Assembly (NCBI GenBank): GCA_902524115.1
Contig: CABZCA010000004.1
Span: 1-64,000, forward strand
Source of the DNA: an uncultured Pelagibacteraceae bacterium
GTDB taxonomy: Bacteria; Pseudomonadota; Alphaproteobacteria; Pelagibacterales; Pelagibacteraceae
DNA length: 64,000 bases
Direction: 5' to 3'
Positions 1 to 64,000 of the stretch are shown here, in pieces. The translations under genes and the position numbers were made by a program. The notes below the pieces were generated by a model. The model ran no database searches, was not told the origin of the DNA, and was given only the letters and a program-made list of their open reading frames with translations. Numbering within the stretch: position 1 is the stretch's first letter; every line of letters begins with the position of its first letter.

Positions 1-2
1 TA

Positions 3-92
3 TCAAAAAAGCTATCATCTTCTGAAAATTATACTGATAAAGTTATTAGTGTATTAGAAGAAAGATCAATCTGGCAAAGGTATGGTCTCTAA
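3..92 (+). CDS. C-terminal fragment of an unidentified protein truncated by the window edge (...[29 protein letters not shown])
   Basis: Open frame from the window edge to TAA at 90-92, overlapping the glyQ start; too short to assign. Confidence 0.5.
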
Positions 93-954
93 AATAAAAA
101 AAAAAACTTTATCTTTTCAAGATACAATCTTTAACTTACAAAAGTACTGGTCTAAAAAAGGTTGTGTAATATTACAACCGTACGATCTAGAGGTCGGTGC
201 TGGGACATTCCATCCAGCAACCACTTTAAGATCACTTGGCCCAAAACCATGGAAAACTGCATATGTTCAACCATCACGCCGCCCGACTGATGGAAGATAT
301 GGTGACAACCCTAATAGATTGCAACATTACTATCAATACCAAGTTTTAATTAAACCTTCACCAAAAGAAATAAAAAAGATGTATTTAAATAGCTTGTCAT
401 CAATAGGCATTAATCATGAGGAACACGACATAAGGTTTGTTGAAGATGACTGGGAAAGTCCTACATTAGGAGCGGCAGGTCTTGGATGGGAAGTTTGGTG
501 CGATGGAATGGAAGTTACACAATTTACCTATTTCCAGCAAATGGCTGGGGTTGAATGTAAACCTGTATCTGTTGAAATTACATATGGATTAGAGAGATTG
601 TGCATGTTTATTCAAAACAAAAAAAATGTTTTTGACTTAATTTGGAATGATGAAGGAATTACTTACAAAGATGTCTTTCATCAGTCAGAGAAAGAATTTT
701 CAGCATATAATTTTGAATATGCCAATACTGATAATTTATTTAAAATATTTGAAATGCTTGAAGAAGAATCAAAATTATTAGTTGAAAAAAAGATTTCTCT
801 CCCAGCTTACGATCAATGTTTAAAATGTAGTCATGTCTTCAATATTTTAGATGCAAGAGGGGTGATTAGTGTAGCACAAAGGGCTGAATATATTGCAAGA
901 ATAAGGGAACTAACTAAATCAATTGGGAAAGTTTGGATTGAAAGCCAAAGTTAA
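82..954 (+). CDS. glyQ: Glycine--tRNA ligase alpha subunit
   Basis: Protein motifs [26 protein letters not shown] and [26 protein letters not shown] typical of GlyQ; overlaps glyS. Confidence 0.98.
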
Positions 955-3017
955 TGTCAGAATTATTTGTAGAGATATTTAGTGAGGAAATTCCTGCAAG
1001 ACTTCAAATAAACGCGAGGAATGAATTAAAAAAAAATATTAAAAATTTTTTTATTGATAATCAAATCAAATTCAATGAAAATTTCAATGTTTATTCAACA
1101 CCAAATAGATTAGTTCTACATGTTGATAAAATCCCTAATGAAATCAAATTAAGCTCACAGGAAATTAAAGGCCCAAATGTTAATGCTCCTGAAAAAGCAT
1201 TAGAGGGATTTATTAGATCAAACAATACAATATTAAAAAAAATCTTTAAAAAAAATACTGAGAAAGGTGAATTCTATTTTTTTAATAAAGAGTCAAGAAA
1301 AATAAAAGTTTCAGATTTACTAGAAAAAAATTTAAGTGAAATCTTAAAAAAGATTGCTTGGAATAAATCAATGAAATGGGCAAATTATGATCTTTATTGG
1401 GGAAGACCTCTTAAATCTATTTTAGCAATATTTAATAAAAAACCTCTAAATTTTGATTTTAATCACATAAACAGCTCCAACAAAACTTTTATAGATAAAT
1501 CACTAGAAGAAGGTATGAAAATTTTTAACGACTTTAATTCGTATTTAAAATTTTTTAAACAAAAAGGTATTTTAATTGATCAAGATTTAAGAAAAAAAAT
1601 AATACAGAATAAAATTAATGAAATAATTAATAAAAAAAATTTAAAAATCGAACAGAATGATAGGCTTATAGATGAAATAGTAAATATAGTTGAAAAACCG
1701 GCAGTAATTGTTTGTGATTTTGACAAAAAATTTTTGAATATACCAAGTGAAATATTGGTCACGACTATGCAGAATCATCAAAAATATTTACCAACTTTTG
1801 ATAAAAAAAATAATCTTACAAATTATTTTTTTGTAGTTTCAGATATAAAAGACACTAAAGGATTTGTTAAATTAGGAAATGAGAGAGTGATCGAAGCAAG
1901 ATTAAGCGATGCTGAGTTTTTTTGGGAAAAAAATAAAACCCAAAATTTAGTTAAACAAGTAGATAAATTAAAAAATATAAATTATTTTAAAGGTTTAGGA
2001 TCTTACTTTGACAAAATTCAGCGTATGAGAAAGTTATCATCATTAATTTCTGATGATTTTTTAATTAGTAAAGAAAAAATTGAAATAGCTTCATCAATTT
2101 GTAAAGTTGATTTAATGTCTGATCTTGTTGGAGAGTTTCCAGAACTCCAAGGCATTGTTGGAGGTCATTTTGCAAGGTTCCAAGGGTTTGATAAAGAAGT
2201 TTGTCTTGCTGTATCTGAACAATATTTGCCTAACGGGATGGAAAGCAAATTACCAAAAAAAATGTACAGTGTTGCTTTATCTTTAAGTGATAAACTAGAC
2301 TCATTAGTTGGTTTTTTTGGAATTAATCTGAAACCTACAAGTTCAAGAGACCCATATGCCATAAGAAGAATGGCTATAAGTCTTGTCAGATTAATTGTTG
2401 AAAATGAGATAAAAATCAAACTAAAAGATTTAATTGTTTACACCTGTTCAGTATATAGAGATCAGGGCTATGAATTTGATATTAAAAAGATACAAAACGA
2501 ATTAAGTGATTTCATAATTGAAAGATTAAAAAATTATTTAAAAGAAAAAAAAATAAGACAAGATATAATTGAAAGCTCTACATTTTTGCTTGGATTAGAT
2601 GATATATTAAAGGCTTATAAAAAATCTTTATGTTTAAATAAAAATATTAAAAAAGAAATCGGGTTTGAAACTATTGTAGCATATAAAAGATCTTCAAATA
2701 TATTAAATACTGAAGAAAAAATATCTACTGAATCCCTTGGTTATGCGGATCCAGGTTTATTTAAAAATGATTATGAGAAAAAATTATATAAAAAAATAAA
2801 TGATATAAGAAAATATTTTTTGAGTATTGGGAAAGACGAAAATTACGAGGAGAGTTTAAAAATCTTATCAAGTGTTAAGAACGAGGTAAACGATTTTTTT
2901 GATAATGTTATTGTTAATGATGAAGATATAATAATTAAAAAAAATAGATTAGAATTATTAAATATGTTGTGTAAAACTTTTGATAACTATTTTAATTTTT
3001 CAAAGATAGAAGCCTAG
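954..3017 (+). CDS. glyS: Glycine--tRNA ligase beta subunit
   Basis: [19 protein letters not shown]-terminus, VTTMQNHQKYLPTF and RDPYAIRRMA motifs; downstream of glyQ. Confidence 0.97.
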   Translation: MSELFVEIFSEEIPARLQINARNELKKNIKNFFIDNQIKFNENFNVYSTPNRLVLHVDKIPNEIKLSSQEIKGPNVNAPEKALEGFIRSNNTILKKIFKKNTEKGEFYFFNKESRKIKVSDLLEKNLSEILKKIAWNKSMKWANYDLYWGRPLKSILAIFNKKPLNFDFNHINSSNKTFIDKSLEEGMKIFNDFNSYLKFFKQKGILIDQDLRKKIIQNKINEIINKKNLKIEQNDRLIDEIVNIVEKPAVIVCDFDKKFLNIPSEILVTTMQNHQKYLPTFDKKNNLTNYFFVVSDIKDTKGFVKLGNERVIEARLSDAEFFWEKNKTQNLVKQVDKLKNINYFKGLGSYFDKIQRMRKLSSLISDDFLISKEKIEIASSICKVDLMSDLVGEFPELQGIVGGHFARFQGFDKEVCLAVSEQYLPNGMESKLPKKMYSVALSLSDKLDSLVGFFGINLKPTSSRDPYAIRRMAISLVRLIVENEIKIKLKDLIVYTCSVYRDQGYEFDIKKIQNELSDFIIERLKNYLKEKKIRQDIIESSTFLLGLDDILKAYKKSLCLNKNIKKEIGFETIVAYKRSSNILNTEEKISTESLGYADPGLFKNDYEKKLYKKINDIRKYFLSIGKDENYEESLKILSSVKNEVNDFFDNVIVNDEDIIIKKNRLELLNMLCKTFDNYFNFSKIEA

Positions 3018-3018
3018 T

Positions 3019-5679
3019 ATGAAAAAATTTATATTTAATTTTAAATCAAATAAAATAAAAAAAATTAAACTACCAAAAAATATTCTTGGTGGCAAAGGTG
3101 CAAATCTTTCTGAGATGGGAAGAATGGGGCTACCTGTACCCCCTGGTTTTACAATATCAACAGAGGTATGTGATTTATTTTATAAGAATAAAAAAAAATT
3201 AAATAAAAAAATACTTAATGAAATTAATAAAGAATTAAAATTTATTGAAAAAGACTCAGGAAAAAAGTTTGGAGATTTAAAAAATCCTCTTCTAGTTTCT
3301 GTAAGATCTGGAGCTAGAGTTTCTATGCCTGGTATGATGGATACAATTTTAAATTTAGGTCTAAATGATAATACTGTAACAGCGCTGGCTAAAAAAACTT
3401 CAAATTTGAGGTTTGCAAATGATAGTTATAGGCGTTTTATCCAAATGTATTCTAATGTTGTATTGGGAATTGAAGCTTATCACTTTGAGGATATAATTGA
3501 GAATTATAAGTTAACAAAAGGCGTATTACTAGACACAGAATTAGATGAGTATGACTGGGAAGCTTTAATAAAAGATTTTAAAAATATTGTAAAAGAAAAA
3601 ACAAAAAAAGATTTTCCTCAAAATGTTAATGAACAGCTAGTGGGAGCTATAAGTGCCGTTTTCTTATCTTGGGAAAGTCACAGAGCAAGAATCTATAGAA
3701 AATTAAATCAAATACCCTCTAATTGGGGTACAGCGGTTAATGTACAATCAATGGTTTTCGGAAATATGGGAAATGACTGTGCAACTGGTGTAGTCTTTAC
3801 AAGAAATCCATCTGATGGATCAAAAAATATTTATGGTGAATATTTAATAAATGCACAGGGTGAAGATGTTGTTGCTGGAACTAGAACACCACAACATATT
3901 ACAAAAAAATCTAGAATTGAATCAAAAGAGACTCTTAAGTCAATGGAGGAGGCAATGCCAAAGACATATAAGCAACTAAAAAATATATTAATAAAATTAG
4001 AAAAACATTACAAAGATATGCAGGATGTTGAGTTTACTGTTGAAAACGAAAAGCTTTGGATGCTTCAAACACGCTCTGGAAAAAGAACAGCCAAGTCTGC
4101 TGTTAAAATAGCTGTAGATATGGTTAAAGAAAAATTGATTACAAAAAAAGATGCAATATTGCGAATAGAACCTAGTTCTTTAGATACATTGCTTCATCCA
4201 ACTTTAGATGAGAAAGAAATCCTAGAAGTAATCGGGTCAGGTCTACCCGCATCACCAGGTGCTGCAAGTGGAAAAGTTGTTTTCACGTCCGAGGAGGCTG
4301 AAAGACTAAATAGTATGATGCAAAGCACAATTTTAGTTCGTGTAGAAACTTCACCAGAAGATATACATGGTATGCATGCCGCAAAAGGAATACTTACTTC
4401 AAGAGGAGGCATGACAAGTCATGCGGCGGTAGTTGCTAGAGGGATGGGAAGACCATGTGTTTCTGGATCTAGTGAAATAGAAATCGATTATGAAAATAAT
4501 TTATTCAAAACAAATAACAGAGTAGTTAAAGAGGGAGAAATAATTACAATTGATGGTTCAACAGGTAGAATAATTATTGGTGAGGTAAAAACAGTTAAAC
4601 CAGAAATATCAGGTGATTTTTCGAAAATAATGAGTTGGTCTGATGATTTTAGAAAATTAAAAATTAGAACTAATTCGGAAACGCCACTGGATAGCAAAAC
4701 CGCTAGAGAATTTGGTGCAGAGGGTATTGGTTTATGTAGAACTGAACATATGTTTTTTGAAGAAGAAAGAATCTTATCAGTAAGAGAAATGATATTATCA
4801 AAAACAATAGAAGATCGATCTAATGCGCTCAAAAAACTATTACCACATCAAAAAAAAGATTTTATTGAAATATTTAAGATAATGAGAGGTTTACCAGTAA
4901 CAGTAAGGTTACTTGACCCTCCACTACATGAATTTTTGCCTAAAAGTAATAATGAAATTAACGATGTTGCAGTTTCACTAAATATTCCCATTAAAGAACT
5001 TGAAGTTAGAATTTCAGAACTTCATGAACAAAACCCAATGTTAGGCCATAGAGGTTGTAGATTGGCAATTTCATTCCCCGAAATTTATGAGATGCAGTGT
5101 ACTGCAATTTTTGAAGCTTTAGTGGAATGTAAAAAACAAAAAATTAAATCAACTATGCCTGAAATCATGATACCTTTGGTTTCAACAGAAGCAGAAATAA
5201 AAATTATGAAAGATTTAGTTATTAGGGTTGCAAAAAAAGTTCAAGATGAGAATAAAATTAAAATTGATTTTTTAGTTGGAACAATGATTGAATTGCCAAG
5301 AGCAGCAATAAAGGCAAATGATATCGCTAAACATGCTGAATTTTTTAGTTTTGGAACAAATGATTTAACTCAAACTACATTTGGAATTAGCAGAGATGAT
5401 AGTGGCAAATTCCTTAATGATTATATCGACAACAAAATTTTTGATATTGATCCTTTTGTATCAATTGATGACGGGGTTGGAGATTTAATAAAAATTGCAA
5501 CTGATAAAGGCAGAAAACAAAACAAAAAAATTAAACTTGGAATTTGTGGCGAGCATGGTGGAGATCCTAAAAGTATAGAATTTTGTGCAAAAACTGGATT
5601 AGATTATGTGTCTTGTTCACCTTACAGAGTTCCAGTTGCAAGATTAGCGGCAGCGCAAGCTCAAATAAGAAAAAATTAA
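3019..5679 (+). CDS. ppdK: Pyruvate, phosphate dikinase
   Basis: LGGKGANLSEM, GGMTSHAAVVARGMGRPCVSG (phospho-His domain), LGHRGCRL and GICGEHGGDP motifs. Confidence 0.97.
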   Translation: MKKFIFNFKSNKIKKIKLPKNILGGKGANLSEMGRMGLPVPPGFTISTEVCDLFYKNKKKLNKKILNEINKELKFIEKDSGKKFGDLKNPLLVSVRSGARVSMPGMMDTILNLGLNDNTVTALAKKTSNLRFANDSYRRFIQMYSNVVLGIEAYHFEDIIENYKLTKGVLLDTELDEYDWEALIKDFKNIVKEKTKKDFPQNVNEQLVGAISAVFLSWESHRARIYRKLNQIPSNWGTAVNVQSMVFGNMGNDCATGVVFTRNPSDGSKNIYGEYLINAQGEDVVAGTRTPQHITKKSRIESKETLKSMEEAMPKTYKQLKNILIKLEKHYKDMQDVEFTVENEKLWMLQTRSGKRTAKSAVKIAVDMVKEKLITKKDAILRIEPSSLDTLLHPTLDEKEILEVIGSGLPASPGAASGKVVFTSEEAERLNSMMQSTILVRVETSPEDIHGMHAAKGILTSRGGMTSHAAVVARGMGRPCVSGSSEIEIDYENNLFKTNNRVVKEGEIITIDGSTGRIIIGEVKTVKPEISGDFSKIMSWSDDFRKLKIRTNSETPLDSKTAREFGAEGIGLCRTEHMFFEEERILSVREMILSKTIEDRSNALKKLLPHQKKDFIEIFKIMRGLPVTVRLLDPPLHEFLPKSNNEINDVAVSLNIPIKELEVRISELHEQNPMLGHRGCRLAISFPEIYEMQCTAIFEALVECKKQKIKSTMPEIMIPLVSTEAEIKIMKDLVIRVAKKVQDENKIKIDFLVGTMIELPRAAIKANDIAKHAEFFSFGTNDLTQTTFGISRDDSGKFLNDYIDNKIFDIDPFVSIDDGVGDLIKIATDKGRKQNKKIKLGICGEHGGDPKSIEFCAKTGLDYVSCSPYRVPVARLAAAQAQIRKN

Positions 5680-6512
5680 ATCTCTAATTTTAAATCCAAA
5701 GCTTGAATACTATGTGTTAACTCACCCACTGATATTCTATCAATGTTTGTCGTAGCTAGATTTTTTACATTTTTTAAAGTTATTCCTCCAGAAGCTTCAG
5801 TTTCATATTTCCCTTTTGCATATTTAATAGCCAACTTTAGAGTTTTCGGACGCATATTATCAAACAGAACTGTATTAAAATTAAGTCCATTAATTCTTTT
5901 AAATTGCTTCAAAGTGTCTACCTCGACAGTAATTTTTCTTTTTTTTTTATTTTTAATTGCTTTTTTCACTATTTCTTCAAATTTCTTTGATGAGGCTAGA
6001 TGATTGTCTTTAATTAAAAATTCATCACTTAAATTAAATCTGTGATTAGTCCCACCTCCTAGTTTTACGGCATATTTTTGAATAACTCTTAGATTAGGAA
6101 TCGTTTTTCTAGTACAACAAATTTTTGTTTTCTTGCCTACCTTTTTTACAAATTTATTTGTTTTCGTTGCAATACCAGAGATATGAGATAGAAAATTTAG
6201 AGCAACTCTCTCTCCAATTAATATATTTTTAATTTTTCCTTCAATTACAGCAATTAAAGACCCTTTGCTAATTTTTGATCCTTCTTTTTTTTTTATATCA
6301 AATTTAATATTTCTGTCTAATAAATTGAATGTTTGTTTAGCAAATTCTAATCCGCCTATAATACCTTTTTCATTACTTATTAGATTAACTTTTGAAATTG
6401 AATTATTATTTAATAGATTAGTTGTAATATCTCCTGAAGGATATAGATCCTCATTAAGAGCTAACTTACACGTTGATCGGATAAAATTTTTACTTAATTG
6501 AATTTTTGGCAC
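5676..6512 (-). CDS. nadC: Nicotinate-nucleotide pyrophosphorylase (quinolinate phosphoribosyltransferase)
   Basis: NFLSHISGIAT, CTRKTIPNLR, KLGGGTNHRFNLSDEFLIKDNH and EASGGI motifs; adjacent to nadA. Confidence 0.96.
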   Translation of the reverse strand: MPKIQLSKNFIRSTCKLALNEDLYPSGDITTNLLNNNSISKVNLISNEKGIIGGLEFAKQTFNLLDRNIKFDIKKKEGSKISKGSLIAVIEGKIKNILIGERVALNFLSHISGIATKTNKFVKKVGKKTKICCTRKTIPNLRVIQKYAVKLGGGTNHRFNLSDEFLIKDNHLASSKKFEEIVKKAIKNKKKRKITVEVDTLKQFKRINGLNFNTVLFDNMRPKTLKLAIKYAKGKYETEASGGITLKNVKNLATTNIDRISVGELTHSIQALDLKLEI

Positions 6513-6517
6513 AGAAT

Positions 6518-7543
6518 TTATCTGCCTATTTCAGCCATTCTCTCTACTGATTTCCTAGCTCTTTCAATTGTTTCGTGGTCCATTATTAATTCGTTGGTTT
6601 CATTTTCTAAACAATCAAGTATTTTTGGCAGTGTAATTCTTTTCATATGAGGACATAAGTTACAAGGTCTAATAAATTCTACATTAGGATTATCAATTTG
6701 GACATTATCACTCATTGAGCATTCTGTAACCATCATAACTTTTTCAGGTTGATTATCTTTTACATATTTAATCATCCCACTTGTTGAGCCAGCAAAATCA
6801 CTTGCTTTTATTACATCTGGAGGACATTCAGGATGAGCAATAATTTTAATTCCAGGATTATTTTTTCTTATTTCATTAATCTCTTCATCATTAAATTGCT
6901 CATGAACCTCACAAGTCCCTTTCCATGATATAATTTCTACATCAGTCTGAGAAGCAACATATTTTGCCAAATAATCGTCTGGTAAGAAAATTACTCTTTT
7001 TACACCTAAAGAGTTTACAATCTTAACAGCATTTGCTGATGTACAACAAACATCAGTTTCAGCCTTAACATCTGCAGAAGTGTTAACGTATGAAACTACA
7101 GGGACACCAGGATATTGTTTTTTTAAGTTTCTCACGTCTTCCCCAGTTATAGATGAGGATAAAGAGCAACCAGCTTTCATATCTGGTAGTAAAACTTTTT
7201 TATTTGGGCTCATCAGTTTGGCAGTCTCCGCCATAAAATGTACACCACACATAACAATTATATCAGCCTCTGTTTTTGCAGCTTCAATTGCTAAGGCTAA
7301 CGAGTCTGCTGAAAAATCAGATATACCATGATATATTTCAGGAGTTTGGTAATTATGAGCAAGAATTACTGCGTTTTTCTCTTTTTTAAGTTTATTTATT
7401 TTATAAATGTAAGGTGCATGAGTGGCCCACTCTATTTCAGGAATGGATTTAGAAACCTTTTGATAAATTGGATCTGTTGCAATTTTAACTTGGGTTGTGA
7501 ATTCCATAATAAAAAACTTATCAACTTGAAATAGAATTGTCAT
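6518..7543 (-). CDS. nadA: Quinolinate synthase (Met at 7507 is an alternative start)
   Basis: AVILAHNYQTPEI, DFSADSLALA, CPPDVI, CNLCPHMKRITLPKI; NadA family Cys residues. Confidence 0.96.
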   Translation of the reverse strand: MTILFQVDKFFIMEFTTQVKIATDPIYQKVSKSIPEIEWATHAPYIYKINKLKKEKNAVILAHNYQTPEIYHGISDFSADSLALAIEAAKTEADIIVMCGVHFMAETAKLMSPNKKVLLPDMKAGCSLSSSITGEDVRNLKKQYPGVPVVSYVNTSADVKAETDVCCTSANAVKIVNSLGVKRVIFLPDDYLAKYVASQTDVEIISWKGTCEVHEQFNDEEINEIRKNNPGIKIIAHPECPPDVIKASDFAGSTSGMIKYVKDNQPEKVMMVTECSMSDNVQIDNPNVEFIRPCNLCPHMKRITLPKILDCLENETNELIMDHETIERARKSVERMAEIGR

Positions 7544-7566
7544 TCATTTAATCTGACGCATGATTT

Positions 7567-7652
7567 GCGGCCATGCTGAAATTGGTAGACAGGCACGGTT
7601 GAGGGCCGTGTGAGCTAAGCTCATGAGAGTTCGATTCTCTCTGGCCGCACCA
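7567..7652 (+). tRNA. tRNA-Leu (anticodon GAG) with encoded CCA
   Basis: GCGGCCA...TGGCCGC acceptor stem, anticodon stem CACGG/CCGTG with loop TTGAGGG, long variable arm, GTTCGATTC T-loop, CCA encoded. Confidence 0.95.
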
Positions 7653-7671
7653 TTAGTTAATATTATACAGG

Positions 7672-7935
7672 AAAGAGGGGCGTTCTGTTGCCAGGTGCCC
7701 CAAACCCCGTAACTTAATTAGTAAACTAATTAAGCTGCAAGTGCGTAACTTTCGTTAGCATTTATAAATTAGCCCATCACGGCGGAACAATACCGAACGA
7801 AAGAACAACTTTTAGACACCCGTCGATCCTAATTCACCCCCTTAAGTTGTAAATGGTGGAGGTGGTGGGTACTGCCCCCACGTCCGTAATGGTTATTACG
7901 AAATTCGTTTATCGTCATAGTTGGAAAACCAACAC
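7672..7935 (-). ncRNA. ssrA: tmRNA, circularly permuted (two-piece, alphaproteobacterial type); predicted tag ANESYALAA
   Basis: Minus strand carries a T-arm plus acceptor 3' end (CGGACGTGGGGGCAGTACCCACCACCTCCACCA), a 12-nt spacer, then the tmRNA 5' end (GGGGGTGAATTAGGATCGACGGG). GGGGGTG (7841-7835) pairs with CACCTCC (7864-7858). Tag ORF GCT AAC GAA AGT TAC GCA CTT GCA GCT TAA. Outer boundaries approximate. Confidence 0.9.
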
Positions 7936-7939
7936 TATT

Positions 7940-7967
7940 AATATAAAACCAATTACAAGAGATTCAA
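7940..7967 (-). promoter_or_regulatory. Candidate sigma70-type promoter for tmRNA
   Basis: Minus strand TTGAAT (7967-7962), 16 nt, TATATT (7945-7940) just upstream of the permuted tmRNA; AT-rich background lowers certainty. Confidence 0.45.
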
Positions 7968-7977
7968 TAATTTATTC

Positions 7978-8925
7978 ATGAAACTTACCAAAGAACAATT
8001 AAACGACATAAAAGATCAACAATCTCAAGATAATACAACTAAAAGAGTTACTGCTCCTGAATTAGAAAAAGTATTATATGAAGCTATGCCAGCTTTAGAT
8101 CACGGCTTTATAAGAGTTATTGACTATATGGGAGATGACAGCTCAATTGTCCAATCTGCAAGAGTTTCCTATGGCAAAGGAACTAAAAAGGTTTCAACAG
8201 ATAGCGGTCTAATAAAATATCTAATGCGTCATTGGCATAGCACTCCATTTGAAATGTGTGAAATTAAATATCATGTAAAATTACCAATATTTATAGCTAG
8301 ACAGTGGATTAGACATCGTACGGCAAACGTTAATGAATACTCAGCAAGATATTCTATTTTAGATAAAGAATTTTATTTACCTGATGCACAAAATTTAGCA
8401 GCACAATCAATTGCTAACAGACAAGGGCGAGGTGATGTAATTGAAGGAGAGCAAGCAAAAGAAGTTTTAGAACTTTTAAAAAATGATGCTGAAAGAACAT
8501 ATGATAACTATGAAACTATGCTCAATCAAAAATTTGATGGATCTACAATTGATGAAAATAAAAAAGGACTAGCTAGAGAGTTAGCTAGAATGAATTTAAC
8601 TTTAAATACATATACACAATGGTATTGGAAAACGGACTTATTAAATCTAATGAATTTTTTAAGATTACGTGCTGATCATCATGCTCAATATGAAATTAGA
8701 GTTTATGCAGATATAATGTTAGATACGTTAAAGAGATGGGTTCCAATTACATATGATGCATTCATGGATTATAGGGTGGGTGGTACGGAGGTTTCTGCTA
8801 AAGGAAAAGTTATTATCCAAAAATTATTGAAAGGTGAGGATATAGATTTAGAACAATCTGGGCTTTCAAAAAGAGAGTGGAATGAACTAATGGAAGCTTT
8901 CGAAATTACAGATAGGATTGTTTAA
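7978..8925 (+). CDS. thyX: Flavin-dependent thymidylate synthase
   Basis: ThyX signature-like [15 protein letters not shown]. Confidence 0.96.
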
Positions 8926-9730
8926 TCTCTTCTGCAAATTTTAAATAAATTTTTGTAATTTCATGTTCTGGATCTTTCTCAACAATAGGAATTCCCATAT
9001 CCCCATATTTTCCTATATCAGAGTTTATTGGTATTCGTCCTAAAAATTTTTTCTCAAATTCTTGTGCGGTTCTCTCAACACCGTTTTCTCCGAAAATTGC
9101 ATATTTTTTTCCGTCATCGCCAATAAAGTGACTCATATTGTCAATTAATCCAATAATATTTACTTTTAATTTTTCAAACATTCTAATTCCTCTTTTTACA
9201 TCTTGGAGCGCTATCTCCTGAGGAGTTGACACTATTATTGCACCATCTACACTAATCTCTTGAGCAAAAGTTAGTTGTGTATCACCTGTACCCGGAGGCA
9301 TATCAACAATAATAAAGTCTAAATCTTTCCAACCTACTTTTTGTGTAAAGGTTTTAATAGCACTTGTTACCATTGGTCCCCTCCAGATCATCGGTGTTTG
9401 CTCGTCTGTTAGAAAACCAATAGACATACATTGAATGTCATACTTTATAATTGGCTTTAAAGTTTGCCCATCACTATCTGGCTTTTCATTTATAGAGAAT
9501 AGTTTTGGTAAAGAAGGTCCGTAAATATCAGCATCTAAAATTCCTACTTTACATCCAACAGTTTTAAGAGCTAAAGCTAAATTTGTTGCAAAAGTAGATT
9601 TTCCAACACCACCCTTTGCGCTTGAGATGGCTATTGTAAATTTAGTTCCTGGAATTGGGTTTCTTTTGAAGGTTTTTGGCTCAGTTTTTGCCTTCATTGT
9701 GTCACTAAGACCTACTTTTTTATCATTCAT
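8906..9730 (-). CDS. Mrp/ApbC-family Fe-S cluster carrier ATPase
   Basis: [20 protein letters not shown] deviant Walker [27 protein letters not shown]. Confidence 0.94.
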
Positions 9731-9783
9731 AAAAATACACTTACCTTGTTTTTGAATATAAAGACACTATATAGAATGTCATA

Positions 9784-10884
9784 ATGACGATTTATAAAAA
9801 TCAAAGCCCATGGGGTAGCCCTCCAGGTAGTGGTGGAGGAAGCGGAAATGGTGGAGGTTTCAGAAGAGGCCCTACACCTCCTAATTTAGATGAGGCAATA
9901 AAAAAATTGCAGGACACTATAAACAAATTTACTGGAAGTGGTACAGGTGGAAAAAAACCTATTATATTAGGTTTGATCATATTAATTGTAATTTGGGCAT
10001 TGAGTGGTTTGTATAGAGTTTTACCTGATGAACAGGGCGTGGTCTTGAGATTTGGAAAGTTTGTAAATACCACTCAACCAGGATTAAATTATCATTTTCC
10101 ATTCCCAATTGAGAGTGTGTTAACTCCAAAAGTTACAAAAGTAAACAGAATGGACATCGGTTTTAGATCAGAGAGAGATAGTGGATTTGGCCAAGGTGGT
10201 GGTGTAGCTGATGTTCCAGAAGAAAGCTTGATGCTAACAGGTGATGAAAATATTGTTAACATAGACTTTTCAGTATTTTGGGTAATAAAAGATGCTGGTA
10301 ATTTTCTTTTTAAAATTCAAGATCCAGAAGGTACAGTAAAAGCAGCAGCAGAGACCGCTATGAGAGAAGTTATAGCAAGATCAGATATTCAACCAATTCT
10401 TACAGAAGGAAGAGCGGTTATTGAAAGAGATACTCAAGATATTATTCAAGGGATACTTGATGAATATGAAAGTGGAGTACTAATTACTCAAGTTCAAACT
10501 CAAAAAGCTGACCCACCAGACCAGGTTATTGATGCTTTTAGAGATGTACAAGCTGCAAGAGCTGATATGGAGAGATCAAAAAATGAGGCAGAAGCTTATG
10601 CTAATGATGTAATACCAAGAGCACGAGGAGAAGCCGCAAAAATTTTACAAGCAGCAGAAGCTTATAAAAAAGAAGTTGTTGCAAAAGCTGAGGGTGAAGC
10701 AAGTAGATTTTTATCAATTTATACAGAATACGCTAAAGCTAAGGAAGTTACTCAGGAAAGAATGTATTTAGAGACAATGGAGCAAGTGCTTGCAGATATT
10801 AATAAAATTATAATAGATAAAGATTCAGGATCTGGTGTAGTTCCTTATCTACCGTTACAAGAATTAAAATCAGGGACAAATTAA
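9784..10884 (+). CDS. hflK: FtsH modulator HflK (SPFH/band 7)
   Basis: Gly/Pro-rich N-terminus, single TM, LPDEQGVVLRFGKF; followed by hflC. Confidence 0.95.
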   Translation: MTIYKNQSPWGSPPGSGGGSGNGGGFRRGPTPPNLDEAIKKLQDTINKFTGSGTGGKKPIILGLIILIVIWALSGLYRVLPDEQGVVLRFGKFVNTTQPGLNYHFPFPIESVLTPKVTKVNRMDIGFRSERDSGFGQGGGVADVPEESLMLTGDENIVNIDFSVFWVIKDAGNFLFKIQDPEGTVKAAAETAMREVIARSDIQPILTEGRAVIERDTQDIIQGILDEYESGVLITQVQTQKADPPDQVIDAFRDVQAARADMERSKNEAEAYANDVIPRARGEAAKILQAAEAYKKEVVAKAEGEASRFLSIYTEYAKAKEVTQERMYLETMEQVLADINKIIIDKDSGSGVVPYLPLQELKSGTN

Positions 10885-11744
10885 TGAAAGCTGGAAAATT
10901 TATATTACCGATAATTATCTTAATAGGCGCAACTTTATTCTTTTCTATATTTATTGTTAAAGAGGTAAATCAAGCTATTGTTCTGCAGTTTGGTGATCCC
11001 AAGAGAATTATTTTAAAGCCAGGATTAAATTTTAAGATTCCATTTATTCAGAATGTTGTATTTTTAGATAAAAGAGTTTTAAATTTAGATACTCCACCTG
11101 AGGAAGTTATTGCATCTGATCAAAAACGTTTGATTGTTGATGCTTTTGCTAGATTTCAAATTATTGATCCACTAAAATTCTATATTTCAGTTGGAAATGA
11201 AAGGGTTGCAAGATCGAGGCTGGCAACTATCATTAATTCAAGAATAAGAAATGTGCTAGGTCAACAAAAATTACAAACATTGTTATCTGAGGATAGATCT
11301 AAACAGATGGCTCTTATTCAACAAGGTGTAAATAATGAAGCAGAAAACTTTGGTATAAAGATAGTTGATGTTAGAATTAAAAGAGCGGATTTACCACAAG
11401 CAAATAGTGATGCAATCTTTAGAAGAATGCAGACCGAAAGAGAAAGAGAGGCTAAAGAATTTAGAGCAAAGGGTGCAGAGATGGCAGTAACCATAACATC
11501 GACTGCAGATAAAGAAGTTACTGTTATTTTAGCAGAAGCTGAAAAAAAATCTGAAATTATGAAAGGTGAAGGAGACGGTCAAAAAAATAAAATTTTTGCT
11601 GATGCATTTGGACAAGACGCTGAATTTTTTGGATTTTATAGAGCAATGCAAGCATACCAAAAAGCTTTAATTGGTGGAGAAACTTCAATGATTTTATCAC
11701 CAGATAGTGAATTTTTTAAATTTTTTGGAAATAAGCAGAAATAA
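10884..11744 (+). CDS. hflC: FtsH modulator HflC
   Basis: VNQAIVLQFGDPKRIILKPGLNFKIPFIQ, RMQTEREREAKEFRAKGAE. Confidence 0.95.
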   Translation: MKAGKFILPIIILIGATLFFSIFIVKEVNQAIVLQFGDPKRIILKPGLNFKIPFIQNVVFLDKRVLNLDTPPEEVIASDQKRLIVDAFARFQIIDPLKFYISVGNERVARSRLATIINSRIRNVLGQQKLQTLLSEDRSKQMALIQQGVNNEAENFGIKIVDVRIKRADLPQANSDAIFRRMQTEREREAKEFRAKGAEMAVTITSTADKEVTVILAEAEKKSEIMKGEGDGQKNKIFADAFGQDAEFFGFYRAMQAYQKALIGGETSMILSPDSEFFKFFGNKQK

Positions 11745-11762
11745 ACAATTTTTAAAATTAAG

Positions 11763-11948
11763 ATGAGAGAATTGATCATAGCTTTTGGTCTTTTCTTATT
11801 TATTGAAGGTATATTATATGCCTTATTTCCACAAAAAATGAAAAATATGTTAAAAAAACTTGATGCTGTAGCTGATAAACAACTGAGAATAGGTGGGTTA
11901 GTATTTACAATTTTAGGTTTTATAATTATTTGGTACTCAAAGACATGA
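11763..11948 (+). CDS. DUF2065 small membrane protein
   Basis: 61 aa, two TM segments, FIEGILYALFPQKMKNML; position between hflC and degP as in other alphaproteobacteria. Confidence 0.85.
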   Translation: MRELIIAFGLFLFIEGILYALFPQKMKNMLKKLDAVADKQLRIGGLVFTILGFIIIWYSKT

Positions 11949-13342
11949 AAAATATTTACAAAATTTTATTAATATTAGTAATTTCAATAAATTATTTTAC
12001 AATCTCTAAAGCTCAGGAAATTCTATTGTCATTTGCAGATCTTGCAGAGAGATTAATGCCGTCAGTTGTAAATATTTCAACGACTACAACTGTAACAACT
12101 AGATCAAACCCTTTGCCATTTGAATTTCCACCAGGCTCACCATTTGAGGATATGTTCGGTTCTCCTCAACAAAGACAAACTAGTGCGCTAGGATCAGGTT
12201 TTATAATTGATGAAGAGGGAATTGTAATAACAAACAATCATGTTATTCAAGGAGCATCAGATATATTTGTTAGAGTGAATGGGGACAAAGACTATAAAGC
12301 AGAAGTGCTTGGTGCTGACGCAGGTATGGATATTGCAGTATTAAAAATAAAGTCTGACGAAAAATTTAAACCAGTAAAATTTGGTAACTCAGATAAATCT
12401 AGAATTGGAGATTGGGTTATTGCAATAGGAAATCCATTTGGTCTAGGAGGTACAGTAACAGCGGGAATAATCTCTGCTAGAAATAGAAGCATAGGATTAT
12501 CAAGATATGAGGACTATATACAAACTGATGCTTCAATAAACCAAGGAAATTCAGGTGGCCCTCTATTTAATATGTATGGAGATGTTATTGGAATTAATAC
12601 AGCTATACTTGGTCAATCTGGCTCAATTGGAATAGGTTTTGCAATACCATCTAATAGTGCTCAAAAAGTGATTGATCAATTGATTGAATTTGGAGAAACA
12701 AAAAGAGGATGGCTTGGAGTTAGAATTCAAGTTGTAGATCAAGGAATTGCGGATGCAGAAAAGCTTGATAAACCAAGAGGTGCTTTAGTTGCAAGTGTTG
12801 CTGATGACAGCCCATCAGATAAAGGAGGAATTAAACCTGGTGATATAATTTTAGAGTTTGATGGAAATCCTATAAACGAGATGAAAGAACTTCCAAAAAT
12901 AGTTGCTGAAACAGATGTTGGAAAAAAAGTAATTGTTAAAGTTTGGAGAAACAAACGACAAATTACAAAAGAAATAATTCTTGGAAGATTAGAAACTTCA
13001 GAAGATTTTAAAACACAAAAACCAGCAATTGAAAAACCAAAAGTAAAGAGAATTGAAGGTTTGAAAATAGATGTTCGTTTATTAAGTAAAGATGATATTG
13101 AAGCAAGAAATCTTCCAAAAGGAACAAGTGGAGTTGTCATCACTAAAATAGATAAAGATAGCCCTATAAACTATTTACAAGTTAACAATGTTATTGTTGA
13201 AGCAAATAGAAAAAAAATAAACACAATAGGTGATCTTGATAATGTGGTAAAATTGAAATTAAGAAGTGACGAAAATAACTTACTAATTGCAATTTATAAT
13301 AACCAAAATCAGAGAACATATATTGGTGTTAAATTAAAATAA
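11945..13342 (+). CDS. Periplasmic serine protease DegP/Do family (start set to 11945, signal peptide MKNIYKILLILVISINYFTISKA)
   Basis: NNHVI, GMDIAVLKI, QGNSGGPLFN catalytic motifs and C-terminal PDZ domains; ORF track start 11930 gives a pre-signal extension, while 11945 gives ATGA coupling. Confidence 0.94.
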   Translation: MKNIYKILLILVISINYFTISKAQEILLSFADLAERLMPSVVNISTTTTVTTRSNPLPFEFPPGSPFEDMFGSPQQRQTSALGSGFIIDEEGIVITNNHVIQGASDIFVRVNGDKDYKAEVLGADAGMDIAVLKIKSDEKFKPVKFGNSDKSRIGDWVIAIGNPFGLGGTVTAGIISARNRSIGLSRYEDYIQTDASINQGNSGGPLFNMYGDVIGINTAILGQSGSIGIGFAIPSNSAQKVIDQLIEFGETKRGWLGVRIQVVDQGIADAEKLDKPRGALVASVADDSPSDKGGIKPGDIILEFDGNPINEMKELPKIVAETDVGKKVIVKVWRNKRQITKEIILGRLETSEDFKTQKPAIEKPKVKRIEGLKIDVRLLSKDDIEARNLPKGTSGVVITKIDKDSPINYLQVNNVIVEANRKKINTIGDLDNVVKLKLRSDENNLLIAIYNNQNQRTYIGVKLK

Positions 13343-13346
13343 AAAA

Positions 13347-14255
13347 ATGGACCTAAAGTCCAAAATAATATTAATCTCAGGTCCAACAGCATCAGGTAAG
13401 TCTAAAGCTGCATTGAAAATTGCTAAAAAGTTAAATGGAGAAATTATTAATGCAGATAGCATGCAGGTTTATAAAGAATTAAATATACTGACTGCCAGAC
13501 CTTCAAAAAACGATTTGAAAAAAATTGATCACCATTTATATGGTTTTAGAAGTGTTAAAAAAGAATTTTCATCGGGTGAGTGGTTAAAATTAGCAAAAAA
13601 TTATATTAAAAAAATAAGAGACAAAAATAAAATACCAGTTTTAGTTGGCGGCACTGGTCTTTATTTCAAAGCTCTGACTGATGGATTAGTTAAAATTCCA
13701 AAAATACCAATCCCTATTCGAAATAAAATAAGACGAATGCAAAATAACTTAGGTCAAAAAAAATTTTATTTAAAACTCTTAAAAATTGATCCATCAGTAA
13801 AAAATAAGATTGACCCAACTGATGCCCAAAGATCAATTAGAGCTTATGAAGTTATTTCGATTTCAAAAAAATCAATTTTTGAATGGTATAAGAAAACAAA
13901 ACCATCTTTTAAAAAGAATCAATTTATAAAAATTTATGTTGATTACCCTAAAGATGAATTGATTAACAAAATTTCCAAAAGAGTAGATCAAATGATGAAA
14001 GATGGAGCTATTAAAGAAGTTAAGGATTTTTTAAAGCTTAATTTGAGGAGTGATAGCAACGCCTTCAAAGTTATAGGAATAAGAGAGATTAAAGAATTTA
14101 TTGATAAAAAAACTTCTATAAATGATTTAAAACTAAATATTGTTATAAAAACTAGACAATACGCTAAAAGGCAGAGAACCTGGTCTAGAGGTCAAATGAG
14201 TGATTGGCAAAAATTTGATGCTGAGGCACTTTCAAAATTTATAAAAAAATTATAA
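13347..14255 (+). CDS. miaA: tRNA dimethylallyltransferase
   Basis: ISGPTASGKSKAAL, NADSMQVYKEL, VGGTGLYFKAL. Confidence 0.96.
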   Translation: MDLKSKIILISGPTASGKSKAALKIAKKLNGEIINADSMQVYKELNILTARPSKNDLKKIDHHLYGFRSVKKEFSSGEWLKLAKNYIKKIRDKNKIPVLVGGTGLYFKALTDGLVKIPKIPIPIRNKIRRMQNNLGQKKFYLKLLKIDPSVKNKIDPTDAQRSIRAYEVISISKKSIFEWYKKTKPSFKKNQFIKIYVDYPKDELINKISKRVDQMMKDGAIKEVKDFLKLNLRSDSNAFKVIGIREIKEFIDKKTSINDLKLNIVIKTRQYAKRQRTWSRGQMSDWQKFDAEALSKFIKKL

Positions 14256-14308
14256 ATAATACTCACAATAACTTGACCAATGAGTACAACTTCAGCTAGA
14301 TTGACTGA

Positions 14309-16075
14309 ATGCCAAAATTATATTCAGGAGCTGAGATAGTATTCAAGTGTTTGGAAGATCAAAATGTTAGTCACATATTTGGTTATCCTGGAGGAGCGGT
14401 TCTTCCAATTTATGATGAATTAAAAAATTTTAACTCTATAAAACATATTCTAGTAAGACATGAACAAGGTGCCGGACATGCTGCCGAAGGTTACGCAAGA
14501 TCAACTGGTAAACCAGGTGTATTACTAGTTACCTCTGGTCCCGGGGCTACCAATGCTGTAACAGCTTTAACCGATGCCTATATGGACTCAGTCCCATTAG
14601 TTTGCATCACAGGTCAAGTTCCAACACACTTAATTGGTACAGATGCGTTTCAAGAATGTGATACTACAGGGATAACTAGACCATGTACCAAACATAACTG
14701 GTTAGTAAAAGATATTAACGATTTAGCTGAAGTAATGCACAAAGCTTTTGAAGTCGCAATTACTGGAAGACCGGGACCTGTTTTAGTTGATATTCCAAAA
14801 GATATACAATTTCAAAAAGTTAAATATAAAAATTATAAAAATAAAAAAAAATTAAATGGTAAATCTCATGACAACTATTCACAAAAAAATATTGATGAAT
14901 TAATTAATTTAATTCGAAAAGCAAAAAAACCGATCTTTTATACAGGTGGTGGAGTAATTAATTCAGGAAGTAAAGCAAGCGAACTTTTAAGAGAACTTGT
15001 GTATGTAACTGGTTTTCCAATAACATCAACTTTACAGGGTCTTGGTTGTTTCCCTGCTGATGATAATCAGTTTTTAGGAATGTTGGGTATGCATGGAACT
15101 TACGAAGCAAATAACGCCATGTATTCATGTGACTTAATGATAAATGTTGGTGCGAGGTTTGACGATAGAATTACTGGTAAGATTGATGAATTCTCTCCTA
15201 GGTCTAAAAAAGTTCACATTGATATAGATCCATCATCAATAAATAAAAATGTAAAAGTAGATTTAGCAATTGTTGGAGATATTAAGTCAGTTTTAACATC
15301 AACGCTAAAAACTTTTAAAAAATCTAAAGATAATTTTTATAAATCAAACAAACATCAAATATCAAATTGGTGGGAACAGATTCAGAAATGGAGATCTAAA
15401 AGATCATTAGACTACATTCGTAGTGAAGAAACTATTAAACCTCAATATGCGATTGAAAGATTATATGAACTTACTAAAGATAAAGATACCTACATAACAA
15501 CTGAAGTAGGCCAACATCAAATGTGGGCTGCTCAACACTACAAGTTCAATAAACCAAATAGATGGATGACTTCTGGAGGTCTTGGTACGATGGGATATGG
15601 ATTACCAGCAGCAGTTGGAGTCCAAATTGCCCATCCTAAGAAATTAGTAATTGATATTGCTGGTGAGGCATCTGTTTTGATGACTATGCAGGAAATGTCA
15701 ACCGCAGTTCAGTACAATTTGCCTATAAAAATATTTATTTTGAATAATGAGTACATGGGAATGGTAAGACAATGGCAGGAATTACTACATGATAAAAATT
15801 ATTCAGAGAGTTATACAGCTGCATTACCAGATTTTGTTAAAATGGCAGAAGCATATGGGTGTGTTGGATTAAGAGCAAAAACACCAGAAGAGTTAGATGA
15901 TAAGATCATTGAAATGTTAAACACAGATCGTCCAGTTATTTTTGATTGTCTTGTAGACAAACAAGAAAACTGCTTTCCAATGATACCATCTGGCAAACCT
16001 CATAATCAAATGTTACTTGGTCCTAAAGACCAAAAAGAGAAAAAGATTACAGGAAAAGGTAGAACACTGGTTTAA
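14309..16075 (+). CDS. ilvB: Acetolactate synthase large subunit
   Basis: FGYPGGAVLPIYDEL, HEQGAGHAAEGYARSTGKPGV, ThDP motif; followed by small subunit and ilvC. Confidence 0.97.
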   Translation: MPKLYSGAEIVFKCLEDQNVSHIFGYPGGAVLPIYDELKNFNSIKHILVRHEQGAGHAAEGYARSTGKPGVLLVTSGPGATNAVTALTDAYMDSVPLVCITGQVPTHLIGTDAFQECDTTGITRPCTKHNWLVKDINDLAEVMHKAFEVAITGRPGPVLVDIPKDIQFQKVKYKNYKNKKKLNGKSHDNYSQKNIDELINLIRKAKKPIFYTGGGVINSGSKASELLRELVYVTGFPITSTLQGLGCFPADDNQFLGMLGMHGTYEANNAMYSCDLMINVGARFDDRITGKIDEFSPRSKKVHIDIDPSSINKNVKVDLAIVGDIKSVLTSTLKTFKKSKDNFYKSNKHQISNWWEQIQKWRSKRSLDYIRSEETIKPQYAIERLYELTKDKDTYITTEVGQHQMWAAQHYKFNKPNRWMTSGGLGTMGYGLPAAVGVQIAHPKKLVIDIAGEASVLMTMQEMSTAVQYNLPIKIFILNNEYMGMVRQWQELLHDKNYSESYTAALPDFVKMAEAYGCVGLRAKTPEELDDKIIEMLNTDRPVIFDCLVDKQENCFPMIPSGKPHNQMLLGPKDQKEKKITGKGRTLV

Positions 16076-16623
16076 TGACAAACTCAAAATCAGCATATAG
16101 TTCTGCAGGAAAAAAACAGAAGCTTGATACCCATATTATAGTTGTATGGGTAGATAATGAGGCTGGTGTTTTAGCTCGAGTAGTTGGATTATTTTCTGGA
16201 AGAGGTTACAATATTGAGTCTTTAGCGGTGGCAGAGGTTGATCAGAAACAAAATATTTCTAGAATAACAATTGTTACTACAGGTACCCCCCAAGTTGTAG
16301 ATCAGATTAAACTTCAATTAAAAAAATTAGTTCCAGTCCATAAAGTTGCAGATTTTAAAAGAGAAGATAAAAATGTCATTTTTAAAGAAATGGCATTATT
16401 CAAGTTTGTTGCAAACAATGGTAAACTAAATAAAGCTTTTGAAGCTTGCAAACATTTTAATCCAGTAATATTAGACAAAACAAATAAATCAAATGTTATA
16501 CAAATTACAGCCTTAAGAAGAGAAATAGACAGTATGACAAAAATTTTAAAAAAATTTGGTTTGGTGAGTGTTTCAAGAACAGGTGCAGTTGCTATGACTA
16601 GAGGGTCAGAAATATTTAAATAA
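16075..16623 (+). CDS. ilvN: Acetolactate synthase small subunit (ACT)
   Basis: VDNEAGVLARVVGLFSGRGYNIESLAVA; coupled to ilvB. Confidence 0.96.
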   Translation: MTNSKSAYSSAGKKQKLDTHIIVVWVDNEAGVLARVVGLFSGRGYNIESLAVAEVDQKQNISRITIVTTGTPQVVDQIKLQLKKLVPVHKVADFKREDKNVIFKEMALFKFVANNGKLNKAFEACKHFNPVILDKTNKSNVIQITALRREIDSMTKILKKFGLVSVSRTGAVAMTRGSEIFK

Positions 16624-16634
16624 ATAAAAATTAA

Positions 16635-17669
<1,035 letters not shown>

Positions 17670-17710
17670 ATAAATTATTGTTTTATTTGGTCTAAAATAG
17701 GCATTTTATT

Positions 17711-17738
17711 TTGCAATCTGAGCGTGAGCATGTATGAT
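17711..17738 (+). promoter_or_regulatory. Candidate leuA promoter
   Basis: TTGCAA (17711-17716), 16 nt, TATGAT (17733-17738), 22 nt before the leuA ATG. Confidence 0.5.
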
Positions 17739-17759
17739 ACTTATGCTTAAATTAATTAA

Positions 17760-20383
<2,624 letters not shown>

Positions 20384-20388
20384 TCAAA

Positions 20389-21231
20389 ATGTCTAAAGAA
20401 ATGGGCAGAGATGATTTAGTTATATCTGCTCGTTCAATTTTTTTAAAAAAAGGCAATAGACAAAAATTTTCACTTTTAACTTTAATTATAGTATCCATAA
20501 TTGTTTTATCATTAAATTATTTTAAAACAGGGCCTATTAATCAATTTAGGTCAGTAGCTAAAGATGCTGTTTTTAAAACTTCATACATTATATCATTACC
20601 ATTTTTAACATTAAAAAATGCTTATCACGGTGTTAGTGATCTTCTAAAAATACATGAAGAAAATAAGCAACTTAAGATTATTGATTTAAATATTGAAGAG
20701 TTAAAACTTGAAAATCAATTTTTAAGAGAAGAAAATTTAAGGCTTAATGAACTGATTGATGAAAAAAGCCTTTTTTCAGGTAATTATCATGTAACAAAAA
20801 TTTTACTAGATCAGGAGAGCCCTTATTTACGATCAATCGTGATTAATAAAGGTTTCAAACACGATATTAAAATAGGGTCAGCTGTGAGAAGTGGACCATA
20901 TTTTATAGGTAAGGTAGTTGGAGTTAATTACTTAACATCGAGAGTTTTATTAATAAATGATCTTAATAGCAAGATACCAATAATAATTGAACCTAATGGG
21001 ACCAGCGCAATAGTTTCAGGGAATGGAAGCAAATTTAATGGTGATATTGAGTATCTGCCTGAAAAAAATCAAGTTGAAGAGGGTCATATTGTTTATACTT
21101 CAGGAGCTGATGGAATAATTTCTTCTGGAATACCCATAGGAAAAATAACTATTATAAATACCAAAAAATTTGTGAAATTTTTTGCAGATTTTGATCAAAT
21201 TAAATATGTTAAGGTTTATTTTAAAAAGTGA
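20389..21231 (+). CDS. mreC: Rod shape-determining protein MreC
   Basis: TM plus coiled coil plus beta domain; downstream of mreB. Confidence 0.92.
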   Translation: MSKEMGRDDLVISARSIFLKKGNRQKFSLLTLIIVSIIVLSLNYFKTGPINQFRSVAKDAVFKTSYIISLPFLTLKNAYHGVSDLLKIHEENKQLKIIDLNIEELKLENQFLREENLRLNELIDEKSLFSGNYHVTKILLDQESPYLRSIVINKGFKHDIKIGSAVRSGPYFIGKVVGVNYLTSRVLLINDLNSKIPIIIEPNGTSAIVSGNGSKFNGDIEYLPEKNQVEEGHIVYTSGADGIISSGIPIGKITIINTKKFVKFFADFDQIKYVKVYFKK

Positions 21232-21758
21232 GTTTATTTGCTAACAGAATTTATTCTAGGACAATTACAAGTTTACCCACTTTAATTTTATTTTTAGTCG
21301 TTATTCTAGGTTTAAATATTAATATTATTTATAAAAACTATGATTTTATCATAAACTTTAGCTACATAGTTGTATTCTTTTGGAGTTTAAAAAAACCAGA
21401 ACATCTAGGTTATGGATTAATTTTTTTTGCAGGAATCATAAATGATGTAGTTCAAAGTTTGCCAATTGGAATATCTTCTCTAGATTATTTATTATTATCT
21501 GTGATTGGAGCATTTATAAGAAATAGAACGATCATATACAATTTAATTTATGATTGGATATCATTTTTCATGGCAATTTTAATTGTAGGATCAGTAAATT
21601 ACATTATATTAGTAACAATATTTAAAATTCCAATTGTCTATGAAAATTTAATATTGGGTTTATTCGTTACATTTTTAATTTACCCTATATTTTTCAAAAT
21701 ATTTGTTTGGATAGATAATATGGTGCTAGTTACAAAGAATGATAAAAAAAATAGGTAA
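21228..21758 (+). CDS. mreD: Rod shape-determining protein MreD (GTG start, GTGA overlap)
   Basis: Multi-TM 176 aa between mreC and PBP2; GLIFFAGIINDVVQSLPIGISSLDYLLL. Confidence 0.9.
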   Translation: MSLFANRIYSRTITSLPTLILFLVVILGLNINIIYKNYDFIINFSYIVVFFWSLKKPEHLGYGLIFFAGIINDVVQSLPIGISSLDYLLLSVIGAFIRNRTIIYNLIYDWISFFMAILIVGSVNYIILVTIFKIPIVYENLILGLFVTFLIYPIFFKIFVWIDNMVLVTKNDKKNR

Positions 21759-23685
21759 TTTAAGTAAAAATAAAATTATAAGCAGAAGACTTTTTGTTTT
21801 AGTTGTTGCAAAGATTGGGTTGCTAGGGATTGTTACTTCAAGATTATATAATCTTCAAATTTCTGAAAAGCAAAAATATGAAGTTTTATCTGATAAAAAT
21901 AGAATTAGAGAATGGAAAACTCCACCTCAAAGAGGAATAATAACTGATTATTTTAACAATGTTATTGCTGATAATCAAAGAGTTTATCAAGTTCATTTAT
22001 CTCTTGAAGAAGTTTCCAATTTTAATAATTCAATTTTTAAAATTAAAAATATTATAAGTCTTAAAGAGGATGAATTAAAAAAAATATATGAGAAGAAAGA
22101 AAAGTCTAAGCCGTGGGATACTTTAATAATTTCTGAAAATTTATCATGGAAAGAATTTTCTAAATTAAATTTGTACTTGCATGAATTGGAAGGTGCAAAG
22201 CCTGTTTTGTCTACTTCAAGATATTATCCTTATTCTAATGATTTAGTACATGTTATTGGTTATGTAGGTGATGCAACATCTAAAGATATTCAAAATAAAA
22301 AAAAAATAGAAGAAAACTTTGTACCAGGTTTAAAAGTTGGAAAAATTGGTATTGAAAATTCAAAAGATGCTGACTTAATTGGAAATCATGGGACCAAAAG
22401 ATATGAAGTAAACGCATCAGGAAAAAAAATAAGTGAAATTAGTTATAAGAAAGAAACTCAAGGCCAAAATTTAAGAACGACCATAGACATAGAAATTCAA
22501 CAATTGGCTCAAGAATTATTAAAAAATAAGGCAGGCTCAATATGTGTTATGGATATATACACGGGTGAAGTAATTGCCATGGCATCGTCCCCAACCTTCG
22601 ATCCAAATAAGTTTACACATGGAATAAACAATAAAGATTGGAATGAAATTAAAAATAATAAGCTTAGACCTTTGCTAAATAAATCATTATCTGGTTTATA
22701 TTCTCCAGGATCAACTATAAAACCTTTGGTTGCACTTGCTGCGCTAGAATATGGAATAATTGATACAAAGTTTAAAGTAAATTGCAAAGGCCATGATCAT
22801 CCATATGAATTGTATGGAGAAAGATATCATTGTTGGAAAAAAAATGGTCATGGGTTAATGAGTATGAGAAATGCTATTAAACAGTCATGTGATATTTATT
22901 TTTATGAAGTTTCAAGGCTTTTAGGTGTAGATAAGCTCTCACTAATTGCAAAAAGATATGGTCTAGGTTCAAAAGTTTTAGAAGATTTTTTTTCTGAAGA
23001 AAAAAAAGGAATTATCCCCTCAACGAAATGGAAAAAACAAGTTTTAGAACAGTCTTGGTATCTTGGTGAGACTGTAATTACTGGAATAGGACAGGGTTAT
23101 ATTCAGACTACTCCACTTCAATTATGTTTGATGACTGCGCAATTGGCTAACGGAGGTTACAAGATTAAGCCAAATTTAATTTATGATAAAGAAATAGATT
23201 TAGACATAATTAAATCCAAAATTGAAAGCGAAAAAAATAAATCTGTGGGTCATAATATTTTGAAAGATCATGAATTTAAACATTTTGAAAGACTTTACAG
23301 AAATCCAAATAATTTAAAGTTGGTTCTGGATGCAATGTATGGTTCAACAAATGAACAATTTGGAACCTCATTCAGATCTAGACACAAAGAAGATAAGTAT
23401 AAGTTTGCTGGAAAAACTGGAACTTCCCAAGTTAAAAGAATAACTGATCAAGATAGAGAGCTTGATTTAGACCTTGAAGAGATAGAATATAAAAATAGAG
23501 ATCATGCTTTGTTTATTGCATTTACGCCTTATAATAAACCAAGATATTCCCTTAGTGTGTTAATAGAGCATGGAGGATCAGGTAGTAAAGCGGCAGCCCC
23601 ACTAGCAAAAAAATTAATAAAAAAAATTGTAGACAGACATGAATTAAGAGAAAAAATTAGAAAAGATTTAAAAAATATTGCATGA
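21739..23685 (+). CDS. mrdA: Penicillin-binding protein 2
   Basis: PQRGIITD, SPGSTIKPLVALAALE (SxxK), GKTGTSQVKR (KTG). Confidence 0.96.
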   Translation: MIKKIGNLSKNKIISRRLFVLVVAKIGLLGIVTSRLYNLQISEKQKYEVLSDKNRIREWKTPPQRGIITDYFNNVIADNQRVYQVHLSLEEVSNFNNSIFKIKNIISLKEDELKKIYEKKEKSKPWDTLIISENLSWKEFSKLNLYLHELEGAKPVLSTSRYYPYSNDLVHVIGYVGDATSKDIQNKKKIEENFVPGLKVGKIGIENSKDADLIGNHGTKRYEVNASGKKISEISYKKETQGQNLRTTIDIEIQQLAQELLKNKAGSICVMDIYTGEVIAMASSPTFDPNKFTHGINNKDWNEIKNNKLRPLLNKSLSGLYSPGSTIKPLVALAALEYGIIDTKFKVNCKGHDHPYELYGERYHCWKKNGHGLMSMRNAIKQSCDIYFYEVSRLLGVDKLSLIAKRYGLGSKVLEDFFSEEKKGIIPSTKWKKQVLEQSWYLGETVITGIGQGYIQTTPLQLCLMTAQLANGGYKIKPNLIYDKEIDLDIIKSKIESEKNKSVGHNILKDHEFKHFERLYRNPNNLKLVLDAMYGSTNEQFGTSFRSRHKEDKYKFAGKTGTSQVKRITDQDRELDLDLEEIEYKNRDHALFIAFTPYNKPRYSLSVLIEHGGSGSKAAAPLAKKLIKKIVDRHELREKIRKDLKNIA

Positions 23686-24812
23686 TACTTTCAACGTCAC
23701 TAAATTCTTCAAGCTATTCATTTTTTGATAAACTGAAGGCTGTTGATTACTTTTTAATAATAATCGTTGCTATAATTGGTTTAATCAGTGTTTTTTCAAT
23801 TTATTCTACAGAAAGTGGGAACTTTTCTTTTTATACTAAAAATCATCTAACTAGATTTATAGTATTTTTTTTTATGTTTTTAGTTCTGTCATTTGTAAGA
23901 GTTTCAGTTTGGTATAGACAGGCATATATTTTTTATATTCTAGGAATTTTACTTTTATTACTTGTAATCTTTTTTGGAATTTCAGTGTCAGGTTCTAAAA
24001 GATGGATAAATTTTTTCATAATGAACCTTCAACCCTCAGAACTTATGAAAATTGCAATAATAGTTTGTTTTGCAAGATATTATCATCGTATTCAAAGCTC
24101 AGATATTCAAAGTTATAAATATTTATTACAACCAATTATACTTTTGTTGATACCTTGCTATTTGGTTATAACTCAACCTGATTTAGGAACAGCAATTTTA
24201 ATAGCAGGAAGTGGGTTGGCTATTATTTGGTTAGCGGGACTTAATTTAAAATACTTTATATATTCAGGATTAATATTATTAGTCTCATTACCTTTTGTAA
24301 TTTCAATTTTAAAACCATATCAAAAATCGAGAATATTAACTTTTTTTAATCCAGACAGAGACCCTTTAGGTGCTGGCTACCAAATAATTCAATCCAAAAT
24401 AGCTATTGGTTCCGGAGGATTGTTAGGCAAAGGTTTCTTACAAGGTACACAAAGTTATCTTGAATTCTTACCTGAAAAACATACTGATTTTATTTTTACT
24501 CTTTTCTCTGAAGAGTTTGGATTTGTTGGTTCAATGGTGCTGATATTATTATACACTTTGTTAATTTATAGAATAATAAGGATTGGTTTTTCTAGTAGAT
24601 CATTTTTTGCAAAACTATACTGTTTTGGTTTTGCATCTGGTTTATTCTTATATATTTTTGTAAATATAGCTATGGTAGTTGGTTTACTGCCAATTGTTGG
24701 AGCACCACTTCCTATCATGTCATACGGAGGATCATCAATGTTATCAATAATGCTTGGTTTAAGTATCGTTATGAGCTGCAAAATTTATAGTCGAGATCCG
24801 ATCGGCAATTAA
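23682..24812 (+). CDS. rodA: RodA SEDS-family peptidoglycan glycosyltransferase
   Basis: QPDLGTAILIAGSGLAIIWLAG, LPEKHTDFIF, LPIMSYGGSSML. Confidence 0.96.
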   Translation: MILSTSLNSSSYSFFDKLKAVDYFLIIIVAIIGLISVFSIYSTESGNFSFYTKNHLTRFIVFFFMFLVLSFVRVSVWYRQAYIFYILGILLLLLVIFFGISVSGSKRWINFFIMNLQPSELMKIAIIVCFARYYHRIQSSDIQSYKYLLQPIILLLIPCYLVITQPDLGTAILIAGSGLAIIWLAGLNLKYFIYSGLILLVSLPFVISILKPYQKSRILTFFNPDRDPLGAGYQIIQSKIAIGSGGLLGKGFLQGTQSYLEFLPEKHTDFIFTLFSEEFGFVGSMVLILLYTLLIYRIIRIGFSSRSFFAKLYCFGFASGLFLYIFVNIAMVVGLLPIVGAPLPIMSYGGSSMLSIMLGLSIVMSCKIYSRDPIGN

Positions 24813-24886
24813 GATAATGTAAACAGTTATCCACCGCGATCAAATAACATCTATTATAATTTATCCCACCAACTATATTTTTTCTT

Positions 24887-26128
24887 GTGTCAAAAAAAAT
24901 TTTAAAAGTTGGTATAATAGGAGCAGGAATTCAAGGAGTATGTAATGCTCTTTTTCTTCAAAAAAAAGGCTATCAAGTAATTTTGTTCGATAGAGATGAA
25001 CCTGGAAATGCAGCCTCTTATGGTAATGCAGGCCATTTTTCTCCTTATGCATCAGTCCCTTTAAACAGACCAGATATTGTAAGTGATGTTCCATCAATGC
25101 TTATGAGCTCAAGAGGACCTTTGGCACTTAAATGGAATTATGTTCCAAAAATGATCCCTTGGTTTTCAAAATTCTTAATGAATTGTACTAATGATAAAAT
25201 GATGCATACTGCAAAAAATATGCATCAAATTTTAGATCAATCATTACTGGCTTATGATGAACTATTCGAAGAGATAGACCTAGAGGGTTTAGTTGAAAAT
25301 AATGGAATTTTATATGTCTGGAATGAAAAAAATTTAAAAAGTAGAGAATTAGAAATAAAAATTAGAGACGATCTAGGCGTTAAACAACAAGTGGTAAATA
25401 AAAAAGAAATACATGATCTAGAACCAAATTTAAAACCATTTTATCATGGAGGTGTTTTCTATGACTATGCAAGACATGCAAGAAATCCAAAAAAAATATT
25501 AATAAAGCTATTTGAAAATTTTATAAAAAAAGGTGGAAAGTTTTTAAAATTAAATATCCAAGATTTGAATTTTGATGAGGATAAACCTGTTTTAAGATCA
25601 GAAACCCAGAGATTTGTTTTTGATAAATTAGTTATTGCTTGTGGTGCTTTTTCAAAAAAATTAACAGATAAACTTCATGAAAATATTCCACTAGATACTG
25701 AAAGAGGGTATCATGTTCATTTTAAAGGTTTTGATCATTTAATATCTAGACCAGTAGTATATTCTAACAGAGGTTTTGGAATGTCACCGATGGATCAAGG
25801 GTTAAGAGTGGTTGGCACTGTGGAGTTTGGTGGTCTAGAAAATGCTTTATCAAAATCTAGGATCAAAAACTTAATTTTAAATGCAAAGGATATGCTTGAC
25901 GGTTTGCATGAGCATAAAGATGAGTGGTTAGGGTTTAGACCTACACTGCCAGATTTTTTACCAATTATTGGACCATCAAAAAATTATAAAAATGTGTTTT
26001 ACTCATTTGGTCATCATCATTTAGGATGGACTTTAGGTGCAATTTCTGGAAAAATAGTCTCTGGTATGATTGCAAATGAAAATACTAATATGGATTTAAA
26101 ACCTTATAGCTCTATTAGATTTGCCTAA
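24887..26128 (+). CDS. FAD-dependent D-amino-acid dehydrogenase (DadA-like)
   Basis: VGIIGAGIQGVCNALFLQKKGYQVILFDRDEPG Rossmann motif; GFRPTLPDFLPIIG; GHHHLGWTLG; GTG start. Confidence 0.88.
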   Translation: MSKKILKVGIIGAGIQGVCNALFLQKKGYQVILFDRDEPGNAASYGNAGHFSPYASVPLNRPDIVSDVPSMLMSSRGPLALKWNYVPKMIPWFSKFLMNCTNDKMMHTAKNMHQILDQSLLAYDELFEEIDLEGLVENNGILYVWNEKNLKSRELEIKIRDDLGVKQQVVNKKEIHDLEPNLKPFYHGGVFYDYARHARNPKKILIKLFENFIKKGGKFLKLNIQDLNFDEDKPVLRSETQRFVFDKLVIACGAFSKKLTDKLHENIPLDTERGYHVHFKGFDHLISRPVVYSNRGFGMSPMDQGLRVVGTVEFGGLENALSKSRIKNLILNAKDMLDGLHEHKDEWLGFRPTLPDFLPIIGPSKNYKNVFYSFGHHHLGWTLGAISGKIVSGMIANENTNMDLKPYSSIRFA

Positions 26129-26217
26129 AAATATTTATTGTAGATATAAATATTGAAGGTCTATACAAACAATAAATAACAGATAACCTATAAATAAAAC
26201 AGATTTGTTAAATTTTA

Positions 26218-27123
26218 ATGAAATTAAATAATCCTTTTTATCTTGCGTCTATCTATTTAGTTTTAGCGAGCCTATTTTGGGCTGGAAATTTTGTAGTTGG
26301 AAAAGCAGCAAGCATTATAGATATACCTCCAATATCATTAAATTTTTATAGATGGTTTTCAGCCTGTTTAGTTTTGCTACCCTTTACTTACAAAGAATTA
26401 ATAAATAAGAGAAGAGTAATATTCGATAACATTTTTTTATTTTCAATTTTAGGTTTTTTAGCTGTAACAGTGTTCAATTCTGCTCTTTTTTATTCTTTAA
26501 GACATACGCAAGTTATTACTGGTCTTCTGATGATATCAACAGTTCCAGTCATGATTATATTATTTTCATCTCTACTCAAAATTGAGAAAACAAACTTATT
26601 TCAAATAACAGGAGTATTCTTATCTCTTGCTGGAGTTATGTTTATCATCACAAAAGCAGATTTAAACAATCTTATAAATTTAACATTTAACAGAGGAGAT
26701 ATATTTGCATTAATTGCAATGTTTGCTTGGTCTTTATATTCGACGCTTTTAAAAAAACGTAAATCCGATCTATCCCCAATTGCAACACTACAAGTCGTTA
26801 TTACATGTGGCGTGTTTTTTTTAATTCCAATGTATTATATGGATTATAAACTTGGTAGTGTCATTAAATTTGAAACTTCTTTTTTCCTAGTGTTATTTTA
26901 TGTTGTATTATTCCCAGGAATAATTTCATTTTTATTTTGGATTAAAGGTGTCACACTTATTGGAGCAAATAGATCTGGAGTTTTTTTACATTTGATGCCA
27001 ATTTTTGGTGCAATGATGGCTATGTTTATTTTCAAGGAAAAAATTTTATTTTATCATTTCTTAGGTGCAATTTTTATAATTGCTGGTATTACAATCTCGA
27101 ATAAAAAAACACAAAATGCTTAA
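26218..27123 (+). CDS. EamA/DMT-family transporter
   Basis: About ten TM helices, internal duplication typical of EamA. Confidence 0.9.
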   Translation: MKLNNPFYLASIYLVLASLFWAGNFVVGKAASIIDIPPISLNFYRWFSACLVLLPFTYKELINKRRVIFDNIFLFSILGFLAVTVFNSALFYSLRHTQVITGLLMISTVPVMIILFSSLLKIEKTNLFQITGVFLSLAGVMFIITKADLNNLINLTFNRGDIFALIAMFAWSLYSTLLKKRKSDLSPIATLQVVITCGVFFLIPMYYMDYKLGSVIKFETSFFLVLFYVVLFPGIISFLFWIKGVTLIGANRSGVFLHLMPIFGAMMAMFIFKEKILFYHFLGAIFIIAGITISNKKTQNA

Positions 27124-28066
27124 GGTGGCCATTTTAGACGATTATCAAAACGTTGCTCAAGAATTTATAGATTTGAAAAATCTTTCATCAAAGTTTGATA
27201 TTGAGATTTTTAGCGAATCTTTTGAAAATGAAGACGATGCTATTGAAAAATTAAAAGAATTTGAAGCTCTGCTTATCATGAGGGAGAGAACTATAATAAG
27301 TTCAAATCTCATTAAAAATTTAAAAAAACTCAAATATATTTCAACAAGTGGAATGAGAAATAAAGCAATAGATCTAGAGGCAGCAAAGAAAGCAAAAATT
27401 ATTGTTACTGGAACTGAAATTAATTCAAATCCAACATGCGAGTTAACATGGGCTTTAATCTTAGGCCTTGCAAGGAATATTAAAGTTGAGGTTGATAATA
27501 TGTATCAAGGTTATTGGCAGACAACGGTAGGCATTGAATTAAAAGGTAAAATTTTAGGAGTTATTGGTTTAGGAAAAGTTGGATCTCAGGTTGCTAAAAT
27601 AGCAAAAGCTTTTGGCATGCAAGTTATGGCATGGAGTGAAAATTTAAGTCTAGATAAGTGTAAAGAACTTGATGTTTTGCCCTCTAGCAAAGAGGATCTT
27701 ATTCAAAACTCTGACTTTATTTCAATTCATGTTCAGGGAGGTGCAAGATACAAGGATTGTATAAAGCTTGCTGAATTTGATAAAATGAAAAAATCTGCAT
27801 TTCTAATTAATACTTCAAGAGGTCCGATTGTAAACGAAGACGATTTAATTATAGCTCTGTCAACTAATGTAATTGCTGGAGCTGGTATCGATGTTTATGA
27901 TAAAGAACCTTTACCCAGTGGTCATAAATTGAGATTTGTGTCTAACGCACTTTTGCTTCCGCACGTAGGCTATGTCACAGCTGAAAATTATTCTATTTTC
28001 TATACACAAATGATCGAGAATTTAGAAGCCTGTGTTGCTGGTAAGCCTATTCGAGAAATAAAGTAA
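27116..28066 (+). CDS. D-2-hydroxyacid dehydrogenase (NAD-binding)
   Basis: GKILGVIGLGKVGSQVAKIAKAFGM, INTSRGPIVNEDDL, GIDVYDKEPLP; start set to MLKVAILDDYQNV (27116), overlapping the EamA stop. Confidence 0.92.
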   Translation: MLKVAILDDYQNVAQEFIDLKNLSSKFDIEIFSESFENEDDAIEKLKEFEALLIMRERTIISSNLIKNLKKLKYISTSGMRNKAIDLEAAKKAKIIVTGTEINSNPTCELTWALILGLARNIKVEVDNMYQGYWQTTVGIELKGKILGVIGLGKVGSQVAKIAKAFGMQVMAWSENLSLDKCKELDVLPSSKEDLIQNSDFISIHVQGGARYKDCIKLAEFDKMKKSAFLINTSRGPIVNEDDLIIALSTNVIAGAGIDVYDKEPLPSGHKLRFVSNALLLPHVGYVTAENYSIFYTQMIENLEACVAGKPIREIK

Positions 28067-28067
28067 A

Positions 28068-28973
28068 GTGGAATTACCAGTTGTAAATCACCCTGATTAT
28101 GAAGCAAAAATTGGTGATGATAATAAATTTCCAATTAAAAAGTTTGGTGAATTAGCAAGTTTTCTTAAAAAAGAAAAGGTAGTTGAGAAGTTTTATAAAC
28201 CTGATCCATGCTCAGTAGATACACTAAAAGAAGTTCACTCAGAGGAGTATATTTTAAAAATTAAAAATAAAACATTAGAGCAAAGATTAGTTAAAAAAAT
28301 AGGTTTCCCTTTAGTTGATAGTGTGGTCAGAAGATCTTTAGTTGCAACAGGCGGAACCGTATTAGCCTCTAAATTAGCAATTAATTATGGAATAGCTTGT
28401 AATACAGCTGGTGGAAGTCATCATGCTATTTATGACGAGGGAGCAGGTTTTTGTGTTTTTAATGATGTGGCTGTTGCTGCAAAATATCTTTTGAATAGAG
28501 GGTTGGCTAACAAAATCCTAATAGTTGATTTAGATGTTCATCAAGGTAATGGAAATTCAGAAATATTTAAAAATGAAAATAACGTTTTTACATTTAGTAT
28601 GCATACAAAAGTCAATTATCCACCAATTAAATCCAAAAGTGATCTGGACATTGAGCTTGAACAAAACATGGAAGATGATGAGTATTTAGATATTTTAAAA
28701 AAAAATTTAATTTTTCTAAACGATTTTAATTTTGATTTTGTTTTTTATATCGCAGGTGTTGATATTCACTTAGATGATAGATTAGGTAAGTTGTGTATTA
28801 CTGACAAAGGAATTAATAAAAGAGACGAGATGGTTATTAGAAACTTTTTTATAAGAAGAGTTCCTATTTGTGGAGTTTTAGGTGGTGGCTACAATAAAGA
28901 CTTTAAAAAACTTATTGAATTACATGCAAGTTTGCATAAAAATTGTGCTAAATATTTAAATGACAAAAAATAA
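28068..28973 (+). CDS. Histone deacetylase superfamily (AcuC/AphA, class IV-like) deacetylase
   Basis: AGGSHHAIYDEGAGFCVFNDVAVAA, DLDVHQGNG, AGVDIHLDDRLG Zn/catalytic motifs; GTG start. Confidence 0.92.
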   Translation: MELPVVNHPDYEAKIGDDNKFPIKKFGELASFLKKEKVVEKFYKPDPCSVDTLKEVHSEEYILKIKNKTLEQRLVKKIGFPLVDSVVRRSLVATGGTVLASKLAINYGIACNTAGGSHHAIYDEGAGFCVFNDVAVAAKYLLNRGLANKILIVDLDVHQGNGNSEIFKNENNVFTFSMHTKVNYPPIKSKSDLDIELEQNMEDDEYLDILKKNLIFLNDFNFDFVFYIAGVDIHLDDRLGKLCITDKGINKRDEMVIRNFFIRRVPICGVLGGGYNKDFKKLIELHASLHKNCAKYLNDKK

Positions 28974-29328
28974 TCCAAATTTAACTCATCAACAAAATAA
29001 AGTATTATTTGACGAAGCAACAGAGCCACCAGGTTCAAGCGAACTTAATTTTGAAAAGAGAGAGGGAAGTTATCATTGTGCAAACTGTGGAGTGAAATTG
29101 TTTGACTCTAATTCAAAGTATGAAAGTGGCTCTGGTTGGCCATCATTTTATGAGTCTCTACCTGATGCATTTGAAACTACAACAGATTATCATATCGGTT
29201 ATGCCAGAACCGAGTACCATTGCAAGAATTGTGGAGGACATCATGGCCATATATTTGATGATGGCCCACAACCAACAGGAAAAAGATATTGTAATAATGG
29301 AGTTTGCTTAGTTTTTAAACCTAAATAA
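28960..29328 (+). CDS. msrB: Peptide-methionine (R)-S-oxide reductase
   Basis: CANCGVKLFDSNSKYESGSGWPSF, CKNCGGHHGHIFDDGP, RYCNNGVCLVF. Confidence 0.96.
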   Translation: MTKNNPNLTHQQNKVLFDEATEPPGSSELNFEKREGSYHCANCGVKLFDSNSKYESGSGWPSFYESLPDAFETTTDYHIGYARTEYHCKNCGGHHGHIFDDGPQPTGKRYCNNGVCLVFKPK

Positions 29329-29341
29329 TTGATTTCAAATT

Positions 29342-30577
29342 ATGAATATAATTGAAATACAAAACAAGATCATCTCTGAAAAAATCAAGTTAAAAAATAA
29401 GTCGAAAAATTATTTAAGTAATTTTAAAAATATTGAGCAATATATCAAAAAAGAAGTTGAGTTAATTAAACGTTTTGAGAATTCGATTATCCCAGAAATA
29501 GAATTTAAAAATATTTTAATTGAAAATGAAAGGACTATTAATGAGAAGGTTCTGAAACGTGGTTGTGTAATAATTAGAAACGTTTTTGCTGAAAAAAAAA
29601 TGAAAGATCTTGATAAAAATCTAGATCAATATGTTTTAGAAAACAATTATTTTGAAGATCAAAAAAAAAAAATAGGTATAGACAAATATTTCAGTGATCT
29701 CAAATCAGGAAAACCTCAAATTTTTGGATTGTATTGGTCTAAAGCACAATCAGAAATTAGACACTCTCAAGAAATGGAAAAGGTTAAAAAATGGCTAAAT
29801 AATCTTTGGAATTATAAGTATAAGGATAAAAGTGTTTTTGATCCAAATAAAGAACTTGTATACGCGGATCGAGTAAGAAGAAGAGAACCAGGAGACGATA
29901 CATTGGGGTTATCACCACATTGCGATGCTGGATCGATTGAAAGATGGACTGATAATGCATATCAAAAAATTTATAAGAATATTTTTTCAGATAATTTCGA
30001 AAATTATAATCCGTTTGATGCAAAATATAGAGATGAAACAATTGAATTTGAGTCACCTGCGGTAGCGCATGTATTTAGAACATTCCAAGGATGGACAGCC
30101 TTAACAGAGCAAGGTCCAAATGATGGAACTTTACAATTAATTCCTATCGCTAAAGGAATGGCATATGTTTTAACAAGAGCTTTATTAGATGATGTGCCTG
30201 AAAACGAGCTATGTGGTTCAAAAGCTGGGAAAGCTTTATCAGTAAATGAAAAATATCATAGCTTATTGTTAGAAGGTTTAATTTCAATTCCAAAAATGTA
30301 TCCTGGAGATACTATTTGGTGGCACCCCGATGTTGTACATGCTGTTGAGGAAAAACATATGGGTAAAACCTTTTCAAATGTTATTTATGTAGGAGCAACT
30401 CCATACTGTAAAAAAAATATTGATTACATAAAAAAACAATCGAAAAAATTTATTGAAGGTAAAAGTCCACCAGATTTTGCTGCTGAGGATTACGAAATTA
30501 ATTATAAAGGAAGAATTAAAATTAATGATTTAAGTGAATTAGCAAAAAAACAATTAGGTTTAATTGATTGGAATTAA
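29342..30577 (+). CDS. DUF1479 (YbiU-like) putative Fe(II)/2OG dioxygenase
   Basis: LKRGCVIIRNVF, SPHCDAGSIERW (HxD), GDTIWWHPDVVHAVE distal His; overall DUF1479-like. Confidence 0.8.
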   Translation: MNIIEIQNKIISEKIKLKNKSKNYLSNFKNIEQYIKKEVELIKRFENSIIPEIEFKNILIENERTINEKVLKRGCVIIRNVFAEKKMKDLDKNLDQYVLENNYFEDQKKKIGIDKYFSDLKSGKPQIFGLYWSKAQSEIRHSQEMEKVKKWLNNLWNYKYKDKSVFDPNKELVYADRVRRREPGDDTLGLSPHCDAGSIERWTDNAYQKIYKNIFSDNFENYNPFDAKYRDETIEFESPAVAHVFRTFQGWTALTEQGPNDGTLQLIPIAKGMAYVLTRALLDDVPENELCGSKAGKALSVNEKYHSLLLEGLISIPKMYPGDTIWWHPDVVHAVEEKHMGKTFSNVIYVGATPYCKKNIDYIKKQSKKFIEGKSPPDFAAEDYEINYKGRIKINDLSELAKKQLGLIDWN

Positions 30578-30578
30578 T

Positions 30579-30833
30579 TTACTTTAAAGATGCTTCTAAA
30601 GTACCATTTTTTTCTAGGTCTCTAAGTTCTTGATAACCACCAATATGCTCATCGTTAAAAAAGATTTGAGGAATTGTACGTTTTCCATTTGCTTTTTTAA
30701 TCATTTCATCTCTTAAATCTGGACCAGTTGATACATCAATCACTTTATATTCAAGATTATTTCTATTCAGTAATCTTTTTGCAGCATCACAAAAGGCGCA
30801 CATTGGGCCTGAATACATAGTTATATTTTTCAT
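30579..30833 (-). CDS. grxC: Glutaredoxin 3
   Basis: MYSGPMCAFCDAAKRLL, RTIPQIFFNDEHIGGYQEL. Confidence 0.95.
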   Translation of the reverse strand: MKNITMYSGPMCAFCDAAKRLLNRNNLEYKVIDVSTGPDLRDEMIKKANGKRTIPQIFFNDEHIGGYQELRDLEKNGTLEASLK

Positions 30834-30861
30834 ACTTTAGATATAATTATATTTTGCTAAT

Positions 30862-31161
30862 TTACCAGTTAAGAATTTCATTTTTCTTAATTTTTACTCT
30901 TATTTGTTTTCTTGAATATTCAAATTTTTTTCTATGTTTAATACTTTGTGAATTTACTCTTTTTCTCCATAACCTAAAAGACGAGGGTTTAAGATTTCCT
31001 CTCATTATCTTAATAACGTCAGCTTCAGTTTTTCCTGTTTTTTTTTCTATTTCCTCAAATGTAATTCTGTCAGCCCATGCTGCCCATATAACCCAGTCTG
31101 GACTTCCTGGTTTTGGTTCAGGGTTTTTGACTTTAGTTGTAGGCCTGTGACTTTTTTTCAT
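30862..31161 (-). CDS. TIGR03643/DUF2805 family small protein
   Basis: SPDWVIWAAWADRITFEEIEKKTGKTEADVIKIMR...LKPSSFRLWRKRV typical of this family. Confidence 0.8.
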   Translation of the reverse strand: MKKSHRPTTKVKNPEPKPGSPDWVIWAAWADRITFEEIEKKTGKTEADVIKIMRGNLKPSSFRLWRKRVNSQSIKHRKKFEYSRKQIRVKIKKNEILNW

Positions 31162-31226
31162 AGATTTTTCAGTAAAACTCTAAATAAATTTTAATGCAAA
31201 TTTTAATGCTTATGATATTATCACTT

Positions 31227-31280
31227 TTAGATAGTCCTATCTAGCCATCTTTAGCTCCCGGTTTTTTAGGACTATCCTAA
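31227..31280 (+). promoter_or_regulatory. Candidate cis-regulatory hairpin sequestering the RBS of the LysE-family gene
   Basis: TTA-GATAGTCCTA (31227-31239) pairs with TAGGACTATC-(C)-TAA (31267-31280): 13 bp with one bulge, ending directly before ATG 31282; the AGGA SD-like sequence lies inside the 3' arm. Confidence 0.5.
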
Positions 31281-31281
31281 G

Positions 31282-31896
31282 ATGCTTCCTCTAAATTATT
31301 TCCTTTTTCTCCAAATAATTCTTTTCATGTTTATTACCCCTGGAACACCGAGGATAGTAATAATTTCATATTCAATGAATTATGGAGTTAAGAAATGTGT
31401 ATGGACAGCATTAGGAGATGTTACTGCAAATATTATTCAAGCAACTCTTGTTATATTTGTTATTGGTTCATTTATTTCAGATAATCCTAAGTTGCTTAAT
31501 ACATTTAAGTGGGTTGGAATAGTTTATATTCTATATCTTGCTTATGATATTTATAAATCCCGACCAAAAAGTATAAATTCTGATGAAAAATCTGAAAAAA
31601 GTTTTCTATCTTTTTATAAAGATGGCTTTTTAGTTGCTGGGACAAGTCCTAAAGCTTGGATGTTTTTTCCATTTATTTTTCCACAATTTATTGATTTTAG
31701 CTCTAATTATGTTGTTCAATTTATTATTCTAATAACAACATATGTAATTTTAGATTTTTTATCTTTAGTCGGTTACGCAATTCTAGCAAATAAAATGATT
31801 ACTTGGGTTAAAGCAAACGCAAAAGTTATAAACACAATTTCTGCGTGCGTTTTAATAGTAATAGCTGGCATAATTGCATTTATGCAACAATATTAG
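31282..31896 (+). CDS. LysE/RhtB-family amino-acid exporter
   Basis: FMFITPGTPRIVIISYSMNYGVKK, six TM, GTSPKAWMFFPFIFPQF. Confidence 0.88.
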   Translation: MLPLNYFLFLQIILFMFITPGTPRIVIISYSMNYGVKKCVWTALGDVTANIIQATLVIFVIGSFISDNPKLLNTFKWVGIVYILYLAYDIYKSRPKSINSDEKSEKSFLSFYKDGFLVAGTSPKAWMFFPFIFPQFIDFSSNYVVQFIILITTYVILDFLSLVGYAILANKMITWVKANAKVINTISACVLIVIAGIIAFMQQY

Positions 31897-31989
31897 GTGT
31901 TAATGCGATACTACTGTTACTTGCAAAAAAATTAATTTCTTAGTTAAATAAGGTTTAAATTAATTAATTAATAATAAAAGAGGAGATAA

Positions 31990-33228
31990 ATGAAAATTAA
32001 AAACATTATAATTACATTTGTTTCTGCAATAGCAATTTTATTTTCAACATCAGTTGTTTCTTTAGCAAAAGTAGTTGGTGATAAAATTATATTAGGTGCT
32101 GCAATTTCTTTAACTGGAAAATATTCATCTAATGGTGTTCATACTCAAAACGGTTACAACATGGCCGTTGACAGAATTAACAGCATGGGTGGTGTCAAAG
32201 TTGGAGGAAAAACTTACATGTTTGATATTATCTACTACGATGATGAATCAAACCCAAAAAGAGCGGCGCAACTTGCAGAAAGATTGATTTCACAAGATGG
32301 TGTTGAGTTTATGCTTGGACCTTACAGTTCAGGTTTAACTAAAGCAATTGCACCTGTAACTGAGAAATATGGTGTTCCAATGGTAGAAGCTAATGGTGCA
32401 TCAAGATCTTTGTTTACAAAAGGTTACAAATATTTATTTGCGGTGCTTGCGCCAGCAAACTTATATTTGGATGTTGCAATCAGAACAGCAGTTGAGCTTA
32501 ATGGTGGAAAAGGTGTAAGAATTGCACAAGCTTTTGAGCAAGATGCATTCTCACAGGACGTTAGATTGGGTATTTTAGATGCTGCAAAAGATACAGGATC
32601 AAAAATTATAATTGATGACAAACTTCCAAAAGAGCTTAATGATATGGCGGCAACTTTAGCAAAAGTTAAAGCAACTAAACCAGATGTTCTTGTAGTTTCA
32701 GGACACACAAAAGGTGCTTTAACAGCCATTAGACAAATTGCTGAAATGAAGGTTGATGTTCCAATGTTAGCAATGACACACTGTGATGCTGCTAAATTAT
32801 CTAAGCAACATGGTGCAAATTCACAATACGCTTTGTGTGCTTCTCAATGGCATAAAACATTAACATATAAAGATGATTTCTTTACTGATGGTATGACTTA
32901 TGATGCAGACTTTACAAAAGAGTTTGGTTATGCACCACCATACCAAGCAGCTGAGTCTTCTGCGGCTTTGTTAGTGTTTAAGGATGCTTTTGAAAGAGCA
33001 GGATCTTTTGATCAAAAGAAAGTTAGAGATGCTCTTGCTGCTACTAACATGCAAACTTTTTATGGAAACATAAAATTTGCTGAAGGTGGTCAAAACGTTG
33101 ATAAGCCAATGGTATTATTTCAAGTTATGTGTGATGATGCAGGAAAATGTGAAAATAAAGTTGTAGCTCCATTAAAATGGGCTTCAGCGGAATTAATTCA
33201 CCCAATTCCTAAGTGGTCAGACAGATAA
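31990..33228 (+). CDS. Branched-chain/other amino-acid ABC transporter substrate-binding protein (LivK-like)
   Basis: Signal peptide; ILGAAISLTGKYSSNGVHTQNGYNMAVDRIN; AGGAG RBS; precedes livHMGF. Confidence 0.92.
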   Translation: MKIKNIIITFVSAIAILFSTSVVSLAKVVGDKIILGAAISLTGKYSSNGVHTQNGYNMAVDRINSMGGVKVGGKTYMFDIIYYDDESNPKRAAQLAERLISQDGVEFMLGPYSSGLTKAIAPVTEKYGVPMVEANGASRSLFTKGYKYLFAVLAPANLYLDVAIRTAVELNGGKGVRIAQAFEQDAFSQDVRLGILDAAKDTGSKIIIDDKLPKELNDMAATLAKVKATKPDVLVVSGHTKGALTAIRQIAEMKVDVPMLAMTHCDAAKLSKQHGANSQYALCASQWHKTLTYKDDFFTDGMTYDADFTKEFGYAPPYQAAESSAALLVFKDAFERAGSFDQKKVRDALAATNMQTFYGNIKFAEGGQNVDKPMVLFQVMCDDAGKCENKVVAPLKWASAELIHPIPKWSDR

Positions 33229-33244
33229 TATAAAAAAGAATAAA

Positions 33245-33275
33245 AGCCCCCTAGCATTAGGGGGCTTTTTTTATA
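33245..33275 (+). terminator. Rho-independent terminator/attenuator between SBP and permease genes
   Basis: GCCCCCTA GCAT TAGGGGGC followed by TTTTTTT. Confidence 0.93.
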
Positions 33276-33290
33276 AGCATTTAAAAAATT

Positions 33291-34184
33291 ATGGATTTTT
33301 TAATATTTCAAGTTCCAATGTTAACCGTTCAAGCTGTCTTAGACGGATTGTTACTTGGAATATTATTTGCACTTATTGCATATGGAATGGCTCTTCAATG
33401 GGGAGTTATGAATATAATTAACATTGCTCAAGGTGATCTTGTTATATTAGGTGGATATATTGCATACTTTATGTATCTTTATGGAATTCACCCAGCGTGG
33501 GGAGTAATAGTCTCGCCAATTATAATGTATTTTGTTGGGGTTATAATTTACAAATTGGTTATTAATAAGGTTGTTGATAGAGATTTGTTCATCTCAATTC
33601 TTGCAACGTTTGGCATAAGTATTTTATTTATGCAGTTAATGAACTTTGCTTTCGGTGCAGATGTTGTTCTTGCAAATTCTGGTTATGGGACAACTATGTT
33701 ATTTGATAATTCTGTAACATTGCCAAACTCTAAGATTTTCTCAGCATTTATAAGCATAGTATTTGCTATTGGATTGGTGATTTATATGAAAAAATCAAAA
33801 CTAGGACGAGCTATTAGAGCAACTGCTCAAAATGCAAGAGCAGCAAAGATATTAGGTGTAGATACAGAAAAGGTTTACGCAGCAACTTTTGGAATAAACG
33901 CAGCATTGTGTGGAGTTGCTGGAGCACTAATCTCGATTACATTTACCATTCATCCTTATATGGGATTACCTTACACAATAAGATCTTTTATGATTGTAAT
34001 TGTTGCTGGTTTAGGAAATTTACCTGGAGTAGCTATGTCAGGAATGGGCCTTGGTGTTTTTGAGGAATTTGCAGATTATATTTTAGGAACAGAATTTAGA
34101 ATAGGCTCTGTATTTTTATTATTAGTTTTAATTTTAGTTTATAGAAGATTTAAACTTTCTAAAAAAAGAGAGTACTTAAAATAA
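33291..34184 (+). CDS. LivH-type ABC permease
   Basis: GLLLGILFALIAYGMALQWGVMNIINIAQGDLVILGGY. Confidence 0.92.
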   Translation: MDFLIFQVPMLTVQAVLDGLLLGILFALIAYGMALQWGVMNIINIAQGDLVILGGYIAYFMYLYGIHPAWGVIVSPIIMYFVGVIIYKLVINKVVDRDLFISILATFGISILFMQLMNFAFGADVVLANSGYGTTMLFDNSVTLPNSKIFSAFISIVFAIGLVIYMKKSKLGRAIRATAQNARAAKILGVDTEKVYAATFGINAALCGVAGALISITFTIHPYMGLPYTIRSFMIVIVAGLGNLPGVAMSGMGLGVFEEFADYILGTEFRIGSVFLLLVLILVYRRFKLSKKREYLK

Positions 34185-35233
34185 TGAATAAAAATATAAT
34201 TTTATATGCTGCGATTTTAATATTTGGTGTTGCGGCACCTTTTGTTTTCCCAGCATTTAAAGTTCAATTGTCTATTCTTTGTATCTTAATCATCTTAGCA
34301 ATTACATGGAATGTTCAAGGTGGAGAAATGGGATATAATACTTTTGGAAATATTCTTTTTTATGGACTTGGAATGTATCTCTGTGCCTCTGTTCAGGTTG
34401 GGATGTTCTTTCCTTTAGCTGAATGGACAGAAGGTGGTGGAGAAAAAACATTTGTCCATACTCCTGCACAATTTTTTCAAGGATTTGCAGTAGGACTTGC
34501 TGTAGCTGCAATTGTTCCTGCAATAGTAGCAGGTTTAATTGGCTACTCAATTTTAGGACTTAGAGGACATTATTTTGCGATTTGCACATTAGGTTTAGGT
34601 GTTGCTGCTGGAGAAATTTCAGGAGGAATAGAAATTATTGGAGCGGGTCAAGGATTTACCACTCCTCCTTTTCCAAAAGTTGGAAGTTTAGAAGCAAGAG
34701 GAGAATTTTTTTATTTTTGTAGCTTTGCAGTTTTAATTTTTACATTTCTTGCTGTTAAAGCAATTTACTCAACCAGATTTAAATTAGTTCTGAATGCAAT
34801 AAGAGATAATGAAGATAAGGCAGAAGCCATGGGTATCCAAACTATGAAGTATAAAATTATTGGTTGGATGATATCTGCTTTTTTCTGTGGTCTAGCTGGA
34901 GGTATCATGGGTGGACTTGTTGGTTATATAGATTCAACTGATGTTGCTTTTGATGGAAGAGAAATGGGAGTGTTTATGGTATTAATGGCAATATTAGGTG
35001 GTAAAGGAACTTTGTGGGGACCCGTTATTGGAGCTACCGTATTTCATATATTTAAAGAGGGTTTTTGGACATTCTTCCTTGGATGGCAGTATGTAGCCCT
35101 TGGAGTACTAATAGTTGTCATTGTTATCTATTTCCCTGAGGGAATTATGGGGTGGTTAAGAGAAAAATATCCTGAGAGATTTGGAGAAGTGGTCGATGAG
35201 GCTGATCGTAAGGCACAGGTTGAACTTAAATGA
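34184..35233 (+). CDS. LivM-type ABC permease
   Basis: GHYFAICTLGLGVAAGE; NAIRDNEDKAEAMGI. Confidence 0.92.
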   Translation: MNKNIILYAAILIFGVAAPFVFPAFKVQLSILCILIILAITWNVQGGEMGYNTFGNILFYGLGMYLCASVQVGMFFPLAEWTEGGGEKTFVHTPAQFFQGFAVGLAVAAIVPAIVAGLIGYSILGLRGHYFAICTLGLGVAAGEISGGIEIIGAGQGFTTPPFPKVGSLEARGEFFYFCSFAVLIFTFLAVKAIYSTRFKLVLNAIRDNEDKAEAMGIQTMKYKIIGWMISAFFCGLAGGIMGGLVGYIDSTDVAFDGREMGVFMVLMAILGGKGTLWGPVIGATVFHIFKEGFWTFFLGWQYVALGVLIVVIVIYFPEGIMGWLREKYPERFGEVVDEADRKAQVELK

Positions 35234-35970
35234 GTATACTAGAAGTAAATAATGTGAGTAAATCTTTTGGAGGTGTAAAGGCCAATGTTGATATTTCTAT
35301 GGCAGTCGAAAAAGGAAAAATTGTTGGACTTATTGGTCCAAATGGATCTGGAAAAACTACGTTATTTAATTCTATAGTAGGAACTTATCCCATAGATCAA
35401 GGTTCAATAAAATTTAATGGTAAAGAAGTTTCAGAATTGCCAGTTCCAATTATTGCAAAACTTGGTCTTTTAAGAACATTCCAACAAACAAGAATCTATG
35501 GAAAACTTAACTGTGTCGATAACATGTTAATAAGTCATAAAGCTAGTGATGAAAGTTTAGTTTCCATTTTCTCAAAAATTCCTAAAGACTTAACAGATAA
35601 GGCTGAAAATTTGCTTAACTTTGTTGGACTATACCAGAAGAGAAATTTAAGAGCAGGTGACTTATCATTTGGTCAACAAAAACTTTTAGAACTTGCAATG
35701 GCATTGATGAATGAACCAGAAATGTTACTTTTAGATGAACCAACTGCAGGTATTAATCCAACATTGATAAATGGAATTATAGATAGATTAATAAAAGTAA
35801 ATCAAGATTTTGGAATTACTTTATTAGTCATTGAGCATAATATGAGAGTAATTATGCAATTGGCAGAAAGTATTTTTTGCTTAGCACATGGAAAAATGCT
35901 TGCCAATGGAACACCAGATGAAATTAAAAATGATAAGCGAGTTATAGATGCTTATTTAGGAGCACAATAA
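35230..35970 (+). CDS. LivG-type ABC ATPase
   Basis: GPNGSGKTTLFN Walker A; LSFGQQKLLELAMALMNEPEMLLLDEPTAGINP. Confidence 0.94.
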   Translation: MSILEVNNVSKSFGGVKANVDISMAVEKGKIVGLIGPNGSGKTTLFNSIVGTYPIDQGSIKFNGKEVSELPVPIIAKLGLLRTFQQTRIYGKLNCVDNMLISHKASDESLVSIFSKIPKDLTDKAENLLNFVGLYQKRNLRAGDLSFGQQKLLELAMALMNEPEMLLLDEPTAGINPTLINGIIDRLIKVNQDFGITLLVIEHNMRVIMQLAESIFCLAHGKMLANGTPDEIKNDKRVIDAYLGAQ

Positions 35971-36755
35971 TGGCTAATCAATATGAAGTATTAGGTAAAG
36001 CACCTGGCGCTGACGATCTAAAAAAGCTCTCAGAGGACAATATTCACTTAACAATTAAAGGTTTGTCAGCTGGCTATGGTAAAATGGAAATTTTACATAA
36101 TTTAGATTTGTTTGTCAGCAAGGCACAATCATTATGCTTGATAGGCCCTAATGGAGCAGGGAAATCGACAATTCTTCATTCAATATATGGTTTTACCAAT
36201 ATTTTTTCTGGTAAAATCGAAGTTGATGGCAAAGAAATAACAAACCTTACGCCGGCAGAGAAACTAAAATCTCAAGGAATAGCTTATATTCTTCAAGATA
36301 ATTCTGTTTTTCCAGACATGACTGTAGAAGAAAACCTTTTAATGGGTGGATATATAAAAGATAAAACTGAAGAGTCATTTGAAGAAGCAGAGAGAGTTCT
36401 TCAGAAATATGAGAGATTAAGAAATAGAAGAAACCAACCGGCTAAAGTTTTGTCTGGTGGTGAGAGAAGATTGTTAGAAATATCTAGAGCTTTGGTAATG
36501 AAACCATCTATTTTATTAGTTGATGAACCTTCAATTGGATTAGAACCAAGATATATTCAAATGGTATTTGAAATCTTAGATGATCTTCAAAAAAATGAGA
36601 AAAAAACAATTATATTGGTTGAACAAAATGCCAAAAAGGGTTTGGAGTTTGCCGACATTGGATATGTTTTAGTTTCTGGACAAACTGCTATTGCAGGTAA
36701 AGGAGATGAACTTCTAAATAATCCAGATGTGGGTCGTCTATTTTTAGGCGGTTGA
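35970..36755 (+). CDS. LivF-type ABC ATPase
   Basis: GPNGAGKSTILHSIYG; LSGGERRLLEISRALVMKPSILLVDEPSIGLEP. Confidence 0.93.
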   Translation: MANQYEVLGKAPGADDLKKLSEDNIHLTIKGLSAGYGKMEILHNLDLFVSKAQSLCLIGPNGAGKSTILHSIYGFTNIFSGKIEVDGKEITNLTPAEKLKSQGIAYILQDNSVFPDMTVEENLLMGGYIKDKTEESFEEAERVLQKYERLRNRRNQPAKVLSGGERRLLEISRALVMKPSILLVDEPSIGLEPRYIQMVFEILDDLQKNEKKTIILVEQNAKKGLEFADIGYVLVSGQTAIAGKGDELLNNPDVGRLFLGG

Positions 36756-37459
36756 TGATCAACTCCAAATATTTTCTTCAAGGAATACTTGCATCAAAAA
36801 AGTTTGATAGTCCAGCCATTGCCTTGGGTGCGAGTTTTGTTGCAATTGGCGCTTTACTTAAAAATTTAGGTTTTACTATTCAAGAAAGTATATTTTCAAC
36901 TTTGTTAACTTACGCTCTTCCAGGATCTTTAGTCATGGCAGAGTCTATGTTAATTGGTGCCTCGCTTGTAAATATTTTTCTTGCAGTATGGTTAGTTAAC
37001 TCAAGACTTTATCCAATGACAGTTTCAATTATGCCATTATTAAAACATGAAAGCCAACCAAGATGGAAATATTACTTATCATGTCATTTTGTTGCTGTTT
37101 CATCGTGGTTGATTTTAAAAAGTAACTATGAGGAAATAGAAAGGAAATACCGAATAGATTTTTGGATTGGTATAGGAACAGCTACATGGTTAGTTGCAAT
37201 TTTTTCAACCATTATTGGTTATTATGCTTCTGATTTTCTAAATAGAGATATGATTATTGCTCTAGCGATAATAAACCCAATTTATTTTATGTGTGCAATG
37301 ATAGGTGTAATGAAGACAGTACAACTTACATCTGCAATTTTACTTGGTGCATTATTAGGACCTATTTTTTATTTTATTTCTCCCGAGTGGAGTGTGCTTA
37401 TCGGTGGGTTGGTTGCTGGAACAATTTCTTATTTTATTGGAGAAAAATATGGCAGTTAA
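36755..37459 (+). CDS. azlC: AzlC-family branched-chain amino-acid exporter subunit
   Basis: FVAIGALLKNLGFTIQESIFSTLLTYALPGSLVMAE; followed by AzlD-size ORF; ATG 36755 overlaps the livF stop. Confidence 0.88.
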   Translation: MINSKYFLQGILASKKFDSPAIALGASFVAIGALLKNLGFTIQESIFSTLLTYALPGSLVMAESMLIGASLVNIFLAVWLVNSRLYPMTVSIMPLLKHESQPRWKYYLSCHFVAVSSWLILKSNYEEIERKYRIDFWIGIGTATWLVAIFSTIIGYYASDFLNRDMIIALAIINPIYFMCAMIGVMKTVQLTSAILLGALLGPIFYFISPEWSVLIGGLVAGTISYFIGEKYGS

Positions 37460-37775
37460 TATAGTTTTAGCAATAATAGTAACTTCTTTAGCAACTTATT
37501 TATCGAGATTTCTTGGAGCATTTACCTCAGAAAAAATTAGTGAAAAGTCTAAAATTTATAGATGGTTTAATTGTATAGCATATTCAACTTTAGCTGCCTT
37601 AATTTCAAGAATACTCATATTTCCGTCAGGAGATCTTTCCGAAGTCAACTATATTTCAAGGATAATTGTAATTTTATTATCAATATTAATTTTTTATGTC
37701 ACAAAAAGAAATTTAGTTTATCCAACAGTATTATCTGCTATAATTTTGGCTGCATTAAATAGTTTTGCGGTATGA
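37449..37775 (+). CDS. azlD: AzlD-family exporter subunit (start set to MAVNIVLAIIV)
   Basis: Short three- to four-TM protein coupled to AzlC; ATYLSRFLG. Confidence 0.82.
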   Translation: MAVNIVLAIIVTSLATYLSRFLGAFTSEKISEKSKIYRWFNCIAYSTLAALISRILIFPSGDLSEVNYISRIIVILLSILIFYVTKRNLVYPTVLSAIILAALNSFAV

Positions 37776-38284
37776 AAAAACTTATTTTTATTATATTTTT
37801 TTTAATTTTTAGCAGTAATGTAAACGCTGGTTGTGATGATCCTATAACTGATGGTGTAGATTACACAAAATGCAAATTTTCAGATGGTCAAGATTTACAA
37901 GGTAGTTACCTTCCTAATTCAAATCTGTCTTTTGCAAGTTTTATCCAAGTAAATTTTGACAAGAGCATAATGATGAATTCAAATCTTTCATTTGGCACAT
38001 TTTCTGAGTCATCGTTTATTAGAGCGAATTTGTATGAGTCAATTTTAACAGGTGCGAACCTTGAACTTTCAAATTTCTCGAGTGCTAATTTAACAAGAGT
38101 GGACTTCATGGGGTCTACATTGATTGATACAAATTTTCAAAATTCAAACTTAATGGAAGCAAATTTTACGTCTTCAAATATTTTGAATGCAAATTTTGAT
38201 GGAGCTAACCTTATAGGTGCGACCTGGACTAATGGTGAAATTTGTGGACCAGACTCAATAGGAATTTGCAATAAAATAAATTAA
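37772..38284 (+). CDS. Secreted pentapeptide-repeat protein
   Basis: Signal peptide MKKLIFIIFFLIFSSNVNA then tandem pentapeptides (NLSFA/NLYES/NLELS/NLTRV/NFQNS/NLMEA/NFTSS/NFDGA/NLIGA). Confidence 0.88.
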   Translation: MKKLIFIIFFLIFSSNVNAGCDDPITDGVDYTKCKFSDGQDLQGSYLPNSNLSFASFIQVNFDKSIMMNSNLSFGTFSESSFIRANLYESILTGANLELSNFSSANLTRVDFMGSTLIDTNFQNSNLMEANFTSSNILNANFDGANLIGATWTNGEICGPDSIGICNKIN

Positions 38285-39204
38285 TGCAAGATTTAAAACA
38301 AATAGGTGGATTTGATATATCCTTTCATGAAAAATCAAAAAGAATTATAAATATTAAAATTGAAGACGAAATAATTGAAAGACTTATATTTCCGTTTAAA
38401 AAATTTGATATTACGGCACTCGAATATAAACCTTTTACACGTTTTACAATTGCAAAAAGTTTAGATGAGACTACATCTCATGAGCTGGGCAAACTTTTAA
38501 ACCATATATTAAAAAATAGAAATACAGGATGTTTCATAATAGGACCAAAAAATATTTCATCTAAAATTGATCAAACATTTTTAATTAAATTATCTACAGC
38601 AATTACCCATTTAATTGGTAACCCTAATCATGACTCAATGGCAGGAAAATATTATGCGAGATTTCACGTAAAGCATGAGGATAATAGCGACTCTTATTTA
38701 AGAAAAGCATATATAAACATGGATCTTCATACTGACGGCACTTATGTAAAAGAGACTACTGATTGGATATTGATGTCAAAATTAGAGGAAGAAAATGTAG
38801 ATGGTGGAGAAACTGCTTTATTACATCTTGATGATTGGGAACATTTATCAGATTTAGCAAATGATGAAATTGGTAAGCAAGATTTTATTTGGGGTTCACC
38901 TAAGAGTAAAAATGTAGGTTATAAAGTTGAACATCCAGTTTTTTCAAAAGATCAAAACGGAGAAGCTACAATTTCCTATATAGACCAATTTCCAGAACCA
39001 AAAAATATGAAGCAGGGTTTATTTCTTCAAAAATTATCAGACTCATTAGAGGGAAGCCAAAATAAAATTGTAACCTCTCTACCCGTGGGTAGTGCTATAG
39101 TTGCAAATAATTACTTTTGGCTACATGGAAGAAAACCATTCAAAGAAAACAAAAAATTATCAAGGGAATTGCTTAGAATTAGAGGTTCCTTTTTTAATAA
39201 TTAA
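38284..39204 (+). CDS. glaH: CsiD/GlaH-family glutarate 2-hydroxylase (Fe(II)/2OG)
   Basis: ALEYKPFTRF, NSDSYLRKAY, LHTDGTYVKETTDWILMSKLEEENVDGGETALLHLDDWEHL, NNYFWLHGRKPF closely resemble E. coli CsiD. Confidence 0.9.
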   Translation: MQDLKQIGGFDISFHEKSKRIINIKIEDEIIERLIFPFKKFDITALEYKPFTRFTIAKSLDETTSHELGKLLNHILKNRNTGCFIIGPKNISSKIDQTFLIKLSTAITHLIGNPNHDSMAGKYYARFHVKHEDNSDSYLRKAYINMDLHTDGTYVKETTDWILMSKLEEENVDGGETALLHLDDWEHLSDLANDEIGKQDFIWGSPKSKNVGYKVEHPVFSKDQNGEATISYIDQFPEPKNMKQGLFLQKLSDSLEGSQNKIVTSLPVGSAIVANNYFWLHGRKPFKENKKLSRELLRIRGSFFNN

Positions 39205-39221
39205 GTATAGTAATTACTTCT

Positions 39222-39992
39222 ATGAAACTGGGTTTTATAGGAACTGGAAAAATAACTGAATCAGTAGTTACTGGTATTTCTTCGTCAAAAATTAAATATT
39301 CCAAGATTTTAGTTTCACCTAGAAATCTTTATATCGCAAAAAAATTATCAAAAAAAAATAAAAAAGTAAGTATTGGCAAGTCAAATCAAGAAATTATTAA
39401 TAGTTGTGATTGGATTTTTCTTGCTGTTACTCCTACAGTTGGTGAGAAAATAATCAAAACGTTAAAATTTAAATCTAACCAAACAATAATAAGTTTTATC
39501 TCAACAATTACTTTGCCAAGGTTAAAAAAATTAATTAATGTAAAAGCAAAAATTTTTAGAGCCATACCACTTCCACCAATATCATTAAGAAAAGGGCCAG
39601 TTCCAGTTTTTCCTCCAAATAAAACGTTAAAAAACTTTTTTAATAAACTTGGAACAACAGTTGAAATAAATAATGAAAAGTTATCTAAAAATTTTTGGTC
39701 GACATCAGGTATGATGGCTCCATTTTATGAATTATTAAATACTATGTCTAATTGGCTTGTACAACGTGGTGTTAAAAAAGATAAAGCTCAAAAATATATA
39801 ACTTCATTGTTTGTTGCATTGTCCGAAGATGCATTAAGAAACTCTGATAAGGACCTAAAATTCTTAGTTAAAGAATCTCAAACTCCCAAAGGATTAAATG
39901 AACAAGGAGTTCAAGAACTTAGAAAAGCAGGTTTTTATAAGTCTACAGAGAAAACATTAAATAGTATTCTTAAAAGACTTAACAAAGTATAA
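39222..39992 (+). CDS. Pyrroline-5-carboxylate reductase family protein (divergent)
   Basis: MKLGFIGTGKITESVVTGI Rossmann start; ProC-like fold, but the C-terminal SPGGTT region is replaced by QTPKGLNEQ. Confidence 0.78.
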   Translation: MKLGFIGTGKITESVVTGISSSKIKYSKILVSPRNLYIAKKLSKKNKKVSIGKSNQEIINSCDWIFLAVTPTVGEKIIKTLKFKSNQTIISFISTITLPRLKKLINVKAKIFRAIPLPPISLRKGPVPVFPPNKTLKNFFNKLGTTVEINNEKLSKNFWSTSGMMAPFYELLNTMSNWLVQRGVKKDKAQKYITSLFVALSEDALRNSDKDLKFLVKESQTPKGLNEQGVQELRKAGFYKSTEKTLNSILKRLNKV

Positions 39993-39998
39993 TTCTCT

Positions 39999-40796
39999 AT
40001 GTCATCAGATTTAAATATTCTGAAAATAGAAAATATCTCAAAATATTTTGGAGGACTTGCTGCTGTATCTAATTGTTCATTAACCATTAAAAGAGGAACA
40101 ATTACGGGAATTATTGGTCCAAATGGATCTGGAAAAACCACGCTATTTAATCTTATTGCAGGAAATTTAAAATCCTCAAAAGGAAAAGTTTTTTTTAATA
40201 ATGAAAACATAACAGATATACCATCTCATGAATTATTTTCAAAAGGTCTTCTAAGAACTTTTCAAATTGCACATGAATTCTCTAATCTTACCGTCTTAGA
40301 AAATTTAATGATGGTTCCAGGAAACCAAACAGGAGAAATACTGTTAAATGCATTTATAAAGCCTAAACTTATTAAAGAAGAAGAAGAACAAATCAGACTT
40401 AAAGCCTACGATGTAGTGGAATTTTTAAATTTAAAGCACTTAGCTAATGAAAGAGCAGGAAATCTATCAGGAGGTCAAAAAAAATTACTAGAATTAGGAA
40501 GAACGATGATGGTAGATGCCAAATTAGTTTTATTAGATGAGGTAGGAGCGGGTGTTAATAGAACACTATTAAAAGACCTGGGAACTGCAATTTTAAGACT
40601 TAATAAGGAAAAAAATTATACTTTTTGTATGATAGAACACGATATGGATTTCATTAGTAGGATGTGCGACCCAGTAATTGTAATGTCAGAGGGTGCAGTT
40701 CTATTTCAAGGAACCTCTGATGAGGTAAAAACAAATGAGCAAGTTATAGAAAGCTATCTTGGTAGAGGAAAAAAAATTAATGGGGAAAATAGCTGA
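39999..40796 (+). CDS. LivG-type ABC ATPase (second LIV system)
   Basis: GPNGSGKTTLFNLIAGN; LSGGQKKLLELGRTMM. Confidence 0.93.
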   Translation: MSSDLNILKIENISKYFGGLAAVSNCSLTIKRGTITGIIGPNGSGKTTLFNLIAGNLKSSKGKVFFNNENITDIPSHELFSKGLLRTFQIAHEFSNLTVLENLMMVPGNQTGEILLNAFIKPKLIKEEEEQIRLKAYDVVEFLNLKHLANERAGNLSGGQKKLLELGRTMMVDAKLVLLDEVGAGVNRTLLKDLGTAILRLNKEKNYTFCMIEHDMDFISRMCDPVIVMSEGAVLFQGTSDEVKTNEQVIESYLGRGKKINGENS

Positions 40797-41503
40797 TGGC
40801 ATTTTTTGAGGGAAATAAAATGACAGGTGGTTACGGTGATGGCCCAGATATTATCAATTCTTGTTCTATTAATGTCGACAAAGGTGAAATTGTTGCAATC
40901 CTTGGTCCCAATGGTGCTGGAAAATCTACTGCCATGAAAGCAATGTTAGGTTTGTTAAATTTGAAATCTGGAAGTGTAGTAATAGAAGATCAAGACATAT
41001 CCAATTTTTCCCCACAAGAGAGAGTTCAAAGAGGAATCTCTTTTGTGCCACAAACAAAAAATGTTTTTTCAGAATTGACAGTAAGAGAAAATCTTGAAAT
41101 AGGTGGATTTCTAAGAAAAGATGATATCGACATAGTCGTCAATCAAATATACGAATTATTTCCAATTTTAGCAGAAAAAAGAGATCAAGTTGTTGGACAA
41201 TTATCTGGTGGTCAAAGACAACAAGTAGCCTTAGGGAGAGCTTTAATGATACAGCCATCAGTTTTAATGCTAGATGAACCAACTGCTGGTGTTTCACCTA
41301 TTGTGATGGATGAATTGTTCGAACATATAGTCAAAGTTAAAAAAACTGGAGTAGCAATAATTATGGTAGAGCAGAATGCAAAACAAGCCCTTAGCATATC
41401 AGACCGTGGCTATGTTTTAGTAACTGGTGAAAATAAATTTGAAGGTTCTGGAAAGGAATTGTTAAATGATCCAGAGGTAAGAAGGTCATTTTTAGGAGCT
41501 TAA
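40796..41503 (+). CDS. LivF-type ABC ATPase
   Basis: GPNGAGKSTAMKAMLGLL; LSGGQRQQVALGRALM. Confidence 0.93.
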   Translation: MAFFEGNKMTGGYGDGPDIINSCSINVDKGEIVAILGPNGAGKSTAMKAMLGLLNLKSGSVVIEDQDISNFSPQERVQRGISFVPQTKNVFSELTVRENLEIGGFLRKDDIDIVVNQIYELFPILAEKRDQVVGQLSGGQRQQVALGRALMIQPSVLMLDEPTAGVSPIVMDELFEHIVKVKKTGVAIIMVEQNAKQALSISDRGYVLVTGENKFEGSGKELLNDPEVRRSFLGA

Positions 41504-41505
41504 TA

Positions 41506-42516
41506 ATGGATTTTATCAATGCAATTATTGTATTATTAAATTACACAATATTACCTGCCTTAACCTATGGGTCTCAATTAGCTTTGGGGGCAATATTTGT
41601 TACCCTTATTTATGGAATTTTGAGATTTGCTAATTTTGCAACAGGAGACATGATGTCTTTTGGCACTATGTTTGCAGTTTTATTTACATATTATTTGCAA
41701 TCAAAAGGAATAAGTTTTGGTTTTTTGCCAACAGCTTTACTTACTATACCTTTTGCCGTTGCAATGATGATATTCTATATGCTCATCATAGATAAAACAG
41801 TTTTTAGTTATTATAGAACAAATAAAAGTCCCCCAGTGCAATTAGCAATGGTTAGTATTGGTGTAATGTTTGTAACCCAAGCAATTATTAGAATAATTAT
41901 TGGTCCTACTGACAGAAGATTTATGGATGGGGAAAAATTTATCTTAAAAGCGTCAGAATTTAAAGATATGACAGGACTAGCTGAAGGGTTAACAATCAAA
42001 TCAACACAAATCATTACTATTGTAGTAACTATTATATTAGTTGCGATTTTATTTTGGTTTTTAAATAAAACAAAAACAGGAACAAGTATGAGAGCTTATT
42101 CAGATAACGAGGATTTAGCATTGCTCTCTGGAATAGATCCAAAAAAAGTAGTTCTTATAACTTGGATAATTGCAGGAATTTTAGCTACTATCGGAGGCGT
42201 ATTATATGGCTTAGATAAAAGCTACAGACCTTTTGTTTATTTTAATAATATGCTTCCTATATTTGCTGCAGCTATAGCTGGAGGTATTGGTAATCCTTAT
42301 GGTGCTTTTCTTGGTGGGTATTTAATTGCATTCGCAGAAATATTCCTCACTTATGCATATAAAAGATTTTTCATTTATATTTTACCAGAACAACTGGAAC
42401 CAAACTCTTTGATGCAACTTTTATCAACAGATTACAAGTTTGCAATATCATTCTCAATTTTGGTCATTGTTTTGGTATTTAGACCATCGGGAATTTTTGA
42501 AGGAAAGAAAATATGA
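41506..42516 (+). CDS. LivH-type ABC permease
   Basis: YGSQLALGAIFVTLIYGILRFANFATGDMMSFG. Confidence 0.92.
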   Translation: MDFINAIIVLLNYTILPALTYGSQLALGAIFVTLIYGILRFANFATGDMMSFGTMFAVLFTYYLQSKGISFGFLPTALLTIPFAVAMMIFYMLIIDKTVFSYYRTNKSPPVQLAMVSIGVMFVTQAIIRIIIGPTDRRFMDGEKFILKASEFKDMTGLAEGLTIKSTQIITIVVTIILVAILFWFLNKTKTGTSMRAYSDNEDLALLSGIDPKKVVLITWIIAGILATIGGVLYGLDKSYRPFVYFNNMLPIFAAAIAGGIGNPYGAFLGGYLIAFAEIFLTYAYKRFFIYILPEQLEPNSLMQLLSTDYKFAISFSILVIVLVFRPSGIFEGKKI

Positions 42517-43883
42517 AGAATTACTTAAATATCATAATTGCTTACTCAATTATGTTAGGGCTAATAATTTTAGTAGGTATTTTTCAATCTTGGTCTATTG
42601 CTTTAACGATTTTTAATTATTGTATGATTTCAGCTGTAATGACTATGGGCGCAAATATTCAATGGGGATACGCAGGTCTTATTAACTTTGGGATAATGGG
42701 CTACACAGCTTTAGGAGGGTTGGCAGTAGTACTTGTATCTGTTGCTCCAGTGTCTGAAGCATGGAGTGTTGGAGGAGTAAATATGATAATGAGTCTTCTG
42801 CTTATAGTTCTAATGATATTTTCGATAAGATATGTTCTCAAAAACATAGATAAATCAAAGAAAAGAAACTACTTAGTTGCAGGAATAATAATAGTTGGAC
42901 TTTTTCTTATCAAAATGATTTCAGGTCCAGCAATAGAATTAATAGAGGCTGTTGAGCCAGCTAAAACTGGTTTTTTAGGTGGATTAGGTATGCCAGTTTT
43001 ATTCTCCTGGATTGTTGGTGGTTTTTTTGCAGCTGGTTTAGCATTTATAGTTGGAAAAGTTGCTCTAGGTTTAAGAGCAGATTATCTAGCCATAGCAACT
43101 TTATTAATAGCAGAAATAGTTGTTTCAATTATTAAACATGAGGATTGGTTAGCGAGGGGTGTAAAAAATGTTATAGGATTAAAGAGACCTGCTCCATATG
43201 AAATAGATTTACAAACATCCTTATGGTTTATAGAACTAGTTGAAAAATTTCACACTACAAAATTATCATTAACCAACTCACTTTCAGAAAGACAAGACCT
43301 TTTAAACCAATTGGTGATAGACGCGTCTTCAATTTATGTAAAACTTTGTTTTGCTGGGTTATTTTTACTAGTAGTTATTATTATATTGTTAGTTACACAA
43401 AAAGCACTTTATTCACCTTGGGGAAGAATGATGAGAGCTATAAGAGACAATGAAGAGGCGGCAAGTGCAATGGGTAAGAATGTTGTTAAACAGCATTTAT
43501 TTATATTTATCTTAGGTTCAGCCATTGTTGGAATAGCTGGAGCAATGATGGTAACAAATGATGGTTTATTTACTCCAGGAAGCTACAGGCCGATGAGATA
43601 TACCTTTGTTATCTGGGTTATGGTTATTGTGGGTGGAACAGGTAATAACTTTGGAGCAATTCTTGGTGGGTTTGTAGTTTGGTTTTTATGGGTAGAGGCT
43701 GCACCAATTGCATTATTTTTTATAAATTTATTTACTGCACATCTTCCAGAAACAAATGAGATAAAAATTCATTTAATAAATAGTGCACCATATTTTAGAT
43801 TTTTATTAGTTGGAATAGGTCTTCTTTTAATAATGAGATTTAGACCTCAGGGTATAATTCCTGAAAAGATTATTAAACAATAA
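42513..43883 (+). CDS. LivM-type ABC permease (long form)
   Basis: LRADYLAIATLLIAEI; MRAIRDNEEAASAMGKN. Confidence 0.9.
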   Translation: MKNYLNIIIAYSIMLGLIILVGIFQSWSIALTIFNYCMISAVMTMGANIQWGYAGLINFGIMGYTALGGLAVVLVSVAPVSEAWSVGGVNMIMSLLLIVLMIFSIRYVLKNIDKSKKRNYLVAGIIIVGLFLIKMISGPAIELIEAVEPAKTGFLGGLGMPVLFSWIVGGFFAAGLAFIVGKVALGLRADYLAIATLLIAEIVVSIIKHEDWLARGVKNVIGLKRPAPYEIDLQTSLWFIELVEKFHTTKLSLTNSLSERQDLLNQLVIDASSIYVKLCFAGLFLLVVIIILLVTQKALYSPWGRMMRAIRDNEEAASAMGKNVVKQHLFIFILGSAIVGIAGAMMVTNDGLFTPGSYRPMRYTFVIWVMVIVGGTGNNFGAILGGFVVWFLWVEAAPIALFFINLFTAHLPETNEIKIHLINSAPYFRFLLVGIGLLLIMRFRPQGIIPEKIIKQ

Positions 43884-43892
43884 TCTTAAAAA

Positions 43893-44501
43893 GTGAGCTA
43901 TTTATTTTTTGGTTTTCTTACAGGTCTTAGTTTAATCCTAGCAATTGGAGCACAAAATATATTTGTAATTGAACAAGGTCTTAAAAAAAAATATGTATTT
44001 ATTGTTTGCTTAATTTGTTCATTATCTGATTTTATACTTATTTTTTTAGGAATATTTCTATTTCATCATTTACAGAGTTTTTTTTCACCATTAATAGAAC
44101 TCATATTAAATCTTCTCCTTCTTTTGTTTTTAATAAATTTTATCTGGAGGAAATTAAAGTCGATTAATAATCAAATTTCGATTAATAAAAATTCTGATAG
44201 AAATACTTTTATCTCTACAGTTCTTAAAACACTTGGTTTTACTTACTTAAATCCACATGTGTATTCAGATACGGTTTTTTTTTTAGGTAACTTTTCTAAA
44301 GATTTTTTAATAACTCAAAAATACCTTTTTGGTATTGGAGCATCATTTTCATCATTTCTTTTCTTTTTTATACTAGGATATCTCTCAAAATTATTATCTA
44401 ATTATATAAGTATTGAAAGACTATGGAAAACAATTAATTATTCTATAGTGCTCTTCATGTCCTTGCTATCAGTTTATGTTTTTATGAGTATTCTAAAATA
44501 A
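43893..44501 (+). CDS. LysE/ArgO-family amino-acid exporter (GTG start)
   Basis: LILAIGAQNIFVIEQGLKKKYVF; TLGFTYLNPHVYSDTVFFLG typical LysE/ArgO. Confidence 0.92.
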   Translation: MSYLFFGFLTGLSLILAIGAQNIFVIEQGLKKKYVFIVCLICSLSDFILIFLGIFLFHHLQSFFSPLIELILNLLLLLFLINFIWRKLKSINNQISINKNSDRNTFISTVLKTLGFTYLNPHVYSDTVFFLGNFSKDFLITQKYLFGIGASFSSFLFFFILGYLSKLLSNYISIERLWKTINYSIVLFMSLLSVYVFMSILK

Positions 44502-44532
44502 AAAAAACTCCAGCAGCTTTCACCGCTGGAGT
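44500..44532 (-). terminator. Rho-independent terminator for the minus-strand SBP, shared in a convergent arrangement
   Basis: ACTCCAGC/GCTGGAGT stem (44507-44532), 10-nt loop, flanked on the + strand 5' side by A7 (U-tract on the minus strand). Confidence 0.88.
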
Positions 44533-44547
44533 TAAATTTAACAAATA

Positions 44548-45738
44548 TTATCTTTGTTTTTTGTCTTTGAATTTTCCACCTTTAATTTCTTTTTCAATAA
44601 AGGCACCTGATGCTTCTCCAACATCAGTAAATTCAACACTAGATGCACCTTCGTAGTTAACTGCTTTACCGCTAGCAAGTAAATCTAATGCTTTTTTTAA
44701 TTCTCCTGGATATATTTTTTCTCCTGGAGCATTTGCAACTGACATTACATTTGCTTGAACAGTAGCTCGATCAGCTTTACCACCTGCTTGCATAGCTAAA
44801 ACTATTAATGCTGCTGCATCGTAAGACTCTGAAGTATAAGGTCCAGATGAATCAATTCCTGCTCCACCAGCTACACCCTTAAATATTGTAGCACCTTTAC
44901 CCATTGATCCTGGCAAAGATCCAAATGATTTGTTTAGATCATTTCCGAATCTGTCAGTTAAAGAGTCACCGATCATTCCATCAGATAAAACAAATACGTC
45001 AAACGCACCTGAGTCTAATGAACCATCAATGATACTTCCACCAGCTTGGTCTAAGTAACCTAACACAGCTAAAGCATCGCCGCCTGCAGCTGCCAATGTT
45101 GCAACTTCAGCACCGTAGTCTCCTTTACCTTCTTCATGAGCTGTAACAACTGTTACGTTTATTCCATGAGCTTTAACAGCTGCAACATATACATCTGCTA
45201 AACCTTTACCGTAGTCGTTGTTAGTGTGTGTAACTGCAATACTTTTAACTTTTCTATCTTTAGTAATATCTGCTAATACTTGACCACCTCTTGCGTCAGA
45301 TGGAGCAGTTCTAAAGAAATATCCATTATCATTAAGATCAGTTAATCCTGGAGAAGTAGCTGATGGTGAAATCATAACTACACCATTTGGAACAGCAACG
45401 TTAGTTGCAATAGCTCCGGTTACACCAGAACAATCAGCACCCATAATTGCTACTACACCGCCAGATATTAAACCTTCTGCAGCAGCTGTTGCAGCAGCTG
45501 AGTCAACACAAGTTGAATCTGCCCTCTCAACAGAAATTTTCTTTCCTCCAAGTAATGAACCTGAATCTGAAGCCTCTTTAAATGCAAGCTCTGCAGATGC
45601 AGCCATTGCTGGAGTTAGGGATTCAATAGGACCTGTAAATCCTAAAATAATTCCCATTTTAATGCCATGTCCATCTGAATATGCTTTAGTTGCAAAACAA
45701 GTAACAAATACAAACATCGCTAATACTAGTTTTTTCAT
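44548..45738 (-). CDS. LivK-type ABC substrate-binding protein
   Basis: Signal peptide; IKMGIILGFTGPIESLTPAMAASAELAFKEA; VMISPSATSPGLTDLNDNGYFFRTAPSDA. Confidence 0.93.
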   Translation of the reverse strand: MKKLVLAMFVFVTCFATKAYSDGHGIKMGIILGFTGPIESLTPAMAASAELAFKEASDSGSLLGGKKISVERADSTCVDSAAATAAAEGLISGGVVAIMGADCSGVTGAIATNVAVPNGVVMISPSATSPGLTDLNDNGYFFRTAPSDARGGQVLADITKDRKVKSIAVTHTNNDYGKGLADVYVAAVKAHGINVTVVTAHEEGKGDYGAEVATLAAAGGDALAVLGYLDQAGGSIIDGSLDSGAFDVFVLSDGMIGDSLTDRFGNDLNKSFGSLPGSMGKGATIFKGVAGGAGIDSSGPYTSESYDAAALIVLAMQAGGKADRATVQANVMSVANAPGEKIYPGELKKALDLLASGKAVNYEGASSVEFTDVGEASGAFIEKEIKGGKFKDKKQR

Positions 45739-45811
45739 ATATTCCCTCTAATTGTTAACAATTTATATAAACAAAATTAAATCCTATTGATTTTAATTTT
45801 CAATGAGAAAA

Positions 45812-46669
45812 TTATCTCATTTTTTGAGCAAAAAACACTGAAGTAATGACAATTATTCCTCCAATTACTGTTACTAGAGATGGAATCTCACCAAAAATAA
45901 AAAAAGTAAGGATTAAACCAAATACAGGGAATAAGGCGTAGAATGGCAATACCATATCAAGAGGATAAAATTTATAAAGATAGAACATCATTAAATGTCC
46001 AAGCAAAGAAATAATTGCTCCAGCGTATAAAACTGTGAACCAACTTCCTAAACTTATATTTTTTATTGTTTGAAATGTATTTCCCTCAAATATTGCAGAC
46101 AATATTATTAAAATTATAAATCCAGTAAAGCTCATTATAGTATTAGTAAATTTAACATCTAATTCTTTTAAATATCTCGAAAATACTTGGGATAGTCCAT
46201 AAAAAAAAGCCATACAACAAATAAGAAGTGACCCTATTATTTCCTCTATTACTTTTGGGTCAAATGCAAGTATGACAATACCAAAAAAAGATATCATAAT
46301 TAATATCCATTTTTTATAACTTATTTTTTCATTTAAAAATATTGAGCTTAATATAATCCCAAAGGGAATTGAAAGTTGAGCCCCTATTGTAATTGGTGCA
46401 AGTATACTAGATGCATTTATAGATAAATATAAAAACATATTCACTGCAACACCAAAACATAATGAAAACCCAATCAAAGGAATAATATATTTTTTATCTA
46501 TACTTTGAATTTTAAAAAATGGAATTAAACAAATAAAAACAATAGCCATTCTTAATGAACCAAAAAGAATTGGTGGAATAGTGTCGTTCAATCCAAGTTT
46601 ACCAGTTGGATATGCACTTCCTAATAAAAATACAACAAATAAAATAAGTAAAGTATGTTTTGCAGACAA
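45812..46669 (-). CDS. EamA/DMT-family transporter
   Basis: Ten TM, EamA-like duplication; GSAYPTGKLGL. Confidence 0.88.
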   Translation of the reverse strand: MSAKHTLLILFVVFLLGSAYPTGKLGLNDTIPPILFGSLRMAIVFICLIPFFKIQSIDKKYIIPLIGFSLCFGVAVNMFLYLSINASSILAPITIGAQLSIPFGIILSSIFLNEKISYKKWILIMISFFGIVILAFDPKVIEEIIGSLLICCMAFFYGLSQVFSRYLKELDVKFTNTIMSFTGFIILIILSAIFEGNTFQTIKNISLGSWFTVLYAGAIISLLGHLMMFYLYKFYPLDMVLPFYALFPVFGLILTFFIFGEIPSLVTVIGGIIVITSVFFAQKMR

Positions 46670-46672
46670 AAA

Positions 46673-48154
46673 TTATCTTATAGAGAAAGGATCTAAAGTT
46701 GGTTCATCAGATGTGTAATACCAAGTTGTCTTAACTCTAGTATAATCCTTTATTGAGTCCATTCCCGCTTCCTTTCCATATCCACTATCTTTAATTCCAC
46801 CAAAAGGTGCTGAAGGAGAAATCAATCGATAAGTATTTACAAACGTTATACCTGCTCTTATTGCATTAGAAACTCTTAGACCTCTAGAGAAGTCACTAGT
46901 ATAAACTCCAGAAGATAATCCATATTGATTATCGTTCATTTTCTCTATTACCTCATTTTCTGTATCAAATTTCATAACTGATAAAACTGGTCCAAAAAGC
47001 TCATTTTCTGCGGTTGGAAGATTGTGATTATCACATTCAATTATTGTGGGAGGAAAGTAGTATCCCTCATTTGAAAATGGATGCCTTTCACCCCCACATT
47101 TTATTTTCCCCCCCTGTTCAGTGGTTTTTTTTATGTTTTTTTCAATAATTTCTAACTGTTTATAATTACTCAAAGGTCCCATTTCTGTGTCTGGATCCAT
47201 GGGAGCACCAATTTTTATTTTTTCAGCTCTTTTTGTGAGTTTATCAAGGAACTCATCGTAAATTCCTTTTTGAAGATATAGCCTTGAACCAGCAATACAA
47301 CTCTGTCCGCTAGCTCCAAATATTCCTGCAGTAATTCCATTAACAGCATTTTCTTGATGAGCATCATCAAATACAGCAACAGGACTTTTTCCTCCAAGTT
47401 CTAAGCTTACTTCTGATAAATTTTCTGCAGAATTTCTAATAATATGTCTTGCAGTTTCGGGCCCTCCTGTAAAAGCAACTTTTTCAACTAAATTATGTGT
47501 AGTTAAAGCTTTTCCACACGGATCTCCAAAACCTGTAATAACATTTACTACCCCTTTAGGAATACCAGTCTCCTCTATCAATTTTGCAAATTCAAACATT
47601 ACTGCTGGTGCAAGTTCAGAGGATTTAATAACCACAGTATTTCCCATTGCTAAAGCAGGTGCAAGTTTTGTTGCTGTTAAAAACATTTGAGAATTCCATG
47701 GAACAATCGCAGCAATAACACCAATAGGTATTCTTGAAGTTATGGCTTGAATATTTGGTTTATCTATTGGCAGAACTGTGCCTTCGACCTTGTCTGCCAT
47801 ACCTGCATAATAATCATAATACTCAGCAATATAATTTGCTTGTTTATTTGTTTCTCTATAAAGTTTTCCAGTATCTATAGTTTCAATTTTTCCAAGTAAT
47901 TCTGCGTTATCTCTAAGCTTATTTCCAATAGCTCTTAAAAACTTTGCTCTTTCACGCGGCAGTATTTTAGGCCAATCTCCTTCAAACGCTTTTTGAGCTG
48001 CTTGAACTGCTTTATCTACATCAGAAGCACTTGCCTCAGGAACAACTGCCCATGGTTTATTATCCTCTGGATTTAAAGTTTCAAAAGTTTTTTTAGTATC
48101 AGAGTCAACCCATTCTCCTCCTATAAACATTTTATATTTTTTTAATTCAGGCAT
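46673..48154 (-). CDS. NAD(P)-dependent aldehyde dehydrogenase
   Basis: VPWNSQMFLTATKLAPALAMGN, ELGGKSP, GIFGASGQSCIAGSRL catalytic Cys. Confidence 0.95.
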   Translation of the reverse strand: MPELKKYKMFIGGEWVDSDTKKTFETLNPEDNKPWAVVPEASASDVDKAVQAAQKAFEGDWPKILPRERAKFLRAIGNKLRDNAELLGKIETIDTGKLYRETNKQANYIAEYYDYYAGMADKVEGTVLPIDKPNIQAITSRIPIGVIAAIVPWNSQMFLTATKLAPALAMGNTVVIKSSELAPAVMFEFAKLIEETGIPKGVVNVITGFGDPCGKALTTHNLVEKVAFTGGPETARHIIRNSAENLSEVSLELGGKSPVAVFDDAHQENAVNGITAGIFGASGQSCIAGSRLYLQKGIYDEFLDKLTKRAEKIKIGAPMDPDTEMGPLSNYKQLEIIEKNIKKTTEQGGKIKCGGERHPFSNEGYYFPPTIIECDNHNLPTAENELFGPVLSVMKFDTENEVIEKMNDNQYGLSSGVYTSDFSRGLRVSNAIRAGITFVNTYRLISPSAPFGGIKDSGYGKEAGMDSIKDYTRVKTTWYYTSDEPTLDPFSIR

Positions 48155-48920
48155 TTTGTATATGATATTTAATTGCTTTATTTACATCATATGAGCATTC
48201 AATACTACATAGATGTTTGCCTACAGATATTATTTTTACTTCAGAGTTTTTAATTTTTTTACTCAGATTATCGGACATTTTTGGAGTTGAGCCTACATCA
48301 CCCTCTCCAGTCATCACAAGTGTTTTGACATTAATATTTTCAAATTTTTCGTTATCTTTGTGATTTACAAACAACGAGTAAACTTTAATAAAGTTGTCCA
48401 TATTATTATTGTTAAGAATTGAGAAAATTTTATCTGAAATTAGAGGATTTTTATCAATAAAATCCTTATTAAACCATCTATTGAGTGCGTCTTTTGTCAG
48501 TTTTTTATCTTTTTTTGTCTGTTCAAACCTTTCATTTACTATCTTCTGTTCATTATCAGATCTATTAAATATTGAGCACAACAATGTTAGGGATTTCAAT
48601 CTATCACTAAATCTCGTTGCAAAGTTTCTTGCAATCAAAGAGCCTATTGAAAATCCAATAAGGTGAATTTTACTAAATTTTAATTCATCAATAAGATCAA
48701 TAATTTGATCTGAAAAATCATCAAAACTTATTTTTTTTAAATTTAAAGGTGTTCTACCGTGTCCAAGGATATCATAAATTAAAACTGTATTATCAAATTC
48801 ATTAATTTGTGGATCCCATATATTATGATCAAGACCCACACCATGAATAAATACTATTGGAATTCCTTCTTTTTGATTTAGTTTATAGAATGTTCCTTTA
48901 GAGTCTGTTGCATTGATCAT
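48147..48920 (-). CDS. Alpha/beta hydrolase
   Basis: FIHGVGLDHNIWDPQ, DILGHGRT, LIGFSIGSLIA nucleophile elbow, VGKHL catalytic His region. Confidence 0.9.
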   Translation of the reverse strand: MINATDSKGTFYKLNQKEGIPIVFIHGVGLDHNIWDPQINEFDNTVLIYDILGHGRTPLNLKKISFDDFSDQIIDLIDELKFSKIHLIGFSIGSLIARNFATRFSDRLKSLTLLCSIFNRSDNEQKIVNERFEQTKKDKKLTKDALNRWFNKDFIDKNPLISDKIFSILNNNNMDNFIKVYSLFVNHKDNEKFENINVKTLVMTGEGDVGSTPKMSDNLSKKIKNSEVKIISVGKHLCSIECSYDVNKAIKYHIQNA

Positions 48921-48922
48921 TA

Positions 48923-49510
48923 TTATTTTGGTTCAATACCCATCTCCTTCATATCTTGGTACCTATCACCTGTTCTTGCATGAGCTCTACCTGTCGAAGC
49001 GCCACCAATTGCAATAACAATTTCATCATCAAATGGAGCATCATGAATTGTAAACTCATGTGTAAGATAATATGGTCTTAAACCAGAGTCTGTTTTGTGC
49101 ATCATTGGAATAGATATTTTTGATCCAGCCGGACCTCTTGTATTCGTAAAACTTAAATAAGAAGTTCCTCCAACAGCATCTCTGAACTTATTACCAAATC
49201 TTAGTGTATGAATAAATGCTGATGCATGTTCTATTTCTCCATTCAGTCCAACCACACCTGCTTTTCCATACGCTAATATTTTATCAGGAGAGCCTATTTC
49301 TTTTATAAGTTCAGGAACCAATAAATCTCCAAGTTTAGGAGCTAGATCTAAAATAATGGGTTTTAAGTCTTCCACAAAACCTTTTCCATCCCAAGGATTT
49401 TTAAAAACTGCAGCAACAGAAACCATCAAAACAGGTTCTTCAGCTTCTTTTCCACCTTCAATAAAAGTCTTATCTACAAATTTAGTGAACTTACGTAATT
49501 CTAATTTCAT
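48923..49510 (-). CDS. 'Amino acid synthesis' family protein (DUF1185/PF06684)
   Basis: AAVFKNPWDGKGFVEDL, GEIEHASAFIHTLRFGNKFRDAVGGTSYL, IGGASTGRAHARTGDRYQDM. Confidence 0.82.
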   Translation of the reverse strand: MKLELRKFTKFVDKTFIEGGKEAEEPVLMVSVAAVFKNPWDGKGFVEDLKPIILDLAPKLGDLLVPELIKEIGSPDKILAYGKAGVVGLNGEIEHASAFIHTLRFGNKFRDAVGGTSYLSFTNTRGPAGSKISIPMMHKTDSGLRPYYLTHEFTIHDAPFDDEIVIAIGGASTGRAHARTGDRYQDMKEMGIEPK

Positions 49511-51207
49511 TTTCTTATTCTATGTGTAAAGCTATCTCTCCTAAAACTGTATAACGCTTTTGGATCTACATCAACATCTATAACAACTGGTTTATTTACT
49601 TTTAATGCACTTTTTACTGCCTCATTAACTTCTGATAATTTTTTAACTTTAATTCCTTTAGCACCGTATAGTTTCGCAACTTCATCAAAAGGAGGACTTT
49701 GAATATCAGCTCCTAAATATCTTTCACCATAGAAATCTTTTTGATAAGCTTTTTCTGCTCCCCAACTCTTATTATTCATTACAATTGTAATTGTGTTAAT
49801 GCCATGCTCTACAGCAGTACTTAATTCAGAAATAGTCATTCCAAATCCGCCATCACCCATTAAACTAACGACTGTTTTATTAGGTTTTGCAACCTTTATT
49901 CCCAAACCACATGCAAATGAGAAGCCTACTAAACCAAAATCAAGAGGTGTGAAAAGGGCAGGAGGATTGTAATATTCTAAAGCATCTGTTGCTTGAAGAC
50001 AAAGTGTTCCAGCATCAAGTGTTATTGCAGTATTTTTTGGTAGTACTTTTCTTAATTCTCTGAATAGACCATTTGGTTGGATTGGAAAATTTTTTGACTT
50101 TATATTATCCCTATCTTTAAGAAATTTTGATCTATCTAATAAAAAGCTATTTGTCCATTCTTCGTAATTGAAAATTTTCTTCTGTTTTCTTAACTCTGCT
50201 AAAATTTGATCTGTCACAAGAGCAGCATCGCCATGAATACCTACATTAACCGGAAAGTATCTTCCTATCATTGTTTTTTCTAACTCAATTTGTACAATTT
50301 TCGCATTTTTATTTATATTGTCATACGAATAGAAAGTAGAATTGAAACCAAGTCTTGTACCAATTGCAATAATTAGCTCTGCTTCTTTCACTAATCTTGA
50401 TGCAACAATATTTCCTCTAGGTCCCATTTGTCCAGCATTTAACTTATGACTGAAGGGAATTGCATCTCCATGTCCTGCTGCAGTTACAATTGGAATATTT
50501 AAAAATTCAGCAAGCTTTGTTACAGACTTAAATTTTGAATTATATTTTATTCCTCCTCCAGCAACAATTACTGTTTTTTTTGAGTTGAGAATAAGTTTTA
50601 TAGTTCTATCAATTGAATTCTTTTTACTTTTTAAGTCACTTTCAGCTTTATAAGATTTTTTATTTTCATTAATTTTAAACTTTGAAGTATCAGAAAGAAC
50701 ATTTCTTGGAAGGTTTATACAAACTGGTCCTCTGCGTGGTGACATTGCAAGATTAAAAGCATCTCTAAAGGCTGTTGGTATATGACTTGCCTTTTTTACT
50801 GTCCATGTTTTTTTTGTTATAGGATCAAAAAGTGATTGTTGATCAAGTCCTTGAAATGCATCCTCCATCTTATCTTTAGTAGAATATAAACCTGCAATAG
50901 ATACTACAGGAGAAAATGCTGCTTTTGCTTGCGCTATGCCCGTAACGAGATTAGTTGCTCCTGGACCGTTTTGACCGGCAATTATTACACCTGGTTGATT
51001 AGAAGCTCTTGCATATCCATCCGCCATATGCGTTCCAGTTCTTTCGTCTCTTACACCTATAAATTTAATTTTTTTTTCATGATATAACGCATCAAACATT
51101 TCCATGGTTGCTGAACCAATTAGACCAAAGACGTGTTTAACTTTTTCTTTTTTTAATGATTTCACTGCCGCTTGACCACCGGTCAAGTTATTCTTGGTCT
51201 TAATCAC
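49507..51207 (-). CDS. Thiamine-diphosphate-dependent enzyme (acetolactate synthase-like, substrate unknown)
   Basis: HVFGLIGSATMEMFDAL, VRDERTGTHMADGYARA (catalytic Glu region), GDGGFGMTISELSTAVEHGINTITIVMNN ThDP motif. Confidence 0.92.
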   Translation of the reverse strand: MIKTKNNLTGGQAAVKSLKKEKVKHVFGLIGSATMEMFDALYHEKKIKFIGVRDERTGTHMADGYARASNQPGVIIAGQNGPGATNLVTGIAQAKAAFSPVVSIAGLYSTKDKMEDAFQGLDQQSLFDPITKKTWTVKKASHIPTAFRDAFNLAMSPRRGPVCINLPRNVLSDTSKFKINENKKSYKAESDLKSKKNSIDRTIKLILNSKKTVIVAGGGIKYNSKFKSVTKLAEFLNIPIVTAAGHGDAIPFSHKLNAGQMGPRGNIVASRLVKEAELIIAIGTRLGFNSTFYSYDNINKNAKIVQIELEKTMIGRYFPVNVGIHGDAALVTDQILAELRKQKKIFNYEEWTNSFLLDRSKFLKDRDNIKSKNFPIQPNGLFRELRKVLPKNTAITLDAGTLCLQATDALEYYNPPALFTPLDFGLVGFSFACGLGIKVAKPNKTVVSLMGDGGFGMTISELSTAVEHGINTITIVMNNKSWGAEKAYQKDFYGERYLGADIQSPPFDEVAKLYGAKGIKVKKLSEVNEAVKSALKVNKPVVIDVDVDPKALYSFRRDSFTHRIRK

Positions 51208-52373
51208 GATACTTTTTTAACTTCAGTATCTAGATCATCTTTAAAGTTAGGCATTACTTTTTCAGTGAATAGTTTAATACTTTTCATACAATCTTCATGT
51301 TTCACGCCTGGAAAGTTAGACCAGACTTGAAGATTTTGAAGATTAAGTTCTGATTGTAGTTCTTTAATCTTATCTGTTACATATTCAGGAGTACCAAACA
51401 ACATATTTCTCTTATGTAAAAACTCATAATTAAGAAGATCTAATTTACCCTTTGTTTCTGGAAGCTCTTCACCAGGATCCATGTGATTACCAAGACCTCT
51501 CCAATGACAAACCCATTTCATATAATTTACCATATGTTGGCCTGCTTTTTCTTTGGCCTCCTCCATAGTGTCAGCGACAAACATATCTCTGACGAGAGTA
51601 ACGCCTTCACCTAAAGGGACATTTTTTTTAGTAACTTCAGATCTTTTATTTTTGTAAGCTTCAAATCTTATTTTCAATGCTTTAACTGTAGGTATCCACA
51701 TAATTACATTTATATTATTTTCTGCTGCCCACTCTATAGATCTTATACCATCAACAACTTGATGTATTGGAGGGTGTGGATTTTGATAAGGCTTTGGAAG
51801 AACACTAATTTTTTTCATAGTGCTATCTTCCATATTCATAAATTCTTCACTTGGAGGGCTCATGTCATGCTGCCAAACATAATCTGGTGATGGGTAAGTA
51901 TAAAATTCTCCATCATGATTAAAAAATTTCTCTGACCATGCTTTTTTCAAAATTTCTAATGTTTCAGCAAATAATCTAAAATTTTTTGCCTGATCTTTTA
52001 AATCTGCTTCTTTGTTTAAATTAATTGCCTCTCTCCCATAAACTCCTCTTGCAACACCAACTTCTACTCTTCCCTTTGAAAGTTGATCAAGTGTAGCAAT
52101 ATCTTCTGCTAATCTAATTGGGTTATGAAAAGTTATTACATTTGCTGCTTGTCCTATTCTTATATTTTTTGTTCTTGCTGCAGCATCTGCTCCTAGCATT
52201 AAGGGATTAGTACATGACTCCATGCCCTCATGGTTAAAATGATGTTCAGTAAACCAAATTGAATTCCAATAGTTTTGATCACAATATTCAGTGATCTGTT
52301 TAGTTTCATCTAATAATTTATGATATGGTTTGTGTGTCCAATTTGTAGTATTACAAAAATATCCAAACTTCAT
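51204..52373 (-). CDS. Luciferase-like (LLM class) flavin-dependent monooxygenase
   Basis: WFTEHHFNHEGMESCTNPLML, RLAEDIATLDQLSKGRVEVGVARG; AGGAGG RBS. Confidence 0.92.
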   Translation of the reverse strand: MKFGYFCNTTNWTHKPYHKLLDETKQITEYCDQNYWNSIWFTEHHFNHEGMESCTNPLMLGADAAARTKNIRIGQAANVITFHNPIRLAEDIATLDQLSKGRVEVGVARGVYGREAINLNKEADLKDQAKNFRLFAETLEILKKAWSEKFFNHDGEFYTYPSPDYVWQHDMSPPSEEFMNMEDSTMKKISVLPKPYQNPHPPIHQVVDGIRSIEWAAENNINVIMWIPTVKALKIRFEAYKNKRSEVTKKNVPLGEGVTLVRDMFVADTMEEAKEKAGQHMVNYMKWVCHWRGLGNHMDPGEELPETKGKLDLLNYEFLHKRNMLFGTPEYVTDKIKELQSELNLQNLQVWSNFPGVKHEDCMKSIKLFTEKVMPNFKDDLDTEVKKVS

Positions 52374-52474
52374 TAAAGCCTCCTTTAAAAATTAATTTAA
52401 AGACGACCGATCCCACTTTCGTATATGAAATTACGACGAGTTATGTATCGCTTTATAAGATTATATTATTATTC

Positions 52475-53446
52475 TTACCTTTGATATTCAACGAATTTTT
52501 TAAGGGATTTATTAAGAAATTTATCGTATCTGAGACCGCTATTAGTTAGTTTTTCCTTATTTAAAAATGAAAGATTCATTTTAAAGTCATATGAGGGTTC
52601 AAAAAAGAAAGGAACTGAAAGCCTTTTTTGCTTGTTCCATAATACCCTATGATTAGTTGCTTTAAACCTTCCCTTACTTAAATATTCAAGCGCTCTTCCA
52701 GTATTTATAACTAAAGCATTTTTATTAAAGGGAACATCGTACCATTTTTTTGTTTTACGGTTTTGTACTTGTAAACCACCCTTTTTATTTTGGTAAAGTA
52801 CTGTGAAAATACCACTATCTACATGTGTTTCACATCCAAGAGCAACCCCATCTTGTTTGGAAATTTCAACAGGCTTTGTTTGATTAGGGTAATAATTAAA
52901 ACGTAATGTACTGAGAGTTTTTAATCTTGAAAATGCTTTTTTTGATATATCAGTATCCTTATTATAGATTTTAATAATACTTTTAAAAAGAATTTCACTT
53001 AAATTAAATATATCATCATAATAATCAGATAATTTAGAAATATTATTTGCGGTAAATGATTGCTTAATATTTAAATATTCTATGTACTGATTTTTTACTC
53101 TTTTTGAATATTTCTCAGTTACTTTTAAATCCCCCAAATCTAGTCCTTCTTTACCATTTACGTCATTAGGAAAGTAACCTCTATAAACATTTTTATTTTT
53201 TTTATTCCATTTTTTTGGAGCTAATTTAAGTTTATTTTTTATATTTAGTTTGAAAAAATTTTCTCCAACTTTGCAAATTTTATTTATATTTTTTAATTTT
53301 ATACCATGACCTGTAATTTGAAAAAAACCAACATCTAAACAAGCTTTCTGAATTTCTTTAACTATTTTAAAGGTAGGTTTTGTATCAAAACCTTTTTCAA
53401 GAATAGAAGAAATATTTATTGTTGGAATATAGTTTTTTTTTATCAT
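52475..53446 (-). CDS. Isopenicillin N synthase-family Fe(II)/2OG oxygenase
   Basis: GFFQITGHGI, ETHVDSGIFTVLYQNKKGGLQVQN (HxD), ALEYLSKGRFKATNHRV. Confidence 0.92.
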   Translation of the reverse strand: MIKKNYIPTINISSILEKGFDTKPTFKIVKEIQKACLDVGFFQITGHGIKLKNINKICKVGENFFKLNIKNKLKLAPKKWNKKNKNVYRGYFPNDVNGKEGLDLGDLKVTEKYSKRVKNQYIEYLNIKQSFTANNISKLSDYYDDIFNLSEILFKSIIKIYNKDTDISKKAFSRLKTLSTLRFNYYPNQTKPVEISKQDGVALGCETHVDSGIFTVLYQNKKGGLQVQNRKTKKWYDVPFNKNALVINTGRALEYLSKGRFKATNHRVLWNKQKRLSVPFFFEPSYDFKMNLSFLNKEKLTNSGLRYDKFLNKSLKKFVEYQR

Positions 53447-54390
53447 CTATTAGGTGTATCTGATGCAATCATTTGGCCTCGGATTTTTTCTCTAAAATAA
53501 ATATACACACCTGCACCAATAATTATTGCGGCTCCAAGAAAAGTTCTAGGTACTGGTATAGTTTCAAATAATATGTAACCAGCTATCATTGCAAAAACTA
53601 TGTACGAATATTCAAACAGAGACACCACAGACGGAGAAGCAATACTATATGCTGTAAAAACACAAAAAAAAGATATTGATGCAACAATACCCATTACAAA
53701 AACGTAAGGCCAAGAAACAGCTGGATTTACAAACCATTCTCTAAAAATAAACTGCATTGTAGGATCAGAAAAATTATTAAACTTTCCATCACCACTTATT
53801 AAAAATATTATAACACTCGCAATTACTGCAAAAATATAAAGTAAAGTTAACTGAGTATAAATATTATCTTTTTCAGATGTATATTTTGTAATTGTCATAG
53901 AGCATGCATAACAAAGTGAGCATGCAACTGGTGCCAATTTAAAAAAGTTAAAGTCCTCTAAAGTTGGATTTAGCACAACTAAAACACCAATAAATCCTAC
54001 GGTTATTGCGCTCCATCTTCTAATTCCAATTTGTTCTTTTAAAAATACTTTAGCAAATATTGACATGAAAAAAGGACATGAAAAGAATAATGCGCTGACC
54101 ATAGCTAAAGACATAAATGTAAGTGAAATGTAAAAGAAACTAAAACCAAAGAAAAAACAAATTACTCTTAATAAAGTTAAAAAAGGATAATGAGTCTTTA
54201 ATGTAAATTTTTTCTTAGTTATTAAGAATATAGATATAAGAACTGTAGCTTGAACAATAGTTCTACCAAGATATAACTCAAACAAAGCAATTTCTTCAAA
54301 TATATATTTTATAAGAGAGTCTTGAATTGAAAAAAAAGCCATCCCTATCATAATAAATAGGATGCCTTTAGTATTATTATTTGCTTCCAT
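53443..54390 (-). CDS. EamA/DMT-family transporter
   Basis: Ten TM; MIGMAFFSIQDSLIKYI. Confidence 0.9.
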   Translation of the reverse strand: MEANNNTKGILFIMIGMAFFSIQDSLIKYIFEEIALFELYLGRTIVQATVLISIFLITKKKFTLKTHYPFLTLLRVICFFFGFSFFYISLTFMSLAMVSALFFSCPFFMSIFAKVFLKEQIGIRRWSAITVGFIGVLVVLNPTLEDFNFFKLAPVACSLCYACSMTITKYTSEKDNIYTQLTLLYIFAVIASVIIFLISGDGKFNNFSDPTMQFIFREWFVNPAVSWPYVFVMGIVASISFFCVFTAYSIASPSVVSLFEYSYIVFAMIAGYILFETIPVPRTFLGAAIIIGAGVYIYFREKIRGQMIASDTPNR

Positions 54391-54393
54391 ATG

Positions 54394-55974
54394 TTAATTC
54401 AAAATAAAGTCAGCAGCTCTCTCACCTATCATTAATGTTGGTGCATTTAGATTTCCACTTGTAATTTCTGGCATCACAGATGCATCGGCTACCCTTATAT
54501 TCTGAAGACCATGAATTTTTAATTTTTCATCTACCACCGCCATATCATCTATACCCATCTTTAAAGTACATGATGGGTGATATGCTGTTTCTGCTTTTGA
54601 TCTTACATATTCTTCAATTTCCTCATCTGAATTTGCATTATCACCTGGCCCAATTTCTTTACCAGCAAAAGGTTTCATAGAGTTTTGACATAAAATTTTT
54701 CTTGCTACTCGAACACATTTTATTGTTTCTTTAAGATCGTAATTATCCTCTAAATAATTAAATTGTATTTTTGGATAATCATAAGGGTTTGAACTTTTCA
54801 AAGTAATTTCCCCTCTACTTTTAGGTTGGTTTAAACTTGCATGTAATTGGTATCCGTGTCTATCAGGATCTACTAAACCATGGTCTATTACAAATGCTGG
54901 GAAAAAATGAAATTGTATATTTGGATATTTTTTATCTGAAGATGATTTACAAAATCCACCAGCTTCTAAAAACGAGGTAGAGCAGGGCCCACTTTTGTTT
55001 AAGAACCACTGGATACCCACTTTCACCATATTAAATTTATTTACATATGAATATAATGTATCTGGAGTTTTACATTCTTGTTGAATATAGGTTTCTAAAT
55101 GATCTTGTAAATTTTTTCCAACTCCTTTTGAATCATGAATAATTTCAATTCCTTTTTCTTTAAGATGCTTGCTTGGACCAACACCTGATAACATTAATAA
55201 TTGTGGAGAATTAATTGATCCACCACTTAAAATAATTTCTTTATTTGCGTAAATAGTCTTCGTTTCATTTTTTATTTTAACTTGAATTCCAATAGCTTTT
55301 TTGCCATCAAAAATAATCTTTTCTACAAATGACTCAGTAAATACTTTTAAATTTTCCCTGCTTTTAGCTGGTTTTAAATAGTATTTTGAAGCACTTGCTC
55401 TCTGTCCTTTATGAATAGTAACATCGTACATTCCAAAGCCTTCTTGGTCTTCTCCATTCATATCACTATTTATTTTATGTCCTGCCTCTTTCGCCGAGTC
55501 CAAAAAAGCCTTAAAAAGGGGATTTTTGTTATTTGATTGATTTACAGGCAATATACCTTTTCCACCTCTATAATTATTTTCTCCACCTGACCATGTCTCA
55601 ATTTTTTTAAAAAAAGGTAGAACATTTTCGTAAGACCAATTTTTTAACCCAAATGAAGCCCATCTCTCATAATCATTTTTATTTCCTCTGACATAAACCA
55701 TTCCATTATGCGCGGAACAACCACCAATCATCTTTCCCCTAGGACAAAATAATTTTCTATTGTTTAAGTGTGGCTCAGGTTCAGAATAATATTTATAATT
55801 ATATTTTGGGTCATGCATTGCATAAAGTATTGCAAGGGGCATGTTTACTTTCCATATATCACTATCTTTACCAGCTTCAAAAATTGCAACTTTATTTTTA
55901 CTTTGTTCAGTTAGTCTATTAGCGAGAACACATCCTGCTGTACCTGCTCCAATTATTAAATAATCAAATTTCAA
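54394..55974 (-). CDS. GMC oxidoreductase (choline-dehydrogenase-like)
   Basis: DYLIIGAGTAGCVLANRLTE, GKMIGGCSAHNGMVYVRGN, GGSINSPQLLMLSGVGP, TAYHPSCTLKMG. Confidence 0.93.
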   Translation of the reverse strand: MKFDYLIIGAGTAGCVLANRLTEQSKNKVAIFEAGKDSDIWKVNMPLAILYAMHDPKYNYKYYSEPEPHLNNRKLFCPRGKMIGGCSAHNGMVYVRGNKNDYERWASFGLKNWSYENVLPFFKKIETWSGGENNYRGGKGILPVNQSNNKNPLFKAFLDSAKEAGHKINSDMNGEDQEGFGMYDVTIHKGQRASASKYYLKPAKSRENLKVFTESFVEKIIFDGKKAIGIQVKIKNETKTIYANKEIILSGGSINSPQLLMLSGVGPSKHLKEKGIEIIHDSKGVGKNLQDHLETYIQQECKTPDTLYSYVNKFNMVKVGIQWFLNKSGPCSTSFLEAGGFCKSSSDKKYPNIQFHFFPAFVIDHGLVDPDRHGYQLHASLNQPKSRGEITLKSSNPYDYPKIQFNYLEDNYDLKETIKCVRVARKILCQNSMKPFAGKEIGPGDNANSDEEIEEYVRSKAETAYHPSCTLKMGIDDMAVVDEKLKIHGLQNIRVADASVMPEITSGNLNAPTLMIGERAADFILN

Positions 55975-55979
55975 GGTAT

Positions 55980-56813
55980 TTATTGTGGGTGGTCACCTTC
56001 AATAGCAATTCTATCCATTACTCTTTCATATCCTAATCCTCTACCTGGATAAAAATCTGCAATTGCAAAGTGAATAACACTTCTATTATCCCATATACAG
56101 ACTGTATTTTCAGTCCAGCTAAACCTACAGGTTAATTCAAGTCGTGCTTGGTGTTCAAATATTTTTTTTAAAATTTCGTCACTTTCATCTTGTTCAAGTC
56201 CAATTATTTTTTTTGTGTATGTCCAATTGACAAATAGAATTTTTTTTCCAGTCTCAGGATGTGTTCTTACTATTGGATGTTCATTAGAATATTCATCAAA
56301 ATTTCTTTTTTCATTTCCCTCCATTTTTTTATATTTTTCAATAAAAAATTCTGCGCCAAGAGAACTATGGATTGCTTTTTTATCTTTTATCCTTTCTTTT
56401 ATATCTTTATCTAATGTTTCCCATGCAAGCTCCATATTTGCAAAGCATGTATCACCACCAACAGGAGGAATTTTAATTGATTTTAATATTACTGCTTTCG
56501 TTGGTTTTTCATTGTAACTAACATCACTATGCCAATTCTCACCCCATTGGTTTTTTTCATCTTCTGCTTTAATTATTCTTACTATTTCGGGATGTTTACT
56601 TAATCCTTTTACATATGCATGTGTTTCTAATGGTCCAAATTTTTCAGCTAAAGCTATATGTTGTTCAGCATTAATTTTTTGGTCTCTAAAGAAAATAACT
56701 TTGTGTTCTAATAATAAATTATTAATTTCCTTGATGTTTTGATCAGATGTATCTTTAAGATCTATCCCTGTTATTTCTGCACCTAGTGCTCCTGACAAAA
56801 GTTTTATTTCCAT
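55980..56813 (-). CDS. TauD/TfdA-family Fe(II)/2OG dioxygenase
   Basis: GAEITGIDL, FFRDQKI, ENWHSDVSY (HxD), WDNRSVIHFA. Confidence 0.93.
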   Translation of the reverse strand: MEIKLLSGALGAEITGIDLKDTSDQNIKEINNLLLEHKVIFFRDQKINAEQHIALAEKFGPLETHAYVKGLSKHPEIVRIIKAEDEKNQWGENWHSDVSYNEKPTKAVILKSIKIPPVGGDTCFANMELAWETLDKDIKERIKDKKAIHSSLGAEFFIEKYKKMEGNEKRNFDEYSNEHPIVRTHPETGKKILFVNWTYTKKIIGLEQDESDEILKKIFEHQARLELTCRFSWTENTVCIWDNRSVIHFAIADFYPGRGLGYERVMDRIAIEGDHPQ

Positions 56814-56816
56814 AAC

Positions 56817-57284
56817 TTATTTTTTTAGCTTACCAGAAAACACTAAATTTTCTGAGTTAAAAGAAACCTTATTTTTATTTATAAAGTCATCCATTATTTG
56901 GATTTTATCTTGTTCAAATTCTGTGACCTTTCTTTTATCCAGATCAATATAAAGCGACAAGCTTTCAATAGTTGCAGCAAGTTTATTTGACTTCTTTTCG
57001 TACATTTCGCATTTTAAATGTAATCTTTTTTTATCATGATCAAAGAAGGTACAATAAACATCTACTTCATCATTTTCTTTCACTTCATTGTCATAGGTAG
57101 TTCTAGTATCTACAACCATAGTACTTCTTTTATTAATTTGTGCATTTGAACCACCCATATGAAACTTATTAAGCATTGTTTCCCATGCTTGATCAAAAAT
57201 TAGAACATAGTATGCCATATTCATATGTTCATTGTAGTCTGTCCATTCCTTGATTACTTTTCTAGTGGCAAGATGATATGACAT
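56817..57284 (-). CDS. Hot-dog thioesterase, candidate betainyl-CoA thioesterase (CdhB-like)
   Basis: EWTDYNEHMNMAYYVLIFDQAWETML hot-dog signature; in a cluster with carnitine dehydrogenase and BKACE. Confidence 0.72.
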   Translation of the reverse strand: MSYHLATRKVIKEWTDYNEHMNMAYYVLIFDQAWETMLNKFHMGGSNAQINKRSTMVVDTRTTYDNEVKENDEVDVYCTFFDHDKKRLHLKCEMYEKKSNKLAATIESLSLYIDLDKRKVTEFEQDKIQIMDDFINKNKVSFNSENLVFSGKLKK

Positions 57285-57292
57285 AATTTAGT

Positions 57293-58153
57293 TTAAACTT
57301 TGTTTATTTTATCTGCTATCAATATTTTTCTTTTCATTTCTCGAAGGACAGGCTTTTCTATGAGTTTACCGTCGATGACTACTAGACCTGTATTTGAATT
57401 ATTAAATTCTTCTAAAATTTTTTTAGCCTTGATAATTTCATCTTGAGGTGGTGTAAATACTTCATTTAAAATTCTAATTTGTTTTGGATGAATGGAACCC
57501 TTTCCAGTAAAGCCTAAGTTTCTTACTTGTTCAGCCTCTTTCCTCATTCCCTCCATATTCTCTAAATCTAAATAAGGTACATCTATTACATCTACACCAA
57601 CACTTGCACCTGCATGAACTAATTTAGATCTCGCATAGACAAGATTTTCCCATTTATTTTCAACTCTTAGCTCAGCTGCCATATCAACTCCACCAAAATA
57701 TAGAGCAACTATTCTTTTACTGGCATGAGCAATATTATAAATATTTTCTAAAGCCTCATTTGTTTCCATTATTACATGAAGATCCGTATCTAAATTACAG
57801 TCTGTTAAAAGATCATCTATAAACGTTATTTCATCTGGAGTTTTAACCTTCGGTAACATGATAGCCTTTAGATTTATTTTGCTAGATATAAAAGCTTCTA
57901 AATCTAAAAGACCAAACTTTGTTCTTTGATTATTTAATCTGACAACTAACTCTACATCATTTTTTACTTCGAGAGTTTTTAGAGCCTCTATAGTATTTTT
58001 TCTAGCTTCTGCTTTATCATTGATTGCTATCCCATCCTCTAATTCAATACAAACCATGTCTGCACCTGATGCAATTGCTTTAGGAAACATTTCTGGATGA
58101 AGTCCAGGTGTAAAAATAAAACTTCGTCTTACTTTTAATTTGTTCAAGTCCAT
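57293..58153 (-). CDS. CitE/HpcH-HpaI family lyase (malyl-CoA lyase/citrate lyase beta-like)
   Basis: RRSFIFTPGLHPEMFPKA, DMVCIELEDGIA, GFTGKGSIHPKQI. Confidence 0.92.
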   Translation of the reverse strand: MDLNKLKVRRSFIFTPGLHPEMFPKAIASGADMVCIELEDGIAINDKAEARKNTIEALKTLEVKNDVELVVRLNNQRTKFGLLDLEAFISSKINLKAIMLPKVKTPDEITFIDDLLTDCNLDTDLHVIMETNEALENIYNIAHASKRIVALYFGGVDMAAELRVENKWENLVYARSKLVHAGASVGVDVIDVPYLDLENMEGMRKEAEQVRNLGFTGKGSIHPKQIRILNEVFTPPQDEIIKAKKILEEFNNSNTGLVVIDGKLIEKPVLREMKRKILIADKINKV

Positions 58154-58879
58154 TTAATTTTTGTAATCAGGTTCTTCTTTATCTAAAATTAATCTTATTT
58201 GAGATAGGAATAGATTTGCAAAATCAGTTGGAAAGTTTGCATGTTCTTCTGCGGTTTTCTCTGCAACTTCATGGCTGACCACATTAAGTTCTTGGTTTGT
58301 TGAAAGAGCTGTAAGATATGTTTGTGCCGCTCTTTCAAAATAATAAAGAGAATTAAAACCTTCAGCCACAGTTTCTCCTGTTGTTAAAATTCCATGATTT
58401 GCGAGTAACATGTGCTGTTTATTCCCAAGAGAATTCGCCATTTTATTGGATTCGTCCTCAAGTCCTAAACCTCCAAATTCATTGTATGTAGATACTCTAT
58501 TATAAAACATCATCGTATTTTGATCGATTGGTTTCAAGACTGGGTCTTTTAGCGTAGAAAGAGCAGTTGCATATTTAGAATGGACATGAAAAATACATCT
58601 TGCGTGTGGAGCTTTTTCATGAATTGCACCATGGATATATAAAGCTGTCGGATCAATAACGTCTGGCTTATTCTTCAACTCATCTTTATTTTCTTTAGTT
58701 ACTAAGATCAAATCACTAGCCTTCATTCTACTAAAATGAATACCTGCTTTATTGCAGTAAAAATCAGATGTACCAGGTATGCATGCACTAAAATGGTTTG
58801 CAACTCCCTCATGCATATTAAGTCTAGCCGTCCATCTAAAAGTTGCAGCTAAATCCTTCTGTAATTCTGATATTTCCAT
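58154..58879 (-). CDS. Class II aldolase/adducin-family protein
   Basis: NHFSACIPGT, IHFSRM, CIFHVHSKYATALS, ANHGILTTGETVAEGFNSLYYFERAA. Confidence 0.93.
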   Translation of the reverse strand: MEISELQKDLAATFRWTARLNMHEGVANHFSACIPGTSDFYCNKAGIHFSRMKASDLILVTKENKDELKNKPDVIDPTALYIHGAIHEKAPHARCIFHVHSKYATALSTLKDPVLKPIDQNTMMFYNRVSTYNEFGGLGLEDESNKMANSLGNKQHMLLANHGILTTGETVAEGFNSLYYFERAAQTYLTALSTNQELNVVSHEVAEKTAEEHANFPTDFANLFLSQIRLILDKEEPDYKN

Positions 58880-58914
58880 TTGTATGATTTTAAAATATAG
58901 TTGAAAAATAAATT

Positions 58915-59802
58915 ATGAACAACAACGTTTTTGTATCATGTGCTGTAACAGGGTCAGGCGATACCGCAAGTAAACACCCTGACTTACCAAAAACTCCAGA
59001 ACAAATAGCTAAATCAGCAATAGAGGCAGCAAAAGCTGGAGCAGCAATTGCACATATTCATGTTAGAGAAGAAGATGGAACACCAAGTAGAAGGTTGGAA
59101 TTATATAAAGAGGTAGTTGATAGAATTAGATCAAGTGAAACCGATGTAATTTTAAACTTAACTACTGGGATGGGTGGAGATTTGGACATAGGACAAGGAA
59201 AAAACCCACTAGATTTTGGCCCTATGACAGACATGGCAAATGTTATGGAAAGAATAGCTAATGCAGAACAATTTTTACCAGAAATTTGCACATTAGATGC
59301 TGGAACATTAAACTTTGGTGATGGTTCAGTCATTACAGTTAATACTCCTAATGATTTAAGAAAAGCTGCAAAAAAATTACAGGAAATAAAAGTTAAACCA
59401 GAGATAGAGGCATTTGATTTAGGAAATATGTGGTTTGGCTCTCAATTATATAAAGAAGGTTTGTTAGATGATCCTCCAATGTTTCAAATGTGTTTAGGTA
59501 TTCCTTGGGGAGCTCCAGCTACTCCGTTAGCAATGCAAGCAATGAAAGATATAATGCCAGAACAAGGAGTGTGGTCAGGCTTTGCAATATCAAAAAATGA
59601 AATGCCTTTTGTAGCACAAACAGTTGTTATGGGTGGAAACCCAAGAGTTGGTTTAGAAGATAATTTGTATATATCAAAAGGTAAACTTGCAACCAATGCT
59701 CAGTTAGTTGAAAAAGCAATCAGAATTGTAACAGATCTTGGTGCATCAATAATGACTGCAGAAGAAACAAGGAAAAAATTAAAGCTTGTTAAACACAAGT
59801 AA
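58915..59802 (+). CDS. BKACE-family beta-keto acid cleavage enzyme, probable dehydrocarnitine cleavage (CdhC-like)
   Basis: VFVSCAVTGSGDTASKHPDLPKTPEQIAKSAIEAAKAGAAIAHIHVR; coupled to carnitine-dehydrogenase-like gene. Confidence 0.85.
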   Translation: MNNNVFVSCAVTGSGDTASKHPDLPKTPEQIAKSAIEAAKAGAAIAHIHVREEDGTPSRRLELYKEVVDRIRSSETDVILNLTTGMGGDLDIGQGKNPLDFGPMTDMANVMERIANAEQFLPEICTLDAGTLNFGDGSVITVNTPNDLRKAAKKLQEIKVKPEIEAFDLGNMWFGSQLYKEGLLDDPPMFQMCLGIPWGAPATPLAMQAMKDIMPEQGVWSGFAISKNEMPFVAQTVVMGGNPRVGLEDNLYISKGKLATNAQLVEKAIRIVTDLGASIMTAEETRKKLKLVKHK

Positions 59803-60746
59803 TGTCCAAAATTAAAAAAGTTGCAATAATTGGCACAGGAGTAATTGGAGTAGGGTGGACAATAAGACTCTTAGCTCACAACATAAAAGTTTTAGCATAC
59901 GATAAAAATTTAATTCAAAGGAATAGCTTAATCCAAGAAATAAAAAGAGCTGTACCTTTTGTAAAAAAACTATTTAATAAAAAAAAGATAAATTTAAATA
60001 ATTTAAAGTTTTTTTCTTCTTTAGAGAGTACTGTTAAAGATGCAGATCTAATCCAAGAATGTGCTCCTGAAAACTATAAACTTAAAACTCAATTAATAAG
60101 TCAAATTTCAAATTATTGTAAACCTGAGGTTTTGATATCGTCAAGCTCATCTGGATTACTTCCCTCAAGAATTTTTTCAAAATGTAAAAATAATAAAAGA
60201 TGTATCATTGCCCATCCATTCAATCCTGTTTATTTACTACCTTTAGTTGAAATAGTTCCAGGAAAAAAAACAAGTTCTAAATCATTAAATGCAGCAAATA
60301 AATTTTATAAATCGATCTCAATGAACCCAATTACCCTTAAAAAGGAGCTGCCAGGATATCTATCTGATAGACTGCAAGAAGCTTTATGGAGAGAAGCACT
60401 ACATATTATAAATGAAGGGTATGCCTCAACAGAGGATTTAGATAGAGCTATTGAGGACGGTCCAGGCTTAAGATACTCATTAATGGGAACATTTTTAACT
60501 TTTCATTTAGCAGGAGGAAAAGCTGGAATGAAACATATGCTTGAACAATTTGGGCCCGCATTAAAACTCCCATGGACTAAGCTTAAAGCACCAAAATTAT
60601 CAAAAAAACTCTCAGAAAGATTGATTTCTGGTACAAAAAAGCAAGCAAAAGGAAAGTCAATCAATCAATTATCAAATATTAGAGATGAGTATTTAGTCAA
60701 CTTACAAAACCTTAGAAAAAAATATGAAAATAAAATTAGAAAATAG
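59802..60746 (+). CDS. L-carnitine dehydrogenase-like 3-hydroxyacyl-CoA dehydrogenase family protein
   Basis: VAIIGTGVIGVGWTIRLLAHN, HPFNPVYLLPLVEIVPG, LWREALHIINEGYAS, GPGLRYSLMGTFLTFHLAGG. Confidence 0.87.
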   Translation: MSKIKKVAIIGTGVIGVGWTIRLLAHNIKVLAYDKNLIQRNSLIQEIKRAVPFVKKLFNKKKINLNNLKFFSSLESTVKDADLIQECAPENYKLKTQLISQISNYCKPEVLISSSSSGLLPSRIFSKCKNNKRCIIAHPFNPVYLLPLVEIVPGKKTSSKSLNAANKFYKSISMNPITLKKELPGYLSDRLQEALWREALHIINEGYASTEDLDRAIEDGPGLRYSLMGTFLTFHLAGGKAGMKHMLEQFGPALKLPWTKLKAPKLSKKLSERLISGTKKQAKGKSINQLSNIRDEYLVNLQNLRKKYENKIRK

Positions 60747-60782
60747 ATATCTAAAAAAAACTTAAAATGGTAATTTATTTAT

Positions 60783-61817
60783 ATGGATTTTAATCATTTT
60801 TTAACAAGTTACATGCCAGACTCAAGCATAGGTTCAAGTCAGCATTTTAAAAATATGCTTGAAGAATGTGTAACTGCTGAAAAACTTGGTTATGCAACGG
60901 TATCAATACCAGAGCATCATTTAATTAACTTACTAATGATGCCATCACCATTACAGATGGCTGTAAAGATTGCATCAGTTACAAAAAATATTAAAATAAC
61001 AACAGGGATAGTTGTTTTGCCTCTGCACGATATGAGAACATATGCTGGTGAAGTAGCTACTGCTGATATATTAACTGATGGAAGATTAATCTTAGGTGTA
61101 GGAAGAGGTGCATTTCCGTGGGAAATGAAGAGACTAGGCACACCAATAGAACAATCAAAAGAAAAATTTGTAGAGTCTTTAGAAGTTCTACAACTATTAT
61201 TAAAAAATAAAGAAGTTTCGTATAAAGGCAAATACTATAACTTCGAGCCATTAACTATAATGCCTCGACCCATAAGCAATCCAATACCAATGATGGTTGC
61301 CGCAATGAATTTAGAAAGTATAAAAGATGCAGCTTCAAGAGGATTTCATGTTCAATCAACAGTATTATCAGGTACAAAAGATCTTTTATTAAGTAGAGTT
61401 AATGCATTTAAAGAAGGGTGTGCTCAGTTAGGTGAAAAAGGTAAGTTACTCAAACTTTCCATGCAACGAATGGCTTATCTAGCAAAAGATGAAAATGAAG
61501 CTAGAGAGAAAACAAAACTTGCTTACGAATATTACAAAAGATTTGATAATATGTTTACAGGACCAGGAAAAGTAAAAGAGGGGAATATAGAGGCTTTACC
61601 AAGAAAACAAACTTTAGAAGAATTAAAAGAAAATCTTTTAATTTGCCCTTTAAATGAAATGATCGACAAACTTAGTGTTTATGCTGAATCAGGAGTTGAT
61701 GAGGTAATTCTTAGTTCAAGTTTTGGACAATCACAAGAAGACCTAATAGAGTCAATCTATAGAATTGGTGAAAACGTAATCCCTTATTTTAAAAAATCTA
61801 ATATACAAGTAGCTTAA
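60783..61817 (+). CDS. Luciferase-like (LLM class) flavin-dependent monooxygenase
   Basis: ATVSIPEHHLINLLMMPSPLQMA, RTYAGEVATADILTDGRLILGVGRG. Confidence 0.9.
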   Translation: MDFNHFLTSYMPDSSIGSSQHFKNMLEECVTAEKLGYATVSIPEHHLINLLMMPSPLQMAVKIASVTKNIKITTGIVVLPLHDMRTYAGEVATADILTDGRLILGVGRGAFPWEMKRLGTPIEQSKEKFVESLEVLQLLLKNKEVSYKGKYYNFEPLTIMPRPISNPIPMMVAAMNLESIKDAASRGFHVQSTVLSGTKDLLLSRVNAFKEGCAQLGEKGKLLKLSMQRMAYLAKDENEAREKTKLAYEYYKRFDNMFTGPGKVKEGNIEALPRKQTLEELKENLLICPLNEMIDKLSVYAESGVDEVILSSSFGQSQEDLIESIYRIGENVIPYFKKSNIQVA

Positions 61818-61823
61818 ATATCT

Positions 61824-62594
61824 ATGAGCATCATAGATTGCAATTACTCAGTTACAGGATCAGGGCCTGCAATATTTTTAACTCATGGAGTTGGAGGTGC
61901 AGAAGATGCATGGAGATTTATAACTCCAAAACTTAAAAGCATGTTTACAGTTGTGACATATGATTTAAGAGGTCATGGAAAATCACCTGTAGATAATAAA
62001 GATTTTAATTTAGATGACCTTGTATTAGATCTAGAAAGAGTAAGAGAAAAGACAAACATCCAAAAAGCCCATTTTATGGGACATTCTTTAGGAGGCATGA
62101 TTGCCCCTGCTTATGCTAAAAAGTTTCCAGAAAGAGTTTTGTCAGTTGGCTTATTATCAACTGTTGCAGGAAGATCTGATGAAGATAAACAAAAAGTGTG
62201 GAGTGTCATTTCAGATCTAAAAGATAAGGGCGTTGAACAAACATTAAAAAATCTTACTAACAGATGGTTTACAGACAATTTTATTGAAAAAAATCCAGAC
62301 CTGGTATCTAGGAGATTAAAACAAGTAATAGATACAGATAAAGATGTATTTATAAATGTTTTTAAAATTTATGCGGAAACCGAGATGATCTCTTGGTTAA
62401 AAGATATAAAGAAACCCTGCCTATTTATGACAGGTGAAAACGATGGTGGATGCACTCCATCTCATAATAAAAAAATGTCAAACGAGGTAAAAGATTCTAA
62501 ATTAGTTATTATACCAGAGGTAAAACACTCTTTTTTGATAGAGGTACCTGAGCAAATAGCAAATAACTTAATAGAATTTATTGAAAATATTTAA
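61824..62594 (+). CDS. Alpha/beta hydrolase
   Basis: FLTHGVGGAEDAWRF, YDLRGHGKS, FMGHSLGGMIAPAYA, EVKHSFL. Confidence 0.92.
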   Translation: MSIIDCNYSVTGSGPAIFLTHGVGGAEDAWRFITPKLKSMFTVVTYDLRGHGKSPVDNKDFNLDDLVLDLERVREKTNIQKAHFMGHSLGGMIAPAYAKKFPERVLSVGLLSTVAGRSDEDKQKVWSVISDLKDKGVEQTLKNLTNRWFTDNFIEKNPDLVSRRLKQVIDTDKDVFINVFKIYAETEMISWLKDIKKPCLFMTGENDGGCTPSHNKKMSNEVKDSKLVIIPEVKHSFLIEVPEQIANNLIEFIENI

Positions 62595-62598
62595 AGCT

Positions 62599-63384
62599 CT
62601 AATGCATTCTTAAAGTGTTACCATCAACGCCAACTACTTGACCAGAAATTCTAGAAGACTCATCGGATATTAAATAACAACACATTTTACCAATATCTTT
62701 CTCGTAAACCCAAGTATTAAGAGAAGTCATAGAAACGAATTCACTCTCCACAGCTTTTTTTGAAATTTTCAAAAATTTAGCTTTATCTCTAATAACTCTT
62801 CCCATCCTATCTCCTTTTACAGTCCCTGGACAAATTGCGTTTACTCTAATTTTAAACTTTCCTAATTCCATTGCTAAAGTTTTTGTCATTCCTACCACCG
62901 CCCATTTACTTGCTGAGTACGGAGACCTTAACGGAAATCCAAATATACCTGCTGTAGAAGATAGATTAACTACTGACCCACCTTTATTTTTTTTTAACAT
63001 TGGGATTGCTAATTTTGAAAAAATAAAATGACTAATTACATTTATCTTTAAAGTTTGTTCCCAATCTTTTATTTTAAGTTTGTCCATAGTTCCTGTTGGT
63101 CCTGCAACCCCAACATTATTAATTAGTGCATCAATCTTTTGTGTTTTTTTTTTAATTTCTTTAAAGAAATTTATTACATCGTTTTCATTTGAAGCATCGC
63201 AATGAAAAGAAAACAACCTTTTATTATTCAAAGGATTTTTTTTTAATTTATTTATGGATTTTTTATCGACATCACAAACGAATACCTTCGCACCTTTTTC
63301 AAGACACTCCTTTGCTGTTGCCCATCCAATTCCTGATGCCCCAGCAGAGATAATTATTTTTTTATTTTTGAAGTTGTATGACAT
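62599..63384 (-). CDS. Short-chain dehydrogenase/reductase
   Basis: ISAGASGIGWATAKECLEKGAKVFVCDVD, NNVGVAGPTG, SPYSASKWAVVGMTK, NAICPGTVKG. Confidence 0.94.
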   Translation of the reverse strand: MSYNFKNKKIIISAGASGIGWATAKECLEKGAKVFVCDVDKKSINKLKKNPLNNKRLFSFHCDASNENDVINFFKEIKKKTQKIDALINNVGVAGPTGTMDKLKIKDWEQTLKINVISHFIFSKLAIPMLKKNKGGSVVNLSSTAGIFGFPLRSPYSASKWAVVGMTKTLAMELGKFKIRVNAICPGTVKGDRMGRVIRDKAKFLKISKKAVESEFVSMTSLNTWVYEKDIGKMCCYLISDESSRISGQVVGVDGNTLRMH

Positions 63385-64000
63385 TAATCAGTTAATCCAT
63401 CAGTTCTAACTTTATTTCTTTCTAAATGTATGGGCAATACTTTTCCATAAATTGCTTTTGAATGTTCGGGTGTATTCACTCTCCAGGGATCCAACACATA
63501 CGCAGGTATGCACATAAAACGTGATGTTTTTCCAATAACTTTAGTTACTCTATGCATAGTAAATCTACCTTTAAATATTTGTAAATCACCAGGTTCAAGC
63601 TCAAGTCGTTTTACTCTTGTTCGATCTCCATCTAGCACTTTCTTCACCTCATCAAATTTTTCGTTACCAGGTTCTCTTATGTTAGGACAATATTCAAATA
63701 TTCCTCCTTCTTCTGGTTTTTGGATCATTAGACTTAAAGTAAATTCACAACTGTCAAAATGCCATGGCAATATTCCATCAGGCTCCATAACATTATATGC
63801 ATGACAGGCCAAAGGATCAGCCCATCTATATATAGGTGCAATCCCTAAGCAGACAGATACAAATTTTAATAATTCCTCAGTTTCATAAAGAAATTTCATC
63901 TCCGAATTTTTTGCAAAACAATCTGAGTTTAAGTATCCATTAAATCTATCCATAAATATTCTTTTTGGGTGATCTTTGGGAAGAGTAGGATCATCTTTTG
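63384..64000 (-). CDS. PhyH/HalD-BesD-like Fe(II)/2OG oxygenase, 5' end beyond window
   Basis: PWHFDSCEFTLSLMIQKPEEGGIFEYCPNIR (HxD) and FKGRFTMHRVTKV (distal His); frame open through 64000 (KDDPTLPKDHPKRIFMDRF...). Confidence 0.78.
   Translation of the reverse strand, partial: KDDPTLPKDHPKRIFMDRFNGYLNSDCFAKNSEMKFLYETEELLKFVSVCLGIAPIYRWADPLACHAYNVMEPDGILPWHFDSCEFTLSLMIQKPEEGGIFEYCPNIREPGNEKFDEVKKVLDGDRTRVKRLELEPGDLQIFKGRFTMHRVTKVIGKTSRFMCIPAYVLDPWRVNTPEHSKAIYGKVLPIHLERNKVRTDGLTD

Follow-up and report, generated by a model that had tools for sequence, protein, structure and literature searches.

Do the five minus-strand genes at positions 46673-52373 of the window (the whole stretch of 64 000 nucleotides analyzed here, part of a 1.1 Mb draft genome with relatives of 1.0-1.5 Mb) constitute a functional module, and if so, what kind of compound would it degrade? 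The size, AT richness and gene content of the genome indicate that it belongs to Pelagibacterales (SAR11). The initial annotation of this SAR11 locus described overlapping or abutting genes for a luciferase-like monooxygenase (LLM), a ThDP-dependent enzyme, a DUF1185 protein, an alpha/beta hydrolase and an aldehyde dehydrogenase (ALDH), with an EamA transporter next to them. The coordinates and overlaps are confirmed, and Pfam matches agree with all six family assignments (Table 1). The LLM and ThDP genes overlap by 4 bp, as do the ThDP and DUF1185 genes, and the hydrolase and ALDH genes by 8 bp, with gaps of 2 bp between the DUF1185 and hydrolase genes and 3 bp between the ALDH and EamA genes.

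Table 1. Genes of the module and neighboring transporter genes in the window
Feature	Position	Strand	Support
LLM monooxygenase, FMN-dependent luciferase-like, proposed ring-opening oxygenase	51204-52373	-	389 aa; PF00296 Bac_luciferase 9.5e-43
ThDP-dependent enzyme, acetolactate synthase / sulfoacetaldehyde acetyltransferase superfamily, accessory	49507-51207	-	566 aa, GTG start; three TPP Pfam domains
DUF1185 / PF06684 (AA_synth) protein, TgnF-like subfamily	48923-49510	-	195 aa; 1e-64
PcaD-like alpha/beta hydrolase, Ser91-Asp208-His236 triad	48147-48920	-	257 aa; Abhydrolase_1 3.4e-22
NAD(P)-dependent aldehyde dehydrogenase (semialdehyde dehydrogenase)	46673-48154	-	493 aa; Aldedh 8e-161
EamA/DMT transporter, optional neighbor	45812-46669	-	EamA 1.9e-25
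Liv-type ABC substrate-binding protein, possible uptake system	44548-45738	-	branched-chain-type SBP family
Liv-type ABC ATPases and permeases, possible uptake system	39999-43883	+	LivH/UrtB- and LivM-like families

Conservation and boundaries of the module

Gene overlap is an ordinary feature of streamlined genomes, and what goes beyond chance here is the synteny of the module rather than the overlaps between its genes. Of 197 genomes from the order, 64 have the LLM gene (49 of the same genus and 15 of a second family, the latter with 55-60% identity) and 62 the DUF1185 gene, and comparison of the two presence lists shows that 61 genomes have both. The exceptions are three genomes with the LLM only (G039, G041 and G051) and one with DUF1185 only (G027), and all four of these genes are located at contig ends. 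The ALDH, hydrolase, DUF1185 and LLM genes are contiguous and follow a constant order in each of the 19 SAR11 loci that are long enough to judge. The shared genomes and the syntenic loci support the initial view of a conserved, chemically coherent catabolic module, and the conservation in other genomes on which this view hinged is found.

Within the genus, protein identity to the window is 87-96% for DUF1185, 74-90% for ALDH, 72-96% for LLM, 77% for the ThDP enzyme and 45-69% for the hydrolase; for all module genes compared, dN is far below dS, with dS close to saturation. Recombination inside the module is suggested because the identities of different genes rank the relatives differently: at locus L034, LLM and DUF1185 are 96% and 87% identical to the window proteins, respectively, compared with 75% and 96% at L041. 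The ALDH of G006, a genome of the second family (L169, 2283-3758), is 69% identical to the window ALDH, against 60% for the ALDH of its own family, which points to exchange between the families.

The transporters do not define the module. EamA, which the initial annotation listed with the other genes, is not constant, being found at this position in some relatives only (beside the module in L040 and L041). In G004 and at the majority of the Pelagibacter module loci, the gene for the Liv-type substrate-binding protein adjoins the module, and the Liv-type ATPases and permeases stay near it in several relatives. The Liv transporter was nevertheless rejected as a module marker, the substrate-binding protein being encoded in 140 of the 197 genomes, module-free ones included. 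At 52475-58879, the window carries genes for a 2OG-Fe oxygenase, EamA, a choline-dehydrogenase-like GMC protein, TauD, a thioesterase, a CitE-like protein and a class II aldolase; this block looks like a separate unit because many relatives, though not all, have it beside the module.

An accessory ThDP gene

The ThDP gene was found in 39 of the 64 LLM-positive genomes, with at least three of the other 25 cut by contig ends, and none of its carriers among the 197 genomes is LLM-negative. Wherever the locus could be read, in two families, this gene lies between those for LLM and DUF1185, and several Pelagibacter lineages have a clean LLM/DUF1185 junction from which it is absent. In G006, about 120 bp separate the LLM and DUF1185 genes, and this spacer opens with ATGTCAAAAAAAATGACTGGTGGCGAG, which is the start of the ThDP gene in the neighbors of G006 (MSKKMTGGE); therefore, the ThDP gene was deleted there. 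In G119, the ThDP reading frame is broken by a single frameshift, which could instead be a sequencing error. The ThDP gene is thus an accessory one that was lost in some lineages, and the C-C chemistry that the initial annotation included in the module is dispensable; given the many LLM-positive genomes without the gene, the deletion scar and the frameshift, ThDP was rejected as a core pathway step.

Sulfoacetaldehyde acetyltransferase (Xsc) was rejected as the identity of the ThDP enzyme, with 386 bits for TIGR03457 against a cut-off of 676; the best NCBIfam match is PRK07525, but its 400 bits fall below the cut-off of 620, so that no equivalog assignment can be made. The plus strand of the window encodes another ThDP enzyme at 14309-16075, which has the full set of three TPP domains and is probably an acetolactate synthase.

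It is conceivable that LLM and the ThDP enzyme serve separate pathways, the latter being a sulfoacetaldehyde acetyltransferase-like enzyme of a sulfonate or oxo-acid route that is merely carried along. The patchy occurrence and apparent decay of the gene, together with an Xsc-like best family that stays under its cut-off, are compatible with this explanation; however, its restriction to LLM-positive genomes and its constant site between LLM and DUF1185 in two families are not readily accounted for, and we consider separate pathways unlikely.

A conserved gene set apparently joined by different oxygenases

The DUF1185 subfamily to which the window protein belongs is not confined to SAR11. It adjoins LLM, hydrolase and ALDH genes in 75 of the 80 genome loci listed; a flavin reductase is almost always present as well, and there is frequently another dehydrogenase that is SSADH-like. 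The LLM, hydrolase and ALDH neighborhood recurs without exception in another 14 loci, namely L063, L064 and 12 records of the plasmid collection. Plasmids of Rhizobium, Sinorhizobium, Leisingera, Thioclava, Agrobacterium, Acinetobacter, Klebsiella and others carry this subfamily. The record L081 (NZ_CP077849.1, Acinetobacter baumannii, 3.66 Mb) is labeled as a plasmid in PLSDB, probably wrongly because it is chromosome-sized. At one locus of a distant DUF1185 subfamily, the adjoining genes encode a 6-hydroxynicotinate reductase and a xanthine-dehydrogenase-type molybdopterin hydroxylase.

The SAR11 LLM retains E43-H44-H45 in all 16 aligned relatives, residues that correspond to the catalytic histidines of bacterial luciferase. 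Its AlphaFold2 model (pLDDT 89) is matched best in the PDB by luciferases, type II Baeyer-Villiger enzymes and RslO1, with identities of 18-23%; diketocamphane monooxygenase (20-21%) is among them. RutA was rejected as an assignment (20.3 bits against an equivalog cut-off of 498). The SAR11 LLMs are only 23-29% identical to those of the canonical tgn-like clusters, and in the LLM tree, the deep branching order of which is uncertain because some deep branches are long, they group with those of two non-SAR11 alphaproteobacteria (G405 and G420) and of loci without a neighboring DUF1185 gene, apart from both the canonical clade and the Agrobacterium-type clade. By identity and by clade, then, the module LLM is not an orthologue of TgnB-like LLMs. 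The association with DUF1185 requires at least four label changes on this tree, and the SAR11-type LLM appears to have become linked to DUF1185 independently of the canonical ones. In G405 and G420, it is accompanied by DUF1185, hydrolase and ALDH. In G405 (L063, 9245-12479), the same run of genes also encodes a flavin reductase and a glycine betaine monooxygenase-like Rieske oxygenase, which weakly hints at a methylated betaine as the substrate. The window encodes a second luciferase-like monooxygenase (60783-61817, plus strand; PF00296, 8.9e-46), which forms a very long branch away from the module LLM.

The cluster in the window encodes no TgnA-like flavin reductase. Neither this genome nor any of five complete Pelagibacter genomes that are LLM-positive has PF01613 (Flavin_Reduct). 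General FMN_red proteins (PF03358) occur in every genome tested, whether or not it carries the module, and neither search points to one particular candidate for the missing reductase.

The window DUF1185 protein belongs to PF06684 (profile score of 217.6 bits, cut-off of 27), has 2qtp and 3byq as PDB relatives, and is 53-61% identical to the LLM-linked, TgnF-like subfamily of the plasmid clusters and about 30-35% identical to the distant subfamily. Four conserved histidines have been described in this family, with His144 (BB2672 numbering) called strictly conserved (PMC2954203). The window protein keeps three of the four; the His144 position is occupied by Tyr or Phe in Pelagibacterales and by His in G405 and the plasmid clusters, and membership is unaffected because the family is defined by the profile. 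The hydrolase shares the catalytic triad, as well as R120, R131 and R148-W149-F150, with the hydrolases of canonical clusters, and its best PDB relative is 2xua, a 3-oxoadipate enol-lactonase. The ALDH is 48-52% identical to that of the GntR-type canonical clusters and 41-42% identical to the Agrobacterium type. It is the only ALDH of the module, so that the pair of semialdehyde dehydrogenases (one SSADH-like) typical of tgn is not found there; elsewhere in the genome there is an ALDH-like DNA match only.

The DUF1185 tree separates the same groups as the LLM tree, with the window protein among those of the LLM-linked clusters and apart from the distant subfamily. Because the LLM clades differ while the DUF1185 tree separates the same groups, DUF1185, hydrolase and ALDH appear to form a constant chassis that different LLMs have joined. 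DUF1185 is the most conserved part across the LLM types, which suggests a substrate-independent role. The initial annotation knew of no established reaction for DUF1185; indeed, none is proven, but TgnF from trigonelline degradation reportedly enhances the TgnE-dependent oxidation of succinate semialdehyde (cited in PMC7913881).

Proposed chemistry and relation to known systems

The reading that we prefer, with a probability of about 0.5, is that Pelagibacterales have here their own version of a ring-opening module that depends on flavin, is linked to DUF1185 and operates in the manner of the trigonelline (tgn) system. The compound imported, perhaps by the neighboring Liv-type ABC transporter, would be a small heterocycle with a carboxyl group, most likely a pyridinium betaine or an N-heterocycle. 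By analogy with its family and cluster, LLM would then cleave the ring with FMNH2 and O2, yielding an N-formyl (or ester/lactone) ene-acid semialdehyde; the FMNH2 would come from elsewhere in the cell because the cluster encodes no reductase. The semialdehyde would be oxidized by ALDH, with DUF1185 either aiding ALDH, as TgnF reportedly does for a semialdehyde dehydrogenase, or isomerizing a cyclic hydroxylactone to the open aldehyde. Next, the PcaD-like hydrolase could cleave the enamide or lactone to formate, an amine and a C4-C5 keto or semialdehyde acid, and in some lineages, the ThDP enzyme may carry out a dispensable C-C cleavage of the oxo-acid product.

A small N-containing metabolite, one of the two kinds originally proposed, is plausible as the substrate. 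The LLM is not an orthologue of TgnB by identity or tree, and therefore, transfer of the substrate from tgn is unsafe. Furthermore, HcdD, a DUF1185 protein homologous to TgnF of Acinetobacter baylyi, belongs to the 7-hydroxycoumarin operon (PMC7913881), so that the substrate need not contain nitrogen. An O-heterocycle or a carbocyclic ketone could be degraded if LLM were a type II Baeyer-Villiger monooxygenase, the hydrolase opened the lactone and ALDH oxidized the aldehyde. The HcdD context, the diketocamphane monooxygenase among the fold neighbors of LLM and the enol-lactonase closest to the hydrolase all fit such a route. However, that fold match involves only 20-21% identity, the closest DUF1185 subfamily is tied to a tgn-like gene set and the distant one to 6-hydroxynicotinate reductase, and we regard an oxygen ring or ketone as a possible but somewhat unlikely substrate.

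Another candidate is homarine (N-methylpicolinate), in which case the module may equal or overlap the recently published homarine pathway. Homarine amounts to as much as 3% of the particulate carbon in surface ocean samples, and TgnA/TgnB, which open the trigonelline ring, possibly exclude it on steric grounds (PMC8269262), so that an LLM unlike TgnB, such as that of SAR11, would be expected; opening of the ring with its 2-carboxyl could also give a 2-oxo acid usable by the ThDP enzyme. Nevertheless, the sequence gives no pointer to the substrate, the ThDP gene is dispensable and the published pathway uses the N-methylglutamate dehydrogenase Mgd (PMC13390433), and we consider this identification quite improbable. 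Somewhat less doubtful, but still rather unlikely, is the broader idea that SAR11 independently put together an undescribed pathway that opens the ring of homarine or of some other N-heterocycle abundant in the sea, with another LLM clade on the DUF1185 chassis, FMNH2 from a shared reductase, and the ThDP enzyme finishing the carbon skeleton in some lineages.

Whatever the substrate of the proposed tgn-like module, the operon is kept in roughly one in three of the genomes sampled from the order, with sizes near 1.3 Mb, and such retention in small genomes makes it likely that this substrate is a real ocean nutrient. DUF1185, annotated just as 'amino acid synthesis', gains a firm context as an accessory that accompanies the hydrolase and ALDH irrespective of the LLM recruited.

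Several known systems can be compared with the SAR11 module. Rut pyrimidine degradation likewise combines a ring-opening LLM (RutA) with an alpha/beta hydrolase (RutD), but the module LLM scores far below the RutA cut-off and Rut is not known to include DUF1185. The clusters of Agrobacterium pAt, Mesorhizobium and Thalassospira share DUF1185, LLM, hydrolase and ALDH with SAR11 but differ in having a third LLM subtype, a CMD (carboxymuconolactone decarboxylase)-like gene, another gene order and a flavin reductase. Those of Acinetobacter, Rhizobium, Sinorhizobium pSymA, Leisingera, Thioclava and Klebsiella are closer, with a tight order and 53-61%, 48-52% and 23-27% identity for DUF1185, ALDH and the hydrolase, respectively, and are unlike SAR11 in possessing a flavin reductase and another LLM clade and in lacking the ThDP gene. 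The gene content of these canonical clusters agrees with that of the tgn system as described in the literature, the comparison being with that description; a contig profile scan with an Acinetobacter-led DUF1185 alignment gave A. soli and two Acinetobacter sp., with A. baylyi not among the matches listed. According to Perchat and colleagues (in 2018), TgnB is reportedly an LLM and TgnA its reductase, and the route is said to lead through an N-formyl enamine diacid to succinate semialdehyde, formate, CO2 and methylamine. The tgn system of A. baylyi ADP1 (TgnA/TgnB, TgnC, TgnD, TgnE and TgnF) resembles the SAR11 module in that a single cluster contains an LLM, a hydrolase, a semialdehyde dehydrogenase and DUF1185 (TgnF). 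SAR11 differs in that its LLM is of another clade (about 25% identical to the presumed counterpart in Acinetobacter), the cluster lacks a flavin reductase and the module has a single ALDH, to which the ThDP enzyme and the Liv-type ABC transporter are added.

The initial annotation could not map this locus to a described pathway, which stands insofar as none of the systems compared matches it exactly and falls insofar as DUF1185, hydrolase, LLM and ALDH form a widespread cluster type with tgn-like content. What differs in SAR11 is the LLM clade, the cluster without a reductase and the ThDP gene. The SAR11 module belongs to a kind of catabolic cluster that is already known, as a variant in which the oxygenase has been exchanged and one further enzyme is present in some lineages.
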